This document shows positions 1-64,000 of a stretch of DNA of 64,000 nt, piece by piece. Within the stretch, counting starts at the first letter, position 1; each line of letters starts with the position of its first letter. Position numbers and translations under genes: made by a program. The stretch is from Sporosarcina sp. E16_8 (lineage in GTDB: Bacteria; Bacillota; Bacilli; Bacillales_A; Planococcaceae): NCBI RefSeq assembly GCF_017347095.1, contig NZ_JADPRZ010000007.1, forward strand, positions 1 through 64,000, read 5' to 3'. A model generated the notes under the pieces. The model was not told the origin of the DNA and made no database searches. It saw only the letters and a program-made list of their open reading frames with translations.

Positions 1-5
1 TACAT

Positions 6-390
6 ACCGAGCATATCCCACTGGCAACCGAGCATAAAACAGAAGAACCGAGCACATCCCACTGGCAACCGAGCATAAAACAGAAGCACCGAGCATATCC
101 CACTGGCAACCGAGCATAAAACAGAAGAACCGAGCATATCCCACTGGCAACCGAGCATAAAACAGAAGCACCGATCATATCCCACTGGCGACCGAGCATA
201 AAACAGAAGAACCGATCATATCCCACTGGCGACCGATCATAAAACAGAAGCACCGATCATATCCCACTGGCGACCGATCATAAAACAGAAGCACCGAGCA
301 TATCCCACTGGCGACCGAGCATAAAACAGAAGCACCGAGCATATCCCACTGGCAACCGAGCATAAAACAGAAGAACCGAGCACATCCCTC
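6..390. repeat. 41-nt tandem repeat array (9 full units plus a partial)
   Basis: Units start at 6, 47, 88, 129, 170, 211, 252, 293 and 334, with a partial tenth unit at 375. Each unit is two unequal half-repeats (21 + 20 nt) that both begin ACCGAGCAT, so the 9-mer recurs about 19 times. Units 170-292 carry a G-to-T change (ACCGATCAT) and CTGGCG instead of CTGGCA, which suggests local homogenisation. 41 is not a multiple of 3, so the array is not a protein repeat. It lies just upstream of the kynurenine operon; the function is unknown. Confidence 0.95.
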
Positions 391-504
391 TCCAACCCAA
401 TCATAATTCACCCCTCATTCCAGCAATAAACCCCGTTACGAGCGCAACCCGAATATGGTACACTTTTTCTAAAGACGGAAAGTTCACATAAGGGGGAATC
501 GAAC

Positions 505-1770
505 ATGTTTGGCATCGATTACGCAAGAAAACTCGACGAAAAAGACAGCCTAGCGAAATACAAAGACGAGTTTTATCTACTCGAAAACACCATCTATATG
601 GATGGTAATTCACTCGGATTACTGTCAAAAAGAGCGGAGCGCACGTTACACAATTTACTCGAATCATGGAAGACATTAGGCATCGACGGCTGGATAGAAG
701 GAGATAGTCCGTGGTTTTACCTATCGGAGTCGGTCGGAGAAAAAATGGCGCCACTTGTGGGGGGAACAAAAAATGAGGTCATTGCAACGGGCTCGACAAC
801 GACGAACCTTCATCAGCTTGCCGCGACATTCTACAAACCATCAGGGACTAAAACAAAGATTCTTGCTGATGAACTCAATTTCCCTTCGGACATTTATGCA
901 CTAAAAAGCCAGCTAGCACTGAAAGGCTTTAATCCTGACGACCATCTTGTCCAAGTAAAAAGCATGGATGGTCGATTTTTAAATGAAGACGATATCATCG
1001 AAGCGATGACAGATGACATTGCGCTCATCGTTTTGCCAGCCGTTTTATACAGAAGTGGACAAATACTCGATATGGAGAAACTTACGAAAGCGGCAAATGA
1101 CAAAGTCATCCCGATCGGCTTTGATTTATGTCATTCGATTGGCGCGGTTGAACATTCATTGCATGATTGGGGCGCTGACTTCGCTTTTTGGTGTACATAT
1201 AAGCATTTGAACGGAGGACCGGGCTCCGTCGCAGGACTGTTCGTCCATGACAAGCATTTCGGTACTTCGCCTGGTTTGGCAGGATGGTTCGGTTCGAAAA
1301 AAGAATCGCAATTCGATATGGATCATACATTGGATCCAGCAATGGACGTCGCTGCCTATCAAATCGGAACACCTCATGTACTCAGTTTAGCGCCGGTCAT
1401 CGGTGCGCTTGAATTGTTTGAAGAAGTAGGCCTAAAAAAAGTCCGCGGAAAGTCACTTCAGCTGACGGATTATATGTTGGCGTTAATTCAACAGGAACTG
1501 TCTGAGCACGGCTTCACAATTGGTAATCCAGTCGACGAATCACGTGGGGGCCATATCTTGCTTGAACATGTTGAGGCGGCGCGCATTTGTAAAGCGTTGA
1601 AAGAGGCTGGTGTCATCCCTGACTTTCGTGCGCCAAACGGTGTTCGACTTGCTCCGGTTGCGTTATATAATTCATTCGAAGACGTCTGGCATGTGGTGCA
1701 GAAACTAAAACTCATCATGGATGAAAATCGCTACGAAAAATTTGAGAATAAACGAGGTGTTGTCGCATGA
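505..1770 (+). CDS. kynU: Kynureninase
   Basis: PLP-dependent hydrolase that cleaves L-kynurenine to anthranilate and L-alanine. The 421-residue length fits the family. The PLP-binding lysine is K233 in the segment [13 protein letters not shown], the typical kynureninase signature. The ATG at 505 follows a purine-rich AGGGGGAA site. It is the first gene of a tight operon: its stop overlaps the start of kynB by 4 nt. With kynB and kynA it forms the three-step route from tryptophan to anthranilate. Identification is firm; regulation cannot be read from the sequence. Confidence 0.96.
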
Positions 1771-2417
1771 CGAGGAAATGGATCGATATTTCACAACCGC
1801 TTCAAAATAACATCGCTGAATGGCCGGGCGACACACCATTTTCATATGAAGTTGCATACACTAAAGCTGAGACAGGTTCGGTCAATATTGGAAAGTTGTC
1901 GACGAGTACGCATATGGGAACGCATATCGACGCACCGTTTCACTTTGATGACAATGGCTTAAAAGTGCTTGATTTACCCATCGATTTATACATTGGACTG
2001 GCGCGTGTACTCGATGTTTCAGGAAAAGAGAGTATTGGAAGGGCTGATCTGGAGGACATCGATTTCGGTGGGGCAGAACGGATTTTATTGAAAACGGGTA
2101 GCCGTCCTGATCCAAATGTATTTCCGGAAACCTTTACGTATTTGCGCGGGGATATCGGTCCTTTATTGAAAGAAAGAGGGGTTCGACTCATTGGCATTGA
2201 TGCGCCATCTGTTGACCCGGAAACGAGCAAAACAGTCAGTGCCCACCATTCACTCAATGACAACGGCGTACTGATTTTAGAAAATATTGTCCTTAGCGAA
2301 GTGGAACCGGGTGATTATGAATTAATTGCATTGCCGCTTCCGCTAAAAGACGGCGACGGCAGTCCAGTTCGTGCTGTATTGCGATCAATTGAAGAGGAGC
2401 ATACCAGTAATGACTGA
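1767..2417 (+). CDS. kynB: Kynurenine formamidase
   Basis: Metal-dependent cyclase-family hydrolase that deformylates N-formylkynurenine to kynurenine. The 216 residues fit the bacterial KynB type. The metal-binding signature [12 protein letters not shown] begins at H49, and a later conserved segment is [12 protein letters not shown]. The start ATG overlaps the kynU stop in an ATGA arrangement, and the 3' end overlaps kynA by 8 nt, so translation of the three genes is probably coupled. Confidence 0.95.
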
Positions 2418-3228
2418 AAAAGGGATTCACACGGATTTCAAAGATAATATGACCTACAGCGAGTATTTGAATCTCGATAAATTGCTATCGAGCCAGCAGC
2501 GCTTGTCCGGCCATCATGATGAGATGCTGTTCATCGTCATCCATCAAGTAAGTGAGTTGTGGATGAAACTCATTTTGCATGAACTCAATACAGCAATCGA
2601 CTTAATAGAAAAAGATGAACTGCCGGAAGCATTCAAAATGCTGGCACGCGTGTCAAAAACGCAGACGCAGATTATCCAAGCGTGGGATGTGTTGTCGACA
2701 TTGACGCCTGCTGAATATATGGAATTCCGGGACAGTTTAGGACGTGCATCAGGCTTCCAATCCTACCAAAACAGGCTAATTGAGTTTGCGCTTGGGTATA
2801 AGCAACCGCATATTTTGAAGATTTACGAGAAAGATCCCGAGCTTGCAAGTGATTTAGAGGCGGCATTCCGTGCACCGGGGATTTACGACGTGGCAATACG
2901 TGCGCTTTCGCGTGCCGGCTTCGCGATAAACCCGGAACTGCTCGAACGCGATTTCTCTGTTACATATATAGGGGATTCGTCAGTAGCGGATGCGTGGCTG
3001 GAAGTATACCGCAACGTCGATGATCACTGGAATTTATATCAGCTTGCGGAGAAGCTTGTCGATATAGAAGACAGTCATCAGCAGTGGCGTTTCCGTCATA
3101 TGAAAACCGTTGAGCGGATTATCGGTTTTAAAATGGGGACGGGCGGTTCGTCTGGTGTGAATTATTTGAAGTCAGTGCTGGATCATCAGTTCTTTCCAGA
3201 GTTATGGAATGTGCGGACGAAGTTATAA
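2410..3228 (+). CDS. kynA: Tryptophan 2,3-dioxygenase
   Basis: Haem enzyme that opens the indole ring of L-tryptophan to give N-formylkynurenine, the first step of the pathway although it is the last gene of the operon. The open frame begins at 2371, but the ATG at 2410 is preferred: GAGGAG lies 12-17 nt upstream and the protein then begins [10 protein letters not shown], as in the family. It has 272 residues. Family motifs include [19 protein letters not shown] near the N-terminus and [19 protein letters not shown] near the C-terminus; H230 is the expected proximal haem ligand. Confidence 0.95.
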
Positions 3229-3265
3229 AAGAGCCAAGGTTGTTAATAAGAAAAAGTAGCCCTAG

Positions 3266-3300
3266 AAACTCCGCCAACAAGTCTAGTTGGCGGAGTTTTA
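3266..3300 (+). terminator. Terminator of the kyn operon
   Basis: A 13-bp perfect stem (3266-3278 with 3286-3298) and a 7-nt loop, followed by a short T-rich stretch, 38 nt after the kynA stop. Confidence 0.8.
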
Positions 3301-3697
3301 GTGTTTTATCCAAACGAACGTTAAATCTATTTTTCTTGTTCACTAATTGGAGGCAAGTATGCCGGCAATAAACCTGTCGAACTGATTGCCTGTCGACAGT
3401 AGGAACTCCTCCGCGAACCGCTGTGGTTCATTGCCACAACCTTGGAATATCCAGTAAGCGAACAATGTGCTTGAAATTATGTTTCCCTACCGAAATTACC
3501 AATCATCGATAGGCGGACTCATTGTGAATTCCATTATAAGCACCACCATTACTGAGTTGATATAGTAGCATATTCCGCAAGGACGGGGGTTGTGTGTGCG
3601 TTCCAAATTGTGCGCAGATGCCTGCGATCAATGATAGAATTAGCGCATTGGACTACTAATCGAAATTCATGATTACAGTAGAAAAGGGGGACTAAAC
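3301..3697. other. Intergenic region with an unassigned minus-strand open tail
   Basis: No complete gene is seen. On the minus strand a frame ending with a stop at 3343-3345 stays open for about 46 codons (reading ...FAYWIFQGCGNEPQRFAEEF and onward) without a start or ribosome site. It could be the remnant of a lost gene. I do not recognise the family. Confidence 0.3.
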
Positions 3698-3865
3698 ATG
3701 CGTTGGATAGTAATTATTTTCTTGGCAATTGCGGTAGAACTTTTTGTGCGTTTTCTAACGAGAAATATGGAAGATAAGAAGAAAAGGGAGAAACTGCTTG
3801 CACGCATTTGGTTGGCGTTTGGGGCAATTCTAATTGTTGTTTGGTTAATCAATCGGTTTCTATAG
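3698..3865 (+). CDS. Small two-helix membrane protein, unknown
   Basis: 55 codons beginning with ATG after a strong AAAAGGGGG ribosome site. The protein has an N-terminal hydrophobic helix (about residues 3-18), a charged linker (RNMEDKKKREK) and a second helix (about 36-53). The linker's positive charge suggests it faces the cytoplasm. No family is recognised. It stands alone between the kyn operon and the carboxypeptidase. Confidence 0.6.
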   Translation: MRWIVIIFLAIAVELFVRFLTRNMEDKKKREKLLARIWLAFGAILIVVWLINRFL

Positions 3866-3979
3866 ACAGCTTGTATACCAAAGCTTAAGAAAATCTTCAT
3901 GTTTGTACTAGGCAATTCTTCATTATTATCATTCATGATTAAAGTAATGAACTCTTATTACTGCAAAGGTGTGGAAAAC

Positions 3980-4867
3980 ATGAAGAAATTGATCTTTATA
4001 CTAGTGATAATTATATTGAGCGTTACTGTTGTGATCAAAAACAAAGAAAAAACTTTCGAGAAAGTAGATTTAACCATTGCTGCAAAAGCAGTCATTCTTA
4101 TAGATGCTGATACGGGTAAAGTAATTTACGAAAAAAATAGTGCAGAACCGTTACCAATTGCTAGTATGTCCAAACTGATGACGCAATATATCGTGCTAAA
4201 CGCCGTCAAAAGCGGCAATTTGTCATGGGGGGATACATACAAGCCAAGTGAAGCGCTACACCAAATTACAGGACAATCAGCAGCCGTCAAACTAGGAATG
4301 ACAGCAGGTCATTCCTATACATTGCAAGAACTGTTCACCGCAATGACGGTCAACTCTGCAAATGACGCGGCGATGGCGCTTGCAGAAATGGTTAGCGGAA
4401 CGGAAGACGCATTTGTAGATTTGATGAATAAACAGGCGCAAAGTTTCGGTCTGAAAAAGACGACATTCTTCAATGCAAGCGGACTTGACGGCGATTATAT
4501 TGGCAAAGGGTATGAGCAAACCAACCATGCCTCAGCACGTGATGTGTCAGTTATTGCGCAAAAGCTAATTGCCAAGCATCCTGAAGTGCTCGACTACACA
4601 AAACTGCCGAGCTTCAAAGCAGGTAATGGAACTATGTTATGGAGTACCAATTTAATGCTGGAGGGTATGCCTCAAGCCTTAGCTGGAATCGACGGATTGA
4701 AAACCGGCTATACAGATCAAGCAGGCTCTTGCTTTGCTAGTACAGGCGTCTTTGAGGGACGACGTATTATTTCAGTCGTCATGAATGTTGACGCGGATGG
4801 CGGAGATACAACCACTCCTCGATTTGATTTGACGAGAGAGCTGATTGAGAAATTTGTGCTAAATTAG
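3980..4867 (+). CDS. D-alanyl-D-alanine carboxypeptidase (peptidase S11)
   Basis: Penicillin-binding serine peptidase that trims the terminal D-alanine of peptidoglycan stem peptides outside the membrane. All three active-site motifs are present: S62-x-x-K65 in ASMSKL, S126-A-N128 in NSAND, and K241-T-G in LKTGYTD. Residues 4-20 form an uncleaved anchor or signal helix. The start at 3980 is chosen over the longer frame from 3899 because AAAGGTGTGG precedes it and the signal helix then lies at the N-terminus. At 295 residues it lacks the C-terminal beta domain of DacA-type enzymes, so it is a short form like those used in sporulation or wall trimming. Confidence 0.9.
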   Translation: MKKLIFILVIIILSVTVVIKNKEKTFEKVDLTIAAKAVILIDADTGKVIYEKNSAEPLPIASMSKLMTQYIVLNAVKSGNLSWGDTYKPSEALHQITGQSAAVKLGMTAGHSYTLQELFTAMTVNSANDAAMALAEMVSGTEDAFVDLMNKQAQSFGLKKTTFFNASGLDGDYIGKGYEQTNHASARDVSVIAQKLIAKHPEVLDYTKLPSFKAGNGTMLWSTNLMLEGMPQALAGIDGLKTGYTDQAGSCFASTGVFEGRRIISVVMNVDADGGDTTTPRFDLTRELIEKFVLN

Positions 4868-4931
4868 CTTCGTGAATCGCCTCGCATGTTACACTATTCA
4901 TACAAAATTCCGAAAAATGGGGCGATAAATA

Positions 4932-6245
4932 ATGATGGAACCAACACAAGTAAATGACTGGAAAAAGAAGCTTCCGCTCATCGGACAGATGATAGCGCAT
5001 GAAGAAGTACTCTGGCTTAATCCTTTAATCGAGTCAACAACGACCGGTCTTCAAAAAACAGGAGTGACTGCAGAAAACGTCAAGGATGCATCAGACCGTC
5101 TGAAACGTTTCGCGCCATATATCGAGCGTGTCTTCCCGGAAACAAAAGTGTCCAACGGCATTATCGAATCACCGATTACCGCGATTCCAAACATGAAAGA
5201 AGCGCTTGCCAATCAATACAAAGTAGCAATCCCAGGTGAACTTCTCCTGAAAGAAGACAACGCACTGCCGATTTCAGGTTCTATCAAAGCACGCGGTGGC
5301 ATATACGAAATCCTAAAACATGCCGAAACCCTGGCGATTGAGCACGGATTGATAACAACAGCTGACAACTACACTAAATTCGCAGAGCCGGAATTTAACA
5401 GTTTATTCTCGAAGCATAAAATTGCTGTCGGATCCACAGGAAACCTTGGTCTAAGCATTGGCATCATAAGCGCCAAGCTCGGTTTTGACGTTACAGTTCA
5501 TATGTCCGCAGATGCGAAACAATGGAAAAAAGATATGCTGCGCGAAAAAGGCGTCACAGTTGTTGAATACGCTGATGACTACAGTAAAGCTGTTGAAGAA
5601 GGGCGTCGCCAAGCAGATGCGGATCCTTCATGTCATTTTGTTGATGATGAAAACTCACTCGACTTATTTTTAGGCTATGCAGTGGCAGGGGAACGTGTTG
5701 CAGCGCAGTTGAAAGCGCGTGGCACCATCGTTGACAAAGACAACCAGCTGTTCGTTTACCTGCCATGCGGTGTCGGTGGCGGCCCTGGTGGTGTAGCATT
5801 TGGATTGAGGCTCGCATTCGGCGATGCAGTCCGCTGTTTCTTCGCGGAGCCGACGCATTCCCCGTGCATGATGCTCGGTATGATGACTGGCCTTCACGAT
5901 AAGATTTCAGTTCAAGACTTCGGTCTCGACAATAAAACCATTGCGGACGGACTCGCAGTTGGTACAGCATCTGGTTTCGTTGGCAAGACAATGGAACCGT
6001 TACTATCCGGCTGTTACACGATTGCGGACGAAACGATGTTCAAGTTATTGAAACTGCTCGCGGACACAGAGAGTATTCGACTCGAGCCGTCCGCACTTGC
6101 CGGGATGACTGGTCCAGTAAAAGCTATCCGTGAAAATATGAAGGAAGCTAATTTAGCAACTACTACCCATCTTGTCTGGGCAACAGGCGGTAGTATGGTG
6201 CCTGAAGAAGTGATGAATTTATATTATGGTATGGCTGGGAAATAA
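4932..6245 (+). CDS. dsdA: D-serine dehydratase (D-serine ammonia-lyase)
   Basis: PLP enzyme converting D-serine to pyruvate and ammonia. The 437 residues match the DsdA length. The PLP lysine is K119 in [11 protein letters not shown]; the phosphate-binding glycine loop reads [13 protein letters not shown] and another family segment is [12 protein letters not shown]. The two possible ATG starts (4932, 4935) are adjacent, behind a GGGGCG ribosome site. It follows the D,D-carboxypeptidase by 64 nt with no clear terminator; a link with D-amino-acid turnover is only suggested by position. Confidence 0.95.
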
Positions 6246-6300
6246 CTTAATTATTTCCCGGGAAATCGACATTAAGTTGGGAAATAATTGCGAGTAATGA

Positions 6301-6329
6301 AAAACCTCACACTTCTGTGAGGTTTTTTG
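6301..6329 (+). terminator. Terminator after dsdA
   Basis: Stem AACCTCAC/GTGAGGTT with a 6-nt loop followed by six T. It also lies at the 3' end of the convergent YqcI/YcgG gene. Confidence 0.85.
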
Positions 6330-6349
6330 TCTTTATTGGGCACACATTT

Positions 6350-7084
6350 TCACGTCTTCTTTTTATGCGAAAATGGACATTGCCCTTGAATCGGCTCCAC
6401 GTCATCCCCAATAAAAAACTGTTTCCATTCATTATGTTCTGGATCCCCGAAATGGCTAATATCTGGATGCTTCGGCAACTGGTCCCAGACTTCCACGCGT
6501 TCACGAACTTTTTCCCGCGACATGACACCGCCTTTTTCCGTCCCTTTCAATCCCTCGAATATTCGGCGCGGCTGAAAACCAAGTACCATCGCATTGCCTA
6601 AATTTCGGGTTTTTCGTTGCTTATAAGCAGGTGTATTGCCAAAAACAAAAATTGGCTCGCCATGGAAACGGAAATCCCACAAGTGATGCGCTGGATCACG
6701 TGGACTTTCCGCTGGCCATTCGACCTCATCCACCCCATGCAGGTACTGCAATATCTCCCAGAACTGCTTCCGGTACTCATCCAAAGAACCTTCAGTTTCA
6801 AATGGCTCAACAAAAACGAATAATCCATGCCGCTTATGAGCGGGATTGTCGAAAAGTGCCAAAAATGACTTCAACGTTTCCGGCAAATTGGACCAGTCGT
6901 TTTGTGTTACATACCCATAACGCAATTCGCCCTTGACCTCTCCTCCCATACCGAAATAACAAGGAAATGTCTTATCTGTCACTGTGTCATGGAACGTTTG
7001 GTATTCCTTCAACAACCAATCAGGTAAATCAGTACGTTCTACAAAATCCTCTTTTGTTAATAAAACCTTATCTATCTGAATCAT
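6350..7084 (-). CDS. YqcI/YcgG family protein
   Basis: 244 residues matching the YqcI/YcgG family of uncharacterised bacterial proteins. Recognisable parts are FPCYFGMGGEVKGELRYGYV near residues 40-60, the HRWDF-like HLWDFRFHGEPIFVFGNT segment in the middle and LGFQPRRIFEGL toward the end. No catalytic role is established. A GGAGG site lies just upstream of the ATG (TCCTCC at 7091-7096). It is transcribed divergently from the dimethylargininase-like gene. Confidence 0.85.
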   Translation of the reverse strand: MIQIDKVLLTKEDFVERTDLPDWLLKEYQTFHDTVTDKTFPCYFGMGGEVKGELRYGYVTQNDWSNLPETLKSFLALFDNPAHKRHGLFVFVEPFETEGSLDEYRKQFWEILQYLHGVDEVEWPAESPRDPAHHLWDFRFHGEPIFVFGNTPAYKQRKTRNLGNAMVLGFQPRRIFEGLKGTEKGGVMSREKVRERVEVWDQLPKHPDISHFGDPEHNEWKQFFIGDDVEPIQGQCPFSHKKKT

Positions 7085-7217
7085 CGTTTCTCCTCCATTT
7101 AACTCAATCTCTCTATAGTCCCATTCCCGTTAGGCAAAGGATAAAACCATTTAAATGTTTAACTAGCATATGATGGGGAAGTGTTAAGAAGACAATAAAA
7201 TAATTGGAGGATCAAGC

Positions 7218-8069
7218 ATGAATTCCCCTATAGAAAAGACAGACACTACAAAATGCAATACAGAGTATGATACGCTTCGCCGTGTAATCCTATGCCAGCC
7301 TAGATTTATGGCTATAGAAGAAGTGATTAACGACGTGCAGAAAGAATATGAAGATGAAAATATAAATGTTGACCTTGCAATGAAACAACATAAGGCGTTT
7401 GAAGAACTCCTTAAAAAACATGGCGTCGAAGTAATTAAACTACCATCATCAAAACAATTTCCAGAACAAGTTTTTACGCGGGATATAGGCTTTACCGTCG
7501 GCGACAATATTTTCGTTGCAGAAATGGCAAGCAATATTCGTAAAGGGGAAGAAGAGGCGCTTGAGGAGTGGCTGGACGATGAGGATATTGCATTTCAAAC
7601 CACAACGAATCGTATGGAAGGCGGAGATGTCATCGTCGACCGTGGCACATTGTACGTCGGCATTAGTAGCCGTACATCCATAGAAGCTGCTGAAAAATTA
7701 AATGTCGATCTTCCAGATTACACGATTATTCTTGTTCCTTTCGATGAAAAGTACCTGCATCTAGACTGCGTGTTTAACATCCTGTCACCCGAAGTAGGAC
7801 TTATTTTCTCGAAGGCATTCGATCCAAGCATCGTCGACATGCTGAATGCAACCTACAAGCTCATCGAAGTATCCGAAGAAGAACAATTTACAATGGGTAC
7901 GAATGTCTTATCAATTGGCGACAAAAAAGTGTTCAGCTTACCGCAAAATAAACAAGTAAATGCCCAAATACGTGCGCACGGATTCGAAGTCATCGAAGTC
8001 GACTTTTCGGAAATCATTAAATCGGGTGGTTCTTTTAGGTGTTGCTCGATGCCTGTTAATAGGGAATAG
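7218..8069 (+). CDS. Dimethylargininase / amidinotransferase-fold hydrolase
   Basis: 283-residue member of the guanidine-modifying superfamily (arginine deiminase/DDAH fold). Visible motifs are FTRDIGFTVGD (substrate acid), MEGGDVIVDRG, the catalytic histidine in YLHLDCVFNIL and the catalytic cysteine in GGSFRCCSMP at the C-terminus. This pattern fits N-dimethylarginine dimethylaminohydrolase-like proteins of Bacillus (YkgA type), which would release citrulline and a methylamine from methylated arginine; the true substrate is unproven. The ATG follows TTGGAGGATCAAGC. It is monocistronic and followed by a terminator. Confidence 0.85.
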   Translation: MNSPIEKTDTTKCNTEYDTLRRVILCQPRFMAIEEVINDVQKEYEDENINVDLAMKQHKAFEELLKKHGVEVIKLPSSKQFPEQVFTRDIGFTVGDNIFVAEMASNIRKGEEEALEEWLDDEDIAFQTTTNRMEGGDVIVDRGTLYVGISSRTSIEAAEKLNVDLPDYTIILVPFDEKYLHLDCVFNILSPEVGLIFSKAFDPSIVDMLNATYKLIEVSEEEQFTMGTNVLSIGDKKVFSLPQNKQVNAQIRAHGFEVIEVDFSEIIKSGGSFRCCSMPVNRE

Positions 8070-8079
8070 AAACGCTTGG

Positions 8080-8106
8080 AAACCTCACTGTGAAGTGGGG
8101 TTTTTG
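8080..8106 (+). terminator. Terminator of the dimethylargininase-like gene
   Basis: Stem AAACCTCAC/GTGGGGTTT (one wobble pair) and a T run, 10 nt after the stop. Confidence 0.8.
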
Positions 8107-8128
8107 AATAGTAGGGATTATAACGGAA

Positions 8129-8518
8129 TCACCATTTAGCTATTTTTTTTGAATTGGATAATTTACATAGGTATCTAAAGCGTATGTGGAAAGACTTCGT
8201 GTCTGCACTGCTACCATGCAATCTTTCATAGGCAAGCGTTGCAATACTACTTTTCCCCCCAAGCCAAAGCGGTGTCCGGATAATAAGGATATCCGCTTCT
8301 TTCACCTTTTCAAATATCTGCGGCCACTCATCACCATCGCCCGTATAGGGACTCATTCCGTAAGACATCGCGTAATTCGCCAATCTACCGACCTCTGATA
8401 CAACATTTTCATTATCATAAATCTGGCGGACCTTCTTCGCAAGAGCCACTGTATTCGATTCCTCCTCTGAACTTTTCAACGAAGTATTCAAAATTAGTAC
8501 TTTCAACGAGCCTGTCAA
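8129..8518 (-). pseudogene. Truncated flavodoxin/NAD(P)H-dependent FMN reductase family gene
   Basis: The first ~105 residues (LKVLILNTSLK..., then ADILIIRTPLWLGGKSSIATL) match flavodoxin-fold FMN reductases, which are about 200 residues long. After GSSADT the homology stops and the frame ends at residue 129 with unrelated sequence; another frame reads ...DTYVNYPIQKK, which may be the displaced C-terminal tail. An internal deletion plus frameshift is the simplest reading. Translation would start at TTG 8518 behind GAGGTGGG. No flavin enzyme of normal size can be made. Confidence 0.75.
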
Positions 8519-8586
8519 AACCCACCTCTGTAATTTTGTCTTCTATTATACCATTACCCTGCAGGGCCAATCAAAAACGTGTTTAA

Positions 8587-8623
8587 GAACAATCCATCCG
8601 AAATGGATTGTTCTCTTTTTTTT
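8587..8623 (+). terminator. Strong hairpin with poly-T
   Basis: An 11-bp perfect stem (8587-8597 with 8603-8613), 5-nt loop and a T-rich tail reading to the right. It lies between two minus-strand pseudogenes, so it may be left over from a lost plus-strand gene. Confidence 0.7.
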
Positions 8624-8627
8624 AATG

Positions 8628-8883
8628 CTATACCACTTTTGAAGACAAATCATTCAGTGCCTCACTCATTGAGGGATGCGTGAAGATTTCATCTCGCAAA
8701 AACGTGTACGGCAATTTCGCTTCGATCGCAACACGTACTGTATTAATCAATTCACTGGATTCAGCACAAAATAACGTGCAACCTAAAATCTCTTAGGTGT
8801 CTGGATCTACAGACGCTTTCAATAGTCCATCCGTTTGTTTCACGACACGGGCACATGGAAGCGTCGCCACTTTTTAGGCAATT
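8628..8883 (-). pseudogene. C-terminal remnant of a pyridine nucleotide-disulphide oxidoreductase
   Basis: Minus-strand translation gives KVATLPCARVVKQTDGLLKA, then VDPDT, an in-frame stop, EILGCTLFCAESSELINTVR, and later DEIFTHPSMSEALNDL before the stop at 8628-8630. This is the dimerisation domain of flavoprotein disulphide reductases (mercuric-reductase-like group); the His in FTHPSMSEAL is the usual active-site position. A further stop precedes KVATLP, and the FAD and NAD domains are absent. It is clearly dead. Confidence 0.85.
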
Positions 8884-8995
8884 TCCTTTTTCCTTAGCCA
8901 TTACGATGAATTAGTAATGTATTTCAGACTATGTGTCAAAAAAACTTTACTTTAGGAAAGAAATATATTACACTCAGTTTATAAGAGGTGATGAA

Positions 8996-9223
8996 ATGAC
9001 TTTAACTAATGAAAGAAAGATACGAAACAGAATTGTTGTACTAAGGGCTGAAAGAGGTTTATCACAAAAAGAAGTGGCTGATAAATTGGGGGTGAGCAGG
9101 CAGACAATCATCTCTCTTGAAAAAAATAGGTATAATCCGTCTTTAAAATTAGCATATGATATCTCACTGATGTTTGGGGTAGATTTACACGAAGTATTTC
9201 AATATGAAGTCGAGGAGGAGTAA
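8996..9223 (+). CDS. XRE/Cro-family transcriptional regulator
   Basis: 75 residues made almost entirely of one helix-turn-helix: LSQKEVADKLGVSRQTIISLEKNRYNPSLKLAYDIS. This compact form is common for regulators that sit next to a small membrane protein. The start at 8996 follows AGAGGTG; the longer open frame from 8933 has no ribosome site. The next gene begins 6 nt after the stop, so they form an operon. Confidence 0.9.
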   Translation: MTLTNERKIRNRIVVLRAERGLSQKEVADKLGVSRQTIISLEKNRYNPSLKLAYDISLMFGVDLHEVFQYEVEEE

Positions 9224-9229
9224 GAAATT

Positions 9230-9532
9230 ATGGATATTTTATTCACTGTGCTTAATCTTGTCTATGTAGTAATTTTCTTTATTGCACTATTTATTTCTTT
9301 GAAATTTGAATGGGGTGAAGAATACAAAGACGAACGTGGAAAAAGTATTTCAAATAAATCATACAGTATAGTATTTCCACTTTTACCTCTCGGGTGGCTT
9401 TTCCTTGAATTGTATAATCGGTTCATTAGCGCCCTGGATTACGATGCGTACAAATTGGCAATTTGGTTTTTAATCACAGGATTATTAATTATTCAAGCAA
9501 TTATCCTATTGGTATTAAAAAGAAAGTATTAA
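9230..9532 (+). CDS. Small integral membrane protein, unknown
   Basis: 100 residues with three hydrophobic helices (about 3-24, 45-63 and 75-95) and a charged loop EWGEEYKDERGKSIS after the first. The start follows GAGGAG inside the end of the regulator gene. XRE-plus-membrane-protein pairs of this type are frequent in Bacillales. The protein may sense or influence the envelope, but no activity can be read. Confidence 0.8.
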   Translation: MDILFTVLNLVYVVIFFIALFISLKFEWGEEYKDERGKSISNKSYSIVFPLLPLGWLFLELYNRFISALDYDAYKLAIWFLITGLLIIQAIILLVLKRKY

Positions 9533-9596
9533 GTTAGCTATTCGCTCACACATAACGTATGTGAAAAACTGGAATTGTTGGAAAGGGAGTTGTTGT

Positions 9597-10907
9597 GTGA
9601 ATACTCTTTCGTGGATTGGAATGTTGGGAATCGTGATTCTTACGCTCTTGCCATTAGCCAAAAAAGAGAACAGAACAAAACAGGAAATACGGAAAGCAAT
9701 AGTAACGGTAGCAATTGTACTCGGCATTATTATCGCCGTGTTAGTGTTCGACGTTAATTATTTACTCGCATTGATAGTCGGTTTCTTTGCAATGATTGTA
9801 TTCGATAAAAAAACGTATACGAAAAAGCGATTAATTATCTATGGATCAATTATTCTACTCATTGGAATCGCGGGCTTCGCCATATTTAGGGATAATCCGG
9901 GGTATGTCTTAAACCATCTTAAGGACAATCCACAAACGACATCCCTGTACCTAGCGGAAAATGGTGTGGAATTAATCACCCATCAATCGGATGCAATACG
10001 GCCGCTGGCAAGTACCGTGAAGATATTGATTGCTGCCGAATACGCCATGCAAATCGATACAGGTCAGCTGAACAAAGACAGTTCCGTACCGCTTGCGGAT
10101 TTAAACCGCTACTACTTAAAAAACTCGGATGGTGGGGCTCATGAAGAGTGGTTAAAAGCGATGCAAAGTAAAGACAAAATCAAAAATAACGAAGTGACAT
10201 TGCATGATGTCGCAAAAGGAATGGCCACCTATAGCTCCAACGCAAACACGGACTACCTAATCGACCTGCTCGGAATATCTGCCATCAATGAGCGGGCAAT
10301 AGCCCTCGAACTAACACAGCATGAGGACGTCTACCCGATTGTCAGCGCTCTTTTAATTCCTGATCATATCAAAAGTAAATCGATGAGTGAGAAGCAATTA
10401 ATCCAAAAGCTCGAAGACATGTCGATTGAAGAATATCGAACATTAGCTGAAGAACTGAGCAAACAAATGAAAGAGGGAACCATCAAAGTTGAAGATGTAA
10501 CATTTGATTCGTCTAGTGACGTACAAAAAGTATGGTCAGATCGCTTAATAGGAGCATCCGCCAACGACTACGGGAAGTTACTAACGGTAATTTCGAACGA
10601 CCAACTTCCGACGACAGCTGCTGAAACCATAAGAGATTTACTTGAATGGCCAATGCAGCTAAACGAGAGCAATCATGACCGCTTTGTCCACCTAGGCGCA
10701 AAGGGCGGATCGACCGCATTCATACTGAACGACGCATTGTATGCAGAAAATCACAATGGGGATAAAATCGAAATCGTCCTTCTGACAGACGACTTGAACT
10801 TCTGGCAAGGAATGCTCATCAGAAAAAACATGAATTCATTCGAATCGAAGTTACTTGGAAGTGAAGATTTCCGATTGGAAGTCCAAAGAGAACTCTCTGA
10901 AACGTAA
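9597..10907 (+). CDS. Membrane-anchored serine hydrolase (class A beta-lactamase-like fold)
   Basis: The N-terminal ~100 residues hold three or four hydrophobic helices. The rest is an extracytoplasmic domain with penicillin-recognising-enzyme motifs: S139-T-V-K142 in LASTVKILIAAEYA, YSSNAN as the SxN-type element, and AKGGSTAF as the KTG equivalent. The GTG at 9597 is preferred because AAAGGGAG lies 9 nt upstream; the frame is open from 9561. 436 residues. It may be a beta-lactamase-related hydrolase or receptor-like protein; KGG instead of KTG argues against assuming a true beta-lactamase. Confidence 0.8.
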   Translation: MNTLSWIGMLGIVILTLLPLAKKENRTKQEIRKAIVTVAIVLGIIIAVLVFDVNYLLALIVGFFAMIVFDKKTYTKKRLIIYGSIILLIGIAGFAIFRDNPGYVLNHLKDNPQTTSLYLAENGVELITHQSDAIRPLASTVKILIAAEYAMQIDTGQLNKDSSVPLADLNRYYLKNSDGGAHEEWLKAMQSKDKIKNNEVTLHDVAKGMATYSSNANTDYLIDLLGISAINERAIALELTQHEDVYPIVSALLIPDHIKSKSMSEKQLIQKLEDMSIEEYRTLAEELSKQMKEGTIKVEDVTFDSSSDVQKVWSDRLIGASANDYGKLLTVISNDQLPTTAAETIRDLLEWPMQLNESNHDRFVHLGAKGGSTAFILNDALYAENHNGDKIEIVLLTDDLNFWQGMLIRKNMNSFESKLLGSEDFRLEVQRELSET

Positions 10908-10917
10908 TGCATATGTA

Positions 10918-10957
10918 AAGCCATTGCCGGCTGAAATTTCGGTAATGGCTTTTTTTA
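10918..10957 (+). terminator. Terminator of the serine hydrolase gene
   Basis: Stem AGCCATTGCCG/CGGTAATGGCT with a 10-nt loop and seven T. Confidence 0.9.
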
Positions 10958-10974
10958 CGATTATTGCTACGTGG

Positions 10975-11122
10975 AGGTAATAAGTCTCGATGTGCTAAGA
11001 GTAGTGGCTAATTAAGGAGTCTTTAATTATTAATAAGGATCATATAGTGGATCGTAAATGAGAAATAGGGAACAAATAGAGAGTCCTTAGTGGGGGATAG
11101 GGAGTTAATAAGGAGTCTTTGG
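10975..11122. repeat. AAGGAGTCTTT repeats upstream of the Fic gene
   Basis: The 11-mer AAGGAGTCTTT occurs at 11014-11024 and 11110-11120, each preceded by TAAT or AATAA-type sequence; related AATAAGTCTCG and AGAGAGTCCTT forms lie between them. A further related form (AGGGAGTCTAA) follows the gene at 12380-12390. The spacing and A+T-rich context suggest protein-binding sites, possibly for the winged-helix end of the adjacent Fic protein. Confidence 0.5.
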
Positions 11123-11166
11123 TGTATTATTAAGGTATACAAAATATCCTTATTGAGGTGAGCAAG

Positions 11167-12282
11167 GTGTTTAATCCGAAATTCACATATACAAATACAA
11201 TGGTTTCAGAGTTAATGTTGATTGAACATTCAAGGGCAGTTGTTGACCTTATGCCCCTACCTGCCACAGTCGAGCGTGATTTGATTGAAAAGGCAAAAGT
11301 GAAAATGACACACTATTCGACACGCATTGAGGGGAATTTACTGGATTTGGAACAAGTATCAAGGGTAGTTAAACAAAAACCGGAGAAGAATAGAATCGCG
11401 GCGGAAGATGAAGTGCGGAATTACTGGGAAGCACTGTCATTCTTATCTCGGGAGAAGAAAAAAGGAACTCCTATAACAGAAGATTTTATTCTACGATTAC
11501 ATGCAATCATTTACCAACACGGAACTGGGAGAAAGGCCTTGAAGAGTAGATACAGAGTAGCGACAGGACCCGGAGTTCTATTTGCGGTATTTGATAATAA
11601 AACCCGCCAGCCTGAATATATACCTCCTGAGTATTCGGATGTACCGGTTCTCATGGATGACTTTACTACATGGATTAAACAAGAAACAGATCTTCCAGTC
11701 CCGATCAAAGCAGCCATTGCCGCATATCAATTACTGACAATCCATCCATTTGAGGATGGTAATGGGAGGACTGCGCGGGCATTGGCGACGTATATGTTAT
11801 CCCTAGCGGATTATGATATGAAAGGATTTCAATCCCTGGAAGAATATTATGTGGATGATTTGGATGGTTATTACCGTCATTTACAGATGGGATTGCCGGT
11901 TCTATATTACGACGGACGTCATAAGCCAGAGAACATGGCACCTTGGATTGAATACTTTGTTAAGGTTATGTCCTTGGCATATGAAAAGGTTGCGAATCTA
12001 GCAAAACAATTCTCAACGTTAGAGCAGCATGCATTGATAGCTTTACTTGAACCAAATGAAACGACATTATTGCGATTTATAATTGAAACAAATCGACCTG
12101 TTAAACCATTAGAGTTAGCTCAGCTTTTTCAAGTTCATACACGGACCATCGGAAAGTGGACAAAGCAGTGGGTGCTGAAAGGGTTAATCGAGCCGGCAGG
12201 GGGAACAAAACGAATTACAGCTTATCGGATAGGGAGCAGCTATTCGGAATTTACACTGGCTGATTTGGGATATAAAGAATGA
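11167..12282 (+). CDS. Fic-domain protein with C-terminal winged helix
   Basis: Likely AMP-transferase of the Fic family. The core motif HPFEDGNGRTAR begins at H193, with the catalytic histidine and anion-hole residues intact. An N-terminal inhibitory helix is present: S51-T-R-I-E55-G-N matches the (S/T)xxxE(G/N) motif, so the enzyme is autoinhibited (class II). Residues ~290-345 form a winged helix (LRFIIETNRPVKPLELAQLF...TIGKWTKQWVLKGLIEPAG). GTG 11167 is preferred to GTG 11158 because GAGGTG then sits 6 nt upstream. 371 residues. It is monocistronic, with repeats on both sides. Confidence 0.9.
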   Translation: MFNPKFTYTNTMVSELMLIEHSRAVVDLMPLPATVERDLIEKAKVKMTHYSTRIEGNLLDLEQVSRVVKQKPEKNRIAAEDEVRNYWEALSFLSREKKKGTPITEDFILRLHAIIYQHGTGRKALKSRYRVATGPGVLFAVFDNKTRQPEYIPPEYSDVPVLMDDFTTWIKQETDLPVPIKAAIAAYQLLTIHPFEDGNGRTARALATYMLSLADYDMKGFQSLEEYYVDDLDGYYRHLQMGLPVLYYDGRHKPENMAPWIEYFVKVMSLAYEKVANLAKQFSTLEQHALIALLEPNETTLLRFIIETNRPVKPLELAQLFQVHTRTIGKWTKQWVLKGLIEPAGGTKRITAYRIGSSYSEFTLADLGYKE

Positions 12283-12395
12283 GCAATAGACATTGACACT
12301 TGTTCGATGACAATTATAAGGGGAGGAATGAATCTGGGAATTCCTCGGATTTGGTATGCTTCCTTAATAAGGGCCTAATAGGGAGTCTAAAATCG

Positions 12396-12448
12396 AAAGT
12401 AAGGACCAAGTAAGGTACGTTAATGTACCTTATTTGGTCCTTACTTTG
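12396..12448 (+). terminator. Very long hairpin after the Fic gene
   Basis: A 23-bp stem (12396-12418 with 12425-12447) with a single G-U pair and a 6-nt loop. There is no long T run beyond TTTG, so it may terminate weakly or act as a structural element. Confidence 0.7.
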
Positions 12449-12652
12449 TTTAGTTACTATCAAAATTATATCAGCTAGCAAAAGAAAGGGGATGGCTATG
12501 AAAGAATAGTGGGAAGTAGTCCGGATTTATTGTTGCAACTGCACTTGAACGCCCATGTCCATAGATGGCGTTTTAGCGATGAATTTGCTAAATCAGACTG
12601 CACTTTTTTATGATACGATTTAAGTAGGGATACAAAACTGAGGAGTGATACC
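12449..12652. other. Intergenic region
   Basis: A small hairpin around CGCCCAT...ATGGCG (about 12550-12572) is the only structure seen. No open frame has a start and ribosome site before 12653. Confidence 0.5.
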
Positions 12653-12964
12653 TTGAATGAAATACAAAGGGCACTTCAATCTATTGGGAAAACTAATTTT
12701 GTTGAGTACTTTACGGATTATAAAGAATTGACTTCAAGCAAGAAGAAGCTCACGAAAGATGATAAAATGCCGCTGGCGAAGAAGTTACTTGAGAATAATC
12801 CGAATGCAACTGCGTTATCAGGTCAAATGATAAGAATCTCTTGCGCTATAAAGATTTTTGGAAATGGGTGGGAGAATGATGTATTGAGGGAAGTAATAAA
12901 TTCAACGAGTTCAAGAATAACTAAGGAAATCAAAGAAAAAGCGAGGACATTGTTAACCGATTAA
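12653..12964 (+). CDS. Hypothetical protein
   Basis: 103 residues with a TTG start behind GAGGAG (12641-12646 region). The sequence is mostly helical and lysine-rich (SSKKKLTKDDKMPLAKKLLEN...), with a central ISCAIKIFGNGWENDVLREV. No family is recognised, no signal peptide, no membrane segment. It lies between the Fic gene and the zinc-ribbon pair in an accessory region. Confidence 0.65.
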   Translation: MNEIQRALQSIGKTNFVEYFTDYKELTSSKKKLTKDDKMPLAKKLLENNPNATALSGQMIRISCAIKIFGNGWENDVLREVINSTSSRITKEIKEKARTLLTD

Positions 12965-13020
12965 ATGGCGACCATCACTGTCCTCGTCAAATAGATACAC
13001 ATCATGTATATGAATCAATT

Positions 13021-13088
13021 AATGCCTGTTACCCACAGTTGCGCTACGGAAAATCGGTCCGTGCGTAAAAATACCGGTGACGGGCATT
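13021..13088. ncRNA. Two-tier stem structure, possible structured RNA
   Basis: Outer stem 13021-13033 pairs with 13076-13088 (13 bp, two G-U pairs). Inside it a second hairpin has ACGGA/TCCGT extended by CGC/GCG around 13050-13074. No poly-T follows. It lies 56 nt after one gene and 77 nt before the next, so it could be an untranslated-leader element, a small RNA or a decayed terminator. Confidence 0.35.
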
Positions 13089-13164
13089 TGTGTGTTCAAA
13101 AAAATGTGGTTTAGAAAAACTATTGTAGGGGATCGGATATGTAGGTAGAAAAGGAGGCACCATT

Positions 13165-13554
13165 TTGAAACCAACTATTCGGTATAGAATTAAAGAAACA
13201 CCAGTCCAAGTGGTTCATGATTATGGAGAAGTAGTCGTTAAGAATGGGGTTTTAATAGAGGGAGAGCAACTTTGTGCAATTTATGATTTAGACGAAGAAT
13301 CATTTCCGTTTGTTTGCACTCTAAATCACGATTTAAATCATATGCTTTCGACTCAAGATCTATTGATGCAAATCGGTAATTGGGAAGATGGGATTGAGAT
13401 AGCGGAGTGTGAAGTTCATGGGGATGAATGTAATGAAAAGATGCTCTATGTCTGCAACGAGTGCCATGAAATGCATGCAGAAGAAACGTACATATGCCAA
13501 GTCTGCGATTGTGAAAGCTTGCGGATTGTTCCAGAATCGGAATTGATAAATTAA
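13165..13554 (+). CDS. Hypothetical zinc-ribbon protein, tandem paralogue 1
   Basis: 129 residues, TTG start behind AAAGGAGG. The N-terminal ~75 residues match the next gene (VVKNGVLIEGEQLCAIYDLD, then MLSTQDLLM). The C-terminal part is cysteine/histidine-rich: CEVHGDEC, then CNECHEMH and CQVCDCE, which looks like a zinc ribbon. The function is unknown. It is in an operon-like arrangement with its paralogue, 18 nt apart. Confidence 0.7.
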   Translation: MKPTIRYRIKETPVQVVHDYGEVVVKNGVLIEGEQLCAIYDLDEESFPFVCTLNHDLNHMLSTQDLLMQIGNWEDGIEIAECEVHGDECNEKMLYVCNECHEMHAEETYICQVCDCESLRIVPESELIN

Positions 13555-13572
13555 ATTGAGGAGAGAGGGAAA

Positions 13573-13953
13573 TTGAATTTTAAAAGCATAGACATTCAAG
13601 TACTAGATGATAGCAGTACGATTGTTGTTAAAAATGGAATATTGGTTAAAAATGAACAGTTTTGCGCGATTTACGACATAGATAAAGGGCACTTTAAATT
13701 TGTCTGTACAACATGTTTCGAGTTAAATATAATGCTGGCTACTCAAGACCTTCGCATGAAAGACCCAGAGGAAGAGGAGCGCTTATGTTCAGAATGTGGA
13801 ATAACGATGCAAGAAGGATTTTATTTTGAGTCGGATGGAACACAGTATTGCAGTGAAAAGTGTTTAACAAAAGTAATTACGTGGGATGAGTATTTGGCGA
13901 TTCACGATAATGGCAATGGTGATGCTTATTGGACCGATTGGTATGATTATTGA
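13573..13953 (+). CDS. Hypothetical zinc-finger protein, tandem paralogue 2
   Basis: 126 residues, TTG start behind GAGGAGAGAGG. Residues 1-70 are paralogous to the preceding protein (VVKNGILVKNEQFCAIYDID, then MLATQDLRM). The tail differs: LCSECGITMQEGF...YCSEKCLTKV forms two CxxC/CxxxC pairs, and the protein ends in an acidic/aromatic stretch (DEYLAIHDNGNGDAYWTDWY). Same N-domain with a different metal-binding tail suggests duplication followed by tail replacement. Confidence 0.7.
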   Translation: MNFKSIDIQVLDDSSTIVVKNGILVKNEQFCAIYDIDKGHFKFVCTTCFELNIMLATQDLRMKDPEEEERLCSECGITMQEGFYFESDGTQYCSEKCLTKVITWDEYLAIHDNGNGDAYWTDWYDY

Positions 13954-14088
13954 GCTTAAATTGCTCGCAAAATATCATGGGGAATTGAGGGTCTTTGGTA
14001 AAACAAATATGTAAATGGCAACTATATGGTATGATTTGTTTATATAATCAGATAAAGATTTCTGGTATGAAAATAAGATTAAGAATAG

Positions 14089-14502
14089 GTGATTACAATC
14101 AAAAAAACAGTACATGTTGTTGGAGCAATTATAGAAAATGAAACCGGTAAAATTCTTTGTGCGCTACGAGGGCCAGAAATGACCTTGCCGAATTACTGGG
14201 AGTTTCCAGGCGGAAAGATTGAAGAAGGCGAAACAAAAGAAAAGGCCTTAACGCGCGAAATTCAAGAAGAGCTGGGCTGTACAATTGAAGTATTTGATCA
14301 AATCGAAGATACAACGTATGAATATGAAAAAGTTATCGTGAGGCTAGAGACATTTATGTCGAAAGTGATTTCTGGAACTCCAACACTTTCGGAACATGCG
14401 GAAATAAGATGGATTTCGAGAGAAGAGTTACCGTCATTGAATTGGGCGCCTGCTGATATTCCGGCAATTGAAAAGTTAACGAATCTAATCCCGAAGAAAT
14501 AA
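14089..14502 (+). CDS. Nudix hydrolase, MutT-like
   Basis: Nucleotide pyrophosphohydrolase with a complete Nudix box: GGKIEEGETKEKALTREIQEELGC (G-x5-E-x7-RE-x2-EE-x-G). Family relatives start MKKTVHVVGA. Here the matching position (14098) is ATC, although AGGTGA sits at the right distance before it; the nearest usable start is GTG 14089, which gives 137 residues but poor ribosome-site spacing. It lies 25 nt before the helicase gene and is probably co-transcribed. The substrate (8-oxo-dGTP or another nucleotide) cannot be told. Confidence 0.85.
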   Translation: MITIKKTVHVVGAIIENETGKILCALRGPEMTLPNYWEFPGGKIEEGETKEKALTREIQEELGCTIEVFDQIEDTTYEYEKVIVRLETFMSKVISGTPTLSEHAEIRWISREELPSLNWAPADIPAIEKLTNLIPKK

Positions 14503-14527
14503 AATAGCAAAGAGATGCGGTGATAAC

Positions 14528-17422
14528 ATGGAAAGTTTTATCCGGAATTTAAATGACTCACTGCAAGAGGGTTTCATCGACAAAAGTCAGAGCAACTCTG
14601 GTAGTTTTAAACCAGAACTATTAATCAATAATGTTAAGAAAAATATCAACGTATTAAACACGCTCCAAGAGGAACTTGAAACCAGTGAAGACTTCATTTT
14701 TTCTGTAGCGTTCATTACTGAAAGTGGTCTTGCTACAATGAAATCCCTGTTTTTAGATCTTAAGGAAAAGGGTATTTCAGGTCGGATATTAACCTCTACA
14801 TATTTATATTTTAATCAACCAAAAGTATTTAAAGAGCTTATGAAGTTAATGAATGTAGAAGTACGCTTAACACAGTTAAAAGGCTTTCATTCCAAAGGAT
14901 ATATCTTTAAACATAAAACGCACTACTCTCTGATCGTGGGAAGTTCCAATTTAACCGCGCATGCTTTGAAAGTGAATTATGAGTGGAATGTGAAACTAAC
15001 GTCCCATGAAAATGGAGATATTGTTCATCATTTTAAACATCAATTTGAAGATGTTTGGGCAGATGCGGATATATTAACAGAAAAGTGGATAGAGAATTAT
15101 GAAGTAGAATACTTGAAAAATGCCGATCTTAGACTTGCTGAGCAAGTGATCGAGATGCCCGCAAACTATAATCCAAATGCGATCGAAGAATCGGCGAAAA
15201 TTGTTCCGAATGCCATGCAGAAAGCAGCGTTATTACAGATACAGGCCGTTCGTGATGAAGGAAAAGACAAAGGTTTAGTGATTTCTGCAACTGGTACTGG
15301 GAAAACATATTTATCTGCATTTGATGTTAGGAGTTTTGCGCCTAAGAGAATGCTATTTATAGTTCACAGAGAGCAAATACTAAACAAAGCAAAAGAGGAT
15401 TTTCAAAGAATTCTGGGTGGAATCGATGAAGAGTTTGGATTATATGTAGGCGCTAGCAAGCAGTTAGATAAAAAGTACCTATTTGCTAGTATTCAAACGC
15501 TGTCAAAACAAGAAAACTTAAATCAGTTTGACCCTAAAGACTTTGATTATATTCTAATAGATGAAGTACATAAGGCTGGGGCCGCTTCTTATCAGCGTGT
15601 CATTAATTATTTCAAACCACAATTTCTAATGGGAATGACAGCCACCCCGGAGCGGACGGACGACTTTAATATCTACTCATTGTTTGATTACAATATAGCT
15701 TATGAAATCAGGCTGCAAGAAGCACTTGAAGAGGACATGCTTTGTCCATTTCACTACTTTGGTGTGACGGATCTTGAGTTAGACGGAGAATTAATTGATG
15801 ATACAGCCGTTTTCACTAAACTGGTAACCGAGGAACGTGTAACCCATATTATTGAGAAAATTAATTACTATGGTTTCTCAGGGAATGAAGTAAAGGGGTT
15901 AATATTCTGTAGCCGAAAAGCTGAAGCAAGTGAATTGTCAATTGCATTGAACAATAGAGGCTTTCGAACAGTAGCATTAACAGGGGATGATTTACCAGGG
16001 GAAAGAGAACGTAGGATAACTCAATTAGAAAATGGAATTCTTGATTATATTTTGACGGTGGATATTTTTAATGAGGGAATTGATATTCCGAGCATAAATC
16101 AAGTGGTGATGTTGAGACAAACTCAATCAAGTATTATTTTCATTCAACAGCTCGGACGTGGATTACGGAAGCATGATTCAAAAACCTACGTGACGATTAT
16201 CGACTTTATCGGCAACTATAAAAACAACTATCTAATTCCGGTTGCACTCTCAGGTGACAGGTCCCAAAACAAAGACAATGTACGTCGACGGACAAAGGAT
16301 ACAAGCTATATTAAGGGTGTATCAACAGTTAGCTTCGAAGAGATCGCTAAGAAACGAATCTTTAGTTCAATCACCGAAAGTAATTTGACTGCCTTGAAAA
16401 TTTTACGGGATGCATATATAGAATTGAAAAATAAACTTGGCAGGGTTCCCTACTTATACGATTTTGTAACGAATCATTCCATCGATCCCGTCGTTATCGC
16501 AGAGAAACATACGAACTATTACCAATTTCTATTGAAAATGAATGCAGAAATCCCCAAATTAACTAGCTATGAAAACAAAGTGTTAACGATGCTTTCGTTG
16601 GAAGTATTGAATGGGAAACGTCAACATGAAGTTTTATTGCTCGAACAATTATTGCATCAGGAACAGATACGCCATGTTGACTATGAGAGTTTGTTAACTG
16701 CAAATAACTGTCGGACAGATGAAGCAACCTTGGACTCGGTAAATCGGATCTTGAATTTATCATTTTTCACAACAAGCGTTCAAAGTAAATATGGTGGAAA
16801 GCCATTAGTCACCGTAAATGAAAATGGAAATTATACGTTGAATGAATCATTACGTGAAGGGTTAACAAGTAATCCTTACTTTAGAGAGCTAATTCTAGAC
16901 GTTATTCATAGCACAAAAGCGAAGTCGAAGCTGTATGAATACAATCGCCCACTTACGCTATATGAAAAATACTCCAGAAAAGATGTCTGCAAGCTCTTGA
17001 ATTGGAATGCAGATGAAAGTTCAACGATGTATGGATACAAGCCCAAGCACAACACTTGTCCCATCTTCATTACTTATCATAAGAATGAAGAGGTAGAATC
17101 CAGCGTTAATTACGGCGACGAGCTCCTGAACCCCGAATTACTTAAGTGGTACACAAGAAGCAATCGATCATTAAGATCCCAAGAAGTTCAGAAAATCATT
17201 CATTCTGACGACAATAATATTGATATCCATATCTTCGTGAAAAAAGATGACGACGAGGGAACCGATTTCTATTACTTGGGGCAAGGGTACCCAGATAAGT
17301 CCAGTGTCGAAGAGGACAGGATGACCGATAAGAATGGCAAGGATCTTCCAGTTGTTCATATGAACATGGTGATGGAGCAGGCTGTGGAGAGTAAGCTTTA
17401 TCATTATTTAATTGATGAATGA
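14528..17422 (+). CDS. PLD-domain DEAD/DEAH helicase with DUF3427
   Basis: 964 residues, three modules. Residues ~40-190 are a phospholipase-D-like nuclease domain with one HxK motif (H121SK123, followed by GSSNLTAHAL). Residues ~220-600 are an SF2 helicase: Walker A SATGTGKT (K259), Walker B D345EVH, motif III GMTATPERTD, and motif VI QQLGRGLRK. The rest is a DUF3427-type C-terminal region. Start ATG at 14528 behind GCGGTGAT. Such proteins are typical of accessory and defence-like regions, and the Nudix neighbour supports a shared nucleic-acid task. It would be cytoplasmic. The biological role is inferred, not shown. Confidence 0.9.
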   Translation: MESFIRNLNDSLQEGFIDKSQSNSGSFKPELLINNVKKNINVLNTLQEELETSEDFIFSVAFITESGLATMKSLFLDLKEKGISGRILTSTYLYFNQPKVFKELMKLMNVEVRLTQLKGFHSKGYIFKHKTHYSLIVGSSNLTAHALKVNYEWNVKLTSHENGDIVHHFKHQFEDVWADADILTEKWIENYEVEYLKNADLRLAEQVIEMPANYNPNAIEESAKIVPNAMQKAALLQIQAVRDEGKDKGLVISATGTGKTYLSAFDVRSFAPKRMLFIVHREQILNKAKEDFQRILGGIDEEFGLYVGASKQLDKKYLFASIQTLSKQENLNQFDPKDFDYILIDEVHKAGAASYQRVINYFKPQFLMGMTATPERTDDFNIYSLFDYNIAYEIRLQEALEEDMLCPFHYFGVTDLELDGELIDDTAVFTKLVTEERVTHIIEKINYYGFSGNEVKGLIFCSRKAEASELSIALNNRGFRTVALTGDDLPGERERRITQLENGILDYILTVDIFNEGIDIPSINQVVMLRQTQSSIIFIQQLGRGLRKHDSKTYVTIIDFIGNYKNNYLIPVALSGDRSQNKDNVRRRTKDTSYIKGVSTVSFEEIAKKRIFSSITESNLTALKILRDAYIELKNKLGRVPYLYDFVTNHSIDPVVIAEKHTNYYQFLLKMNAEIPKLTSYENKVLTMLSLEVLNGKRQHEVLLLEQLLHQEQIRHVDYESLLTANNCRTDEATLDSVNRILNLSFFTTSVQSKYGGKPLVTVNENGNYTLNESLREGLTSNPYFRELILDVIHSTKAKSKLYEYNRPLTLYEKYSRKDVCKLLNWNADESSTMYGYKPKHNTCPIFITYHKNEEVESSVNYGDELLNPELLKWYTRSNRSLRSQEVQKIIHSDDNNIDIHIFVKKDDDEGTDFYYLGQGYPDKSSVEEDRMTDKNGKDLPVVHMNMVMEQAVESKLYHYLIDE

Positions 17423-17464
17423 AAAGGCGAATTCCACTTGTGATAAGGGGAACCGTATATTTGA

Positions 17465-17630
17465 TAGGTACCTGTGTGTGACACCGTTCTGGTAATTCAC
17501 TAGAATTAAATAATAATAAGTCGTGAATTAGGTATTTACTCCAATATCTAATACCAATTATATTATTATACAAATTCCTGAATTGTTCGTTGTTATTTGT
17601 TACAGGAACCGATTTTGATCCTCAGAGATT
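17465..17630. repeat. Intergenic repeat copy 1 (AGGTACCTGTGTGTGACAC type)
   Basis: Shares an interrupted alignment with 17925-18055: AGGTACCTG-TGTGTGACAC at the start, a GTCGTGAATTAGG-like middle and TGAATTGTTCGTTGTTATTTG at the end. The copies flank the 73-codon gene and have diverged considerably. Confidence 0.5.
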
Positions 17631-17657
17631 ACTATGAAAACTATGGAGGAATACAAT

Positions 17658-17879
17658 TTGGCGTTAATAAATAAGATCGATCATTTAACTAGAAATTCAA
17701 GGGTTCATGAAGAGGTAGAGGCTACCTATAATATCCTTTATAAAGATGGAGAAAAGTATCTAGAAGTGACTACTTACGGCTCCAAAGATAGGGAGATGAA
17801 GGGTAAGGCGAGTCAAATTATTCAATTTAATAAAGAGGCGATAAAGCAGTTGAAAGAAATTGTTGAAACACAGTTTTAG
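17658..17879 (+). CDS. Small conserved-looking hypothetical protein
   Basis: 73 residues from TTG 17658, chosen because GGAGG lies 8 nt upstream; the open frame reaches back to 17634. The sequence has a beta-like centre (EATYNILYKDGEKYLEVTTYGS) and a C-terminal helix (KASQIIQFNKEAIKQLKEIVETQF). This resembles small Bacillales proteins of unassigned function; I cannot name a family. It is flanked by two diverged copies of an intergenic repeat. Confidence 0.65.
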   Translation: MALINKIDHLTRNSRVHEEVEATYNILYKDGEKYLEVTTYGSKDREMKGKASQIIQFNKEAIKQLKEIVETQF

Positions 17880-17924
17880 CACGAATAGAAGTAATGGAGG
17901 AATATCCAAGTGTCAGGTGCCTGC

Positions 17925-18055
17925 GTGTGACACTGTTCAGATAATACAATTACATATTTATAAGGCGTGGCGTGATTAGAAATTATTCGAATTTTTATGC
18001 AGTCCTGCGAATTGCTCGTAGTTGTTTGTTGCACACGGAGCGATCTTCAATCTTG
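17925..18055. repeat. Intergenic repeat copy 2
   Basis: Diverged partner of 17465-17630. It begins GTGTCAGGTGCCTG...TGTGACAC, whose ends GTGTCA/TGACAC can pair, and ends with CGAATTGCTCGTAGTTGTTTG. Confidence 0.5.
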
Positions 18056-18166
18056 TGGAAGATTGCCGGCTTGCTTTCGATTTCCACATTTAATTCAAAA
18101 GGCAATCCCTACAATAAACTACAGCTCGGAACGTTCATTATTCGGGAATAGATTCACCCATAAAAC

Positions 18167-18223
18167 AAATAAGGTGCTTGGTCCCCAACAACTATACACT
18201 GTTGGGAACCAAGCACCTTATTT
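18167..18223. terminator. Long hairpin of the AGGTGCTTGGT family
   Basis: A 24-bp stem with one mismatch (AAATAAGGTGCTTGGT... with ...ACCAAGCACCTTATTT), loop of about 9 nt and flanking A/T runs on both sides, so it could terminate in either direction. Related hairpins occur at 51749, 56249 and 57606. Confidence 0.7.
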
Positions 18224-18349
18224 CACTTCACATAATCCCAAACGGCATAAACCCCAGATCCATATAGACGCCACTAACCATTATTGATAGTATGAGAAAA
18301 GTAACACTACTTTCAAATAATGCTGAATAATGCAGATATGGAGAATAAA

Positions 18350-19570
18350 ATGAAGAAATTTGTATGGATTGCTTCCCTCATTTATTGTTTGAATGGGTTT
18401 GGTCATATAATCATTGGGACCGTTTTAGAACCTATGGTGGATTCGTATGGTATTCATTACAGGGATGGCGGACAGTTGATTATGAATCAATTTTTAGGTT
18501 TTTTAGGTGGAGTAATGATTGCGCCGCTCATCGTCAATCGAATTGGTCGGAGAATGACGATTTTTCTTGCCTTACTCATTTTTGCGCTTTCCCAGTTTGT
18601 GTTTAGCGTCTTACCTAATTGGAATGTGATGTTAGCTATCGCTCCATTTGGTGGGGCGGGAATAGGGATTGCCGAGACAATTGTTGCTGCCCTAATTATT
18701 GGCCATTTAAAGGAAAAGAAAGCTATGACACTTGTCATAGTTGAAATATTTTTTGGTGTAGGCGCATTGGCGATTCCAGTCATTTCTGCCTTTTTGATTA
18801 TGACAGGTGTATGGAATTTTTCGTTTACATTTGTAGCCGTGTTTGCTTCGGTCATTATGCTGCTCTGGTTATTTCTTTCGTTTGGAGAATTGGATCCGAT
18901 TTTAAAAAGACAGGTGAAGACTTTACCTGAAGATGGACAAAGACCTGTGAAAAAACGTTACTCTAAGAGGCAATTGCCGATTATTGCGACGGGTGCGTTG
19001 TTTTTCTTTATGTATGTGGGAACTGAAATGGTCTTGCCAAACTACTTGCCAACAATCATGAGCAAAACAACGAATTTAGATGCTTCCACGCTGGCCTTAA
19101 GCATTACTGTCTTTTGGGCAGCCATGACAATTGGGCGTATCAGTATGACCGGTATCATAGATAGAATAGGCTATAGCAAGCTCTTTATCATTTGCTGTAT
19201 TGGTCAGCTTTTTACCATATCAATGTTTGCTTATTCAACTTCTGTCATGTTTAGCTTTATATCCATATTTTTAACGGGTTTATTTATGGGGGGAGTTTTC
19301 TCAATTGGGCTCTTGATTATTAATGAAACGTCTAAAGGATTAGAGGAATGGACCACAAGCATACTGATGGCAATGGGGGGATTAGGCGGCGCATTCCTGC
19401 CAAGAATTGTGGGCGAACTGATAGATCGATACCCAATCAGCGTTACCCTATGGTCACTCGTATTATGTACCTTTATTCTTGCGTGTTTAATGGCCGTCAT
19501 TTTTCACTTTAGAAAAAAGGCAATGGATTTTAAAGGATTGCAACCGAGAAAAGCGAGTAATGTTGTATAA
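18350..19570 (+). CDS. MFS transporter, 12 transmembrane helices
   Basis: 406 residues with about 12 hydrophobic segments. The cytoplasmic loop between helices 2 and 3 carries NRIGRRMT (MFS motif A remnant), and the equivalent loop in the second half reads GRISMTGIIDRIGY. The overall look (FGHIIIGTVLEPM, GFLGGVMIAPLI) is that of the sugar:H+ symporter-like group that includes GlcP. ATG 18350 is preferred because GGAG precedes it; ATG 18320 and 18338 are alternatives. The substrate is not determinable. Confidence 0.85.
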   Translation: MKKFVWIASLIYCLNGFGHIIIGTVLEPMVDSYGIHYRDGGQLIMNQFLGFLGGVMIAPLIVNRIGRRMTIFLALLIFALSQFVFSVLPNWNVMLAIAPFGGAGIGIAETIVAALIIGHLKEKKAMTLVIVEIFFGVGALAIPVISAFLIMTGVWNFSFTFVAVFASVIMLLWLFLSFGELDPILKRQVKTLPEDGQRPVKKRYSKRQLPIIATGALFFFMYVGTEMVLPNYLPTIMSKTTNLDASTLALSITVFWAAMTIGRISMTGIIDRIGYSKLFIICCIGQLFTISMFAYSTSVMFSFISIFLTGLFMGGVFSIGLLIINETSKGLEEWTTSILMAMGGLGGAFLPRIVGELIDRYPISVTLWSLVLCTFILACLMAVIFHFRKKAMDFKGLQPRKASNVV

Positions 19571-20131
19571 ACTACAGTGAAGTCTGGAGTCAAGGCGGCG
19601 CCTGAAGAGATCAGATCATGATAGTGAAAGTGTGCTTAGTAAGCAGGCGACGTTTCAAAACTATATGTTGAACAAATGGATATCTGTATTAACTAAGCGA
19701 AGCCACCTAATTTAATCCTTCTTAATTTTAGGTGCCTGCGCGACAAATATTCATTAATATTTAAAAATGCGTGTTTATTCATAAGATAAATTCATTTCGT
19801 TAGTATAAATTTTATGATAACTTGTTACTTTCTGCATATCCATAAACCTCCTTCCTTAATAGATATTGAAAAGTGGATCATAAGCCTGGCTTTGAAATAC
19901 TTACATAATATAAATCCGTTTTTTGCTTTTACTAATAACGTTAGCAAAGGATTAATCTATTCAAAATTATTACTTTAGCAAAAAATGTAGGTGTCAGTTT
20001 GGGGGAAGTCGATAATTATATATGTTGAAAAATGTATAATAAAGCCGATTGAATGGATCAATGAATCACGGGGACTTTCTGCGAGTATGGAGCCAACGTG
20101 CAAATTCAAAAAGCTTTATAAACAGCCATGA
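19571..20131. other. Gene-free interval
   Basis: A+T-rich, no supported gene. It holds a hairpin near 19706-19736 (CACCTAA.../...TTAGGTG) that runs into another GGTGCCTG motif. A minus-strand frame at 19775-19837 encodes only ~20 residues (MQKVTSYHKIYTNEMNLSYE) behind GGAAGGAGG; it is more likely chance or a remnant. Confidence 0.4.
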
Positions 20132-20157
20132 CGGAACAAACATATAAATATAAAAAG

Positions 20158-20203
20158 AGGTAGTTCCCACAAGTATATTTGTGATAAGGGACTGCCTTTT
20201 TTG
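20158..20203 (+). terminator. Hairpin in the leader of copy A
   Basis: GGTAGTTCCCACAA pairs with TTGT...GGGACTGCC, followed by six T. It lies 67 nt upstream of the AlbA_2 start; the same structure precedes copy B. Confidence 0.6.
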
Positions 20204-20269
20204 TATAAGCATTGGCTAACGTATTTGCAAGGTATATAGATCAATTTTGCTGGAAAGGAGGATATTCTT

Positions 20270-20666
20270 ATGAAGAATAAAAGCGAAATCATGGGGATAA
20301 TTCAGTAATTGGATCATCATATTGCAGATGATTTTGAGGCACAAGACTTAGAATTTAAACGTTGGAATTTTAGTTCTTTGGAGGAAAATATCAATAAAAT
20401 GATTAAATACGCTGTTTGTATGGCAAATGGCAGTGGGGGTAGTGTTGTTTTCGGTGTGGCCGATAAAGTGCGGGGAATCGATAATGTTTTAATTGGGATT
20501 CCATTTGATGAATTATTTTATAAAGATCATTCGATTCGGCTACTAGTCATGAACATTTTGCCGGAAACCCCGCCTTATACAACAACAAATGGTACAGCAA
20601 CCATTAGACAAGGAAAAGAGTGTCTGCCGTACAGGAACAATTCGTAGGGATAATCTGATTTTATGA
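20270..20666 (+). pseudogene. AlbA_2 (Schlafen-type ATP-binding) domain gene fragment, copy A
   Basis: Begins with ATG behind GGAAAGGAGG like copy B. The codon at 20306 is TAA where copy B has CAA (Gln), so the product would stop after 12 residues. Relative to copy B a 69-nt segment is missing exactly between two CATTTGATG direct repeats. A frameshift before ACAGGAACA moves the last part (TGTIRRDNLIL) out of frame; the same frameshift is in copy B. The C-terminal two thirds of a normal AlbA_2 protein are absent. Dead. Confidence 0.9.
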
Positions 20667-20965
20667 ATTAAATTTCATGTGCAGATGCTATTCAGTTAAT
20701 AATATAAAGTTGAATAGTTGTAAAACGGAAATCATATATACGCGTAAATACTTATCCTGTATGTATTTACATTCAGTGTTATGAATTGTTTGCCGCTGTT
20801 TCATGCACCGTCCGCTAAATAGTAGATCAAAATGCCCAATTTATAGAAAATGTAAATAGGGCGTTTCTGCTTGCACTTTTGTTCTTAGAGAACCCTCCAC
20901 CTATCAAAACAGAAACTATCATTTTTAACTTTAACTCATTAATAGATTAATAGGTACTTAGGCAG
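20667..20965. other. Gene-free interval before the asb promoter
   Basis: About 300 nt of A+T-rich sequence without a supported gene or strong hairpin. Confidence 0.4.
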
Positions 20966-20994
20966 TTGAGCCATTTTAAACATTCCTGTAGTAT
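20966..20994 (+). promoter_or_regulatory. Candidate sigma-A promoter of asb operon
   Basis: TTGAGC (20966-20971), a 17-nt spacer and TAGTAT (20989-20994). The first Fur box begins 10 nt downstream, covering the expected transcription start. Confidence 0.55.
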
Positions 20995-21004
20995 ATAGTC
21001 ATAA

Positions 21005-21027
21005 CTGATAATGATTATCATTATCAG
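21005..21027. promoter_or_regulatory. Fur box 1 upstream of asbA
   Basis: CTGATAATGATTATCATTATCAG-type inverted repeat; its core TGATAATGATTATCATTATCA contains the classical Bacillus Fur 7-1-7 sequence. It overlaps the predicted start point, fitting iron repression. Confidence 0.9.
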
Positions 21028-21187
21028 TTTAAGTTGTGTCAGGTATCTGTTAGTGTGTTATCACCCCCTCAAATTCTTAATTTTCTTTTAATTAATAGGG
21101 AGGTGTATTATATATCAGCAACACATTTGTTTCCATTTACTTCTTATGTGAGTCTTTCTAATTAGGAAGGCTAATTTTTTTACCGGT

Positions 21188-21208
21188 AAGTGATAATGGT
21201 TATCACTT
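21188..21208. promoter_or_regulatory. Fur box 2 upstream of asbA
   Basis: Inverted repeat AAGTGATAATGGTTATCACTT, 38 nt before the asbA start and 183 nt after box 1. It may guard a second start point or act as a roadblock. Confidence 0.8.
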
Positions 21209-21245
21209 AATAAGGGGAAGGCTCTGTGAAAGGATGGTTAATTAT

Positions 21246-23069
21246 ATGCAACAGGTTGCTAAACAGATTGCAGAAAATGCAACATTTCAGGCGTTTATGA
21301 ATTGTTATATACGAGAAGTGAGTAGCGGACATTGGGTTAAAAAGGAGGTGTGGGTAAAAGAACAGCGATTATCTATGCTGATCACAGACGCACATGTGTT
21401 AGAGCTTGAGTTGCCGATACAAAACACCCGTTTTGCATTTGCTGTGGAATACAAATCTCTTGTTGGAAGACATAGATTTGGTGTCTCGTTGAAGTATTGT
21501 GCGAAACAAAAACAATGGCTTCCTGAAGATAAATTAACGATACTCATCACGCTCATTCAAGAACTACATTTAATGGCTAAGGCGGATGGGTGTCCTGGAC
21601 TTTCTTTCAGTTTTGATGAACTCATTCTTCGCATAATTGAGAGCTATCAAACGATGGCGAACTATATAGAAAAGAGTTTGGAAGATAAGAAACCAAATGG
21701 AGCTAACGATACGTTTATTGAAGCTGAGCAGTCTCTCTTATTTGGACATTGGCTTCATCCAACACCTAAAAGCAGACAAGGGATGGCAAATTGGCAACAA
21801 ACGAGTTTTGCTCCAGAGCTACAAGGTTCTTTCCAGCTTCACTACTTTCGAGTTGACCGTAAAATTGTGAAAGAGTCCTCTGTATTAGAAAAAAGTGCGA
21901 GTGAACTCATTTCTCAGTCTTTAACAAAATCACAACCTGATTTTGTTATGTCAGAGAAGGATTGCCTCATTCCGATGCACCCGCTTCAAGCACAGTGGCT
22001 TTTACAGCAAGAGTATGTAAAAAAAGCGCTTGCCGAAGGATTGATAAAATACGAAGGTGCGCTTGGGGCGTTTTATACAGCAACCTCTTCGACAAGAACG
22101 GTATATAGCTCAAATGAAGAAATGATGTATAAATTTTCAATTCCTGTAAAAATAACAAATTCATTGAGGGTAAATCGAACTCATGAACTAAAAGCGGGAA
22201 TTGTTATGGCTCGGTTAATGAATAAGATTGATTTCTTACAGAACCATCCATCTTTTCGAATGATTGATGACCCAGCCTATATGACTGTAGAGTTTCCAAA
22301 TCAGACGGAATCAGGGTTTGAGGTAATTTTTCGCTCAAACGTATTTCCTAAAGGACATGATGAAGGAATCTGCATGATCGCTGCTCTTGTTCAAGAGCCT
22401 CTGCCAAAAGAAAAATCGAGACTGTGTCAGCTCATCATGAAAATTTCTCAATCAGAATCCCGCTCATTAGAAAGCGTAAGTTTAGATTGGTTTAAAGTCT
22501 ATTGGAAATGTGCTATTGAATCATTATTAAGGTTATACGATGAGTATGGGATAGCTCTTGAAGCACATCAGCAAAATAGTGTGTTAAACATTTCTTCAGG
22601 TTATCCAACTACTTATTATTATCGTGATAACCAAGGGTATTACTTATCAAAAGCGTATAAAGAAGAACTACTTTCAATAGAGCCTTCTTTACGTGAAACA
22701 GAAGAGCTATTTTACGAAGATGCCCTTATTCATGATAGATTTACCTATTATTTGTTTGTGAATCAATTGTTTTCCGTTATTTCCCGATTTGGAGCAGACC
22801 AGCTAATCGATGAAAAAACTCTTTTGAAGTGGTCTATCGATCAACTGCACTTATTAGAAAAGGATTTTACAGGTCAAGGGAAGGCATTTGTCCGTAACAT
22901 TCTAAAACAAGAAAAGCTTGCGTTCAAAGCAAATTTATTAACAAGGTTTCATGATGTAGATGAACTAGAAGCCGAGCTTGAACAAGCGGTATACACGAGA
23001 ATTCCAAATCCGTTTTTTCTTCAGCATGAGGAGGAAGAATATGCAGCAGCTACAGCCTTTAGCTTCTAA
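21246..23069 (+). CDS. asbA: Petrobactin synthetase AsbA (IucA/IucC family, NIS synthetase)
   Basis: NRPS-independent siderophore synthetase that in petrobactin assembly joins spermidine to citrate. 607 residues. Family segments: ATSSTRTVYSS (ATP-binding) near residue 270, KITNSLRVNRTHELKAG near 300, and ALEAHQQNSVLNIS near 440. ATG 21246 is chosen over ATG 21234 because the protein then begins MQQVAKQIAENATFQAF and GAAAGGATG lies upstream. The end overlaps asbB by 29 nt. First gene of a six-gene operon behind two Fur boxes. Confidence 0.92.
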   Translation: MQQVAKQIAENATFQAFMNCYIREVSSGHWVKKEVWVKEQRLSMLITDAHVLELELPIQNTRFAFAVEYKSLVGRHRFGVSLKYCAKQKQWLPEDKLTILITLIQELHLMAKADGCPGLSFSFDELILRIIESYQTMANYIEKSLEDKKPNGANDTFIEAEQSLLFGHWLHPTPKSRQGMANWQQTSFAPELQGSFQLHYFRVDRKIVKESSVLEKSASELISQSLTKSQPDFVMSEKDCLIPMHPLQAQWLLQQEYVKKALAEGLIKYEGALGAFYTATSSTRTVYSSNEEMMYKFSIPVKITNSLRVNRTHELKAGIVMARLMNKIDFLQNHPSFRMIDDPAYMTVEFPNQTESGFEVIFRSNVFPKGHDEGICMIAALVQEPLPKEKSRLCQLIMKISQSESRSLESVSLDWFKVYWKCAIESLLRLYDEYGIALEAHQQNSVLNISSGYPTTYYYRDNQGYYLSKAYKEELLSIEPSLRETEELFYEDALIHDRFTYYLFVNQLFSVISRFGADQLIDEKTLLKWSIDQLHLLEKDFTGQGKAFVRNILKQEKLAFKANLLTRFHDVDELEAELEQAVYTRIPNPFFLQHEEEEYAAATAFSF

Positions 23070-24795
23070 ACAAGGAGAGCTACGTGTAAGACGGCAGCTC
23101 GTGGAAGCAATGATTTTTGAAGGACTAATCAAATATGAAGAAACTCGTCTAGATAAATGGACTTCAATCTTTACTCTTGATGGACAGAAGTGCACCTATC
23201 GTTGTGAAGGGAGAAGAATGGCATTTGATCGTATCCGAATAAAGGGAGATAGTATTTTTCAAGTAGGAAAAGATGAAACGTTACTAGTAGCAACGCTTGA
23301 GGATCTAGTAGATGAATTACTTTCGACTCTTAGAGACAAAGTTCGATTACTGAAAGAACTTCATTTAACAAGTAAGCTTTGTGAATGGAATGATCGTCAT
23401 CTCGAACTGCCAATGTCTAGAAGAAATTCGAGCTATGAAGAATTAGAATCAGAAATTATTGAAGGACATCCATATCACCCTTGTTTTAAATCAAGAACCG
23501 GTTTTACGATCGACGACCATAAAGACTATGGCCCTGAGGCAAAGCAATCATTTACCCTTCAATGGGTTGCAGTGAGAAGAAACTATGTACGAATCACTGT
23601 TCTTGAAGAGGAAGAGAGCTTTTGGAAAAGAGAGGTAGGGCATTTGATGTGGGAAGGCCTTCTTGCAAAGCTTGCGGTATTCGATGGAACATATGAAGAA
23701 TATACGTTTTTACCGGTTCATCCTTGGCAGTGGCATAACATGAAACATGAACTAGCTGAATTAATTGAGCAAAAAGATTTAATTCCTCTAGATGTGAAAG
23801 GAGATTACTATCGGGCAACCCAATCGGTGCGAACATTATGGAATTTTTCAAATCCTAAAAAGGCACAATTAAAATGTTCGATGAATATGGTGAATACCTC
23901 TTCATTACGAAAGTTAGATTCTCATGCTGTTTGTGCCGCTCCTCATATTTCAGCATGGCTTAAACAGGTCATTCAATTAGACTCCTATTTACAAAAAGAA
24001 GCGTCTCTTATTGTACTCGAAGAATATGCAGGGATTATTTTTGAACCGAATGTAAAAAAGCATAGCACAAAAATAGAAGGTCAGCTTGGCTCGATATGGC
24101 GAGAAAGTGTGCGCTCGTATATGAAGGATGATGAAGAAGCGGTACCGTTTACGGTGCTAATGATGATGGAGAAAGATGGGCGTCCGTTTATAGATGATTG
24201 GCTTTTCAGATATGGAACGGAGGAGTGGGTAAAGCGCTTGATCGAAGTGAGTGTTATTCCTGTGTGGCACTTGCTTGTCGCTCACGGTATTGCTGTTGAG
24301 GCCCATGCGCAAAATATGATTTTAGTACATAAAAATGGCTGGCCGACTCGGGTTGTACTGAGGGATTTCCATGACAGTATCGAATATATTGAAGAATTTA
24401 TTGCAGATAGAAGCCTCGTTCCAGACTTTGAATCAATACACGAACGTTTTAAAGATGCACCTGTCGATGTTTATTATTGGATGTCTTCTGTAGAAGCTTT
24501 ACGAGAGTTAGTTATGGATACATTATTCGTGTTTCATTTAAGTGAACTATCTTATTTGCTAGAAGAGCAGTATGGATTTGCAGAAACATGTTTTTGGAGT
24601 CAAGTTTGGGACGGCATACAAAGGCACTTTGAACGTTTTCCATCATTATTCTCAAGAAATGAACAGCTTCAGCATACTAGCACAAATATTTATGTTGAAT
24701 CTTTGCTAACAAAGAAACTTCAAAATCAAGAAGAAGGTAACTTTCGACATATCGTCAGCAATACGTTGGCGCAAGCGGATAAAAAGGGGAAATGA
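23041..24795 (+). CDS. asbB: Petrobactin synthetase AsbB (IucA/IucC family)
   Basis: Second NIS synthetase, which attaches the second spermidine-derived arm to the citrate core. 584 residues. Landmarks: EGHPYHPCFKSRTGF near 140, LPVHPWQWHN near 230, ATQSVRTLWNF near 260, VEAHAQNMILVHKNGWPTRVVLRDFHDS near 420. The frame is open from 22978, but ATG 23041 directly follows GAGGAGGAA. It overlaps asbA at its start and asbC by 4 nt at its end. Confidence 0.92.
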   Translation: MQQLQPLASKQGELRVRRQLVEAMIFEGLIKYEETRLDKWTSIFTLDGQKCTYRCEGRRMAFDRIRIKGDSIFQVGKDETLLVATLEDLVDELLSTLRDKVRLLKELHLTSKLCEWNDRHLELPMSRRNSSYEELESEIIEGHPYHPCFKSRTGFTIDDHKDYGPEAKQSFTLQWVAVRRNYVRITVLEEEESFWKREVGHLMWEGLLAKLAVFDGTYEEYTFLPVHPWQWHNMKHELAELIEQKDLIPLDVKGDYYRATQSVRTLWNFSNPKKAQLKCSMNMVNTSSLRKLDSHAVCAAPHISAWLKQVIQLDSYLQKEASLIVLEEYAGIIFEPNVKKHSTKIEGQLGSIWRESVRSYMKDDEEAVPFTVLMMMEKDGRPFIDDWLFRYGTEEWVKRLIEVSVIPVWHLLVAHGIAVEAHAQNMILVHKNGWPTRVVLRDFHDSIEYIEEFIADRSLVPDFESIHERFKDAPVDVYYWMSSVEALRELVMDTLFVFHLSELSYLLEEQYGFAETCFWSQVWDGIQRHFERFPSLFSRNEQLQHTSTNIYVESLLTKKLQNQEEGNFRHIVSNTLAQADKKGK

Positions 24796-26030
24796 TGATG
24801 TTTTATGTCAATGATCAATTCTATACACTAGAAGATATCGAGAAGCAATATGAAGTATATGAAAGCTTATCTCATCTAAGAGAGTGTAACAATCGCAGAC
24901 TAGCTATTTGTACGGATGATACTTTCCAATATATAGTTCTTTGTTTATATATTCGGCAAAAAGGTGGTTCAGTCGTCCCAATCCATCCAGCGACTCCAAA
25001 AGAGGGATCTTTGCGGCTTGCTTCTTCAGCAGGTAGTCATCTTTTGTTGTTCCAATCGATCGATTCCTTTATCGAACTATCAAATCATTCTAATAACCAA
25101 GAAGGAGTATTAGTTCAAATGAGCTCAGGTACAACAGGAGCTCCGAAATGTATTGAACGAACGTGGAGTTCAGTGGAAGAAGAGATTGAAAGCTATGTGA
25201 AGACGTTACCTATCGATTCCTTGACAAATTCTATTGTCGCTTGTCCGGTTACTCATTCTTATGGATTCATTTGTGGTGTCTTGGCTTGCATAAGAAGGGG
25301 AGCAAATCCGGTTATTATTACGAATAGTAATCCTAAATATATTTTGAAAAAGTTAAAAGAATTTCCGAAGCATATACTCTATGCTGCTCCAGCGTTACTT
25401 TATACATTAAGTCGATTATTGCCTATTGATCAGAAATTTGATCGTGTGATGACGTCAGGAACATTGATGCCGCATAGTTGGTTGACATCATTAAAAGAGA
25501 AATCTCGCCAAGTATTACAGCAGTATGGATGCTCTGAATCCGGTTGTGTTGCGATTAACCCTAATTTGGAAGACACGAAAGAAATGGGCTATCCCCTTCC
25601 TCATGTGAAGGTGACAGCTGGTGACAAACAAACACCGAGCGAAATTATCATTGAATTGTACACACAAACGATTTATACAAAAGATCTTGGCTATATAGAA
25701 GATAATGTTCTGTCTTTTCTTGCAAGAATGGATGACACGATTAATGTAGCAGGCTTGAATGTGTATCCGCAAGAAGTTGAAACCGTGTTAATGGATGACC
25801 CAAGAATAGTCGAAGCGGTCGTATATAAGAAACAAAACAGCCTATCAGGAGAGCGAGTATGCGCACTATACGTGTCTACTGAACCAATCGATAATATGGA
25901 ACTTAGAGAATGGTGCCGGAAATATCTCGCTCCACATCAAATTCCGATGGAGTTTGTGTTTGTTCATGAAATCGAAAAGCTACCAAATGGAAAAGTTAGT
26001 AGAAAAAAACTCGGAGGCATACCAGTATGA
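24792..26030 (+). CDS. asbC: 3,4-dihydroxybenzoate-AMP ligase AsbC
   Basis: Adenylate-forming ligase that activates 3,4-dihydroxybenzoate and loads it on the carrier AsbD. 412 residues; the P-loop-like motif MSSGTTGAPK is near residue 110, TSGTLMPHSW and QQYGCSESGC in the middle, and the C-terminal catalytic lysine lies in LPNGKVSRKKL. Three consecutive ATG codons (24792-24800) follow AAGGGGAA. It is shorter than typical acyl-CoA ligases, as in known AsbC. Confidence 0.9.
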   Translation: MMMFYVNDQFYTLEDIEKQYEVYESLSHLRECNNRRLAICTDDTFQYIVLCLYIRQKGGSVVPIHPATPKEGSLRLASSAGSHLLLFQSIDSFIELSNHSNNQEGVLVQMSSGTTGAPKCIERTWSSVEEEIESYVKTLPIDSLTNSIVACPVTHSYGFICGVLACIRRGANPVIITNSNPKYILKKLKEFPKHILYAAPALLYTLSRLLPIDQKFDRVMTSGTLMPHSWLTSLKEKSRQVLQQYGCSESGCVAINPNLEDTKEMGYPLPHVKVTAGDKQTPSEIIIELYTQTIYTKDLGYIEDNVLSFLARMDDTINVAGLNVYPQEVETVLMDDPRIVEAVVYKKQNSLSGERVCALYVSTEPIDNMELREWCRKYLAPHQIPMEFVFVHEIEKLPNGKVSRKKLGGIPV

Positions 26031-26284
26031 CGAGAGAACAATTGATCAAGAGCATCTATGATATTCTGGAAAAATCATTAGAGTTGCAGACACTGTCTTC
26101 TTTTAATGAAGATGCTCGGTTAAATGAGGATTTGTATATGGATTCAATTATGGTCCTTCAACTGATTCTTCATTTAGAGTTGGATCTTGGCATTTCCATT
26201 CCCGATGAGATTCTCGTTCCTAAAGATTTCAAAACAATAGGAACACTAGTAAGCTTTTTAGAAAAACAGCAAAAAGTAGAATAA
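26027..26284 (+). CDS. asbD: Aryl carrier protein AsbD
   Basis: 85-residue acyl-carrier domain that holds 3,4-dihydroxybenzoate on a phosphopantetheine arm. The attachment serine is S40 in YMDSIMVLQL. It overlaps asbC by 4 nt (ATGA) and is followed by asbE after 13 nt. Confidence 0.92.
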   Translation: MTREQLIKSIYDILEKSLELQTLSSFNEDARLNEDLYMDSIMVLQLILHLELDLGISIPDEILVPKDFKTIGTLVSFLEKQQKVE

Positions 26285-26297
26285 TCGGAGGGCAAAA

Positions 26298-27272
26298 ATG
26301 ATAAAAGTTCATTGTTTTGTAAGCTGTGTTTGTGAAGTTATTAAGAAAACGAAAGGCGTTGATCATAGACCCTACTATTTTGGGGTATGGGACGCAGATT
26401 TTGATGTGCTCGATAATGGAGTGCTAACATACCACTCAGATCGAATTGATCATCACTTCTTTCAAACATGGTATGAAATGCTCTATGGAATCAAGCTTTA
26501 TAAATGGTATGACGAAGAACAATCAAAACAAGAAAATATAAACAAGCTGCTAAGGTTATTAGAAAATAAATCTCCACATCAACATGTGATGGTGATGCTG
26601 GATTTATCGATGCTTCCAGAGCGAGAGAATAAATTTCATCAACGTCCATTTCCGCATTATGTGATGCTAGAATCGACAGAAAATGAAGCAGAGTGGTTTA
26701 TGTATGACCCTGATTTTCGCTGGGAAGGGATTTTGCCGAAGGAGAGGATTTTAGCTGCAATCCAAGAGCCAACTGTCGGCGGTGGCTATTACTTTGATTC
26801 TGAGACGATTATTGCTCCAACTACAGAGACGGTTGAAGCCTATTTTAATACATGTATAAAGCTTCAATGTAATCCGGTGACAGATGCAATTACCGAGATT
26901 ATTAAAGAGTATATCGTAGGAAATGAAAAAGATAGTATGTCAAAACTTCCGACTGCATTAAAACAATTGCCGGTTTTAGCAATTAGAAAGTATGCATATG
27001 AACATGCGTTTGCGTTTTTTTGGGAAGCTCTTGGTCGCGATGAGGAAGGCTTTGAAACATGGTGTGATGAAATTGGGCGTCTAGTAAATGGTTATACAAC
27101 GGTTCAGTATCGAGCGATGAAACTTGCGATGACGCAAGATTTGTTATTAGTTGAAGATATTTTTGTGAAGTTAGAAGAACAAAATTTCCTTGAGTTCAAG
27201 ATTAAGCAAGGATTACAAGAATGTTTTCAAGCATGGTTAACATTACAGCACAAGAAAGAGGTTCTTCCATGA
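26298..27272 (+). CDS. asbE: Petrobactin biosynthesis protein AsbE
   Basis: 324 residues. In the known pathway AsbE transfers the 3,4-dihydroxybenzoyl group from AsbD to a spermidine amine. Identified mainly by position and by family-like features (KTKGVDHRPYYFGVWDADFDV at the N-terminus, HYVMLESTENEAEWFMYDPDFRWEG in the middle). Start ATG behind TCGGAGG. It overlaps asbF by 4 nt. Confidence 0.88.
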   Translation: MIKVHCFVSCVCEVIKKTKGVDHRPYYFGVWDADFDVLDNGVLTYHSDRIDHHFFQTWYEMLYGIKLYKWYDEEQSKQENINKLLRLLENKSPHQHVMVMLDLSMLPERENKFHQRPFPHYVMLESTENEAEWFMYDPDFRWEGILPKERILAAIQEPTVGGGYYFDSETIIAPTTETVEAYFNTCIKLQCNPVTDAITEIIKEYIVGNEKDSMSKLPTALKQLPVLAIRKYAYEHAFAFFWEALGRDEEGFETWCDEIGRLVNGYTTVQYRAMKLAMTQDLLLVEDIFVKLEEQNFLEFKIKQGLQECFQAWLTLQHKKEVLP

Positions 27273-28093
27273 AACTATCTATCTGTACGATTTCGTTTCG
27301 GCACCATCTCCATTCGATTGATCAAATAGCTCACTTTGCAAAAACTCAAGGTTTTCAAGGAATCGAGCTATGGGGTGTTCATGCAAAGAACTTGGCAGAT
27401 GAACTTCATTATGGAGCAGAATGGCTAAGCTCATACGGTTTGGAAACGAGCATGATTAGTGATTATTTACCTTTAGAAGCACCAGTTTCTGAGATGATGG
27501 CTGAAACAGAGAAGTTATCTTCACTTGCAAAGCGCTGGGGGACGAATAAGATTCGTACATTTGTAGGAAAACAGGGCAGTTCAGGCACGAGTAAGAAAGA
27601 AAGGGAAGAACTTATTTCCAGGCTTAGAATGCTCTGTGATTATGTTGAGTCAAAAGGACAATATTTGCTTGTTGAAACTCATCCGAACACATTGACAGAT
27701 AATCTACCTTCAACTATGCAGTTACTCGAAGAAACGAATCACTCCAGCCTACGAGTGAACTTTGACGTTTTACATATATGGGAATCAGGGATAAACCCTA
27801 TTGTCGCCATGAAGCAACTTCGTCCTTATATCTCACATTTTCACTTCAAAAATATTGCCTCACGTGCACAACTTGGTGTTTTTTCTCCAAACAATGTTTA
27901 TGCTGCATCAGGGTCTAGAGAAGGGATCGTTCCATTGTTTGAAGGTGCGATTGATTATGATGAATTCCTAGCAGGAGTACCTTCAATAGAGGAGGTAGAT
28001 GCGTCATTGGAATGGTTCGGATCCAATGTGAAGAGCGTATTAGCAAAAGATGTTCAGGAGGTTAAGAAGGCTTTGCAGTTGGTTCAAATATAA
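27269..28093 (+). CDS. asbF: 3-dehydroshikimate dehydratase AsbF
   Basis: Makes 3,4-dihydroxybenzoate from 3-dehydroshikimate, using an AP-endonuclease-2-like TIM barrel with a divalent metal. 274 residues. Metal-ligand segments: VETHPNTLTDN, RVNFDVLHIWESG and ISHFHFKNI. ATG 27269 overlaps the asbE stop; the longer open frame to 27221 is inside asbE. It supplies the dedicated aryl precursor, so the operon is complete for petrobactin. Confidence 0.92.
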   Translation: MKLSICTISFRHHLHSIDQIAHFAKTQGFQGIELWGVHAKNLADELHYGAEWLSSYGLETSMISDYLPLEAPVSEMMAETEKLSSLAKRWGTNKIRTFVGKQGSSGTSKKEREELISRLRMLCDYVESKGQYLLVETHPNTLTDNLPSTMQLLEETNHSSLRVNFDVLHIWESGINPIVAMKQLRPYISHFHFKNIASRAQLGVFSPNNVYAASGSREGIVPLFEGAIDYDEFLAGVPSIEEVDASLEWFGSNVKSVLAKDVQEVKKALQLVQI

Positions 28094-28202
28094 CGTAAGG
28101 TTGTTTCAAACATATATGAGCATCGTTTAATTCAATCTAAATTAAAACTATCTCTACTATATCGACTGAGCCCTTAAAACGCTCACTGGCGAAAAGGGGT
28201 TC

Positions 28203-28433
28203 TCATTTTCATTACCATCTATTATGTCTGGAATGAAGGTAGCGACAACATATGAGATCATAGGTGCAGTAATCGGTGAGATGGTCGGTGCAAAAGCTAG
28301 TTTAGGATATCTAGTTATTTTGTGAAGTGAAACCTATGATATCAGTATGGTTTTAAATGCCGTATTACTTCTCAGTATCATTGGGTTGATCTTGTATTTA
28401 CTAGTTGATTTGATTGAAAGGAAATTATTTTGA
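28203..28433 (+). pseudogene. Remnant of an ABC-transporter permease (SsuC/ThiX-like)
   Basis: Plus-strand reading PSIMSGMKVATTYEIIGAVI, then GEMVGAKASLGYLVI, a stop codon, and SETYDISMVLNAVLLLSIIG to LYLLVDLIERKLF. This is the C-terminal third of a BPD-type importer permease of the nitrate/sulphonate/pyrimidine group. The in-frame TGA near 28323 and the missing N-terminal part make it dead. It does not belong to the adjacent FecCD-type permeases. Confidence 0.8.
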
Positions 28434-28473
28434 TGGCATGAATTACAAGAATTGATTATGTAAAAGATAAAAG

Positions 28474-28602
28474 TTAGCTTTCGTAAATAGAGAAGCCGGC
28501 GTTGATTATGCAGGTTCTTTGGCGGCAGCTGAAAACGATCTAGATGGAATTGAAAGTGCTAATTTAAGCGATATTTTAAAAAGAGTTTATCCAAGAACAT
28601 AA
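28474..28602 (+). pseudogene. Unassigned open tail
   Basis: A 42-codon frame without start reads AFVNREAGVDYAGSLAAAEN and on to DILKRVYPRT before a stop. The composition looks protein-like, but I do not recognise it. It may be another remnant next to the dead permease. Confidence 0.3.
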
Positions 28603-28802
28603 GCTCGTGTGATAAACATCCGATGCCAATCAAATAATTAGAAATAGACTAGCGACACATCAGTTGTTGCTAGTCAGTTTAAATACGAGTGACGGGAAAT
28701 TGAATAGTGAATAGACTATTTCAATTCGGATTAATAACCTCATTTAGATATATCGCGGTGAACTGTATCATAAGTAAAGGTTGAAATTTTTGCCATTAAT
28801 CG

Positions 28803-28860
28803 CTCATAGGTCGCAGAAAGTCCTTCTCCTACCGGGAAAAGATTTTCTGCGACCTATGAG
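28803..28860. terminator. Hairpin at the end of the iron-uptake operon
   Basis: A 17-bp perfect stem (CTCATAGGTCGCAGAAA with TTTCTGCGACCTATGAG) and a ~23-nt loop, 33 nt downstream of the minus-strand ATPase gene. There is no long T run, so it may stabilise the 3' end rather than terminate. Confidence 0.65.
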
Positions 28861-28892
28861 GAAAACTACTGAGTAGGAGTAGTAATCTTTAT

Positions 28893-29708
28893 TTAAAGAG
28901 TACATTCACTAGTAACATGATATCTTCCTATTGGTACCACAAAAGGAGAGCCCGAAATGGGGTCTTTTATCACAGAGCAACGAAGCCCGAAAACGTCTTT
29001 GATCAATTCACTTGTAATGATCTCTGAAGGCTTACCTTCCGCAGTTAGCTTTCCATGACGAAGGGCATAAATATGGTCTGCGTAACGTGCGGCCAAGTTG
29101 ATATCATGAAGGACCATTACAATCGTTGTTCCGCGTTTACGGTTAAGGTCAGTCAGCAGGTCAAGAATTTCTACTTGATACGTAATATCCAAAAAAGTCG
29201 TTGGTTCATCGAGAAATAAAATATCGGTTTGCTGCGCCAACGCCATTGCAATCCAGACGCGCTGTCTTTGTCCACCGGATAACTCGTCAATGTTCCGGTT
29301 TGCAAATTCGGTAATGTTCATTATGTCCATCGCTTCGGTAACGGCTTCATAATCCTTTTTTGTCCAACCGGAGAACATGGATTGGTGAGGGTACCTTCCC
29401 CGTCCGACCAAATCCGAGACCGATATTCCTTCTGGAACAATGGGGGATTGCGGCAGAAGTCCTAAAATGCGAGCCAATTGTTTCGGCGGAATTTTGCTGA
29501 GCGGTTTTCCGTCCAGTGTGATTTTTCCGGATGTCGGTTTGATAAGTCTCGCCAATGTTTTAAGAAGCGTAGACTTTCCGCAGCCGTTTGCACCAATAAT
29601 GACGCTTATTTTATTGCTGGGGATCAAAAGGCTTACGCCATGGACAATGGTTTGATTATCATAGCCCGATTCGACTTGTTCAGCTTGAAAAATATGTTCC
29701 GGTTTCAT
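28893..29708 (-). CDS. Iron-siderophore ABC transporter ATP-binding protein
   Basis: 271-residue FecE/FhuC-type ATPase. Walker A GANGCGKSTLLK, Q-loop LLPQSP, signature LSGGQRQR, Walker B ILFLDEPTTFLD and the switch histidine in VLHDIN are all intact. The C-terminal DPISGSPFVVPIGR resembles YusV-type ATPases. Its ATG overlaps the end of the permease gene by one base. Last gene of the four-gene importer operon. Confidence 0.93.
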   Translation of the reverse strand: MKPEHIFQAEQVESGYDNQTIVHGVSLLIPSNKISVIIGANGCGKSTLLKTLARLIKPTSGKITLDGKPLSKIPPKQLARILGLLPQSPIVPEGISVSDLVGRGRYPHQSMFSGWTKKDYEAVTEAMDIMNITEFANRNIDELSGGQRQRVWIAMALAQQTDILFLDEPTTFLDITYQVEILDLLTDLNRKRGTTIVMVLHDINLAARYADHIYALRHGKLTAEGKPSEIITSELIKDVFGLRCSVIKDPISGSPFVVPIGRYHVTSECTL

Positions 29709-30739
29709 TATAAATCTCCCTTGCGATTCATTCGGGTTAACAAGTAGATCAAGTAGGGAGCTCCTAGAATGCCTGTAATTACACCTACAGGGTATCTAGC
29801 AACGAATGCGAATTGTCCAATAAGATCTGATGCTAAGACTAAAACGATGCCAACAAGACCTGATGGAATGATGTTTGAAAACCCCACACCGACTAGTCTT
29901 TTTGCGATAGGTCCAGCAAGGAATGCGACAAATGCGATGGGTCCTGTTGTAGCGGTAGCTAACGCAATAATAAGTACAGAACTAATAACTAGTATAAGTC
30001 TTGTCTTATTAGTATCGACTCCAAGTGAAGTGGCTGCCTGCTCGCCTAGTTCCAACATATCCAATCGTTTCCCGAGTAAGATAATGACAGGTGTGAAGAT
30101 CAGAACTGTCACGATCAGAGGGTAAAGATTCTCCATTTTAGCTCCATTTAGACTGCCACTTAGCCATCTCATTGCAGTTGGAATATCGTGTTTCTGACCA
30201 ATAAGCAATAAATAGGAGATAACAGCGTTAAATATTGCTTGAATGCCAATTCCAATTAATATTAATCGACCTATTGAAAATGAACTCCCTTTTGATAATA
30301 GAAAAATAACAATTACTGTAGCAAGTCCGCCAACAACAGAAGCTATCGAAACAACCATATTACTTGCCTGAAGAACAATAATACAAAAAACAGCGGCTGC
30401 ACTTGAACCAGCTGTAATTCCGATGACATTGGGGTTTGCCAAAGGATTTCGCAACATTATCTGAAATACAGTACCAGCAACTCCGAAAGCAAATCCAGCA
30501 AAAATACCTGCAACCATTCGTGGAAAACGGATTGTCCCCACTGCAAATGATGCGCCTTTTACTTGTTCGCCCAACAGGACATGTATGACATCTTGAACGG
30601 GATAAATCGTATTTCCTAGCATAAGCATTGCGAAGCAAAGTGCTAAAGAAATGATTGCAAGTAAGGAAGTCACGAGTATAAAACGACGACGTCTCTTTGC
30701 TCTACCTACTATAATAAGATTGATTGATTCATTTCTCAT
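29708..30739 (-). CDS. Iron-siderophore ABC transporter permease (FecCD family)
   Basis: 343 residues with about ten hydrophobic helices. The family segment RFPRMVAGIFAGFAFGVAGTVFQIMLRNPLANPNVIGITAGSS is clear, as is GPIAFVAFLAGPIAKRLVG near the C-terminus. Most like the YfhA subunit of hydroxamate/citrate-type siderophore importers. Overlaps the upstream permease by 4 nt. Confidence 0.92.
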   Translation of the reverse strand: MRNESINLIIVGRAKRRRRFILVTSLLAIISLALCFAMLMLGNTIYPVQDVIHVLLGEQVKGASFAVGTIRFPRMVAGIFAGFAFGVAGTVFQIMLRNPLANPNVIGITAGSSAAAVFCIIVLQASNMVVSIASVVGGLATVIVIFLLSKGSSFSIGRLILIGIGIQAIFNAVISYLLLIGQKHDIPTAMRWLSGSLNGAKMENLYPLIVTVLIFTPVIILLGKRLDMLELGEQAATSLGVDTNKTRLILVISSVLIIALATATTGPIAFVAFLAGPIAKRLVGVGFSNIIPSGLVGIVLVLASDLIGQFAFVARYPVGVITGILGAPYLIYLLTRMNRKGDL

Positions 30740-31770
30740 AACGCGCGCATCTTCGTTTTCATAGTTAGTAAGATTAAAATAGGAGCCCCAATAAATGCTG
30801 TCACTATACCAACTTCAAGCTCACCTGGACTGCCGATAAGCCTACCGCAGACATCTGATATCGTTAAAATAATTGCACCTGAAAGGGCTGCCATCGGGAT
30901 AATATATCGTAAATCGGGACCAATAACGAGTCGAATTACGTGGGTGGCCAATAAGCCGATAAAGCCAATAGGACCTGCTAGTGCTGTTGCTGCACCACAT
31001 AATAGGACACCGCCAAAAGCAGCAATAAGTCTAAGCGTGCCAGTTCGTACACCTAAACCTTTAGCAACTTCATCACCTAATGCTAATGCATTCAGTGCTG
31101 GAGCCGAGAATAACGCTATTAGTATTCCTACAAGGAGAAAAGGAGTAAAAGTGGAGATCGTGCTCCAGTTTCCTGATCCCACACTGCCTACCTGCCAAAA
31201 TCTAAATTGATCCATTACGTTTGTGCGGGGAATCATAATTGCCATTACGAGAGAAGATAATGCTGCACTTGTAGCAGCACCCGCTAAAACGAGTTTAAGG
31301 GGCGTGGCACCGCCACTCCCCATAGACCCAATTCCGAATACAAAAATGGCAGTGATGATTGCTCCCGCTAGTGCAAGCCAAATATATTGACTAGCAGTAC
31401 TAATATTTAAAAAGGAAATTCCACAAACGACAAAGAGAGAGGCCCCTGTGTTCACTCCTAATATGCTAGGATCTGCAATAGGGTTACGCGTGACTGATTG
31501 CATAAGAGCCCCGGAAACTCCTAATGCGGCACCACACATTAAACAAAATACAGTTCTAGCAATTCTTTGGCGTACCACATTCGCTCCATGGGATTGTACA
31601 TCGGGATGGAATAAACCAGCCATTAGTTCATCCCATCCAACTGTGCGCGACCCAAATGCAAGTGAAGCCAATACACATAAACCGAGTAAAATAAGGGAGA
31701 GTACGAGGACTCTTATAAAATTTTTCGGAATAAGTAACTGCTTATTTTCTGAAACGGATGTATTGATCAT
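30736..31770 (-). CDS. Iron-siderophore ABC transporter permease (FecCD family)
   Basis: 344 residues, about ten helices, partner of the preceding permease. Landmarks: RTVFCLMCGAALGVSGALMQ, TRNPIADPSILGVNTGAS and GPIGFIGLLATHVIRL. It resembles YfiZ. Its ATG follows the stop of the binding protein without a gap (TAAATG), so translation is probably coupled. Confidence 0.92.
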   Translation of the reverse strand: MINTSVSENKQLLIPKNFIRVLVLSLILLGLCVLASLAFGSRTVGWDELMAGLFHPDVQSHGANVVRQRIARTVFCLMCGAALGVSGALMQSVTRNPIADPSILGVNTGASLFVVCGISFLNISTASQYIWLALAGAIITAIFVFGIGSMGSGGATPLKLVLAGAATSAALSSLVMAIMIPRTNVMDQFRFWQVGSVGSGNWSTISTFTPFLLVGILIALFSAPALNALALGDEVAKGLGVRTGTLRLIAAFGGVLLCGAATALAGPIGFIGLLATHVIRLVIGPDLRYIIPMAALSGAIILTISDVCGRLIGSPGELEVGIVTAFIGAPILILLTMKTKMRAL

Positions 31771-32817
31771 TTATTTTACCTTGTTAGCAGCTTCTGAAAG
31801 TAAATTTAAGTATTCATCAATTGAGTAATCAATTGCGAGCGGGTTTGGATTTCCAGCCGCTGCGAGTGGCGTGTTATCTCCAATAATTACAACAGATCCT
31901 CTTTGAACTGCTGGAATCTTTCCGAGAATTGGATCGTCTTGCAGTGCTTTTAATGTATTGTCATCTCCGTATGATACGAAAAGATCAACATCATTCAGTA
32001 TATCTGCATTTTCAGCACTTAATTCTAAGAAGAAACTAGTTGGATCAGTAATTTGACTCGTTATACTTTCAGGGTATTCCATTCCTAACTCAGTAAGGAA
32101 CTCACCACGAGGATCTGTAGGTGTATAAATATAAAATTTAGATAAATCTGTAGCTGTAATGCTAACAAATGCAGCTTTTTTACCTTTAATAACAGGGAAT
32201 TCATTTGCTTTGTCTTGAATTAACTTCTCTGTATCGGCAATTAGTTGTTTACCTTCCTCTTCCATGCCCATACCCATTGAATTGAATGTAACTTGGTCAC
32301 GCCATGAAGCTACCCAAGGGCTCGTTTGGTAGGCAACAACTGGAGCGATTTCACTTAATGTGTCATAGTCTTCTTGCGTAATACCTGAGTATGCTGCAAG
32401 AATTACATGTGGGTTTGCATCTGAAATTGCCTCAAAATCAAGTCCGTCTGTATCTTGGAAAATAACAGGTTTATCACCACCGAGTTCCTTGAGCTTGTCT
32501 GCTGTCCAAGGTAATAGTCCACTGTCATCCTCAACGCCGTAATTAGCCGCTGAAAAGCCTACAGGTACAACTCCGAGAGCGAGAGCAACGTCATGGTTTG
32601 CCCATGAAATCGTAACAACGCGTTCCGGTTTCTCTTCAATTACAGTTTCGCCAAAAGCATGCTTGATTACTTGCGGGTAGTCGGAGGTTTTTTCTTCCTT
32701 TTTTATATCTGTTGTGCCAGTAGAAGTGGAAGTAGATTTATCAGCTGAACAGGCAAACAGTAGTAACATAGTTGAAATAAATAAAATACTTAATGAGATT
32801 TTTCGTTTTGCTTTCAT
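31771..32817 (-). CDS. Iron-siderophore binding lipoprotein
   Basis: Substrate-binding protein that would deliver a ferric siderophore to the two permeases. The start is the ATG at 32817, behind AAAGGGGAG, not the longer frame to 33117; the product (348 residues) then begins with a lipoprotein signal ending LLLFAC, so the lipid-bearing cysteine is C24 or close to it. The domain continues EERPERV-type sequence (EEKPERVVTISWANHDVALALG) typical of FepB/FecB-like proteins. It is YfiY-like; the petrobactin link is inferred from the convergent asb operon and the shared Fur control. Confidence 0.9.
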   Translation of the reverse strand: MKAKRKISLSILFISTMLLLFACSADKSTSTSTGTTDIKKEEKTSDYPQVIKHAFGETVIEEKPERVVTISWANHDVALALGVVPVGFSAANYGVEDDSGLLPWTADKLKELGGDKPVIFQDTDGLDFEAISDANPHVILAAYSGITQEDYDTLSEIAPVVAYQTSPWVASWRDQVTFNSMGMGMEEEGKQLIADTEKLIQDKANEFPVIKGKKAAFVSITATDLSKFYIYTPTDPRGEFLTELGMEYPESITSQITDPTSFFLELSAENADILNDVDLFVSYGDDNTLKALQDDPILGKIPAVQRGSVVIIGDNTPLAAAGNPNPLAIDYSIDEYLNLLSEAANKVK

Positions 32818-32836
32818 TAGTAAGCTCCCCTTTAAT

Positions 32837-32857
32837 TGATAATGATTATCAGTATCA
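32837..32857. promoter_or_regulatory. Fur box of the importer operon
   Basis: TGATAATGATTATCAGTATCA, 20 nt upstream of the binding-protein start (minus strand). It nearly matches box 1 of asbA, so both operons should respond to iron together. Confidence 0.9.
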
Positions 32858-33115
32858 ATAATATATAATTCATTCCTGCTTGTCAATGAAAATTTTGTTT
32901 GGTTAATCGGCCATAGTAGGTGTAATGTACGTATTTCAAAATAGGGGTAGATAATCACGAATAATTCCACTATAGGTTTTTTAAAAAGGAATAAAAAAGT
33001 GTACATATTGACTCCAGTCAAATAATTATAAAAAATTGCATCCTGAGATTCTTTAATCATCAGTCTTTTAGTGATACGATAATAAGAATATAACCATTGA
33101 GGTGAGGGGGATTTC

Positions 33116-33733
33116 ATGTTCCTAGATAAACTAAAAAACCAGTTAAATGAAAATCAGTCCTTGTTTATTGGGGAGGAAACAGCTTTTCGTTCAGCAGTTT
33201 TAATACCACTAGTTCAAGTGGATGAAGAATGGCATATCCTTTTCGAAGTACGTTCATTTACCATGAGAAAACAGCCAGGTGATTGTAGTTTTCCTGGTGG
33301 TCGAATCGACTCCTCGGACCCATCTCCAGTGGCAGCTGCTTTACGAGAAACGCATGAAGAATTGGGTGTTGACCCAAAAACGGTTACGATTGTAGGGGAA
33401 TTAAGCCCTTATATTGCCTCCTCTTCATTTGTAATCTATCCGTTTGTAGCAACCATTGATTACAATCAAATTGTCCATTCGTATAACAAAGAAGAAGTTG
33501 AAGAGGTATTTACCATACCCATCAAATGGCTACTGAATTATGAGCCTTATATGCATGTAGTATCTGTTGAACCAGTGCCTTCGCCGAACTTTCCTTATGA
33601 AAAAGTAATGAATGGCGCTCAGTATCAATGGAGAGCCCGTCCAATGGAAGAATGGTTTTTCGATTATGAAAAGTATACAATTTGGGGTTTAACAGCTCGG
33701 ATTTTGAAACATTTTATAGAGATTATAAAATAA
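33116..33733 (+). CDS. Nudix hydrolase, CoA pyrophosphatase-like
   Basis: 205 residues. Nudix box FPGGRIDSSDPSPVAAALRETHEELGV, with the preceding FTMRKQPGDCSFPGG resembling the UPF0035/CoA-diphosphatase signature. Start ATG behind GAGGTGAGGGGG. It is divergent from the iron importer, ~300 nt from its start. It lies inside the direct-repeat bracket. Confidence 0.85.
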   Translation: MFLDKLKNQLNENQSLFIGEETAFRSAVLIPLVQVDEEWHILFEVRSFTMRKQPGDCSFPGGRIDSSDPSPVAAALRETHEELGVDPKTVTIVGELSPYIASSSFVIYPFVATIDYNQIVHSYNKEEVEEVFTIPIKWLLNYEPYMHVVSVEPVPSPNFPYEKVMNGAQYQWRARPMEEWFFDYEKYTIWGLTARILKHFIEIIK

Positions 33734-33964
33734 GTGGTCTTTTTAATTTTGGAAGAACTACTTATTAGTACATTGAAATTACTCTACTTAGGACCATTAC
33801 AGAGAACCTTTTCAATATAATCGCATGATGAATATGAATCTACCGTGGGAGTGCGTTAATCTAAAAACGGCATGTAATCGTATTTATTCGCACCAGTCGC
33901 GCAGACTTTCAGGATACTATACAATACTAAGCCGACCACTTAACACTTACCTATAAACCGACAC
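33734..33964. other. Gene-free interval
   Basis: No supported gene or clear terminator before direct repeat B. Confidence 0.4.
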
Positions 33965-33992
33965 GACTGAACATACATATAACTATAATAAG

Positions 33993-34038
33993 AGGTAGTT
34001 CCCACAAGTATATTTGTGATAAGGGACTGCTTTTTTTG
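33993..34038 (+). terminator. Hairpin in the leader of copy B
   Basis: Same GGTAGTTCCC.../...GGGACTGC stem with seven T as in copy A. Confidence 0.6.
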
Positions 34039-34104
34039 TATAAGTACTGGTTAACCTATTTGCATGGTATATAGATCGATTTTGCTGGAAAGGAGGATAT
34101 TCTT

Positions 34105-34570
34105 ATGAAGAATAAAAGTGAAATCATGAGGATCATTCAGCAATTGGATTATCATATTGCAGATGATTTTGAGGCACAGGACCTAGAATTTAAACGTTGG
34201 AATTTTAGTGGTATAGAGGAAAATGTTAATAAAATGATTAAATACGCTGTTTGTATGGCCAATGGCGGCGGGGGCAGTGTTGTTTTCGGCGTGGCTGACA
34301 AAGTGCGGGGAATAGACAATGTTTTAATTGGGATTCCATTTGATGTAGATATAAAAGAATTACAAAAAAGGGTATTTGAAAATACAGATCCACACATTAT
34401 TCCTTCATTTGATGAGCTATTTTATAAAAACCATTCGATCCGGCTCTTAGTCATGAACGTTTTGCCGGAAACACCGCCTTATACGACAACAATGGGTTCA
34501 GCAACCATTAGGCAAGGGAAAGAGTGTCTGCCGTACAGGAACGATTCATAGGGATAGTCTGATTTTATGA
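34105..34570 (+). pseudogene. AlbA_2 (Schlafen-type ATP-binding) domain gene fragment, copy B
   Basis: The open part (34105-34551, 148 residues) has the AlbA_2 signature: DLEFKRWNFSGIEENVNKMI, AVCMANGGGGSVVFGVAD and PPYTTTMGSATIRQGKECLP. The full-length relatives are several hundred residues longer. A frameshift after ECLP puts the continuation TGTIHRDSLIL in another frame, ending at 34570. The frame is short and could be expressed as a stand-alone domain, but the shared frameshift argues for a remnant. ATG behind GGAAAGGAGG. Confidence 0.8.
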
Positions 34571-34986
34571 TGAGGTAAAGGTGCCCTTCCATATATGCTC
34601 ACTGTGATGATCTTTTGCCGATATTTCTTGTCGGTCAGTAAACACTATATTCAAAGAAACACTAGGGCGACTTGCTTTAGTGTTTTTTTGTTACAAGTAG
34701 ATTATAACAATCTTTCTGGCAAGCAAATAAATCATAGCGATCATTTTTTTGTCCAAACGGTATCCGGGCACTAGCGCATTTTAAATATAGGTTGGTGATA
34801 TGTCCTTGCAGATAACAGCTTTACTACTAAAGATAGTATTGATAGGTAGGGTGCAGATATAGTTCAAATTCTTCTTTGCTTAACTTTAAACAATTCGGTC
34901 CCAATTAAAAATGAATATATTTAGATTATACTGGCAAACATGATCGGTAAGCACTAAATATACAGAACTGTTAGGAGGATCACGGA
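34571..34986. other. Gene-free interval with one terminator
   Basis: Contains the hairpin at 34657-34690 and otherwise no supported gene. Confidence 0.5.
34657..34690 (+). terminator. Terminator-like hairpin
   Basis: AAACACTA pairs with TAGTGTTT around a 13-nt loop, followed by seven T. It lies after AlbA_2 copy B. Confidence 0.65.
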
Positions 34987-35820
34987 GTGGCAGATAAACC
35001 CACGGATAGAAACGAGAAAAGCGGTATGAGCCGCCGAGCGTTTATAAAGAACACAGGACTAGTTGCTGGAGGTGTGGTTGGGGGGGGCTTGTTTGGAGGC
35101 TTGTTTACCAACCAGTTACAAAAGAAATCACCGGTAACCCCACATGAAAATACTAGTGGAGGCTTACAAGATGCACGAGTGTTTATCAATCGTGCCGAAG
35201 ACTTCGATATTCTATCGGCCGCAACAGAACGTTTATTTCCAAAAGATGATTTAGGACCTGGAGCCATTGAACTAGGCATACCTTACTTTATTGACAAGCA
35301 ACTAGCTGGCGAGTGGGGGATGAATTCCAAGGAATATATGAAGGGACCTTTTATTACAAATATTCAAGCAGCAGGCACCCATAATGTCAAACGGGATCAG
35401 GATACACAGGGACCGAATGCAGCAACGCAAGTACCTACACCTACACCACGGTACCAATCCATATTAAATCGAAGTGAAGTTTTTACTTTAGGACTACGGA
35501 AAATTAATGAAGTAGCTCAAAAAGATTTTGGTGCAAGGTTCGTTGACTTGGATCCAGAAAAGCAAGATGAAGTATTGCGTATGTTTGAGGAAGGTAAGGT
35601 CGAAATGAAAGGGGTAGGATCCTCAAACTTCTTCTCTTTACTTCTACAGACTACGATTGAGGGAGCATATGCCGACCCAGTGTATGGCGGTAATAAGGAT
35701 ATGATGGGATGGAAGATGAAAGAGTATCCAGGTCCACGAGCAAGCTTTCTGAATGACATTGAGAAAGAAGAATTCATAAAAATGGACCCGGTAAGCTTAC
35801 GGAATTACCAAGGTCATTAA
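34987..35820 (+). CDS. Gluconate 2-dehydrogenase subunit 3 family protein (Tat signal)
   Basis: 277 residues, GTG start behind TTAGGAGG. A twin-arginine signal S-R-R-A-F-I-K begins near residue 15 and is followed by a glycine-rich hydrophobic stretch. The rest matches the small subunit of membrane-bound gluconate/2-keto-sugar dehydrogenases. It would carry the cofactor-loaded large subunit across the membrane. The partner starts 14 nt later. Confidence 0.9.
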   Translation: MADKPTDRNEKSGMSRRAFIKNTGLVAGGVVGGGLFGGLFTNQLQKKSPVTPHENTSGGLQDARVFINRAEDFDILSAATERLFPKDDLGPGAIELGIPYFIDKQLAGEWGMNSKEYMKGPFITNIQAAGTHNVKRDQDTQGPNAATQVPTPTPRYQSILNRSEVFTLGLRKINEVAQKDFGARFVDLDPEKQDEVLRMFEEGKVEMKGVGSSNFFSLLLQTTIEGAYADPVYGGNKDMMGWKMKEYPGPRASFLNDIEKEEFIKMDPVSLRNYQGH

Positions 35821-35834
35821 GGGAGGTAGATAAG

Positions 35835-37580
35835 ATGGTAGTTAAACTGGATAAAGTAGATGTGGTTATTGTAGGTACAGGTTGGGCAGGCGGTGTTGTC
35901 TCGGCTGAACTTTCGAAAGCGGGCTATAAAGTTGTAGCATTGGAACGCGGGAAAAATGTAACTCGGGATGATTACATAGGGGTGAAAGATGAACTGCGTT
36001 ATACAAATCGCTATGAGATGATGCAGAATCTAGCTCCTGAAACAATTACTTCCCGAAACTATATAGATGAAGCCGCATTGCCGGTTAGAACGCGTAAAGA
36101 AATGATGGCTGGCACGGATTTGGGTGGCGGCAGTGTCCATTGGGCCGGTGCGACATACCGTTGGAAGGCGTATGACTTTGAAATTAAAAGCAAAACAATC
36201 GAGCGCTACGGCAAGGCTAAAATCCCAAATGATATGACGATACAGGACTGGGGTATCACATACGATGAGATGGAAAAATACTATGATCGGTGGGAGAAAA
36301 CGGCGGGAATATCGGGAGAGCCTGATCCTCTTGGAGATAAACGATCGAGTGACTATCCAAACCCACCGATGAAGGAATCGCCAGCCATTCGTTTATTTAA
36401 AGATGCCACCAAAAAAATGGGGTATCATCCTTATCAAGTAGCATCCGGGAATCTATCGCAAGCCTATACGAATCCGGATGGGGAACAAATTAATCAGTGT
36501 ATGTTTTGTTCGTTTTGTACGCAATACGGATGTGACTTTGGTGCGAAATCTGATCCACTTGTGACGGTAATCCCAACGGCTATGAAGACCGGAAACTTCG
36601 AGGTGAGAACAGGCTCCTATGTCAAGCGTGTATTATACAAAGGCGGCAAAGCGACGGGCGTCCTTTATGTCGATAACATGACCGGAATAGAATACGAACA
36701 ACCCGCGGATGTCGTGGTGCTAGCCGCGTTCACATTTACGAACAATCGTTTATTACTGTTATCTGGCATCGGCCGGCCTTACAATCCGAAAACAAAAAAG
36801 GGTGTAATCGGAAGAAACTTCAATGCTCAGTTCAATATTACTTTTCTTGGGGCAAGAGGTTTTTTCAAAGACAAGAAATTTAATAGTTATATGGGGGCAG
36901 GCGCACTAGGTGCTACCCTAAGCGATTTTGCAGGAGATAATTTTGATCATTCCAAGTTGGATTTCATTAATGGTGGTGGAATTGAACTAAGGCAATATGG
37001 AAGTGGAGCCATTGCAACGAATCATGTCCCAAATGGTACGCCAAGTTGGGGGCCAGAATTTAAAAAGAACTCAATTTATTATACGAATCGTTCCTACGTT
37101 GCATGGTATACAATGGCAACCATGTCTTATTGGCATAACTTTGTGGATCTAGATCCAACGTATACGGATAGTTTTAATGACCCACTACTGCGTATAACTT
37201 ATAAATACACTGATCAAGACAAGAATATGGCTAAATTCGGTATAGAAAAATGCTCAGAGATTATGAAAGAGATGGGCGCGGACATTGTCGACGAAGATGA
37301 GGTTCCACAAGAATTTGATCATGTCTATGATGGCGGACATTACGCGGGAGGCGTCATTATGGGCGCAGACCCAGAAACGTCTGCGGTGAATAATTACTTA
37401 CAAATGTGGGATGTCGATAACCTCTTCGTAGTTGGTGGATCTGCCTTTCCGCAGTTTGCAGGCCATCACCCAACCGCAACAATTGGCGCATTAGGTTACC
37501 GCGCGTCTGAAGGAATTGAAAAATATCTAAAAAACGGTGGACAACTAGTAAAAGGAAAACAGGAAAGCGCTAGTGTTTAA
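35835..37580 (+). CDS. GMC-family oxidoreductase, gluconate 2-dehydrogenase-like large subunit
   Basis: 581 residues. The N-terminal FAD-binding motif is VVIVGTGWAGGVVSAELSKAG with E at the end of beta-2 (ALERG). CMFCSFCTQYGCDFGAKSD may bind an iron-sulphur or heme-related site as in family members. The C-terminal GMC histidine region reads FAGHHPTATIGALGYRASEGI. It has no signal of its own, so export presumably depends on the Tat partner. No cytochrome c subunit follows, unlike the three-subunit enzymes. The sugar substrate is unknown. Confidence 0.9.
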   Translation: MVVKLDKVDVVIVGTGWAGGVVSAELSKAGYKVVALERGKNVTRDDYIGVKDELRYTNRYEMMQNLAPETITSRNYIDEAALPVRTRKEMMAGTDLGGGSVHWAGATYRWKAYDFEIKSKTIERYGKAKIPNDMTIQDWGITYDEMEKYYDRWEKTAGISGEPDPLGDKRSSDYPNPPMKESPAIRLFKDATKKMGYHPYQVASGNLSQAYTNPDGEQINQCMFCSFCTQYGCDFGAKSDPLVTVIPTAMKTGNFEVRTGSYVKRVLYKGGKATGVLYVDNMTGIEYEQPADVVVLAAFTFTNNRLLLLSGIGRPYNPKTKKGVIGRNFNAQFNITFLGARGFFKDKKFNSYMGAGALGATLSDFAGDNFDHSKLDFINGGGIELRQYGSGAIATNHVPNGTPSWGPEFKKNSIYYTNRSYVAWYTMATMSYWHNFVDLDPTYTDSFNDPLLRITYKYTDQDKNMAKFGIEKCSEIMKEMGADIVDEDEVPQEFDHVYDGGHYAGGVIMGADPETSAVNNYLQMWDVDNLFVVGGSAFPQFAGHHPTATIGALGYRASEGIEKYLKNGGQLVKGKQESASV

Positions 37581-37695
37581 CTTTTTTCAGGAACTCCGTT
37601 CAAAAGGTAGATCGGTCAGTGAAGCAAGAAAAGATCAGTTGGACTTGATGAAGCAGCAGTTGAACGAAGTCCCTGGCATTGTGAACGAGCAGTAA
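37573..37695 (+). CDS. Possible 40-residue protein overlapping the GMC gene end
   Basis: GTG 37573 overlaps the GMC stop (37578-37580); AGGAAA lies 5-10 nt upstream. The product MFNFFQELRSKGRSVSEARK... is charged and helical, ends ...NEVPGIVNEQ and is followed directly by a terminator, so it sits inside the transcript. No family is recognised. Confidence 0.45.
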   Translation: MFNFFQELRSKGRSVSEARKDQLDLMKQQLNEVPGIVNEQ

Positions 37696-37703
37696 TACGT
37701 AGC

Positions 37704-37749
37704 AATAACCCCCCGCAGGTATCGTCAAGCCTATGGGGGTTATTTTATT
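37704..37749 (+). terminator. Terminator of the GMC operon
   Basis: AATAACCCCC pairs with GGGGGTTATT around a ~20-nt loop, followed by TTATTTTT. Confidence 0.85.
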
Positions 37750-37814
37750 TTTACATTGTCTGAACTAAATACCTTTCATTACATGCCACGGCGCTTTGTG
37801 AATGCCTCTCGCGA

Positions 37815-38107
37815 TAAGCTGGGCGGAAAATGACAAGATGAAATATATCGTTTTTCACAACAGCTTTCAAAGTAAGTAGGGGGAAATCCATTAATCACCG
37901 AGGATGTAGATCAATATTAAGTGTTAAATGAATCGATTCGTAATTGGTTACCAGGCAATCTATACTTTGAAAATCTAGTTCTATACGTTATTCATAGTGC
38001 AAAAGCGAAGTCGAATCTGTATAAATGCAATCATTCCCTCAAGCCATATGAAAAATAATCAAGAAAAGATGCTTGTTAGCTTCTGAATTGGAATGCAGAT
38101 GAAAGTT
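37815..38107 (+). pseudogene. Decayed fragment of a second PLD-helicase-DUF3427 gene
   Basis: Nucleotide similarity to 16740-17024 inside the intact helicase: TTTTTCACAACA...CTTTCAAAGTAA, then ACGTTATTCATAG, GCAAAAGCGAAGTCGAA, and TTGAATTGGAATGCAGATGAAAGTT-like text. Several stops and indels break every frame. Nothing of the N-terminal two thirds or the far C-terminus is present nearby. Confidence 0.88.
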
Positions 38108-38363
38108 TATTTATTAAGTTTTACAAAAATTTGATGGTACATGGTTGTACCATATAAACTAGTACTATAGTATATATGGTAGGAGAGTTACAATAGTCTT
38201 TTAAAGGAGAAGACTTTGAGATTAGCTAGTCGCTAGGTTAATACTAAAACAAAAGAAGTTGCCTATTTATAATGAAATCTCTACAAAGTTTAATTAATTC
38301 CGGATAGTTGAAGAAGATTGTGCCCGCGAAAACAAGTAAACAATAATACGGAGGCCTAAAATA
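38108..38363. other. Leader region of the chemotaxis receptor
   Basis: A small ATGGTACATGGTTGTACCAT hairpin lies near 38132-38151; no gene is supported. Confidence 0.4.
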
Positions 38364-40130
38364 ATGAAGATACATAAAACACCGCTAAAAAGGCAATCAA
38401 AAAAATCATTAAAAAAGTCAATTACCTTATTATTATTTACCCTAATAACCACGTTATTCTTATTAATTAGTGGTGGCATGTATTATAATTCAATCATCTC
38501 CATCCAAGAAAGTTTTACAAAAACTACGCTTTTACATGGAGAAAGAGTTGCATCTCAAATCGATTCAACACTCTATGAAGACTTTTTGAAAACGCCTACG
38601 AAAAATGATACATACGAACAGCTTCGAACACAATTGAATGATTATAGAGAGAAAATTGGAGCCATGTATGTTTATACCTTAGAAGTTACGAGTGGTCAAA
38701 AAGTCCAGTTTATGGTGGATGGTCTTCCAGCGAAGGATGCCGCAGACATTGGAACACCTACGAGTGTTACTACCTTTGACGACGTATCACCAGTGCTTAA
38801 CGGAGAGACTATAACTACAGGTATAATCCAAGATCCAGAATGGGGTAACTACATTGAGGTATTTGTTCCAATCAAAAGCTCATCTGGCGCGGTAATCGGA
38901 ATTTTAGGTATTGATATGGAAGCGGAAGTGTTAGATACCGTATCAAGGGATGTGCTGACTGACTTATTACCTGGTTTTCTAATCGTTCTATTCCTTTTGT
39001 TAGCCGTCATATTAGCGATTGTATATTGGACTTTAAGCAAGAAATTAAATCCACTTTCAAAGCTTACTCATATTATGGGATTAATATCGGAAGGAAATCT
39101 TAAAGAGGCAAAAACACAAATGTCGTTACTACATGTCAAATCACTCGACGAAATTGGCACATTATCTTTTTCAGTCGCAAGCATGCAAACGAAATTAGAA
39201 GAACTGATTATGAAAATACAAGAACATTCTTCTGTTGTGAATCAACAGAGCCACACATTAAAACATACAGCCATAGAAGTACATGAATCTACTAACCAGA
39301 TTGCCTTAACGATGGATGAAATGGCATATGCTGTAGAAGTTCAAGCAGATTCAGCATCAAGTGTTTCGCAGGAAATGGATGGGTTCTCTAAACTTGTTCA
39401 TTCTACAACAGACTATGGAAAAAAAGTATTGGACTCATCAACCAATATATCGTTAAACATTGAAAGTGGAACAAGCCTTATGAATGAATCGATTGGGAAT
39501 ATGGAAAATATCTATAGCATGGTAAAAGGTTCGGCTACAAAGGCGCAAGAACTGGAAGTACAAACAAGTGAAATTACAAATATTATATCTTTTATTAGTA
39601 ATATTGCTGATCAAACTAACTTATTAGCTTTAAATGCGGCTATTGAAGCAGCTCGTGCAGGAGAGGCTGGAAAAGGGTTCGCTGTAGTAGCTGAAGAAGT
39701 AAGGAAACTTGCTGATCAAGTCTCAAATTCGGTACATTCAATACACACTATTGTAAACGACGTAAAGAGCAATTCAAATGGGATAACTTCTTCCCTAGAA
39801 AAAGGATTGGCGGATGTGGAAAAAGGAAAAGAAAGTATTAATAAAACTGAGGATGCTTTTGATAATATTTCTTCTGAAATTACGTTAGTAAATCAATCGA
39901 TTCGTTCAATGTATGAGCAATTGCAATCAATTTCAACTAGACAAACGCTAATTACTAGTTCAATACAAGAAATGGCTGCAGCATCTGAAGAAAGTGCAGC
40001 AGGTATTGAACAAGTTTCGGCAGCTTCTCATCAAATGAATTTATCATCGGATCATATACAAAAACAAGTCGAGGATCTGGGAACTTTATCCGATCAACTA
40101 AATAGCTTAAGTCAACTATTTAAAGTTTGA
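38364..40130 (+). CDS. Methyl-accepting chemotaxis protein
   Basis: 588 residues. TM helix 1 is at ~20-42, an extracellular sensor of ~150 residues follows (dCache/single-Cache-like, with GIDMEAEVL near its end), TM2 is at ~195-217, then a HAMP region ([15 protein letters not shown]) and the signalling domain with the hairpin tip [32 protein letters not shown]. Start ATG behind ACGGAGG. It would pass a signal to CheA/CheW. The ligand is unknown. Confidence 0.93.
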
Positions 40131-40250
40131 TAGAGGTGGATTTTAGGACGGTATTAAAAATGTTTTGCAGATGAAAACACTAGTGAGTGGTGCCAGGGAC
40201 AAGAACAATCATAAAGGTTATGTATCACTCGTAACAGTTCATTAGGGGAT

Positions 40251-40294
40251 AAAAACAGTACTTGTCACGCTTAAAGTGAACAGGTACTGTTTTT
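40251..40294. terminator. Bidirectional hairpin
   Basis: AAAAACAGTACTTGTCAC-type stem pairing with GTGAACAGGTACTGTTTTT; T-rich on the right, A-rich on the left. Confidence 0.65.
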
Positions 40295-40311
40295 ATCGTT
40301 TTCGATTTTTT

Positions 40312-40398
40312 TTAACCAGCTACATTTAGAAGTTCTCTTCCCCTTACAATCTCCACATCGCTATTTGGCTCTGTATTGTATTTGAGGACATTCCACTG
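40312..40398 (-). pseudogene. Decayed paralogue of the lysine-rich 49-residue protein at 54.9 kb
   Basis: Minus-strand reading QWNVLKYNTEPNSDVEIVRG then RELLNVAG and a stop matches the 54.9-kb protein (NALKYDTKPKNDVEFASESEFLNLDG). No start or ribosome site remains. The flanking DNA is also similar (CAGGTACTGTTTT / CAGGCACTGTTTT). Confidence 0.7.
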
Positions 40399-40468
40399 AT
40401 GAAATCGATTGCTATTTAGTCAATTAGTCAATAGCGTCATGAACAAGCAGCCAAATTAATTTCGTTTT

Positions 40469-40475
40469 CATACTA
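40469..40475 (+). promoter_or_regulatory. Possible sigma-G -10 element upstream of splB
   Basis: CATACTA matches the forespore sigma-G -10 consensus. Upstream, GCAGC (40447-40451) is a weak -35 match at about the expected spacing. splB is sigma-G-dependent in B. subtilis, so the site is plausible, but the -35 is poor. Confidence 0.4.
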
Positions 40476-40519
40476 TCTCACTTTTAAGACATGCTATATA
40501 AAAGGAGAAAGGTGATCAA

Positions 40520-40561
40520 ATGGATATTAATTATGGATTAGGTAGTTCGCAGTATGAATAA
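40520..40561 (+). CDS. 13-codon leader ORF overlapping splB
   Basis: ATG behind AAAGGAGAAAGGTGAT, the best ribosome site in this interval, encodes MDINYGLGSSQYE and stops at TAA 40559-40561, overlapping the splB start (40554) by 8 nt. splB itself has no good ribosome site, so coupling by termination-reinitiation is likely. B. subtilis has the longer splA (~79 codons) at this position. Confidence 0.55.
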   Translation: MDINYGLGSSQYE

Positions 40562-41582
40562 ACCCTTCACACCACAGCTTGTCTATTTTGAGCCCAATGC
40601 ACTTGAATATCCGCTAGGCAAAGAACTAAAGGAAAAGTTCGAAAAACTAGGAGTTGAAATACGCTATACGACTTCGCATAATCAAATCCGAGATTTGCCA
40701 GGAGATACGGACGCTCAAAAATACCGTATCGCTAAATCAACTTTAGTCGTAGGCATTCGAAAAACGTTAAAATTCGAAACGTCCAAACCATCAGCAGAAT
40801 ATGCAATCCCTCTTGCAACAGGGTGTATGGGGCATTGTCATTATTGTTATTTGCAAACCACGATGGGCAACAAACCTTATATCCGAACTTACGTAAACGT
40901 GGAGGAAATCCTCGAAGTGGCTGATCGCTACATTGAAGAACGTGCGCCCGACATTACTCGGTTCGAAGCGGCCTGTACATCCGATATTGTGGGGATTGAC
41001 CATTTGACGCATTCATTAAAAAGAGCAATTGAACACATTGGTCAAACAGAACTAGGTCGGCTACGTTTTGTGACGAAGTTCCATTTTGTCGACCATTTAC
41101 TGGATGCCAAACATAATGGCAATACGCGATTCAGATTTAGCGTAAACGCTGATTATGTTATTAAAAATTTCGAGCCTGGCACTTCTCCTCTGGATAAAAG
41201 AATTGAGGCCGCAGGGAAAGTGGCAAGGGCCGGCTACCCACTAGGCTTTATTGTTGCTCCCATATACCTTCATGAAGGCTGGCAGGAAGGCTACCACCAC
41301 ATGTTTGAGCGACTTGACGAGGAATTGCCGCAAGATGCGAGAGATGATATTACATTTGAATTCATTCAACACCGGTTTACGAAAGCTGCGAAAAAAGTGA
41401 TTGAAAAGAATTACCCGAAGACAAAGTTGGAGTTAGATGAAGATAAAAGACGCTACAAATGGGGCAAGTATGGAATCGGTAAATATATTTACCAAAAGGA
41501 CGAAGAGGATGAAATAAAAGCTTTTCTATACGGCTATATGGAAAAGTACTTTCCGAATGCGAAATTGGAGTATTTTACTTGA
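40554..41582 (+). CDS. splB: Spore photoproduct lyase
   Basis: Radical-SAM enzyme that splits the spore photoproduct thymine dimer during germination. 342 residues, the normal length. The 4Fe-4S cysteines are C91, C95 and C98 in GCMGHCHYCYL; C141, the H-donor cysteine in B. subtilis, is in EAACTSDIVGIDH. The sequence closely follows B. subtilis SplB over its full length (for example YAIP.ATGCMGHCHYCYLQTT and IEKNYPKTKLELDE). Start ATG 40554 is inside the leader ORF. Strong evidence that the host sporulates. Confidence 0.97.
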   Translation: MNKPFTPQLVYFEPNALEYPLGKELKEKFEKLGVEIRYTTSHNQIRDLPGDTDAQKYRIAKSTLVVGIRKTLKFETSKPSAEYAIPLATGCMGHCHYCYLQTTMGNKPYIRTYVNVEEILEVADRYIEERAPDITRFEAACTSDIVGIDHLTHSLKRAIEHIGQTELGRLRFVTKFHFVDHLLDAKHNGNTRFRFSVNADYVIKNFEPGTSPLDKRIEAAGKVARAGYPLGFIVAPIYLHEGWQEGYHHMFERLDEELPQDARDDITFEFIQHRFTKAAKKVIEKNYPKTKLELDEDKRRYKWGKYGIGKYIYQKDEEDEIKAFLYGYMEKYFPNAKLEYFT

Positions 41583-41700
41583 GCAATCAAAAAATCTTTA
41601 ATTAAAAATGATTGTTGGAGTACTTGTCTTCATAACGAAAAATGTATTAAATAGCGGACTTGGTAAAAGATAAGTATGAAAACGAAGGAGGAGTTCATGT

Positions 41701-42036
41701 ATGAGTATGCTTTCACGGATTGCGCTAGCCCTGGTTGTTATCGGTGGAATTAACTGGGGTTTGATTGGGTTTTTCCGGTTTGATTTAGTTGCAACATTAT
41801 TTGGTGGTCAAGATGCATTCTTGGCAAGGGTGGTCTATGGTCTTGTCGGGATAAGTGCCCTGGTATGTCTCGGTCTGTTATTTAAGCCTAGCGAAGAGAT
41901 CGACACGGTTACCGACCGACCTTCACGGTTTTCCAATCCTAATTTAGGGACGGAATTTGGCGAGGAGCCGGATTTCAAAAAAGAACGAGAAGCAAAGGTG
42001 AAAAAGGCGAAACGTGACATGGATAATGTAGATTGA
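41701..42036 (+). CDS. DUF378 family membrane protein
   Basis: 111 residues; two membrane helices (about 3-25 and 45-62) with the family pattern ALVVIGGINWGLIGFF, then a hydrophilic charged tail rich in lysine and glutamate. Similar to YuzA-like DUF378 proteins. Start ATG behind AAGGAGGAG. The long tail is beyond the usual domain. Confidence 0.88.
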   Translation: MSMLSRIALALVVIGGINWGLIGFFRFDLVATLFGGQDAFLARVVYGLVGISALVCLGLLFKPSEEIDTVTDRPSRFSNPNLGTEFGEEPDFKKEREAKVKKAKRDMDNVD

Positions 42037-42040
42037 TTGT

Positions 42041-42085
42041 AACAAGAAAACAGCCGCCCGAAATTAGGTGGCTGTTTTCTTGTTA
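42041..42085. terminator. Bidirectional terminator
   Basis: A 14-15-bp stem AACAAGAAAACAGCC/GGCTGTTTTCTTGTT with a ~16-nt loop, lying between the convergent DUF378 and AhpD-like genes. Confidence 0.9.
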
Positions 42086-42442
42086 TTGAACGGTTCCTGT
42101 AAAGTCTTCGAGTGCATCCTGCCAAATGGTTACGCCTTGGCTCATTGCAGAACCGCCGCCTAGAGCCGCAGCCACTCCAATTGCCTCCATCATTTCTTCC
42201 TCGGTAACACCCGCATCCAGGCAACCCTTTGTATGATAGAGGATGCAATATTCGTTGTGTGCGTGCACGCTAATGGCGAGTGCGATTAGCTGCTTGTCTT
42301 TCTGACCCAATTTGCCTTCTTCGAAACACGACTCTGTGAATGCATGAAACGCCCTAGCCACATCCGGCAACTTTTCAGCAAAACTGCCCATTCCAATTTT
42401 ATATTCCTGTAATACAGCTTCTGAATACGTAATTTCCTCCAT
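42083..42442 (-). CDS. Carboxymuconolactone decarboxylase / AhpD-like protein
   Basis: 119 residues. The family segment is ALAISVHAHNEYCILYHTKG, followed by GVTEEEMMEAIGVAAALGGGSA. The C-x3-H arrangement is the alkylhydroperoxidase-like catalytic element. The ATG at 42442 is preferred, with GGAGGAGGG just upstream; the frame extends to 42460. It may act in oxidative stress, but no specific substrate can be named. Confidence 0.85.
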   Translation of the reverse strand: MEEITYSEAVLQEYKIGMGSFAEKLPDVARAFHAFTESCFEEGKLGQKDKQLIALAISVHAHNEYCILYHTKGCLDAGVTEEEMMEAIGVAAALGGGSAMSQGVTIWQDALEDFTGTVQ

Positions 42443-42614
42443 ATAGTACCCTCCTCCCATTTAAGAGTAGTATTAGCAAGACGGAGGAAGGCATGCATTG
42501 CTATAATAAGGGAGTGTCTAATGCTGACCAAAGTTTTGACGCTCTTTTTACGTTTATAATTTAATTTTTAGATTCGATATGACAGATTATACTAGTCGGG
42601 GAGTTGAAATAGAG

Positions 42615-43802
42615 ATGAACAAGAAGGACATTGCAGCAATTCGCAAGCAATTTAAGTTGGATACGGATTTACTGAAAATCACTGACATTTACAAAGTGTA
42701 TATTAAGCAGGAGAGCAGTGATTTCTATCATGAAGAAAGCCAGCCATTTTCGCTATTGGACAGGGAGCAACAGGAGTTATTCCTGAACAACTTTAAAAAA
42801 GTGTTAGGTGGAAAACTAGGTTTAAAACTATTTGAAGTGAAGTTTCAACAGCAAGAGGAGGAGCAAACGGACCATACGCAACGGCTTTTATATGAGGGTC
42901 TCCATACGAATGAAGTAGAAGAGTGGAAAGCGAATATGGAGAGCATCGCCCGAAAGATGGTGCAAGACGCTCAATATGAAAAGGACGTCGTAGTGACTTT
43001 TATTCGTGGTAATTATTTTAACCCGACGAAAAGGAATCATGATGTAGAGGAAGTCGCCAAGCAGGATGAAGTGTACAAGAACCCATTCATTCTCTGCAGC
43101 ATGAACCAGACTGAACTGCCAAAACGGTCCCTTATATTTGATTTCAATGAGAAGGAGTTTAAGTCGCGCGATATGCTTGATCCGATCATTAATTTAACTT
43201 CTCCAATTGGTGGATTTGTGTTTCCTTGCTTCACAGACAGCGCTGCAGACGTCAACCACATCTTGTATGCTGCCGGTAAAGCGAATAAGCCGGATTACCA
43301 CTTCATTGAGAATGTGCTAGACGGCGAAGAGGTTATGACTGCAGAGGATGATAAAGCGGTCTTTGAAGAAATCGTTAAAGAAGTGGTTGGTAATGAGATG
43401 GATACAAAAACCCTTGCCAGTGTATATGATGAAATCAACAGTATGTTGCTTGTGGAAGACGAGGGAGAAGATGAAAGTCTATCTACTTTGGATACAAAAG
43501 AAGTTGAACGTGTGTTGAAGGCAAGTGGAGTGAAAGATGTGAGCGCGGAAAAAGTGGAAAGGGCATTTCAGAAAGTAATCGATGACAAAACATATGAAAT
43601 GAAGGCAAGCCATATCGTACCAAGTTACACAACCAAGTCCATCAAGATTGAAACGAAAGTAGCAAATATTGCTATTAGCCCGCAAGACTTGAGATATGTG
43701 AGGCAGGTCACTGTAAATGGAAAACGTTGCATATTAATTGAGGTGGAAGAAGACACGGTGATTGAAGGGTTTACGCTGCTTCAAGAAGAATTGTTGGAGT
43801 AG
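42615..43802 (+). CDS. DUF4317 family protein
   Basis: 395 residues. The N-terminus MNKKDIAAIRKQFKLDTDLLKI, with QPFSLLDREQQELFLNNFKKVL, is typical of DUF4317 proteins of Firmicutes. Soluble, no membrane segment. ATG 42615 is preferred to 42579 because the family starts there and GGGGAG precedes it. The function is unknown. Confidence 0.85.
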   Translation: MNKKDIAAIRKQFKLDTDLLKITDIYKVYIKQESSDFYHEESQPFSLLDREQQELFLNNFKKVLGGKLGLKLFEVKFQQQEEEQTDHTQRLLYEGLHTNEVEEWKANMESIARKMVQDAQYEKDVVVTFIRGNYFNPTKRNHDVEEVAKQDEVYKNPFILCSMNQTELPKRSLIFDFNEKEFKSRDMLDPIINLTSPIGGFVFPCFTDSAADVNHILYAAGKANKPDYHFIENVLDGEEVMTAEDDKAVFEEIVKEVVGNEMDTKTLASVYDEINSMLLVEDEGEDESLSTLDTKEVERVLKASGVKDVSAEKVERAFQKVIDDKTYEMKASHIVPSYTTKSIKIETKVANIAISPQDLRYVRQVTVNGKRCILIEVEEDTVIEGFTLLQEELLE

Positions 43803-43883
43803 GGGCCGTATGCTACTATTGAGCACCAGATTCGCATGGAGCGCAGTCATTATTAAAAAAATAGTGCTGAAGGAGGCGTAAAA

Positions 43884-44300
43884 TTGGGATACGTTTTAGA
43901 TCACGTTGGAATTGCCGTTAGAAGTATCGATGACGCTCTTCCCTTTTATATTAATGTATTAAATGGATTGTTAGAGGACCGTTATACAAGTGATGCACCT
44001 GGTGTTGAAGTGCATGTTGCTGTAGTCAGAACGAATGATAAAGTAATTGAATTGCTGGCACCAACTAACAAGAACTCTCCAATGGCTCGGTTTATTAAGC
44101 AACGAGGAAAAGGCGTGCATCATATTGCCTATCGAGTTGACGATTTGGACAAAGCAATACTCGAGGCAAGTGAAAATGGAGTTCGTTTTCTAGAGGACAC
44201 ATTACGTACGAATGCACGTGGAAGAAGGCTCATTTATATGAATCCCGCCTCGACTGATGGAACTTTGATTGAGCTTTGTAGTTATACAGAGAAAGTCTAA
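43884..44300 (+). CDS. mce: Methylmalonyl-CoA epimerase
   Basis: 138-residue VOC-fold metalloenzyme that interconverts the (R) and (S) forms of methylmalonyl-CoA. Family segments: LDHVGIAVRSIDDALPFY, KGVHHIAYRVDDLD and ELCSY; metal ligands H7 (in LDHVGIA) and the His of VHHIAYRV. TTG start behind GAAGGAGGC. No mutase genes are next to it in this window. Confidence 0.92.
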   Translation: MGYVLDHVGIAVRSIDDALPFYINVLNGLLEDRYTSDAPGVEVHVAVVRTNDKVIELLAPTNKNSPMARFIKQRGKGVHHIAYRVDDLDKAILEASENGVRFLEDTLRTNARGRRLIYMNPASTDGTLIELCSYTEKV

Positions 44301-44353
44301 TTAGAATAATTTTTATGTGAAGATGCAATTCAATTAGAACCATGCACCTCACA

Positions 44354-44397
44354 TAAAAAACAACATGCAGAGGAATTCCTTTGCATGTTGTTTTTAT
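44354..44397. terminator. Bidirectional terminator
   Basis: AAAAAACAACATGCA pairs with TGCATGTTGTTTTT around a 12-nt loop, between convergent mce and the SLH gene. Confidence 0.9.
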
Positions 44398-44407
44398 TAT
44401 CAATGCT

Positions 44408-45766
44408 TTATTTTTTTAGTGAATGAATTTTTCCTTTTTGATCCATCACTTCGATATGAGTTGAAGTGACATGCATATCTTTGGCAAGGATGTTCGAAAG
44501 TTTGCTCGTTTTCTGATCCAGCAGACTATATTTGAACACTCCTTTTTTATTAAAGTAGTACATCGCGGAGTGATCAAATACTATGGATTTATTGTTTTGG
44601 TTGACTTTAACATGCTTCGGTGTGAATGTAACATCATCGAAAATGACGCGAGCATCGAATCCGAATTCTATTTTCTTATTACTGCCATCCATAGCTGTGG
44701 AAATTAACACTAGCGGGTCATCTAATGGAGTTTTTTCATCAAATGTGTAATCGAAATAACGCTGTTTGTTCTTTTCGTTTGTGTAAAAGATCCGATCGTT
44801 CCAAATATACATATTTCGGAACGTAGCACCTGAAGGGTGGTTCATGAATTCGAAGTTTTGGCCATCTGTCTTTACTTTCATCAATCCATACGATGCTGGA
44901 AGTTCGCTCATTTCTCCGACAGAATACCAGTAAGGAATAAAGATGTCTTCGTTATACACAATAAGGGGAAACCCGGTCAACATCAGAGTTTGAAAGAAAT
45001 CTTCTTTCTTCATGTCTAAAGTGTTCAACAATATATCTTTTTTACCCGTTTTTTTAGTTACTTTAGTCAAATGAAATTTAGAATCATTTTTAACAATAGT
45101 GTAAGTAGAACCATTCTGCTCGACAGTCTTTCCTTTGCTACTAACATATGAATGATAGTGATCCAACTTCATATTGTCATCTAATGCACGAACGAGAAAA
45201 GCCGAGAAGTGGGCACGGGTGACAGATCCTGCTGGCATATACTTGCCATTAGACCCGCCTGCAATCCGTTGCTTTGCAATCCCGTTAATGTCTTGATAAG
45301 CCCAATGAGCAGGCGAGACATCAATAAAAGTAGCTTGGGTGTCTAACGGTAATTCAAATGAGCGGCGAAGAATCGCTGCCATTTGAGCGCGAGTTGTAGT
45401 TTCGCCAGGGCGCATAAAGCCGTTGTCACCGCGAAGAATTCCTTTTTCATGTACGGTTGCTAAAACCGCATAATACTGTGATGTTTTGGCGACATCCTTA
45501 AATTGAACGGTCGTATTTACCGTCAAAGGGATATCCAATGCTTTAATGAGCATTGCAGCTGCTTGTACTCTTGTGATGGGTTCATTTGGTTTGAATGTCC
45601 CATCAGGATACCCGCTGATGATATGGTGGTTATACAAATACATAATTTCTTCATGTGCCCAGTGGGTCTTCACGTCGGAAAATTGATTGTCAGCTGCCTT
45701 TGCTTGAAAAGGCAGAGCGATGAAAAGTAGGATTGCCATGGACAAAAATGCTAGTTTGTTTTTCAA
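44408..45766 (-). CDS. S-layer homology (SLH) domain protein
   Basis: 452 residues with a signal peptide (MKNKLAFLSMAILLFIALPFQAKA). Three SLH repeats follow: residues ~30-75 (FSDVKTHWAHEEIMYLYNHHIISGYPDGTFKPNEPITRVQAA), ~90-135 (FKDVAKTSQYYAVLATVHEKGILRGD) and ~145-190 (FIDVSPAHWAYQDINGIAKQRIAGG). SLH repeats bind pyruvylated wall polymer. The C-terminal ~250 residues resemble beta-propeller-like surface domains (DUF5050 style). Start ATG behind AGGAGG (minus strand, 45772-45777). Confidence 0.92.
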   Translation of the reverse strand: MKNKLAFLSMAILLFIALPFQAKAADNQFSDVKTHWAHEEIMYLYNHHIISGYPDGTFKPNEPITRVQAAAMLIKALDIPLTVNTTVQFKDVAKTSQYYAVLATVHEKGILRGDNGFMRPGETTTRAQMAAILRRSFELPLDTQATFIDVSPAHWAYQDINGIAKQRIAGGSNGKYMPAGSVTRAHFSAFLVRALDDNMKLDHYHSYVSSKGKTVEQNGSTYTIVKNDSKFHLTKVTKKTGKKDILLNTLDMKKEDFFQTLMLTGFPLIVYNEDIFIPYWYSVGEMSELPASYGLMKVKTDGQNFEFMNHPSGATFRNMYIWNDRIFYTNEKNKQRYFDYTFDEKTPLDDPLVLISTAMDGSNKKIEFGFDARVIFDDVTFTPKHVKVNQNNKSIVFDHSAMYYFNKKGVFKYSLLDQKTSKLSNILAKDMHVTSTHIEVMDQKGKIHSLKK

Positions 45767-45861
45767 TATACTAACCTCCTATTTACTGTATGTATGCTAG
45801 TATACTATAAAAAAATAATTGTCATTGGATTTCTGTGTATGCAAAATTACCTTTTAAAACT

Positions 45862-46197
45862 TCATATAATTATTTTTTCATCAATTTCATGAATGTAAGA
45901 ATTTAAAATGCCAATTTGCTCCTCTAATTTTTTCTTATGCTGAAATAAAATTGCTTTAGTATTCATATCTTCGTATTCTAAATTTATGTTTGAAATGCTT
46001 GCTCTTATATCTTCAATGGACATACCTAAATGTCTAAAACATCTAATTAAATTAAGGATTTCAATGTCTTTATCATCAAATATACGATGTTCTTGTCTAT
46101 TTCTTTTTATTGGAGGTATTAAATTTATTTTTTCATAATACCTAATGGTACTTGAAGGGATTTGAGCTAATAGGCTAGCTTTTTGAATTGAATGCAT
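45862..46197 (-). CDS. MerR-family transcriptional regulator
   Basis: 111 residues: winged-helix HTH (SIQKASLLAQIPSSTIRYYEKINLIPPIKRNRQEHRIFDDKDIE) then a dimerisation coiled coil. No cysteine pattern typical of metal-sensing members is seen. It is divergent from the PfpI-family gene with a 74-nt gap that holds a dyad, so it probably controls that gene and itself. Confidence 0.92.
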   Translation of the reverse strand: MHSIQKASLLAQIPSSTIRYYEKINLIPPIKRNRQEHRIFDDKDIEILNLIRCFRHLGMSIEDIRASISNINLEYEDMNTKAILFQHKKKLEEQIGILNSYIHEIDEKIII

Positions 46198-46226
46198 GAT
46201 TCTTCCTCCTTGACTTAAAGTATGGT

Positions 46227-46243
46227 TTAACCTTTAAGGTTAA
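46227..46243. promoter_or_regulatory. Dyad operator between merR and the PfpI-family gene
   Basis: TTAACCTTTAAGGTTAA (46227-46243), a near-perfect inverted repeat in the divergent promoter region, next to TACTAT (46244-46249), a possible -10. This is the position where MerR dimers bind. Confidence 0.6.
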
Positions 46244-46271
46244 TACTATCAAACAAAAAGGAGCATGCATA

Positions 46272-46961
46272 ATGAAAAACATTTTAGTAGTCGTAACTAA
46301 TATATCTAAATATCCAAATCAGGAACGTGCAACAGGATTATGGTTGGGAGAAGCTGTTCACTTTGCAGACGAGATGGAAAAAGAGGGATATAAAATTGAT
46401 TACGTTAGCCCTAAAGGTGGATATACACCGATTGATCCACACAGCTTGCAACCAGATCAAATGACTGAATTAGATTGGAAATATTATTCAAACAGTGACT
46501 TTTTAAATAAACTAAGTGCTACTTTATCGGCAGATGATGTTGATCCTGAAGATTATGATGCCATTTATTATACAGGTGGGCACGGTGTAATGTGGGATTT
46601 CCCTAATGATGAAAAGTTACAAAGCATCGCTAGTACAATATATGAAAACGGCGGTATCGTTTCGGCCGTTTGTCATGGTGCTGCTGGCATATTAAACATT
46701 AAAAATGCGGCAGGTAACTATTTAATTGCCGACAAAAAGGTTGCAGGCTTTGCGAATACTGAAGAGATTGCACTAGGCTTAGATAAAACAGTTCCATTTT
46801 TAACAGAAGACGAACTTGTCAACAGAGGAGCCAATTACGTGAAAGGCGAAGACTGGGCAGCGTTCGCTGTAGCTGATGACCGCGTTGTCACAGGACAAAA
46901 CCCAGCATCAGGTGGTGCAGTTGCCAAAGGTGTATTAAAATTATTGAACTCAGCACGATAA
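46272..46961 (+). CDS. DJ-1/PfpI family protein (Hsp31-like glyoxalase group)
   Basis: 229 residues. The nucleophile elbow is SAVCHGAAGIL, with a conserved YYTGGHGVMWDFP before it. This matches type-1 glutamine-amidotransferase-like proteins of the HchA/Hsp31 group, many of which convert methylglyoxal or repair glycated groups. Regulated presumably by the divergent MerR protein. ATG behind AAAAAGGAG. Confidence 0.9.
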   Translation: MKNILVVVTNISKYPNQERATGLWLGEAVHFADEMEKEGYKIDYVSPKGGYTPIDPHSLQPDQMTELDWKYYSNSDFLNKLSATLSADDVDPEDYDAIYYTGGHGVMWDFPNDEKLQSIASTIYENGGIVSAVCHGAAGILNIKNAAGNYLIADKKVAGFANTEEIALGLDKTVPFLTEDELVNRGANYVKGEDWAAFAVADDRVVTGQNPASGGAVAKGVLKLLNSAR

Positions 46962-46981
46962 TATAACACTTGAGCTTCTCT

Positions 46982-47029
46982 AAAAAAGCACTTTCTTGAT
47001 CAATGATTGATCAAGAAAGTGCTTTTTTA
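46982..47029 (+). terminator. Terminator of the PfpI-family gene
   Basis: AAAAAAGCACTTTCTTGATC pairs with GATCAAGAAAGTGCTTTTTT; perfect stem of about 20 bp with a short loop. Confidence 0.92.
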
Positions 47030-47145
47030 TTTTGCTTTGGAAACGGCGCTAAAATACTTCGGTTTGAAGAAAACTAGTGCAGAAGATCAATTAAAGGTGC
47101 CTTATACAGTTCAAGGCTTTTATGTGGAAATGAGATAACTTCAGT

Positions 47146-47928
47146 CTACAGCCCAAGCATTTGATCAATGCCCTTTTTTACAACAAAACTCAAATGCCTT
47201 CCACACTGACTATGCTCCCGATAAGAAAAACCAGCAGGATCTACATGCGTACATGTCCGGTCAATCTTAATTCGCTCAGCCGGAATCCCTGCCAACTCAC
47301 ATTGCTTCCTTACAGTGAGCTGATTATCAATGTGATACTTGTGAGTGTCGTCTTTGTAATACATAAATTCATCCGCGTAGCCAAGAGCTTTGAATTTCAA
47401 ATAGACATCTTCATCGACTTCAAATTTTTCCTGGCTTAGCGCTGCACCAATCTGAACGTGGAAGTCACTCGGATTACAGTGTTCGACTTGTGTTAAATGT
47501 TCGAAAAGTTGCGTTGTGATTTCTTTGACCGTGCCTTGCCATCCGGAATGGATCACGCCGATGAGGCCGTTCACTTCATTGTGGAAAATCACAGGAACAC
47601 AGTCGGCCGTGAAGCTGCATAATACGAGATTCGGCTCATAGGTATAAAGGGCGTCTGTGTCCGCAATGGCCGTGTCCATTCCCTCGGCACCTCGTCCTTT
47701 GTCGTCGAGCGTCACGCGATGGAAATTAGAGCTGTGTGTTTGAGTGGCACAAACGAAGTCACTCAGCTCGAGTTGTAAGGAAGCGGCTAATCTTTTGCGA
47801 TTTTCGATTATATTATCGGTTTTTTTGCAGGCATGAAGCGCCATGTTGTTATGTTCAAGTTGGGCTCCATCTTTCATGGTCATCCCTGCTATAAATTTGT
47901 TATTGTTTACGTAAATCTTTGTTTTCAT
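47146..47928 (-). CDS. pgeF: Laccase-domain protein, PgeF/YlmD type
   Basis: 260 residues. Motifs: SFTADCVPVIFH, IGVIHSGWQGTVKE, DFHVQIGAALSQEKFEVD and RTCTHVDPAGFSYREHSQCGRHLSFV. These hold the conserved histidine/cysteine metal site. Such proteins were once called polyphenol oxidases; some act as peptidoglycan-editing factors that remove misincorporated L-Ser. The paralogue here stands alone, not in the ylm cluster. Start ATG near 47928. Confidence 0.88.
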   Translation of the reverse strand: MKTKIYVNNNKFIAGMTMKDGAQLEHNNMALHACKKTDNIIENRKRLAASLQLELSDFVCATQTHSSNFHRVTLDDKGRGAEGMDTAIADTDALYTYEPNLVLCSFTADCVPVIFHNEVNGLIGVIHSGWQGTVKEITTQLFEHLTQVEHCNPSDFHVQIGAALSQEKFEVDEDVYLKFKALGYADEFMYYKDDTHKYHIDNQLTVRKQCELAGIPAERIKIDRTCTHVDPAGFSYREHSQCGRHLSFVVKKGIDQMLGL

Positions 47929-48447
47929 ATCATCACCTAGCTTTACTATACCTTACTATCTATTCAAAAAAAATCATGGCTTTTGATAATGTTGATGAAG
48001 AAATTCATGAGTTTTAAGTTACCGCTTACCACTATAGACTAGGCACTATAAGTTTATATTTAGAATTCAATTGAAACTTTAATAATCTCCATGTACGACG
48101 AATGATTCTAGCGAAGAAGCGGTATTGGAAAATGCTCCCTAGTATTAAGCGCAAAAAAACAACTTGCTTCCATTTTGTTAAGTACCGAGTATCTAGTTGC
48201 AAGAATGTGGAAATATGGTCAACCATTAAAGGATAAAATTGTCCTTCAAATGAAGGTCTGTTTACCTTGCACTATCTGGTTATTTTTAAAGGTGAATCTC
48301 AGTTAAATCACCTATATGGGTGACAGGTTCTCATTTAACTCCAAGCTGTTCCAGACTCCTACATTACCGAAAGCTTGTTTGGTATACTCAAGGTACTATT
48401 GCAAGAACCGAGCACCAGGTATCCGACACAAGGAGGGAGGCAGACAT
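47929..48447. other. Gene-free interval upstream of the SNF2 helicase
   Basis: A minus-strand frame at 48032-48226 (64 codons) lacks a ribosome site at a workable distance and no family is recognised, so it is not called. No terminator is seen here. Confidence 0.4.
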
Positions 48448-51400
48448 ATGAATATAAAATTAAACCGAGAGTTAATTAAAGAAATGTGCGGTACAGTCTC
48501 CTTCAAAAGAGGTGAAGCTTTTTATCGTGCTAATAAAGTAACAGTTGAAAATTATGGTCCGAATGCTTGTGAAGCAACGGTTGCGGGAATGGAAGATTTC
48601 CATGTCACCATTAAAAGGGATGAAAAAGGTGGTTTAGTCACGAAATGTAGCTGTCCCGCGCTAGCTTCCTTTCAAATGGATTGTCAGCATATTGCGGCCG
48701 TTTTACTGTCGATTTATGAACTTAAGCGTCAGGGGAAAGTCCTCAATAGTTCAAGTGAATTCCAGTCTGAGTCATTAAAAAATCAAGAACTAACGGAAGG
48801 CTTACTGACACTTTTCAATGCCCAACCTAAACGTTCAAGCGGTCATCAGCTTCACTTTGAAAACAGGCAAGTGCTTGATGCGGAGCTTACGTGCAAACCC
48901 GTTACCCTAGGAGAGGGACGGCATATGTTTGGAATACAGGTGAAGATTGGTCCGACTAATGTGCGGAATATCAGGGACTTTCTGAAGCATGTGGAAGACG
49001 GACATACTAGCTTACTTTCTAACTCATTCACGTTCGACCCAAGTCTTCATTGCTTTCAAAAAGAAACAAATGTGTTGATCCAGCAGCTTATTCAGGTAAT
49101 CCATGATGAAGATGTGTATGTTGACGAATTTATTGGGAAATCAAATTATGCCGACGATCATCAAATAGTACTGATTCCTTCATCTTCTTGGGACAGGCTA
49201 TTACCTATACTTGAGAGAGCACCATCTATTAAATTGGAATATGGCGGGAATGTGTATGCCGGTCTACATGTATCGAAAGAACCGCTTTCTTTACAGTTTG
49301 ACTTTGCTGAAGCTGAGGACAAGGGCTATCAACTGAAGATCAAAGGGTTGAATCGAATGGTTGTGCTGAATTCTTACAGCTCTGTCTTATCTGAAGGGAA
49401 ACTAATCCAGTTGGAAAGTGAGGATTGCAAACGTCTCTCGGACCTAAAGGAGTTGCTTGATGGTTCAGGAACGAATCGAATCTCGATTCCTCAGGAGCAG
49501 GTTAGTTTTTTCCTGGAAAAAGTGGTGCCTGGTCTGAAGAAACTAGGCAATGTACACCTATCGGATAGTATGTATAAGCAACTTGTTAAGACACCGCTAC
49601 TTGCTAAAGTATACTTGGATCGTGTGAAAAACCGTTTGCTCGTCGGGTTAGAGTTTCATTATGAGAATACTATGATTAACCCATTAGAACCTACTCAGAA
49701 AGTCCTGACAAGTTCCACCTTCGTCAGAGATATGGAGAAGGAAGAAGAAATCTTGCAGTTATTGGAAAAAAGCTTGTTTTCCAAGACGGACGGCGGTTAT
49801 TTTTTACACAATGAAGAATTGGAGTATGAGTTTTTGTATAATGTCGTTCCGAAGCTTAAAACGTTTGCGCAAATATATGCAACTACGGCTGTGAAAAATC
49901 GGATATTTAGAGGGAAAGCTCATCCGAAGATTAGTGTAAAGATGAAAAAAGAGAGGACCAATTGGCTAGAATTCAAATTTGAGCTCGATGGCATTCCCGA
50001 AAAGCACATACGTGAAGTTCTATTGGCTCTAGAAGAAAAACGGAAGTACTATCGATTGGGGAACGGATCATTACTCTCATTGGAAACTAAAGAGTTTGAA
50101 GAAATGAACCGCTTCTTGAATGCACTTCCGGAACAGAATGAGGAATTGGAAAGTGGTTTAAAATTACCATTCGCTCAAGGTCTTCGGCTTCTTGATTCAG
50201 TCGATGATCGTGATGTATTCACATTGGAGAAATCGTTCCTGCAATTTTTGGAGAACATCCACAATCCAGACAGTTTGGAGTTTGAAGTACCAAAAAGTTT
50301 GAATCCACTATTACGGGACTACCAAAAAGATGGCTATAAGTGGATGAAAACACTGGCTCATTACGGATTCGGTGGGATTCTTGCAGATGATATGGGGCTG
50401 GGTAAAACAGTGCAAAGCATTACGTTTATTCTATCTGAGCTTCCTAACATCCGTAAAAAGAAACTCCCTGTTCTAATTGTCTGCCCATCATCTTTGACGT
50501 ATAACTGGCTAAGTGAATTCATGAAGTTTTCACCAGATATACAAGCTGTTGTGATTGATGGTAATAAGTCAGAGCGGACTAATTTACAGAAGGATGTAAT
50601 GGATATGGACGTTCTAATTACCTCTTACCCGTTGTTGCGAAGTGACATACTGTGGTACGAAAAACAGTTCTTTCATACCGTTTATTTTGATGAGGCACAG
50701 GCATTTAAAAATCCCTTGACACAAACAGCAAAAGCAGCACGCAAGATACAGGCAGATAACCGTTTCGCCCTAACTGGTACACCGATAGAGAATTCATTAG
50801 AAGAACTATGGTCCATTTTTCGGGTTGTCTTTCCTGAATTATTTCAAGGTCTTAAGGAATTCAGTAATCTCCCAAGGAAAACAATCGCCCGAAGGATTCG
50901 TCCATTTTTGCTTCGTAGGTTGAAAAAGGATGTACTTCCGGAGCTTCCTGGAAAAATGGAGTTGCTGGAATCGGTGGAGTTGCTGCCTGATCAGAAGAAG
51001 CTATATGCTGCCTTTTTAGCTAAGCTGAGGCACGATACACTGAAACATCTCGACAAGGATACACTCCGGAAAAATCGCATCAAAATACTAGCTGGTCTGA
51101 CTCGATTAAGACAGATTTGCTGTCACCCAGCTTTGTTTGTGGACGGCTATAAAGGGAGTTCAGGGAAATTTGAACAGCTCATGCAGATTATAGAGGAATC
51201 AAAGCTTTCGGGAAGAAGGGTGTTGATTTTTTCCCAATTTACGAAAATGCTTGGACTTATAGGGAGAGAGTTAACGGTTCGAGGACTGCCTTATTTCTAC
51301 CTTGATGGACATACCCCATCAGAGAAACGAGTGGAAATGTGTAATCGATTCAATGTAGGGGAACGTAATTTATTTCTCATTTCCTTGAAAGCAGGCGGGA

Positions 51401-51672
51401 CTGGCCTCAATTTGACCGGTGCAGATACCGTTATTCTATATGACATCTGGTGGAATCCAGCGGTTGAGGAGCAAGCGGCGGACCGTGCGCATCGTATTGG
51501 CCAGACAAATGTTGTACAAGTTATCAAGCTTGTCGCACGCGGTACAATCGAAGAAAAAATAAATGAATTGCAAGAAAGAAAAAGACATCTAATTGAAGAA
51601 ATTATCGATTCTGAGGAGAAAGCGTCATCTACTTTTACTGAAGAAGACATTCGGGAAATATTGATGATATAA
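48448..51672 (+). CDS. SWIM-domain SNF2 helicase
   Basis: 1074 residues from ATG 48448 (behind AAGGAGGGAGG; frame open from 48316). The N-terminal SWIM zinc finger is CSCPALASFQMDCQHIAAVL. The SNF2 ATPase has Walker A GGILADDMGLGKT, DEAQ in YFDEAQAFKNP, ALTGTPIENSLEELWS, GGTGLNLTGADTVI and ADRAHRIGQ (motif VI). Similar to YwqA-type helicases of Bacillales that are thought to act on DNA structures or stalled complexes. No methylase or nuclease neighbour. Confidence 0.92.
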   Translation: MNIKLNRELIKEMCGTVSFKRGEAFYRANKVTVENYGPNACEATVAGMEDFHVTIKRDEKGGLVTKCSCPALASFQMDCQHIAAVLLSIYELKRQGKVLNSSSEFQSESLKNQELTEGLLTLFNAQPKRSSGHQLHFENRQVLDAELTCKPVTLGEGRHMFGIQVKIGPTNVRNIRDFLKHVEDGHTSLLSNSFTFDPSLHCFQKETNVLIQQLIQVIHDEDVYVDEFIGKSNYADDHQIVLIPSSSWDRLLPILERAPSIKLEYGGNVYAGLHVSKEPLSLQFDFAEAEDKGYQLKIKGLNRMVVLNSYSSVLSEGKLIQLESEDCKRLSDLKELLDGSGTNRISIPQEQVSFFLEKVVPGLKKLGNVHLSDSMYKQLVKTPLLAKVYLDRVKNRLLVGLEFHYENTMINPLEPTQKVLTSSTFVRDMEKEEEILQLLEKSLFSKTDGGYFLHNEELEYEFLYNVVPKLKTFAQIYATTAVKNRIFRGKAHPKISVKMKKERTNWLEFKFELDGIPEKHIREVLLALEEKRKYYRLGNGSLLSLETKEFEEMNRFLNALPEQNEELESGLKLPFAQGLRLLDSVDDRDVFTLEKSFLQFLENIHNPDSLEFEVPKSLNPLLRDYQKDGYKWMKTLAHYGFGGILADDMGLGKTVQSITFILSELPNIRKKKLPVLIVCPSSLTYNWLSEFMKFSPDIQAVVIDGNKSERTNLQKDVMDMDVLITSYPLLRSDILWYEKQFFHTVYFDEAQAFKNPLTQTAKAARKIQADNRFALTGTPIENSLEELWSIFRVVFPELFQGLKEFSNLPRKTIARRIRPFLLRRLKKDVLPELPGKMELLESVELLPDQKKLYAAFLAKLRHDTLKHLDKDTLRKNRIKILAGLTRLRQICCHPALFVDGYKGSSGKFEQLMQIIEESKLSGRRVLIFSQFTKMLGLIGRELTVRGLPYFYLDGHTPSEKRVEMCNRFNVGERNLFLISLKAGGTGLNLTGADTVILYDIWWNPAVEEQAADRAHRIGQTNVVQVIKLVARGTIEEKINELQERKRHLIEEIIDSEEKASSTFTEEDIREILMI

Positions 51673-51935
51673 AGCAGGTTAGGAATACGTTGAACTGGAT
51701 GGTTGCGAGGTGAAAAATAATAGCCGCGAACACGTTTATTACTAATTAAAAAGGTATCTGGTTGTGAAACGATGCTAAATCGCTTCATAACCAGATACCT
51801 TTGTTTATGGCCACTATATTTTTACCTTAAATGAAACCAAGAGCGGGTTAGTGCTCTGTGTCTAGCTTTGAGATTTCCCGGGTACGTATTAATTATAACC
51901 TTATACTTCCGTTATCTGAAAAACTTGGTCAACAG
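51673..51935. other. Intergenic region
   Basis: Holds the hairpin at 51749-51803 between two convergent genes; nothing else is seen. Confidence 0.5.
51749..51803. terminator. Hairpin of the AGGTATCTGGTT family
   Basis: AAAGGTATCTGGTTGTGAAACGA pairs with TCGCTTCATAACCAGATACCTTT (two wobble pairs) and a ~7-nt loop. Confidence 0.8.
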
Positions 51936-52790
51936 TTACAAAAAATAGTGTGGGTATAAATTCTTGTGTGCCCAAATCCATTGTTTCATCTCTAAGATCA
52001 TATCTTCATAACTTGGTACTTTAAATGAAAAATCCTGTCGGTTATTTATCAATGTTTTATCAGCATTGACGGAATCACTAGGCAAAATCGTTAACTCATC
52101 CGCTTTAAAATTCGCATTGAATTGATTTAATAAATCAAACTTACTAATACTCTGATTATTAACAAGGTGATATAACCCCGTTATATCTTCGGTTGCGGCC
52201 TTTTCCATAGCCTTTGCTAAAGTTAAAGTAGTGACTCCAGTCCAGATGGCTCCTGTAAATCCATTAATGGTTCCTTGTTGTTTCATAAACCAATCAAATA
52301 AGCCAATTCCATTCGTTTTCATATCTGGACCAATAATTGAATTTCTGAAGGTTAAATTTTTGTTATCATTAATTTCACCCAAAGCTTTTGTTCTATCATA
52401 AAAAGTTTCTCCATCACGAATACTTTCTTCAGAATAGGGTCCTGATTTACCTGAGAAAACACAATCTGTACTCATATGAATTAATTTAGTTTTGGTATTT
52501 TTTAATTTATCGGCTATAAAGTGTGGGAAGTAACTATTTAGAAAGACAGCTTTTGACGGTACTAACTCACACGCTTCGTTTAAAACACCAATGCAGTTGA
52601 TAACTACATCATAGTTTTCTTTTAATAGAATTGAATTCAACAAAAAACCATCCAGAATATCCCCATTAATGTTCTTGCAATAAGGAAATGCTGTTCTCGA
52701 ATAGGTAGTAACTTCATGCCCCTTCTCACTTAAAAATAATGAGATGGTGTGGCCTGCCATTCCAGTTGCCCCAAGAACTAGGAATTTCAT
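51936..52790 (-). CDS. dTDP-4-dehydrorhamnose reductase-like sugar nucleotide reductase
   Basis: 284 residues, Rossmann-fold SDR. NAD(P) motif GATGMAGH at residues 7-14, STDCVFSGKSGPYSE (RmlD-type), YDRTKALGE (YxxxK catalytic). ATG 52790 behind GGAGGA. It is directly after the CapE-like gene, so it may be the FnlB/WbvR- or CapF-like reductase of an L-FucNAc/QuiNAc-type sugar pathway; it lacks the C-terminal cupin of CapF. Substrate inferred. Confidence 0.8.
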   Translation of the reverse strand: MKFLVLGATGMAGHTISLFLSEKGHEVTTYSRTAFPYCKNINGDILDGFLLNSILLKENYDVVINCIGVLNEACELVPSKAVFLNSYFPHFIADKLKNTKTKLIHMSTDCVFSGKSGPYSEESIRDGETFYDRTKALGEINDNKNLTFRNSIIGPDMKTNGIGLFDWFMKQQGTINGFTGAIWTGVTTLTLAKAMEKAATEDITGLYHLVNNQSISKFDLLNQFNANFKADELTILPSDSVNADKTLINNRQDFSFKVPSYEDMILEMKQWIWAHKNLYPHYFL

Positions 52791-52791
52791 G

Positions 52792-53814
52792 TTATCCTCC
52801 ATTCCATTTACGCAGTTCGTCTTTAACGAAATTTAGGTTTAACAACTTTTCTTTTATTTCTTCTACTGAAAGGATTTTTGTATTATTCGAGTTATATTCA
52901 TCAGTTAACGTAATTTTAGGAGAACCTTCTTCAAGGTATTTCCCATAATTTAGATCCCGGTTATCAGCAGGAATTCTATAAAAATCTCCCATATCAATTG
53001 CTTTGGCTGCTTCTTCTTTCGTAAGGAGTACCTCGTAAATTTTTTCTCCGTGACGAGTACCAATGACTTTAATTTCATTTTTTGCATTAAATAATTCAAT
53101 CAGTGCTTGTGCTAAATCTTTTATATAAGAAGCGGGTGATTTTTGAACCACGATGTCGCCATTCGCTGCATTTTCAAAGGCATATAACACCAATTCGACT
53201 GCTTCATCCAGGCTCATTATAAAACGAGTCATTTTGGGATCAGTAACCGTTATCGGCTTTCCGTTCTTAATTTGTTCTATGAACAATGGTATAACCGATC
53301 CACGAGATGCCATCACGTTACCGTAGCGAGTTCCACAAATTAAGGTGTTGTCTGGAGAAATCATTCTAGATTTTGCTATGAATGTTTTCTCCATCATCGC
53401 TTTTGAAATCCCCATTGCATTTACGGGGTATGCTGCTTTATCTGTAGAAAGACAAATTATTTTTTTTACACCCGCGTTTATCGCTGCAGTTAATACATTT
53501 TCTGTTCCGAGGATGTTTGTTTTTACGGCTTCTAGGGGGAAAAATTCGCAAGAGGGAACTTGTTTAAGGGCGGCTGCATGAAAAACGAAGTCTACATTGT
53601 ACATAGCGTTATTTAAACTACTACTATCACGTACATCTCCAATGAAAAACTTGATTTTATTATTCTGATATAAAATGCGCATATCATCTTGTTTTTTTTC
53701 ATCTCTTGAAAATATCCTAATTTCCTTGATATCAGTAGTTAAGAATCTTTCTAATACAGCGTTACCGAATGAACCAGTACCACCTGTTATGAGTAATATT
53801 TTATCTTTAAACAT
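52792..53814 (-). CDS. UDP-N-acetylglucosamine 4,6-dehydratase/epimerase (CapE/FnlA-like)
   Basis: 340 residues. The NAD motif is GGTGSFG, the conserved AALKQVPSCEFFP follows, then CLSTDKAAYPVNAMGISKA, the SDR catalytic segment of extended CapD/FnlA-type enzymes, and TVTDPKMTRFIMSL. Residue-level start ATG 53814; a TTG at 53829 is open but too close to AAGGAG. It makes 4-keto sugars for surface polysaccharide. Confidence 0.88.
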   Translation of the reverse strand: MFKDKILLITGGTGSFGNAVLERFLTTDIKEIRIFSRDEKKQDDMRILYQNNKIKFFIGDVRDSSSLNNAMYNVDFVFHAAALKQVPSCEFFPLEAVKTNILGTENVLTAAINAGVKKIICLSTDKAAYPVNAMGISKAMMEKTFIAKSRMISPDNTLICGTRYGNVMASRGSVIPLFIEQIKNGKPITVTDPKMTRFIMSLDEAVELVLYAFENAANGDIVVQKSPASYIKDLAQALIELFNAKNEIKVIGTRHGEKIYEVLLTKEEAAKAIDMGDFYRIPADNRDLNYGKYLEEGSPKITLTDEYNSNNTKILSVEEIKEKLLNLNFVKDELRKWNGG

Positions 53815-53878
53815 ATAGTTATAGGTCAACTCCTTTCATTGGAGAGACTGTTCCAGAAATAGTACGACGTCCATTTCA

Positions 53879-54478
53879 TTATTTCAGCCCTCTAAGATGC
53901 AAATCAGATTCGGAAGTATCTCTAGGGAAGTTATACCAATAGGCAAATAGTCCGGTATATTTGCATTTGGGGTTGTTATCCATTAGTACTCTATTAAAAT
54001 CCCAATCTCCGGCAAAGTCTTTTCTTGTTGTGAATACTGCATCACCTATAAAACTTCTTCGAATGATCTTAAATTGTCCACACCACGTGTACGCATCTTC
54101 TTCGCTTTTCACAAATTGTAGTCCGTGTTTCGTTAACATATTGTAGTAATAAATATCATATTCACCGTCCACTTGTGCTAATACATCCCGAATCGGAGGT
54201 AAATATTGATCATCGCTATCAATGATTGCTACATAATCTCCCGTTGCTTCAGCAATACATCGATTATATGAATCACTAGCACCTCTATTTTCTTCGTTCG
54301 TTACTATTTTTAATTGTGGACAAGTTTTTTTATACTCTGTAAGTATTTCTGCTGTTTTATCAGTGGAACCATCGTCGCAAACAATAATTTCATAAGCATA
54401 GTTTTTTGGAATACTATCCAACATTGTCTTAATCCATTCTTCACTATTGTAAGCTGGAGTTAGAAAACTAATTTTCAT
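53879..54478 (-). CDS. Family 2 glycosyltransferase
   Basis: 199 residues, GT-A fold. VSFLTPAYN-type start (MKISFLTPAYNSEEWIKTML), VCDDGSTD (nucleotide-binding Asp) and IIDSDDQYLP (DXD) are all present. Shorter than many GT2 enzymes but with both key motifs. It heads the three-gene minus-strand sugar operon (64 nt before the CapE-like gene). Acceptor unknown. Confidence 0.88.
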   Translation of the reverse strand: MKISFLTPAYNSEEWIKTMLDSIPKNYAYEIIVCDDGSTDKTAEILTEYKKTCPQLKIVTNEENRGASDSYNRCIAEATGDYVAIIDSDDQYLPPIRDVLAQVDGEYDIYYYNMLTKHGLQFVKSEEDAYTWCGQFKIIRRSFIGDAVFTTRKDFAGDWDFNRVLMDNNPKCKYTGLFAYWYNFPRDTSESDLHLRGLK

Positions 54479-54880
54479 TCAAAGGCCTCATTTCTTTATT
54501 GATTAATTTATTAATACAGGGGTAGTAGAAAGCGTGCATCAACTACCGTAACATTTTCCAATTGGCGCAACCCGCGACGAGTTATTGTTCATATCTTGTA
54601 AAAAAGAGATCTCATATCTTATGCTTATCAAAAATACGTCTGTCCTCGATTAATATATGCGTGTGATTGTTAAAACCTTAGGCCGATGTGTTTTCTGTAG
54701 GTAGAAATCGATTATCTATGAGGGTGAGTAGCTGAGTTAAAACGTTTAAGTAAAAGTATTCAAAACAAATCCCCCTAGCCAGATGCTCATCTGATTAGGG
54801 GGATTTAGGTTAGATGCGATAAGTAGAATTCAGTACATCAGTTAACAGTTCTCTAGGGGGGAAACTGACAGGCACTGTTT
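54479..54880. other. Gene-free interval
   Basis: Apart from the hairpin at 54768-54807, nothing is supported. Confidence 0.5.
54768..54807. terminator. Hairpin terminator
   Basis: AAATCCCCCTA...pairs with ...TAGGGGGATTT, with an inner CAGATG/CTG-type extension and a 5-nt loop. Confidence 0.75.
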
Positions 54881-55030
54881 TCAACGCTTTCTTTTGTTTT
54901 TCTTACCATCTAAGTTTAGAAACTCGCTTTCGCTTGCAAACTCAACATCGTTTTTTGGCTTCGTATCGTATTTCAGGGCATTTTTCTGTTTACCTTTATC
55001 CTTATTTTTATTTTTATTTTCCACTGACAT
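54881..55030 (-). CDS. Lysine-rich 49-residue protein
   Basis: The start is the ATG at 55030, behind AAAAGGAGG at the proper distance; the longer frame to 55138 is not needed. The product begins MSVENKNKNKDKGKQKNALK, is highly basic and ends GKKNKRKR. Small basic proteins of this kind are common in spore-formers, but I cannot assign a family. A decayed paralogue lies at 40312-40398. Confidence 0.7.
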   Translation of the reverse strand: MSVENKNKNKDKGKQKNALKYDTKPKNDVEFASESEFLNLDGKKNKRKR

Positions 55031-55280
55031 GACTTGAACCTCCTTTTGTAGAATGATTTGATCCTTTCTATTGTGTCCAATGAGCATTTTTTTATGTAGG
55101 AGGATGAATATAGGTACCGTTATTTCTTGCGTAGGCACGAATCACTTAATTGGCGTGGCGGACATTCAGAAACCTTTTGGTAATTCATGTAATCGCGACG
55201 ATTTCTTTCATTATCCTGAGTTTTTCTACTATACTATTTATAGGCATCATGAATGCTAACAGACAGAACAGTAAAGGGGA

Positions 55281-56249
55281 ATGAGTAACATTCGAATCAA
55301 TTGGAAGAAGCTACTTATTCTTTTTGCTATTGTCTTCTTGGTGATCCAAATCGTCGGCAGCTTCTTTTTTTATGAGCTAGCAGTCAAGCGGGGGCCGAAA
55401 GATTTCTTGCAGAAGAATACAGATTTAGAAGTGTCGGATAAGGCAATGGACCTATTTTTGAATGGTGATTGGATAGATTGGGTCGCTGCTCAAACGTTTG
55501 AAAAGCTTACGTTAACGTCACGCGACGGGCTGAAACTGTCAGGTTACTATTTGCCAGCGTCCAAGCCAACAGATAAATTGGTCATTTTAACGCATGGCTA
55601 TTTAGGAAACGCGAAGCAAATGGGGCTATTTGGTCAGCATTATCATAGCGATTTGGACTACAACATTTTCATGCCTGATGCACGGGGACATGGAAAGAGC
55701 GAAGGGAATTATTATGGGTTTGGCTGGCCTGATCGGCTCGATTTGATCGATTGGACACAACTATTGGTGAAGAAGCTTGGGCCTGATACGCAAGTGGCCT
55801 ACCATGGTTTATCGATGGGGGCAGCGACCGTCTTGATGGCTAGCGGGGAAGAGGAACTACCTCGCGAGGTCAAGGCTATTATAGCGGATAGTCCGTATGA
55901 ATCCGTCTATCAATTATTCGCGTATCAAATGAATCGAATGTTTTATTTGCCGGCATTTCCGTTGTTAGACAGCACCAGCGTGTTAACGAAAATCAGGGCA
56001 GGGTATTCATTCAGGGAAGCGAGTGCACTGAAAGAAGTGAAGAAGACGACTGTCCCGATCCTATATATTCATGGGGAGAGCGATACATTTGTCCCAACGG
56101 AGTTGACAAAGAATTTGTATCAGCATACGGCAAGTGATGCAGAACTCTTGATTGTTCCGAATGCGAATCACGGTGAATCCATTGCGTTGGACGAAGACAA
56201 ATACAAAATGACAGTCGATCAATTTCTAAATCGTTATCTATTAAATTAA
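55281..56249 (+). CDS. Alpha/beta hydrolase (serine aminopeptidase/esterase-like)
   Basis: 322 residues. A membrane anchor helix is at ~9-30. Catalytic elements: oxyanion HGYLGNAKQ, nucleophile YHGLSMGAATVLM, acid in GESDTFVPTE and histidine in NANHGES. Start ATG behind AAAGGGGA. Probably acts outside the membrane. The substrate is unknown. Confidence 0.9.
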   Translation: MSNIRINWKKLLILFAIVFLVIQIVGSFFFYELAVKRGPKDFLQKNTDLEVSDKAMDLFLNGDWIDWVAAQTFEKLTLTSRDGLKLSGYYLPASKPTDKLVILTHGYLGNAKQMGLFGQHYHSDLDYNIFMPDARGHGKSEGNYYGFGWPDRLDLIDWTQLLVKKLGPDTQVAYHGLSMGAATVLMASGEEELPREVKAIIADSPYESVYQLFAYQMNRMFYLPAFPLLDSTSVLTKIRAGYSFREASALKEVKKTTVPILYIHGESDTFVPTELTKNLYQHTASDAELLIVPNANHGESIALDEDKYKMTVDQFLNRYLLN

Positions 56250-56305
56250 AAAAGGTGCCTGGTTCTAAAACAATTCTAAATTGTTATAGAATCAGGCACC
56301 TTTTT
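56249..56305. terminator. Hairpin of the AGGTGCCTGGTT family
   Basis: AAAAGGTGCCTGGTTCTA pairs with TAGAATCAGGCACCTTTTT; inner AACAATT/AATTGTT-like extension and a short loop. It begins right at the hydrolase stop. Confidence 0.9.
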
Positions 56306-56666
56306 CATCAGCTCTTTAACATCCTCCATATACCTCATCCCAAATAGTATCGTCAATTATCAAAACGAAGATCAATTCTTCCTGCCATGACACTCATCGT
56401 ATATTTTCAAAATAAACCGTTCCTTTTACTTTGGGGAACTATTAATTAGTCTTTGTACATATTGCATCCAGCAACTTTCTCCGAATATTTTGATGTAGTT
56501 CTTCATATCTATAACAACGTTACCTATTTCGTTACTAAAAACTGCAAAGCTTCATTTTGCAGGCACTATATGTTGTAACGAAAATTCACTCCTCATGTAC
56601 AAACAGTTGCGCAGGTCCATCGTAGCTGAATTAATAACAATATAACGATGGAATGAGGAAGGACTA
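56306..56666. other. Gene-free interval
   Basis: No supported gene or clear structural element. Confidence 0.4.
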
Positions 56667-57572
56667 GTGAAAAAGACATGTTCCTATATTTTCCTATTAA
56701 CCTTACTGATTGCAGCAGTCCTTACCGGCGAGAATCATGTATATAGTAGTTCGGTGAGTCATAGAAATAACACAAAGTATATTCCGGTTTTGATGTATCA
56801 TTCATTCGATGAAAATCCTGAATTTGCAGGAATTAATACTACTCCAAAAGTTTTCAGGGAGCATCTGACACTGCTAAAGAAAAACGGCTATACGGCCATT
56901 ACGAATAGGCAGATGGAATTATATCAAAAAGGCTATATACTGTTGCCCGAGAAAAGTTTCATGATAACAATTGACGATGGCTTTGTGAGTGTTTATAACG
57001 CCGCTTACCCCATCCTAAAAGAGTTAGGTATGAAAGCTACGTTATTTGTAATAACGAGTCATATTGAATCGGGTGAGAGATTTGGCGTTCAAATGGCTAG
57101 TTGGGGGCAATTAAAGGAAATGAGCGATTCCGGTTATGTGGAAATCGGCAATCATACACATGACTTTCATTGGAGAGGCAACAATAATCAGAAGGGCTAT
57201 GAGGCAATGATAACGAATTCTACTCAAGATGGTGAGGAAATAACATCCAAACAAAGGGAATATATGATTATTATGGACTTAAAGATTGCTCATGAATTGA
57301 TTTTGAAGAATGTAGGAACTGCGCCTATTGCCTTCTCATACCCATATGGAGCCCATGATAAGGTAGCTGAGAGAGCTGTCAAGAAAGCAGGGTATACAGT
57401 TAATCATACGATCATAGAGGATGTGAACTATTCGAATGAGGGTTCCGAGTATATTAAAAGATATGGCATTAATAATGAAGTTTCATCAAAGAGACTATTA
57501 AATAAGATGAGAGTTAGTGGTAAGAGAAAGCCTGTGCAAACGCAATTCAGTAACTACACTGCAATTATCTAA
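56667..57572 (+). CDS. Polysaccharide deacetylase (NodB homology)
   Basis: 301 residues with a signal peptide (~1-24). The NodB core: VLMYHSFDENPE, MITIDDGF (metal-binding acid pair), EIGNHTHDFHW (His metal ligands) and AFSYPYGAHD. Start GTG behind GAGGAAGG. It would remove acetyl groups from wall or matrix sugars outside the cell. The substrate is unknown. Confidence 0.9.
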   Translation: MKKTCSYIFLLTLLIAAVLTGENHVYSSSVSHRNNTKYIPVLMYHSFDENPEFAGINTTPKVFREHLTLLKKNGYTAITNRQMELYQKGYILLPEKSFMITIDDGFVSVYNAAYPILKELGMKATLFVITSHIESGERFGVQMASWGQLKEMSDSGYVEIGNHTHDFHWRGNNNQKGYEAMITNSTQDGEEITSKQREYMIIMDLKIAHELILKNVGTAPIAFSYPYGAHDKVAERAVKKAGYTVNHTIIEDVNYSNEGSEYIKRYGINNEVSSKRLLNKMRVSGKRKPVQTQFSNYTAII

Positions 57573-57605
57573 TCATGAAATAGGAATCCATTATATGAAG
57601 GCTCA

Positions 57606-57665
57606 TAAAATAGGTACCTCGTCTAAAATAACATGAAGTTATTTTGAACGAGGTACCTATTTTTA
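57606..57665. terminator. Hairpin of the AGGTACCTCGT family
   Basis: AAAATAGGTACCTCGT...AAATAAC pairs with GTTATTTTGAACGAGGTACCTATTTT; flanked by A and T runs on both sides and lying between convergent genes. Confidence 0.9.
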
Positions 57666-57672
57666 CGTTCTA

Positions 57673-58479
57673 CTAGTTAACCGAAAACTTGCCGTCTACC
57701 TCAACTGTCTCATAAATATTAATAAACGCGTCTTCATCATGCTTTCGGACAATATTTTTAACATGCAACGTTTCGTATCGTGTAACAACCATCATTAAAA
57801 TGTCTTTCTTCTCCCGTGTATAGCCGCCGTAGCCCTCTGTAATCGTAATACCACGATAGATGGACTCCAATAACTCATCGCGAATGATATCGCCTTTTGT
57901 CGATACAATCTGCATCGTCAATTTGACGTGGTCCGTGAAGATTGTATCGATCATTTTACCTGTGATATAAATCGATAACAGGGTATACAAAGCGATTTCC
58001 CAGTCGAAGACAAATCCTGAAAGTAGCACAATTATGCCATTCATCCCCGTAAGGAGAAGGCCGATACTGAAAGAACTTGTACGGGAAACGATAATCGCAA
58101 TAATATCCAAACCGCCAGAAGTACCCGAGTATTTAAGGATAAGACCAACGCCCATACCACCAATGCCCCCACCGAAAACCGTAGACAACAGAATGTTGTC
58201 TGTAACGGGAGCGACTGGTATCAAATATAAGAATGCCGAAAGCGAAACGACGCAAACCAGTGTGTTGATGGTGATTGTTTTTCCGAGTTTGTAGTAGCCT
58301 AAAACAATCAAAGGCAAGTTAAGCACTAGATTCAATAGACCGGTATTAAAGGGGCTGATTAGCCCGAGTAAAATTGCGATTCCGCTAATACCACTACTTA
58401 AAATCCCGAAAGGAACGAGAAAGCAGTTAAAAGCAAATGCAATAATGAGAGAGCCTAAGACGACAATTAAATTTTTCAT
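57673..58479 (-). CDS. YitT family membrane protein (DUF161/DUF2179)
   Basis: 268 residues with about six hydrophobic helices (AFAFNCFLVPFGILSSGISGIAILLGL near the start, GGIGGMGVGLILKYSGTSGG in the centre) and a C-terminal soluble DUF2179 domain (MQIVSTKGDIIRDELLESIYRGITITEGYGGYTREKKDILMMVV). ATG 58479 behind AAGGGGAT; the frame extends further into the leader. It sits behind a T-box-type leader RNA. Transport activity is not established. Confidence 0.9.
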   Translation of the reverse strand: MKNLIVVLGSLIIAFAFNCFLVPFGILSSGISGIAILLGLISPFNTGLLNLVLNLPLIVLGYYKLGKTITINTLVCVVSLSAFLYLIPVAPVTDNILLSTVFGGGIGGMGVGLILKYSGTSGGLDIIAIIVSRTSSFSIGLLLTGMNGIIVLLSGFVFDWEIALYTLLSIYITGKMIDTIFTDHVKLTMQIVSTKGDIIRDELLESIYRGITITEGYGGYTREKKDILMMVVTRYETLHVKNIVRKHDEDAFINIYETVEVDGKFSVN

Positions 58480-58489
58480 AACTAGTAAA

Positions 58490-58774
58490 TCCCCTTCCGG
58501 CTTTGGTAAATTAAAAAACCCGACCCTGAAAAAGGGACGAGTTTGTGCTCGCAATACCCATAACTCAGCAATTTTCAAAAAACGGCTTTCAGTCAACATA
58601 TTCTCATATGTGCTCCAGATAACGGTGGAAAACCGTCGAAGATTACTAACTTTTCGGCTTTGTATTTCAAAGATGACTTTCTGATAAGGATTGTTCGTCG
58701 ACTTCAGCAAGTGTCAACTCTCTAGAGAACAGGGTTCTTTTCCTACCATTTCTCGTCACAGACTTTAATTGTTA
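58490..58774 (-). ncRNA. T-box leader RNA upstream of the YitT gene (degenerate T-box motif)
   Basis: Minus-strand reading shows the order of T-box landmarks: AGAGAGTTGACACTTGCTG (stem I distal part), GAACAATCCTTATCAGAAAG (specifier-loop region), TTTGAAATACAAAGCCGAAAA (stem II/GA-type part), CGGTTTTCCACCGTTATC (stem III), then ATGGGTATTGCGAGCAC where GGGTGGTACCGCG is expected, and a terminator. The acceptor-end-binding bulge is changed (GGGTATTGCG). Either AAT or ATC could be the specifier, so the amino acid is not settled. Confidence 0.7.
58513..58544 (-). terminator. T-box terminator of the YitT leader
   Basis: ACTCGTCCCT pairs with AGGGTCGGGT (one mismatch, one wobble) around a 5-nt loop, followed by six T, in the minus direction. 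The stem shares sequence with the antiterminator segment, as T-boxes need. Confidence 0.8.
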
Positions 58775-58780
58775 GATGTT

Positions 58781-58809
58781 AATTTAGCAGAGAAAAATGA
58801 AGATGTCAA
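58781..58809 (-). promoter_or_regulatory. Promoter of the T-box transcript
   Basis: In the minus direction TTGACA (58804-58809), 17-nt spacer and TAAATT (58781-58786). Predicted start point ~58774, at the 5' end of the leader. Confidence 0.8.
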
Positions 58810-59063
58810 TATATACCTTCAATTCCAACTATTAATTGAATATGCTTTCAATTCAATTTAGGGGGATATACTGGCGACTTTAAATTAATAAATAGAATTC
58901 TAAGGAGATAGTCATCAGCTGATAAGTAGGAAAAGTCCAAGTTCATTTGGTACAATTTGAATATCTGCAAATTTGAATGGGTAAGTTTAGGGTAAGCTGG
59001 TACTAACACAACTTCGTATTGTGGAAGAATCAGCATATCCTGCTCTGAAAGTAGGAGATTAGC

Positions 59064-59633
59064 ATGGGCATAAATATTATTACTTTGATTGGTTTAACAG
59101 GTCTACTAATTTACATAATAGTTGATTTTGTAAAAAGAAGATTCAGTAGTATGTTAAGGCGACTCGTTTTTTATAGTTTCATTTTCTATCTGATTACTGT
59201 AATTACACTTACAACAGGGCGGATTATTATACCTCCAATTGCAGATGGCTCGCTACGTATGCAATTAATCCCTTTTTATTTTTTATGGGATCTGCTTAAT
59301 TTTGATGTAGGCGATTGGTTCTTTTGGAATTCAGTAAAATTGTCTTTTAATAATTTGATTATGTTGTTTCCTTTAGGCGTATATTTATCGCTACTATTTA
59401 ATATTAAAGGAATGAAAAAGGCGGCTTTTTTAATCTTCTTATCAAGTTTATCTATTGAAAGTAGTCAACTCATCTTCAGCAGTGTGGGTTTTCTATGGGG
59501 ACGAACATTCAATGTGGATGATTTATTGTTAAATACTTTAGGGGGTGTGCTAGGCTTTATGGTTTTCGAATTCATGAAGAAAATGTTTACCTCCAGGTCC
59601 ATTGATGGAAATGGGAAATCAAAAAACTTCTAG
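59064..59633 (+). CDS. VanZ-family membrane protein
   Basis: 189 residues with about five hydrophobic helices. VanZ-like pattern: NLIMLFPLGVYLSLLF, SLSIESSQLIFS and GRTFNVDDLLLNTLGGVLGF. VanZ proteins relate to teicoplanin tolerance, but most in Bacillales have no proven role. Start ATG behind TAGGAGAT. Confidence 0.9.
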   Translation: MGINIITLIGLTGLLIYIIVDFVKRRFSSMLRRLVFYSFIFYLITVITLTTGRIIIPPIADGSLRMQLIPFYFLWDLLNFDVGDWFFWNSVKLSFNNLIMLFPLGVYLSLLFNIKGMKKAAFLIFLSSLSIESSQLIFSSVGFLWGRTFNVDDLLLNTLGGVLGFMVFEFMKKMFTSRSIDGNGKSKNF

Positions 59634-59754
59634 GTAGCAAACAATAACTTACTATTGAATGAAGCCGTTTTTTTAGTAGGTGTACTTTGGTTTTATTATA
59701 AATAATCACCAAAATTTCAGGGCCAGTCCCCGAAAAGAAGAGGAGTGTTCAATT

Positions 59755-60873
59755 ATGTTAATACGCTGTACGAAAAAAATGTTAGTTGAACTCAAAGTCG
59801 AAGCTGAATCAGTTGCGGAGGTAGATCCATTTTTCTCTTGGCACGCGAATATAATCATAGTTAATCGCAGGAAAGTGGTTGTACTTATGAACGATCATAA
59901 TCGTTATGCTGTTGTGCTGTACGGGCTAAAAGCAAAAGAATTTACAAGATTTAACGAGATTGCCTTGCAAGGAATCCGCGAAGCTTTCCAGGGCGAGGGG
60001 ATAAAGGACGAGGTAATTAAGCAGTATTTACTGCACTCCAAGGAAGTTTCCATTACGAAGACAAAGGACCGGACTTCTGTGGCAAGGATGAACAAGGCTT
60101 GTGAAAATGTCTACTTTTATGATGAGTTATGGGATAGTGATTCTATTTTTCAGCCGGAAATGGGTATCAGGATTAGCCGTATTTTAGTCGGGGACGGAAA
60201 GAACAGTTATTTACTCCCGCATGAAGAGTTGTATAAGGATCTCAAACTTTTTGCTGGTCAACCAATTTTTGAAACGAAAGCAGCAGTTCTGAAAGTTACA
60301 CTTAGGCTTGAAAATCATCAAGTGTGGCGGCGACTAGTGGTTCCTATAAACAAAACGTTTAACGAGTTGCATCGAATTCTGCAGACAGCTTTTGGATGGC
60401 AGGATTACCACCTTCATGATTTTACTATTTATGATAAGGCGGTTACTCCGAAAGAGCTCGTCGCAGTAGGACTTAATAACGAAGTCCAGAAACCAATCAT
60501 CAACCTTGTTTGTGATCAGGAGGCTTTTTCCTATCCAGGTAAAGTGGATAGGAAGCTTGAAAAAGACGTGAAGCTATCGGAATATATCCCTGCCTACGAC
60601 AAGCTGACGTATAGTTATGATTTCGGTGATGACTGGCAACATGATATCGAACTAGAAAGCATTATAGAGAACTATGATGCCAACCATTCTGTTTGCTTGG
60701 AGGGCGAAGGGAGCACACCACCAGAAGATGTAGGTGGCGAGCATGGATATGAACAATTCCTCAAAGTTCTTACTAATCCCGACCACCCAGAATATGAGCA
60801 TATGGTGACGTGGGGCCGGATGCAGCAGTATAGGGATTTTTCTATTACTAGTGTTAATTTACAGTTGAAGTGA
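59755..60873 (+). CDS. DUF6933 plus pRiA4b ORF-3-like two-domain protein
   Basis: 372 residues from ATG 59755 (GAGGAG upstream; frame open from 59680). Residues ~1-160 have the DUF6933 look (MLIRCTKKMLVELK, FFSWHANIIIVNRRKVVVLMNDHNRYAV). The rest is the pRiA4b ORF-3 fold: LKVTLRLENHQVWRRLVVPINKTFNELHRILQTAFGWQDYHLHDF, then YSYDFGDDWQHDIELE and EGEGSTPPEDVGGEHGYEQFL. Both are known but functionally unassigned. Confidence 0.88.
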   Translation: MLIRCTKKMLVELKVEAESVAEVDPFFSWHANIIIVNRRKVVVLMNDHNRYAVVLYGLKAKEFTRFNEIALQGIREAFQGEGIKDEVIKQYLLHSKEVSITKTKDRTSVARMNKACENVYFYDELWDSDSIFQPEMGIRISRILVGDGKNSYLLPHEELYKDLKLFAGQPIFETKAAVLKVTLRLENHQVWRRLVVPINKTFNELHRILQTAFGWQDYHLHDFTIYDKAVTPKELVAVGLNNEVQKPIINLVCDQEAFSYPGKVDRKLEKDVKLSEYIPAYDKLTYSYDFGDDWQHDIELESIIENYDANHSVCLEGEGSTPPEDVGGEHGYEQFLKVLTNPDHPEYEHMVTWGRMQQYRDFSITSVNLQLK

Positions 60874-61090
60874 TTATAAGGGAATAAGTTTCCGACTCCA
60901 ACTAGCGTTGGGGGTAGCCGAAGCCGTAAGACTGATAGTGAAGCGGATTTGAAAGGGTTATTTTATATCAATTTATATAGTAGTGTGAAATCCTATTTGG
61001 ACACAAAATTGTAGGACCTATTGGCAGCACATTAAGTGTAGGATTAAGGAAAGATGTCGATTTATGTTGACCGAAGAATAGGGGACCGTC
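60874..61090. other. Intergenic region
   Basis: No terminator or gene is clear; GGGGACC precedes the next start. Confidence 0.4.
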
Positions 61091-62005
61091 ATGAAAAACA
61101 TTACGATTGAAGAAATTAGTAATACGTTTTCATTGGAAGTGTTAAGCGGGCACGACCAATTGCATCGAATTATAAAAAAATCCAAAGTGCGCCGTCCGGG
61201 ATTAGAGTTTATGGATAAATTTGATTTCATTGCAACGGAACATGTTCAGATACTTGGTAAAAACGAAGTTAATTATCTTCATACGCTGACGTTTGAGGAG
61301 TGCAAGCTACGGATTGCAAATATTGTTCAATACGCTCCTCCTTGTATCATTATTACATCCCAACAGGAGGAGCCACTGGGACTGATCCAATACTGTACGG
61401 AAGAGAAGATACCGGTGCTACGTACTCGTGATTCCACGAGTGAACTGAGCGCGAAATTGGATGCGTATGTTGTGAAAGCAATGGCTCCAGAAATTGCAAT
61501 ACACGGTGTTTGTGTCAATGTATCGGGGATGGGTATTCTACTGCGCGGCAAGTCTGGTGTAGGGAAAAGTGAGACCGCTCATACATTGATTGGTCGGGGA
61601 CATCGGCTGGTAGCGGATGATGTCGTGGTGTTGAAAAAGCTTAGCCCACAAACCTTGCTCGGCACGCACGACGAAAACAGCAAAGAATTTCTTGCTTTAC
61701 GTAGTATCGGCTTGTTAAACGTGGTGCGCCTTTATGGAAGAGCTGCTTTCCAGGATGAAACGAGGATTGCGTTGGACATCGAATTGACCAAGTGGAAGGA
61801 AAATGACTTGAATAATGAGTTGGAACAGGAAACAAAGTTTGTGGAATACATGGACGTTCAGATTCCACATATCCAAATCCAACTTCAACCGGGTCGTGAT
61901 ATCGCAGGCTTGATCGAAGCCGCGGCGAATAACTGGTATTTAAAGCAGCAGGGTTATAGTGCAGTAGAGGAATTCATGAAACGAATTGAATCGGATACTC
62001 CTTAG
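61091..62005 (+). CDS. HPr kinase/phosphorylase paralogue
   Basis: 304 residues. Walker A GKSGVGKSETAHTLIGRGHRLVADDVVVL is intact; LRSIGLLNVVRLYGRAAF and PGRDIAGLIEAAANNWYL match the HprK second half. In Bacillales the main hprK lies next to lgt; here the gene is alone, without lgt or ppaX. It may phosphorylate HPr/Crh or another small protein. ATG behind AGGGGACC. Probable second copy in the genome. Confidence 0.88.
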   Translation: MKNITIEEISNTFSLEVLSGHDQLHRIIKKSKVRRPGLEFMDKFDFIATEHVQILGKNEVNYLHTLTFEECKLRIANIVQYAPPCIIITSQQEEPLGLIQYCTEEKIPVLRTRDSTSELSAKLDAYVVKAMAPEIAIHGVCVNVSGMGILLRGKSGVGKSETAHTLIGRGHRLVADDVVVLKKLSPQTLLGTHDENSKEFLALRSIGLLNVVRLYGRAAFQDETRIALDIELTKWKENDLNNELEQETKFVEYMDVQIPHIQIQLQPGRDIAGLIEAAANNWYLKQQGYSAVEEFMKRIESDTP

Positions 62006-62467
62006 TAATGAGTAGTGCGATTTGGGAAATGAATCACAATTGCATAAAGGGTGAAAAAGAGTAGATGTGCAATTTAAACTGTCTACTCTTTTTCGCTTTG
62101 TCTTGTTCGGGTACTTATCATTAGTCTACCTATCACTAGACGCGCCTGGATTACCAGTGTGCGACTTAAGTCGATCCGTACAGATTGATATTGTTCATCT
62201 CGTAGAGGTATGTTAGAGAGAGTGCTGAGAAGTCGGAATTGCTTGGCGACCAGCTAAAATGCCACCGATGAGAGTGGAAACAGATCCACTAGCAATATTT
62301 GGATACAGAATTTTTAGACTAGGGGGATAACATATACTGAATGTCATCTATAAAAAACGTTTGATTGAATGGAAAGTGAGTTCTGCTTCGCCTTATAGTT
62401 GGAGAGGGGAGGGGGAAAAGAGCTTACATCGAACTTTAATAAATGATCATAGCAACTCCGTTTTTTT
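62006..62467. other. Intergenic region
   Basis: Holds the terminator 62053-62094. A minus-strand stretch near 62220-62310 reads GSVSTLIGGILAGRQAIPT, an open tail without start; I cannot assign it. Confidence 0.4.
62053..62094 (+). terminator. Terminator of the HPr kinase paralogue
   Basis: GAAAAAGAGTAGA pairs with TCTACTCTTTTTC around a ~15-nt loop. Confidence 0.85.
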
Positions 62468-62610
62468 GAAGTATACATTAATAGTCACGTTGTACACATT
62501 AGTGTACACGTTTGTAAACATTAACGTGTACAAGTATACAAACTAGTACACAACCAGTGTTTATATAGGTACACATTAATGTTTACAAGTTTACGGATGA
62601 GTACACAATA
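62468..62610. repeat. Phased GTNNAC repeat array (parC-like centromere)
   Basis: Short palindromic hexamers GTACAC, GTGTAC, GTATAC, GTAAAC and GTTTAC-like forms start at 62471, 62492, 62502, 62514, 62526, 62534, 62546, 62557, 62569, 62581, 62589 and 62601. Gaps are mostly 11-12 nt with two of 8, close to one DNA turn. It lies 100 nt upstream of the actin-like parM-type gene. This is the organisation of centromere arrays bound by ribbon-helix-helix ParR proteins. Also a likely autorepression site. Confidence 0.75.
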
Positions 62611-62709
62611 TTACATTTGTGTGTTAAGTAGTTGAATAGGATTGACCTGCAAACAAAGTTCCAGTACCATTTCAATAGAAAGCCAGAATAATTGGGGAGG
62701 ATGATTTTT

Positions 62710-63891
62710 ATGACAGAAACTCGCATTGCAGCAATAGACGTAGGAAATGATTCATTGAAAGCCATTTTCGGTAAGTTGGAAGCAGAACTAAATATACCGA
62801 ATGTAATTGCACAAGATGTTGCAGATCGTCCGATTATCGGAATTGAAGAACTCGACAACCAAGAGCCTACTGAAGGCATTCATATTCGTTTGCACTCCCC
62901 AACACTAAAAGATAACAACGCTATTTATCGTGTTGGGAATCTTGCTACGAAAAGTGGTAATTCAACTGAACTAGATCCAGGTAGCAACAAGTCTGAGGAA
63001 GACCAGACCTTGGTAATGTTGTTCGCGGCACTTGCGTTAGATGCAGCTCGTGACGAGAATAAAGGTATTTTCAAGCGTAATAATAATGTAATCGAAGCTA
63101 CGTATACACTAGGAACAGGACTTCCACTTAGGGAAGTAAAGGAAGGGAAAGACGTTGGTTATCGATCCCAGTTGCTTAGCTCTGTTCACCAAGTAGAGTT
63201 TTTAGTTACACCTAAATATCAAGGTATAAAAGTAAATATTAAATTTGATGAAGTAAAGGTTTATCCGGAAGGATTTGCTGCATTTATCAACCTTGTAATG
63301 GATAATAATTTAAATATCATTAATAAAGAACTAATCGATAAACAAATCTTGATACAAGACATCGGTGGGTTATCAACGGATGTTGCGGTCATTAGAAACC
63401 GTAAAGTTGATGATGATAAGGCACAAGGCTTCAACTTAGGTGTTTCAGAGTCTCTTGATGCTATTCGGGAAGAAATTTATGCTAGACATGGTGTAGAGTT
63501 GGACAGCCGTCTAGACGTTGTGGATATTATTACGAAGAAAAACAACCGTAATCACATCATGGTAAAAGGAAGCCGGACAAGCGTGCATGACATTGTAGAC
63601 CGGATTCTATTGGAATTAGCGAAAAAGCAATACCGTCATTTACGGAATGTGTGGGCAAGAAACTCACAATCTGAGATCTGCTATTTCATCGGCGGGGGCT
63701 CTATTGTCCTGAAAGATTACCTTAAAACACTAAATAATAGCTTAGATGGCTTCAATATTGATTTCTTTGAAGATGAAAAAGAAAGCGTTTGGATGATGGC
63801 CAATGCCTACTACAAATTGATTTCAGACTTTGCAAGAAAAAGCCAGAAAGCAAAATACAAAGAAGAAGAAAAATTAGTTAAAACAAAGTAA
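62710..63891 (+). CDS. ParM/StbA-family actin-like partition ATPase
   Basis: 393 residues from ATG 62710 (GGGGAGG upstream). Actin-fold nucleotide site: phosphate-1 AAIDVGNDSLKAIFGK, phosphate-2 IQDIGGLSTDVAVI and adenosine FIGGGSIVLKDYL. It would polymerise to push or pull DNA carrying the repeat array apart. Closest in appearance to the ParM/AlfA-like group of Bacillus elements. Next to a ParR-like gene 11 nt downstream. Such systems are usual on plasmids. Confidence 0.9.
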   Translation: MTETRIAAIDVGNDSLKAIFGKLEAELNIPNVIAQDVADRPIIGIEELDNQEPTEGIHIRLHSPTLKDNNAIYRVGNLATKSGNSTELDPGSNKSEEDQTLVMLFAALALDAARDENKGIFKRNNNVIEATYTLGTGLPLREVKEGKDVGYRSQLLSSVHQVEFLVTPKYQGIKVNIKFDEVKVYPEGFAAFINLVMDNNLNIINKELIDKQILIQDIGGLSTDVAVIRNRKVDDDKAQGFNLGVSESLDAIREEIYARHGVELDSRLDVVDIITKKNNRNHIMVKGSRTSVHDIVDRILLELAKKQYRHLRNVWARNSQSEICYFIGGGSIVLKDYLKTLNNSLDGFNIDFFEDEKESVWMMANAYYKLISDFARKSQKAKYKEEEKLVKTK

Positions 63892-63902
63892 GGTGATCAT
63901 TC

Positions 63903-64000
63903 ATGAGTGAGACAGGATTGAAGAGGGGTCAGCCCATTACGTTTCGTCTGCCGTCAGACACATCTGACCACACATTAAGGCAACTGCAAAAGTTGAAAGA
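63903..64000 (+). CDS. ParR-like DNA-binding protein (partial, runs off the window)
   Basis: ATG 63903 behind AAGGTGAT. The 32 visible residues (MSETGLKRGQPITFRLPSDT and on) fit the N-terminal ribbon of a ribbon-helix-helix protein that pairs with ParM. The strand ITFRLP is the typical base-contacting beta strand. The rest lies beyond the window. Confidence 0.7.
   Translation, partial: MSETGLKRGQPITFRLPSDTSDHTLRQLQKLK

Follow-up and report, generated by a model that had tools for sequence, protein, structure and literature searches.

A ParMRC-type partition cassette was found at the right end of the analysed stretch of 64,000 nucleotides (hereafter the window), and we put the probability at roughly 0.6 that it is, as far as the sequence can tell, a domesticated chromosomal cassette which lies near the replication origin in many Bacillales and acts on the origin region. 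The presence of the ParMRC segrosome parts together with purifying selection on both proteins makes a working partition machine the simplest reading, and the position of an early-replicated centromere near oriC suggests the origin region as its cargo. If true, this would represent an unrecognised way of moving bacterial chromosomes apart, and a role could be assigned to a gene family for which the annotation of the plasmid relatives goes no further than 'ParM/StbA family protein'. As the ParM family is resident on the chromosome, has its own array, is located near dnaA in 44 of 44 genomes and diverges less than core replication proteins, the question of its role in chromosome segregation becomes testable in culturable Bacillales that are not pathogenic.

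The parC-parM-parR cassette and its surroundings

The window corresponds to contig C7 of the 4.38-Mb draft genome G000 (138 contigs), a Sporosarcina-type chromosome in which the three parts of the cassette were identified (Table 1). Array, ParM-type ATPase and ParR-like gene follow each other in the parC-parM-parR order that the original prediction had given. Only the start of parR, 11 nt past the parM stop, lies inside the window, and the gene is complete once the sequence is read beyond the window end. The cassette sits between a gene for an HPr kinase/phosphatase (61091-62005) and a gene pair for a GHKL histidine kinase and a YcbB response regulator (window-equivalent position 64682 onwards). 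Among named carriers, the closest by ParM identity are Sporosarcina sp. BP05 (99%) and an S. psychrophila MAG (95%). The original prediction had pointed to the sequence on the right as the place to look for replication or integrase genes; a Pfam scan of 13 flanking proteins yielded neither a replication-initiator nor an integrase family, and the proteins look chromosomal (thiamine enzymes, a dicarboxylate symporter, YitT, VanZ and similar). One of the flanking proteins (59680-60873) belongs by its match to PRiA4_ORF3, a family that takes its name from an ORF on a plasmid.

Table 1. Features of the partition cassette and their positions in the window.
Feature	Position	Strand	Basis
parC-like array: 12 GTNNAC sites	62471..62606	+	site count against shuffles; array conserved across loci
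Putative sigma-A promoter (TTGACC, 17 nt, TACCAT), 3' of the array	62642..62670	+	read from sequence
Shine-Dalgarno-like GGGGAGG	62694..62700	+	read from sequence
parM: actin-fold ATPase, 393 aa, ALP_N + Alp7A_like_C	62710..63891	+	Pfam, alignment, sequence profile
parR: putative centromere-binding adaptor, 179 aa	63903..64000, on to window-equivalent 64442 (L002:3903-4442)	+	conserved 3' of parM

The parM frame given in Table 1 runs from an ATG to the stop codon, a longer TTG frame from 62692 being less likely. ParM matched the Pfam families Alp7A_like_C (3e-31), ALP_N (5.8e-11) and MreB-like_C, all above cut-offs, and the stretches of the nucleotide site are intact: AIDVGND (residues 8-14), VYPEG (184-188), QDIGGLSTD (216-224) and GGG (328-330). 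D10, G12, N13, E187, D217, G219 and G328-330 were invariant in 28 aligned ParM sequences, including the window's own; which residues are catalytic we take from the ParM/actin literature. The intact actin-fold ATPase that had been predicted was thus confirmed, and ParM displays the intact nucleotide motifs of a type II partition ATPase. It is of the actin/ALP type and not a Walker-type ParA, as would go with ParB in a ParABS system. A sequence profile linked it to the Clostridium ParM 7x54 (E 0.0029), the score for the NCBIfam plasmid segregation protein ParM (NF010498) was 24.9 bits at a cut-off of 417 bits, and an AlphaFold2 model of the window ParM was of low confidence (mean pLDDT 50.6).

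Two overlapping sets of loci were used for comparison, an 81-locus set (the window locus and 80 named loci) and a 45-locus position set, with several genomes common to both. A ParR family member is encoded directly 3' of parM in 81/81 loci and is present in 45/45 loci of the position set, where ParM, ParR and array always occur together. On the full sequence the gene downstream of the window parM proved to be ParR-like and homologous to the gene that follows plasmid parM. Across 35 sequences the N-terminal part of ParR shows strong conservation (RGQxITFRxPSD...RNFSSKIAE), and in the same sequences a variable acidic linker leads to a conserved C-terminal (D)DLLGDFLAQMNK-type tail (LLGDFLAQMNK-type). 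By analogy, the N-terminus would be a ribbon-helix-helix DNA-binding domain and the tail a ParM-binding element. The ribbon-helix-helix start claimed earlier stays a prediction, as ParR had no match in Pfam or NCBIfam at E 0.1. There was also no convincing PDB match, and a low-confidence AlphaFold2 model of the BP05 ParR (pLDDT 62.1) displayed helices at 22-34 and 39-57 and no strand.

Within 163 nt (62468-62630) the window contains 12 GTNNAC sites, compared to a mean of 3.03 and a maximum of 9 in 2000 dinucleotide shuffles, and the twelve sites initially counted were thereby verified; the sites at 62502 and 62504 overlap, so that 11 separate sites are left. The spacings are 21, 10, 2 and 10 nt, then 12-8-12, a gap of 23 and again 12-8-12, which corresponds to a 20-bp period at 62514-62551 and 62569-62606 after an irregular first part. 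The spacing of 11-12 nt with 8-nt gaps proposed earlier thus holds roughly for the second part of the array but not for the first. The array adjoins the operon like the iterated parC-type centromeres of type II systems, and it is a putative ParR site.

The array was conserved across the clade. At least six GTNNAC sites within 420 nt upstream were found in 80 of the 81 loci (8 to 13 sites in 67 of them), one locus having three, and 5-19 sites in all 45 loci of the position set. Spacings between neighbouring sites in the 81 loci were most often 12 nt (254 times) and 8 nt (178), followed by 13 nt (53), 10 nt (47) and 11 nt (30); spacings of 20, 21 and 24 nt occurred 44, 41 and 38 times and look as if one degenerate site lay in between. 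The consensus of the 8-nt pairs is atGTatACAtGTatACaaa (180 pairs). By a count uncorrected for chance, a TTGAC element occurred no more than 170 nt from the start codon in 61/81 loci, at a median of 38 nt past the last upstream array site. Over a fixed slice the window array is about 80% identical to that of BP05, compared to 94% nucleotide identity for parM, and the site pattern persists. No second cluster (at least 7 sites in 170 nt) was present elsewhere in the window or in the contig between 60 and 120 kb, and no further array in 40 dnaA-gyrA regions. A search by DNA similarity, which a diverged array could escape, identified no second copy in the genome; once the array and the inverted repeat within it were set aside, the next matches comprised 22-30 bases (E 0.19 or worse).

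Distribution and position on the chromosome

A scan of GTDB contigs yielded 418 stretches encoding a ParM relative. The best 80 of these were kept (78-99% identical) and came from Sporosarcina, Rossellomorea, Cytobacillus, Mesobacillus, Psychrobacillus, Peribacillus, Heyndrickxia, Siminovitchia, Priestia, Gottfriedia, Jeotgalibacillus and Pseudalkalibacillus, among others. Bacillus methanolicus PB1 (locus L085) is a tractable, non-pathogenic carrier; laboratory B. subtilis is not known to have the cassette. In whole-genome samples of the genus, class and orders, which overlap, the clade ParM was present in 14/61 genomes of the genus (at least 87% identity, own included), in 37/261 of the own order (at least 78%), in 24/398 of the class (at least 77%) and in 201/397 of the order of G311. 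The locus is dispensable at the species level, as the count within the genus demonstrates. The carriers in the order of G311 belong to 55/135 genera, their best E-values are no worse than 2e-196, and identities among the matches listed are 77-88%; six genomes had two matches there, of which only the listed one was used. Identities within the clade ranged from 77 to 99% across all samples among the matches listed. Eight further genomes of the class sample hold only relatives of 37-45%, and no ParM relative was found in that sample between 77% and 45%, a gap which separates the chromosomal clade from plasmid-type relatives. Among 72,556 plasmid records 59 matched ParM, all below 60% and the best among the matches listed at 44%, and a single phage of 50,697 matched at 26%. 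The clade is chromosome-encoded, occurring on 27 single-contig chromosomes and in records titled chromosome (CP066701.1, NZ_CP015506.1).

To relate the cassette to the origin, dnaA was located in 48/48 genomes given, of which 44 were usable. The window genome was left out because its dnaA is not on the contig of the cassette, G980 because it duplicates the assembly G673, and G981 and G982 were also dropped. The 44 comprise 27 of 30 single-contig parM-positive genomes, with G453, G677 and G681 left out because their positions were not among the matches listed, and 17 multi-contig genomes chosen for a low contig number (2-7) and a position among the matches listed, the many more fragmented carriers being excluded. 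Multi-contig distances were scaled to the half-contig, and nine of the 17 assume a circular contig. In all 44 genomes, representing 22 genera, the cassette was located 35 to 417 kb from dnaA, at no more than 0.19 of the half-chromosome (or half-contig); the median for the 27 single-contig chromosomes was 0.034. It lies left of dnaA on the opposite strand, co-directional with replication, in 43 genomes, and in the exception, G920, 280 kb to the right of dnaA and also co-directional. A KS p-value of 2.7e-21 was obtained for this closeness, which overstates the certainty as the genomes are related. In two close relatives of the window genome the distance is 216 kb (G041) and 250 kb (G951), and on the chromosome of Cytobacillus oceanisediminis 2691 about 161 kb as calculated by hand with contig C1 taken as the chromosome. 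The comparison with relatives that had been proposed at the outset thus revealed a cassette recurring in many Bacillales, near dnaA where measured, and together with the chromosome-like flanks this bears out the chromosomal setting originally claimed.

Further ParM-like proteins were encountered in these genomes. A second, plasmid-type ParM of the window genome (L025, G000:C21:49961-53809) is 25% identical and has a replication-relaxation gene beside it as well as a downstream gene with a serine-, threonine- and alanine-rich repetitive tail; the contig probably represents a plasmid that this strain carries. At L030 (G000:C22:21234-24857) a third actin-like protein of the ALP family (353 aa) is encoded, and eight of the 61 genus genomes, own included, have weakly similar genes whose open frames measure 358-361 aa. 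Plasmid-type chromosomal relatives at G293:C1:2623278-2624399 (39%) and G108:C14:28280-29362 (37%) each have one stop within the match; since their open frames (419 and 374 aa) come close to full length, the stop may reflect the edge of the match and not decay.

Evolution and relation to known partition systems

Trees were compared for 39 genomes, gyrB having been found in 39 of 40 origin regions (five with dnaA cut at the contig start were skipped). Mean tree distance was 0.36 for ParM, a value that horizontal exchange may lower in part, compared to 0.47 for DnaA, 0.49 for GyrB, 0.76 for DnaN and 0.84 for RecF, while ParR evolves fast (1.04). ParM distances correlated moderately with species distances (Mantel r 0.54) and better with ParR distances (0.76), suggesting that the genes of the cassette move together and that some horizontal exchange is likely. 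Five comparisons of parM gave dN/dS values of 0.016-0.052 and four of parR values of 0.074-0.179, some of them with synonymous sites near saturation (dS above 1); by this measure, both proteins are under strong purifying selection.

Like ParABS (Soj/Spo0J-parS), the cassette combines an origin-proximal putative centromere with an NTPase. ParABS relies on a Walker-type ParA and a ParB clamp, as opposed to the predicted actin filament and ParR here, and carriers of the cassette presumably have ParABS too, a point against the proposed role at the origin. The Alp7A-type plasmid ParMs (PF22128; e.g., pBM69 of B. methanolicus) have the same ATPase domain family and parM-parR order, but among the plasmids listed they are only 37-44% identical to the clade ParM. 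The genes following plasmid parM are homologous to the ParR N-terminus in pBM69 (41% over 92 residues), a Niallia plasmid (35%) and a B. subtilis plasmid (31%); their products end in NFDDDD, unlike the chromosomal ParR tail. The corresponding gene of an Alicyclobacillus plasmid is weakly similar (26% to ParR, E 0.004) and has neither tail. These four plasmid relatives, out of 59, have 0, 1, 5 and 9 GTNNAC sites in 450 nt and lack the 12/8 phase, and the Alicyclobacillus plasmid may carry a short array of a different form immediately upstream of parM.

The systems of pSK41 and R1 likewise consist of an upstream repeat array, an actin ATPase and an adaptor, but are plasmid-borne, with proteins divergent from the clade. 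A passage of PMC4911067 describes binding of pSK41 ParR to 10-bp direct repeats as a dimer-of-dimers, and the 20-bp period of the window array, with two half-sites, comes close to these repeats. The original prediction that the spacing differs from better-known arrays is consequently right in part.

Ali et al. (2025; PMC12270681) described chromosome-encoded ParMs in Desulfitobacterium and Clostridium. They also note that cParMs of B. tropicus are conserved across the chromosomes of several Bacillus, suggest roles that go beyond the segregation of plasmids and state that ParCMR is yet to be implicated in chromosome segregation. The cParM systems of that article resemble the cassette in having ParM and ParR genes on the chromosome with high within-group conservation (Desulfitobacterium), and in C. 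botulinum cparC is bound by ParR, the array here being a candidate counterpart. In contrast to the present clade, the main text gives no origin position ('dnaA' does not occur and 'oriC' only in a reference title), and according to a figure legend a conserved cparC was not identified in the Clostridium strains, whereas the array here is conserved across genera. Searches of the open-licence PMC literature did not turn up a chromosomal ParMRC of Bacillales described as origin-proximal. Thus, chromosomal ParM is known, and an origin-proximal, array-bearing clade of many genera appears to be new within the literature searched, although it may include Bt-cParM1 (WP_001968526.1) and Bt-cParM2 (WP_000025611.1).

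Proposed role, alternatives and other loci in the window

In the proposed mechanism, ParR dimers would load on the phased array and form a segrosome that caps or nucleates ParM filaments. ATP-driven filament growth would then take place between the segrosomes of newly copied sister loci, which would be made early owing to the position of the array near oriC, and the filaments would push or orient the origin regions of the two sisters, working together with the ordinary Soj/Spo0J-SMC machinery. By binding ahead of the promoter, ParR would probably limit expression too. ParR-array binding, filament formation, force on the origin and autoregulation are steps that we infer. More tentatively, and with less than even confidence, we propose that the cassette constitutes a second actin-filament machine for chromosome segregation with an origin-proximal GTNNAC centromere in about half of one large Bacilli order and scattered others, i.e., a bacterial 'spindle' derived from a plasmid-type ancestor and kept near oriC by selection.

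ParMRC cassettes are classically plasmid-borne, and the locus might accordingly be a remnant of an integrated plasmid or plasmid prophage in the chromosome, in line with the 37-44% plasmid relatives among those listed and with the separate plasmid-type ParM that the host holds on contig C21. However, replication and integrase families are absent from the 13 flanking proteins, the same clade resides on 27 single-contig chromosomes, no plasmid record reaches 60% and the one phage match is weak. In addition, three plasmid-type chromosomal ParM copies with dnaA on the same contig are located at about 0.95, 0.70 and 0.20 of the half-chromosome (genome sizes rounded; three further genomes with such copies were unusable for distance). 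With flanks, single-contig chromosomes and plasmid survey all against it, this origin was largely refuted and is highly improbable. Among the options of the original prediction, integrated plasmid and plasmid prophage are therefore unsupported and the data favour a chromosomal system with a new task, where chromosomal residence is borne out and the task is conjectural. Equally remote is a chromosomal decoy or competitor that acts on related plasmids entering the cell by binding or titrating their partition machinery: homologous plasmid systems do exist in Bacilli, but the four examined are without the chromosomal ParR tail or the 12/8 array, which makes cross-talk unlikely.

Somewhat unlikely, though the strongest of the alternatives, is that origin proximity is passive and the position of the ancestor's cassette was simply inherited. 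The constant side and strand in 43/44 genomes fit this, and a control gene, mqo (malate:quinone oxidoreductase, named by reading), which neighbours parM in two genera, was within 0.2 of the half-chromosome from dnaA in 15/26 genomes (median of all 26, 0.051), so that regional synteny explains part of the pattern. Yet mqo was beyond 0.2 in 11/26 and parM in 0/26, a comparison based on one control gene in related genomes. The immediate neighbours also change between genera, those within about 4 kb being common to 43/933 different-genus pairs compared to 40/57 same-genus pairs, and among 30 loci listed of 40 matches the right-hand kinase adjoins parM only in the window genome and G008. In G015 (locus L206) the window's two flanking genes, hprK2 and the kinase, are adjacent, 240 nt apart, and the cassette is on another contig. 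Less probable still is that the chromosomal ParM serves another task, such as sporulation-specific positioning, cell architecture or ParR regulation, with the array acting mainly as operator or local anchor. The location of the array upstream of a likely promoter and the wider functions suggested in passages of Ali et al. (2025) would agree with this, as would the occurrence of spoIVA in 37/37 parM-positive genomes of the own-order sample compared to 193/261 overall; the association, although compatible with a sporulation link, was not significant by genus (4/13 vs 0/6, p 0.26), and the link was dropped. Moreover, an operator alone needs no approximately 11 sites and leaves the origin-proximal position unexplained.

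Replacement of RacA by the cassette was also considered, in a weak test, and found no support. Using a B. subtilis-type RacA profile (E 1e-10), 110 genomes of the 397-genome order sample had both, 91 parM only, 92 a RacA-like protein only and 104 neither, indicating no mutual exclusion. The RacA cut-off itself was exceeded in ten genomes, which belong to a single genus, lack parM and are too few to argue from.

Other gene groups in the window were recorded independently of the cassette. Kynureninase, kynurenine formamidase-like cyclase and tryptophan 2,3-dioxygenase genes in a row (505-3228) were recognised by eye as a kynurenine pathway operon. At 14089-17422, a 964-aa protein with PLD domain, ResIII helicase and DUF3427 adjoins a gene at 14089 that was judged by eye to be of the NUDIX type (MutT-like), a possible defence-related pair. 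The five genes at 21234-28093 encode two IucA/IucC-type synthetases, an AMP-binding enzyme, a DUF6005 protein and a xylose-isomerase-like TIM-barrel protein, a run that we take to resemble a petrobactin-type siderophore operon, and it is followed at 28893-33117 by genes for an ABC transporter of the iron-siderophore type, as judged by eye.
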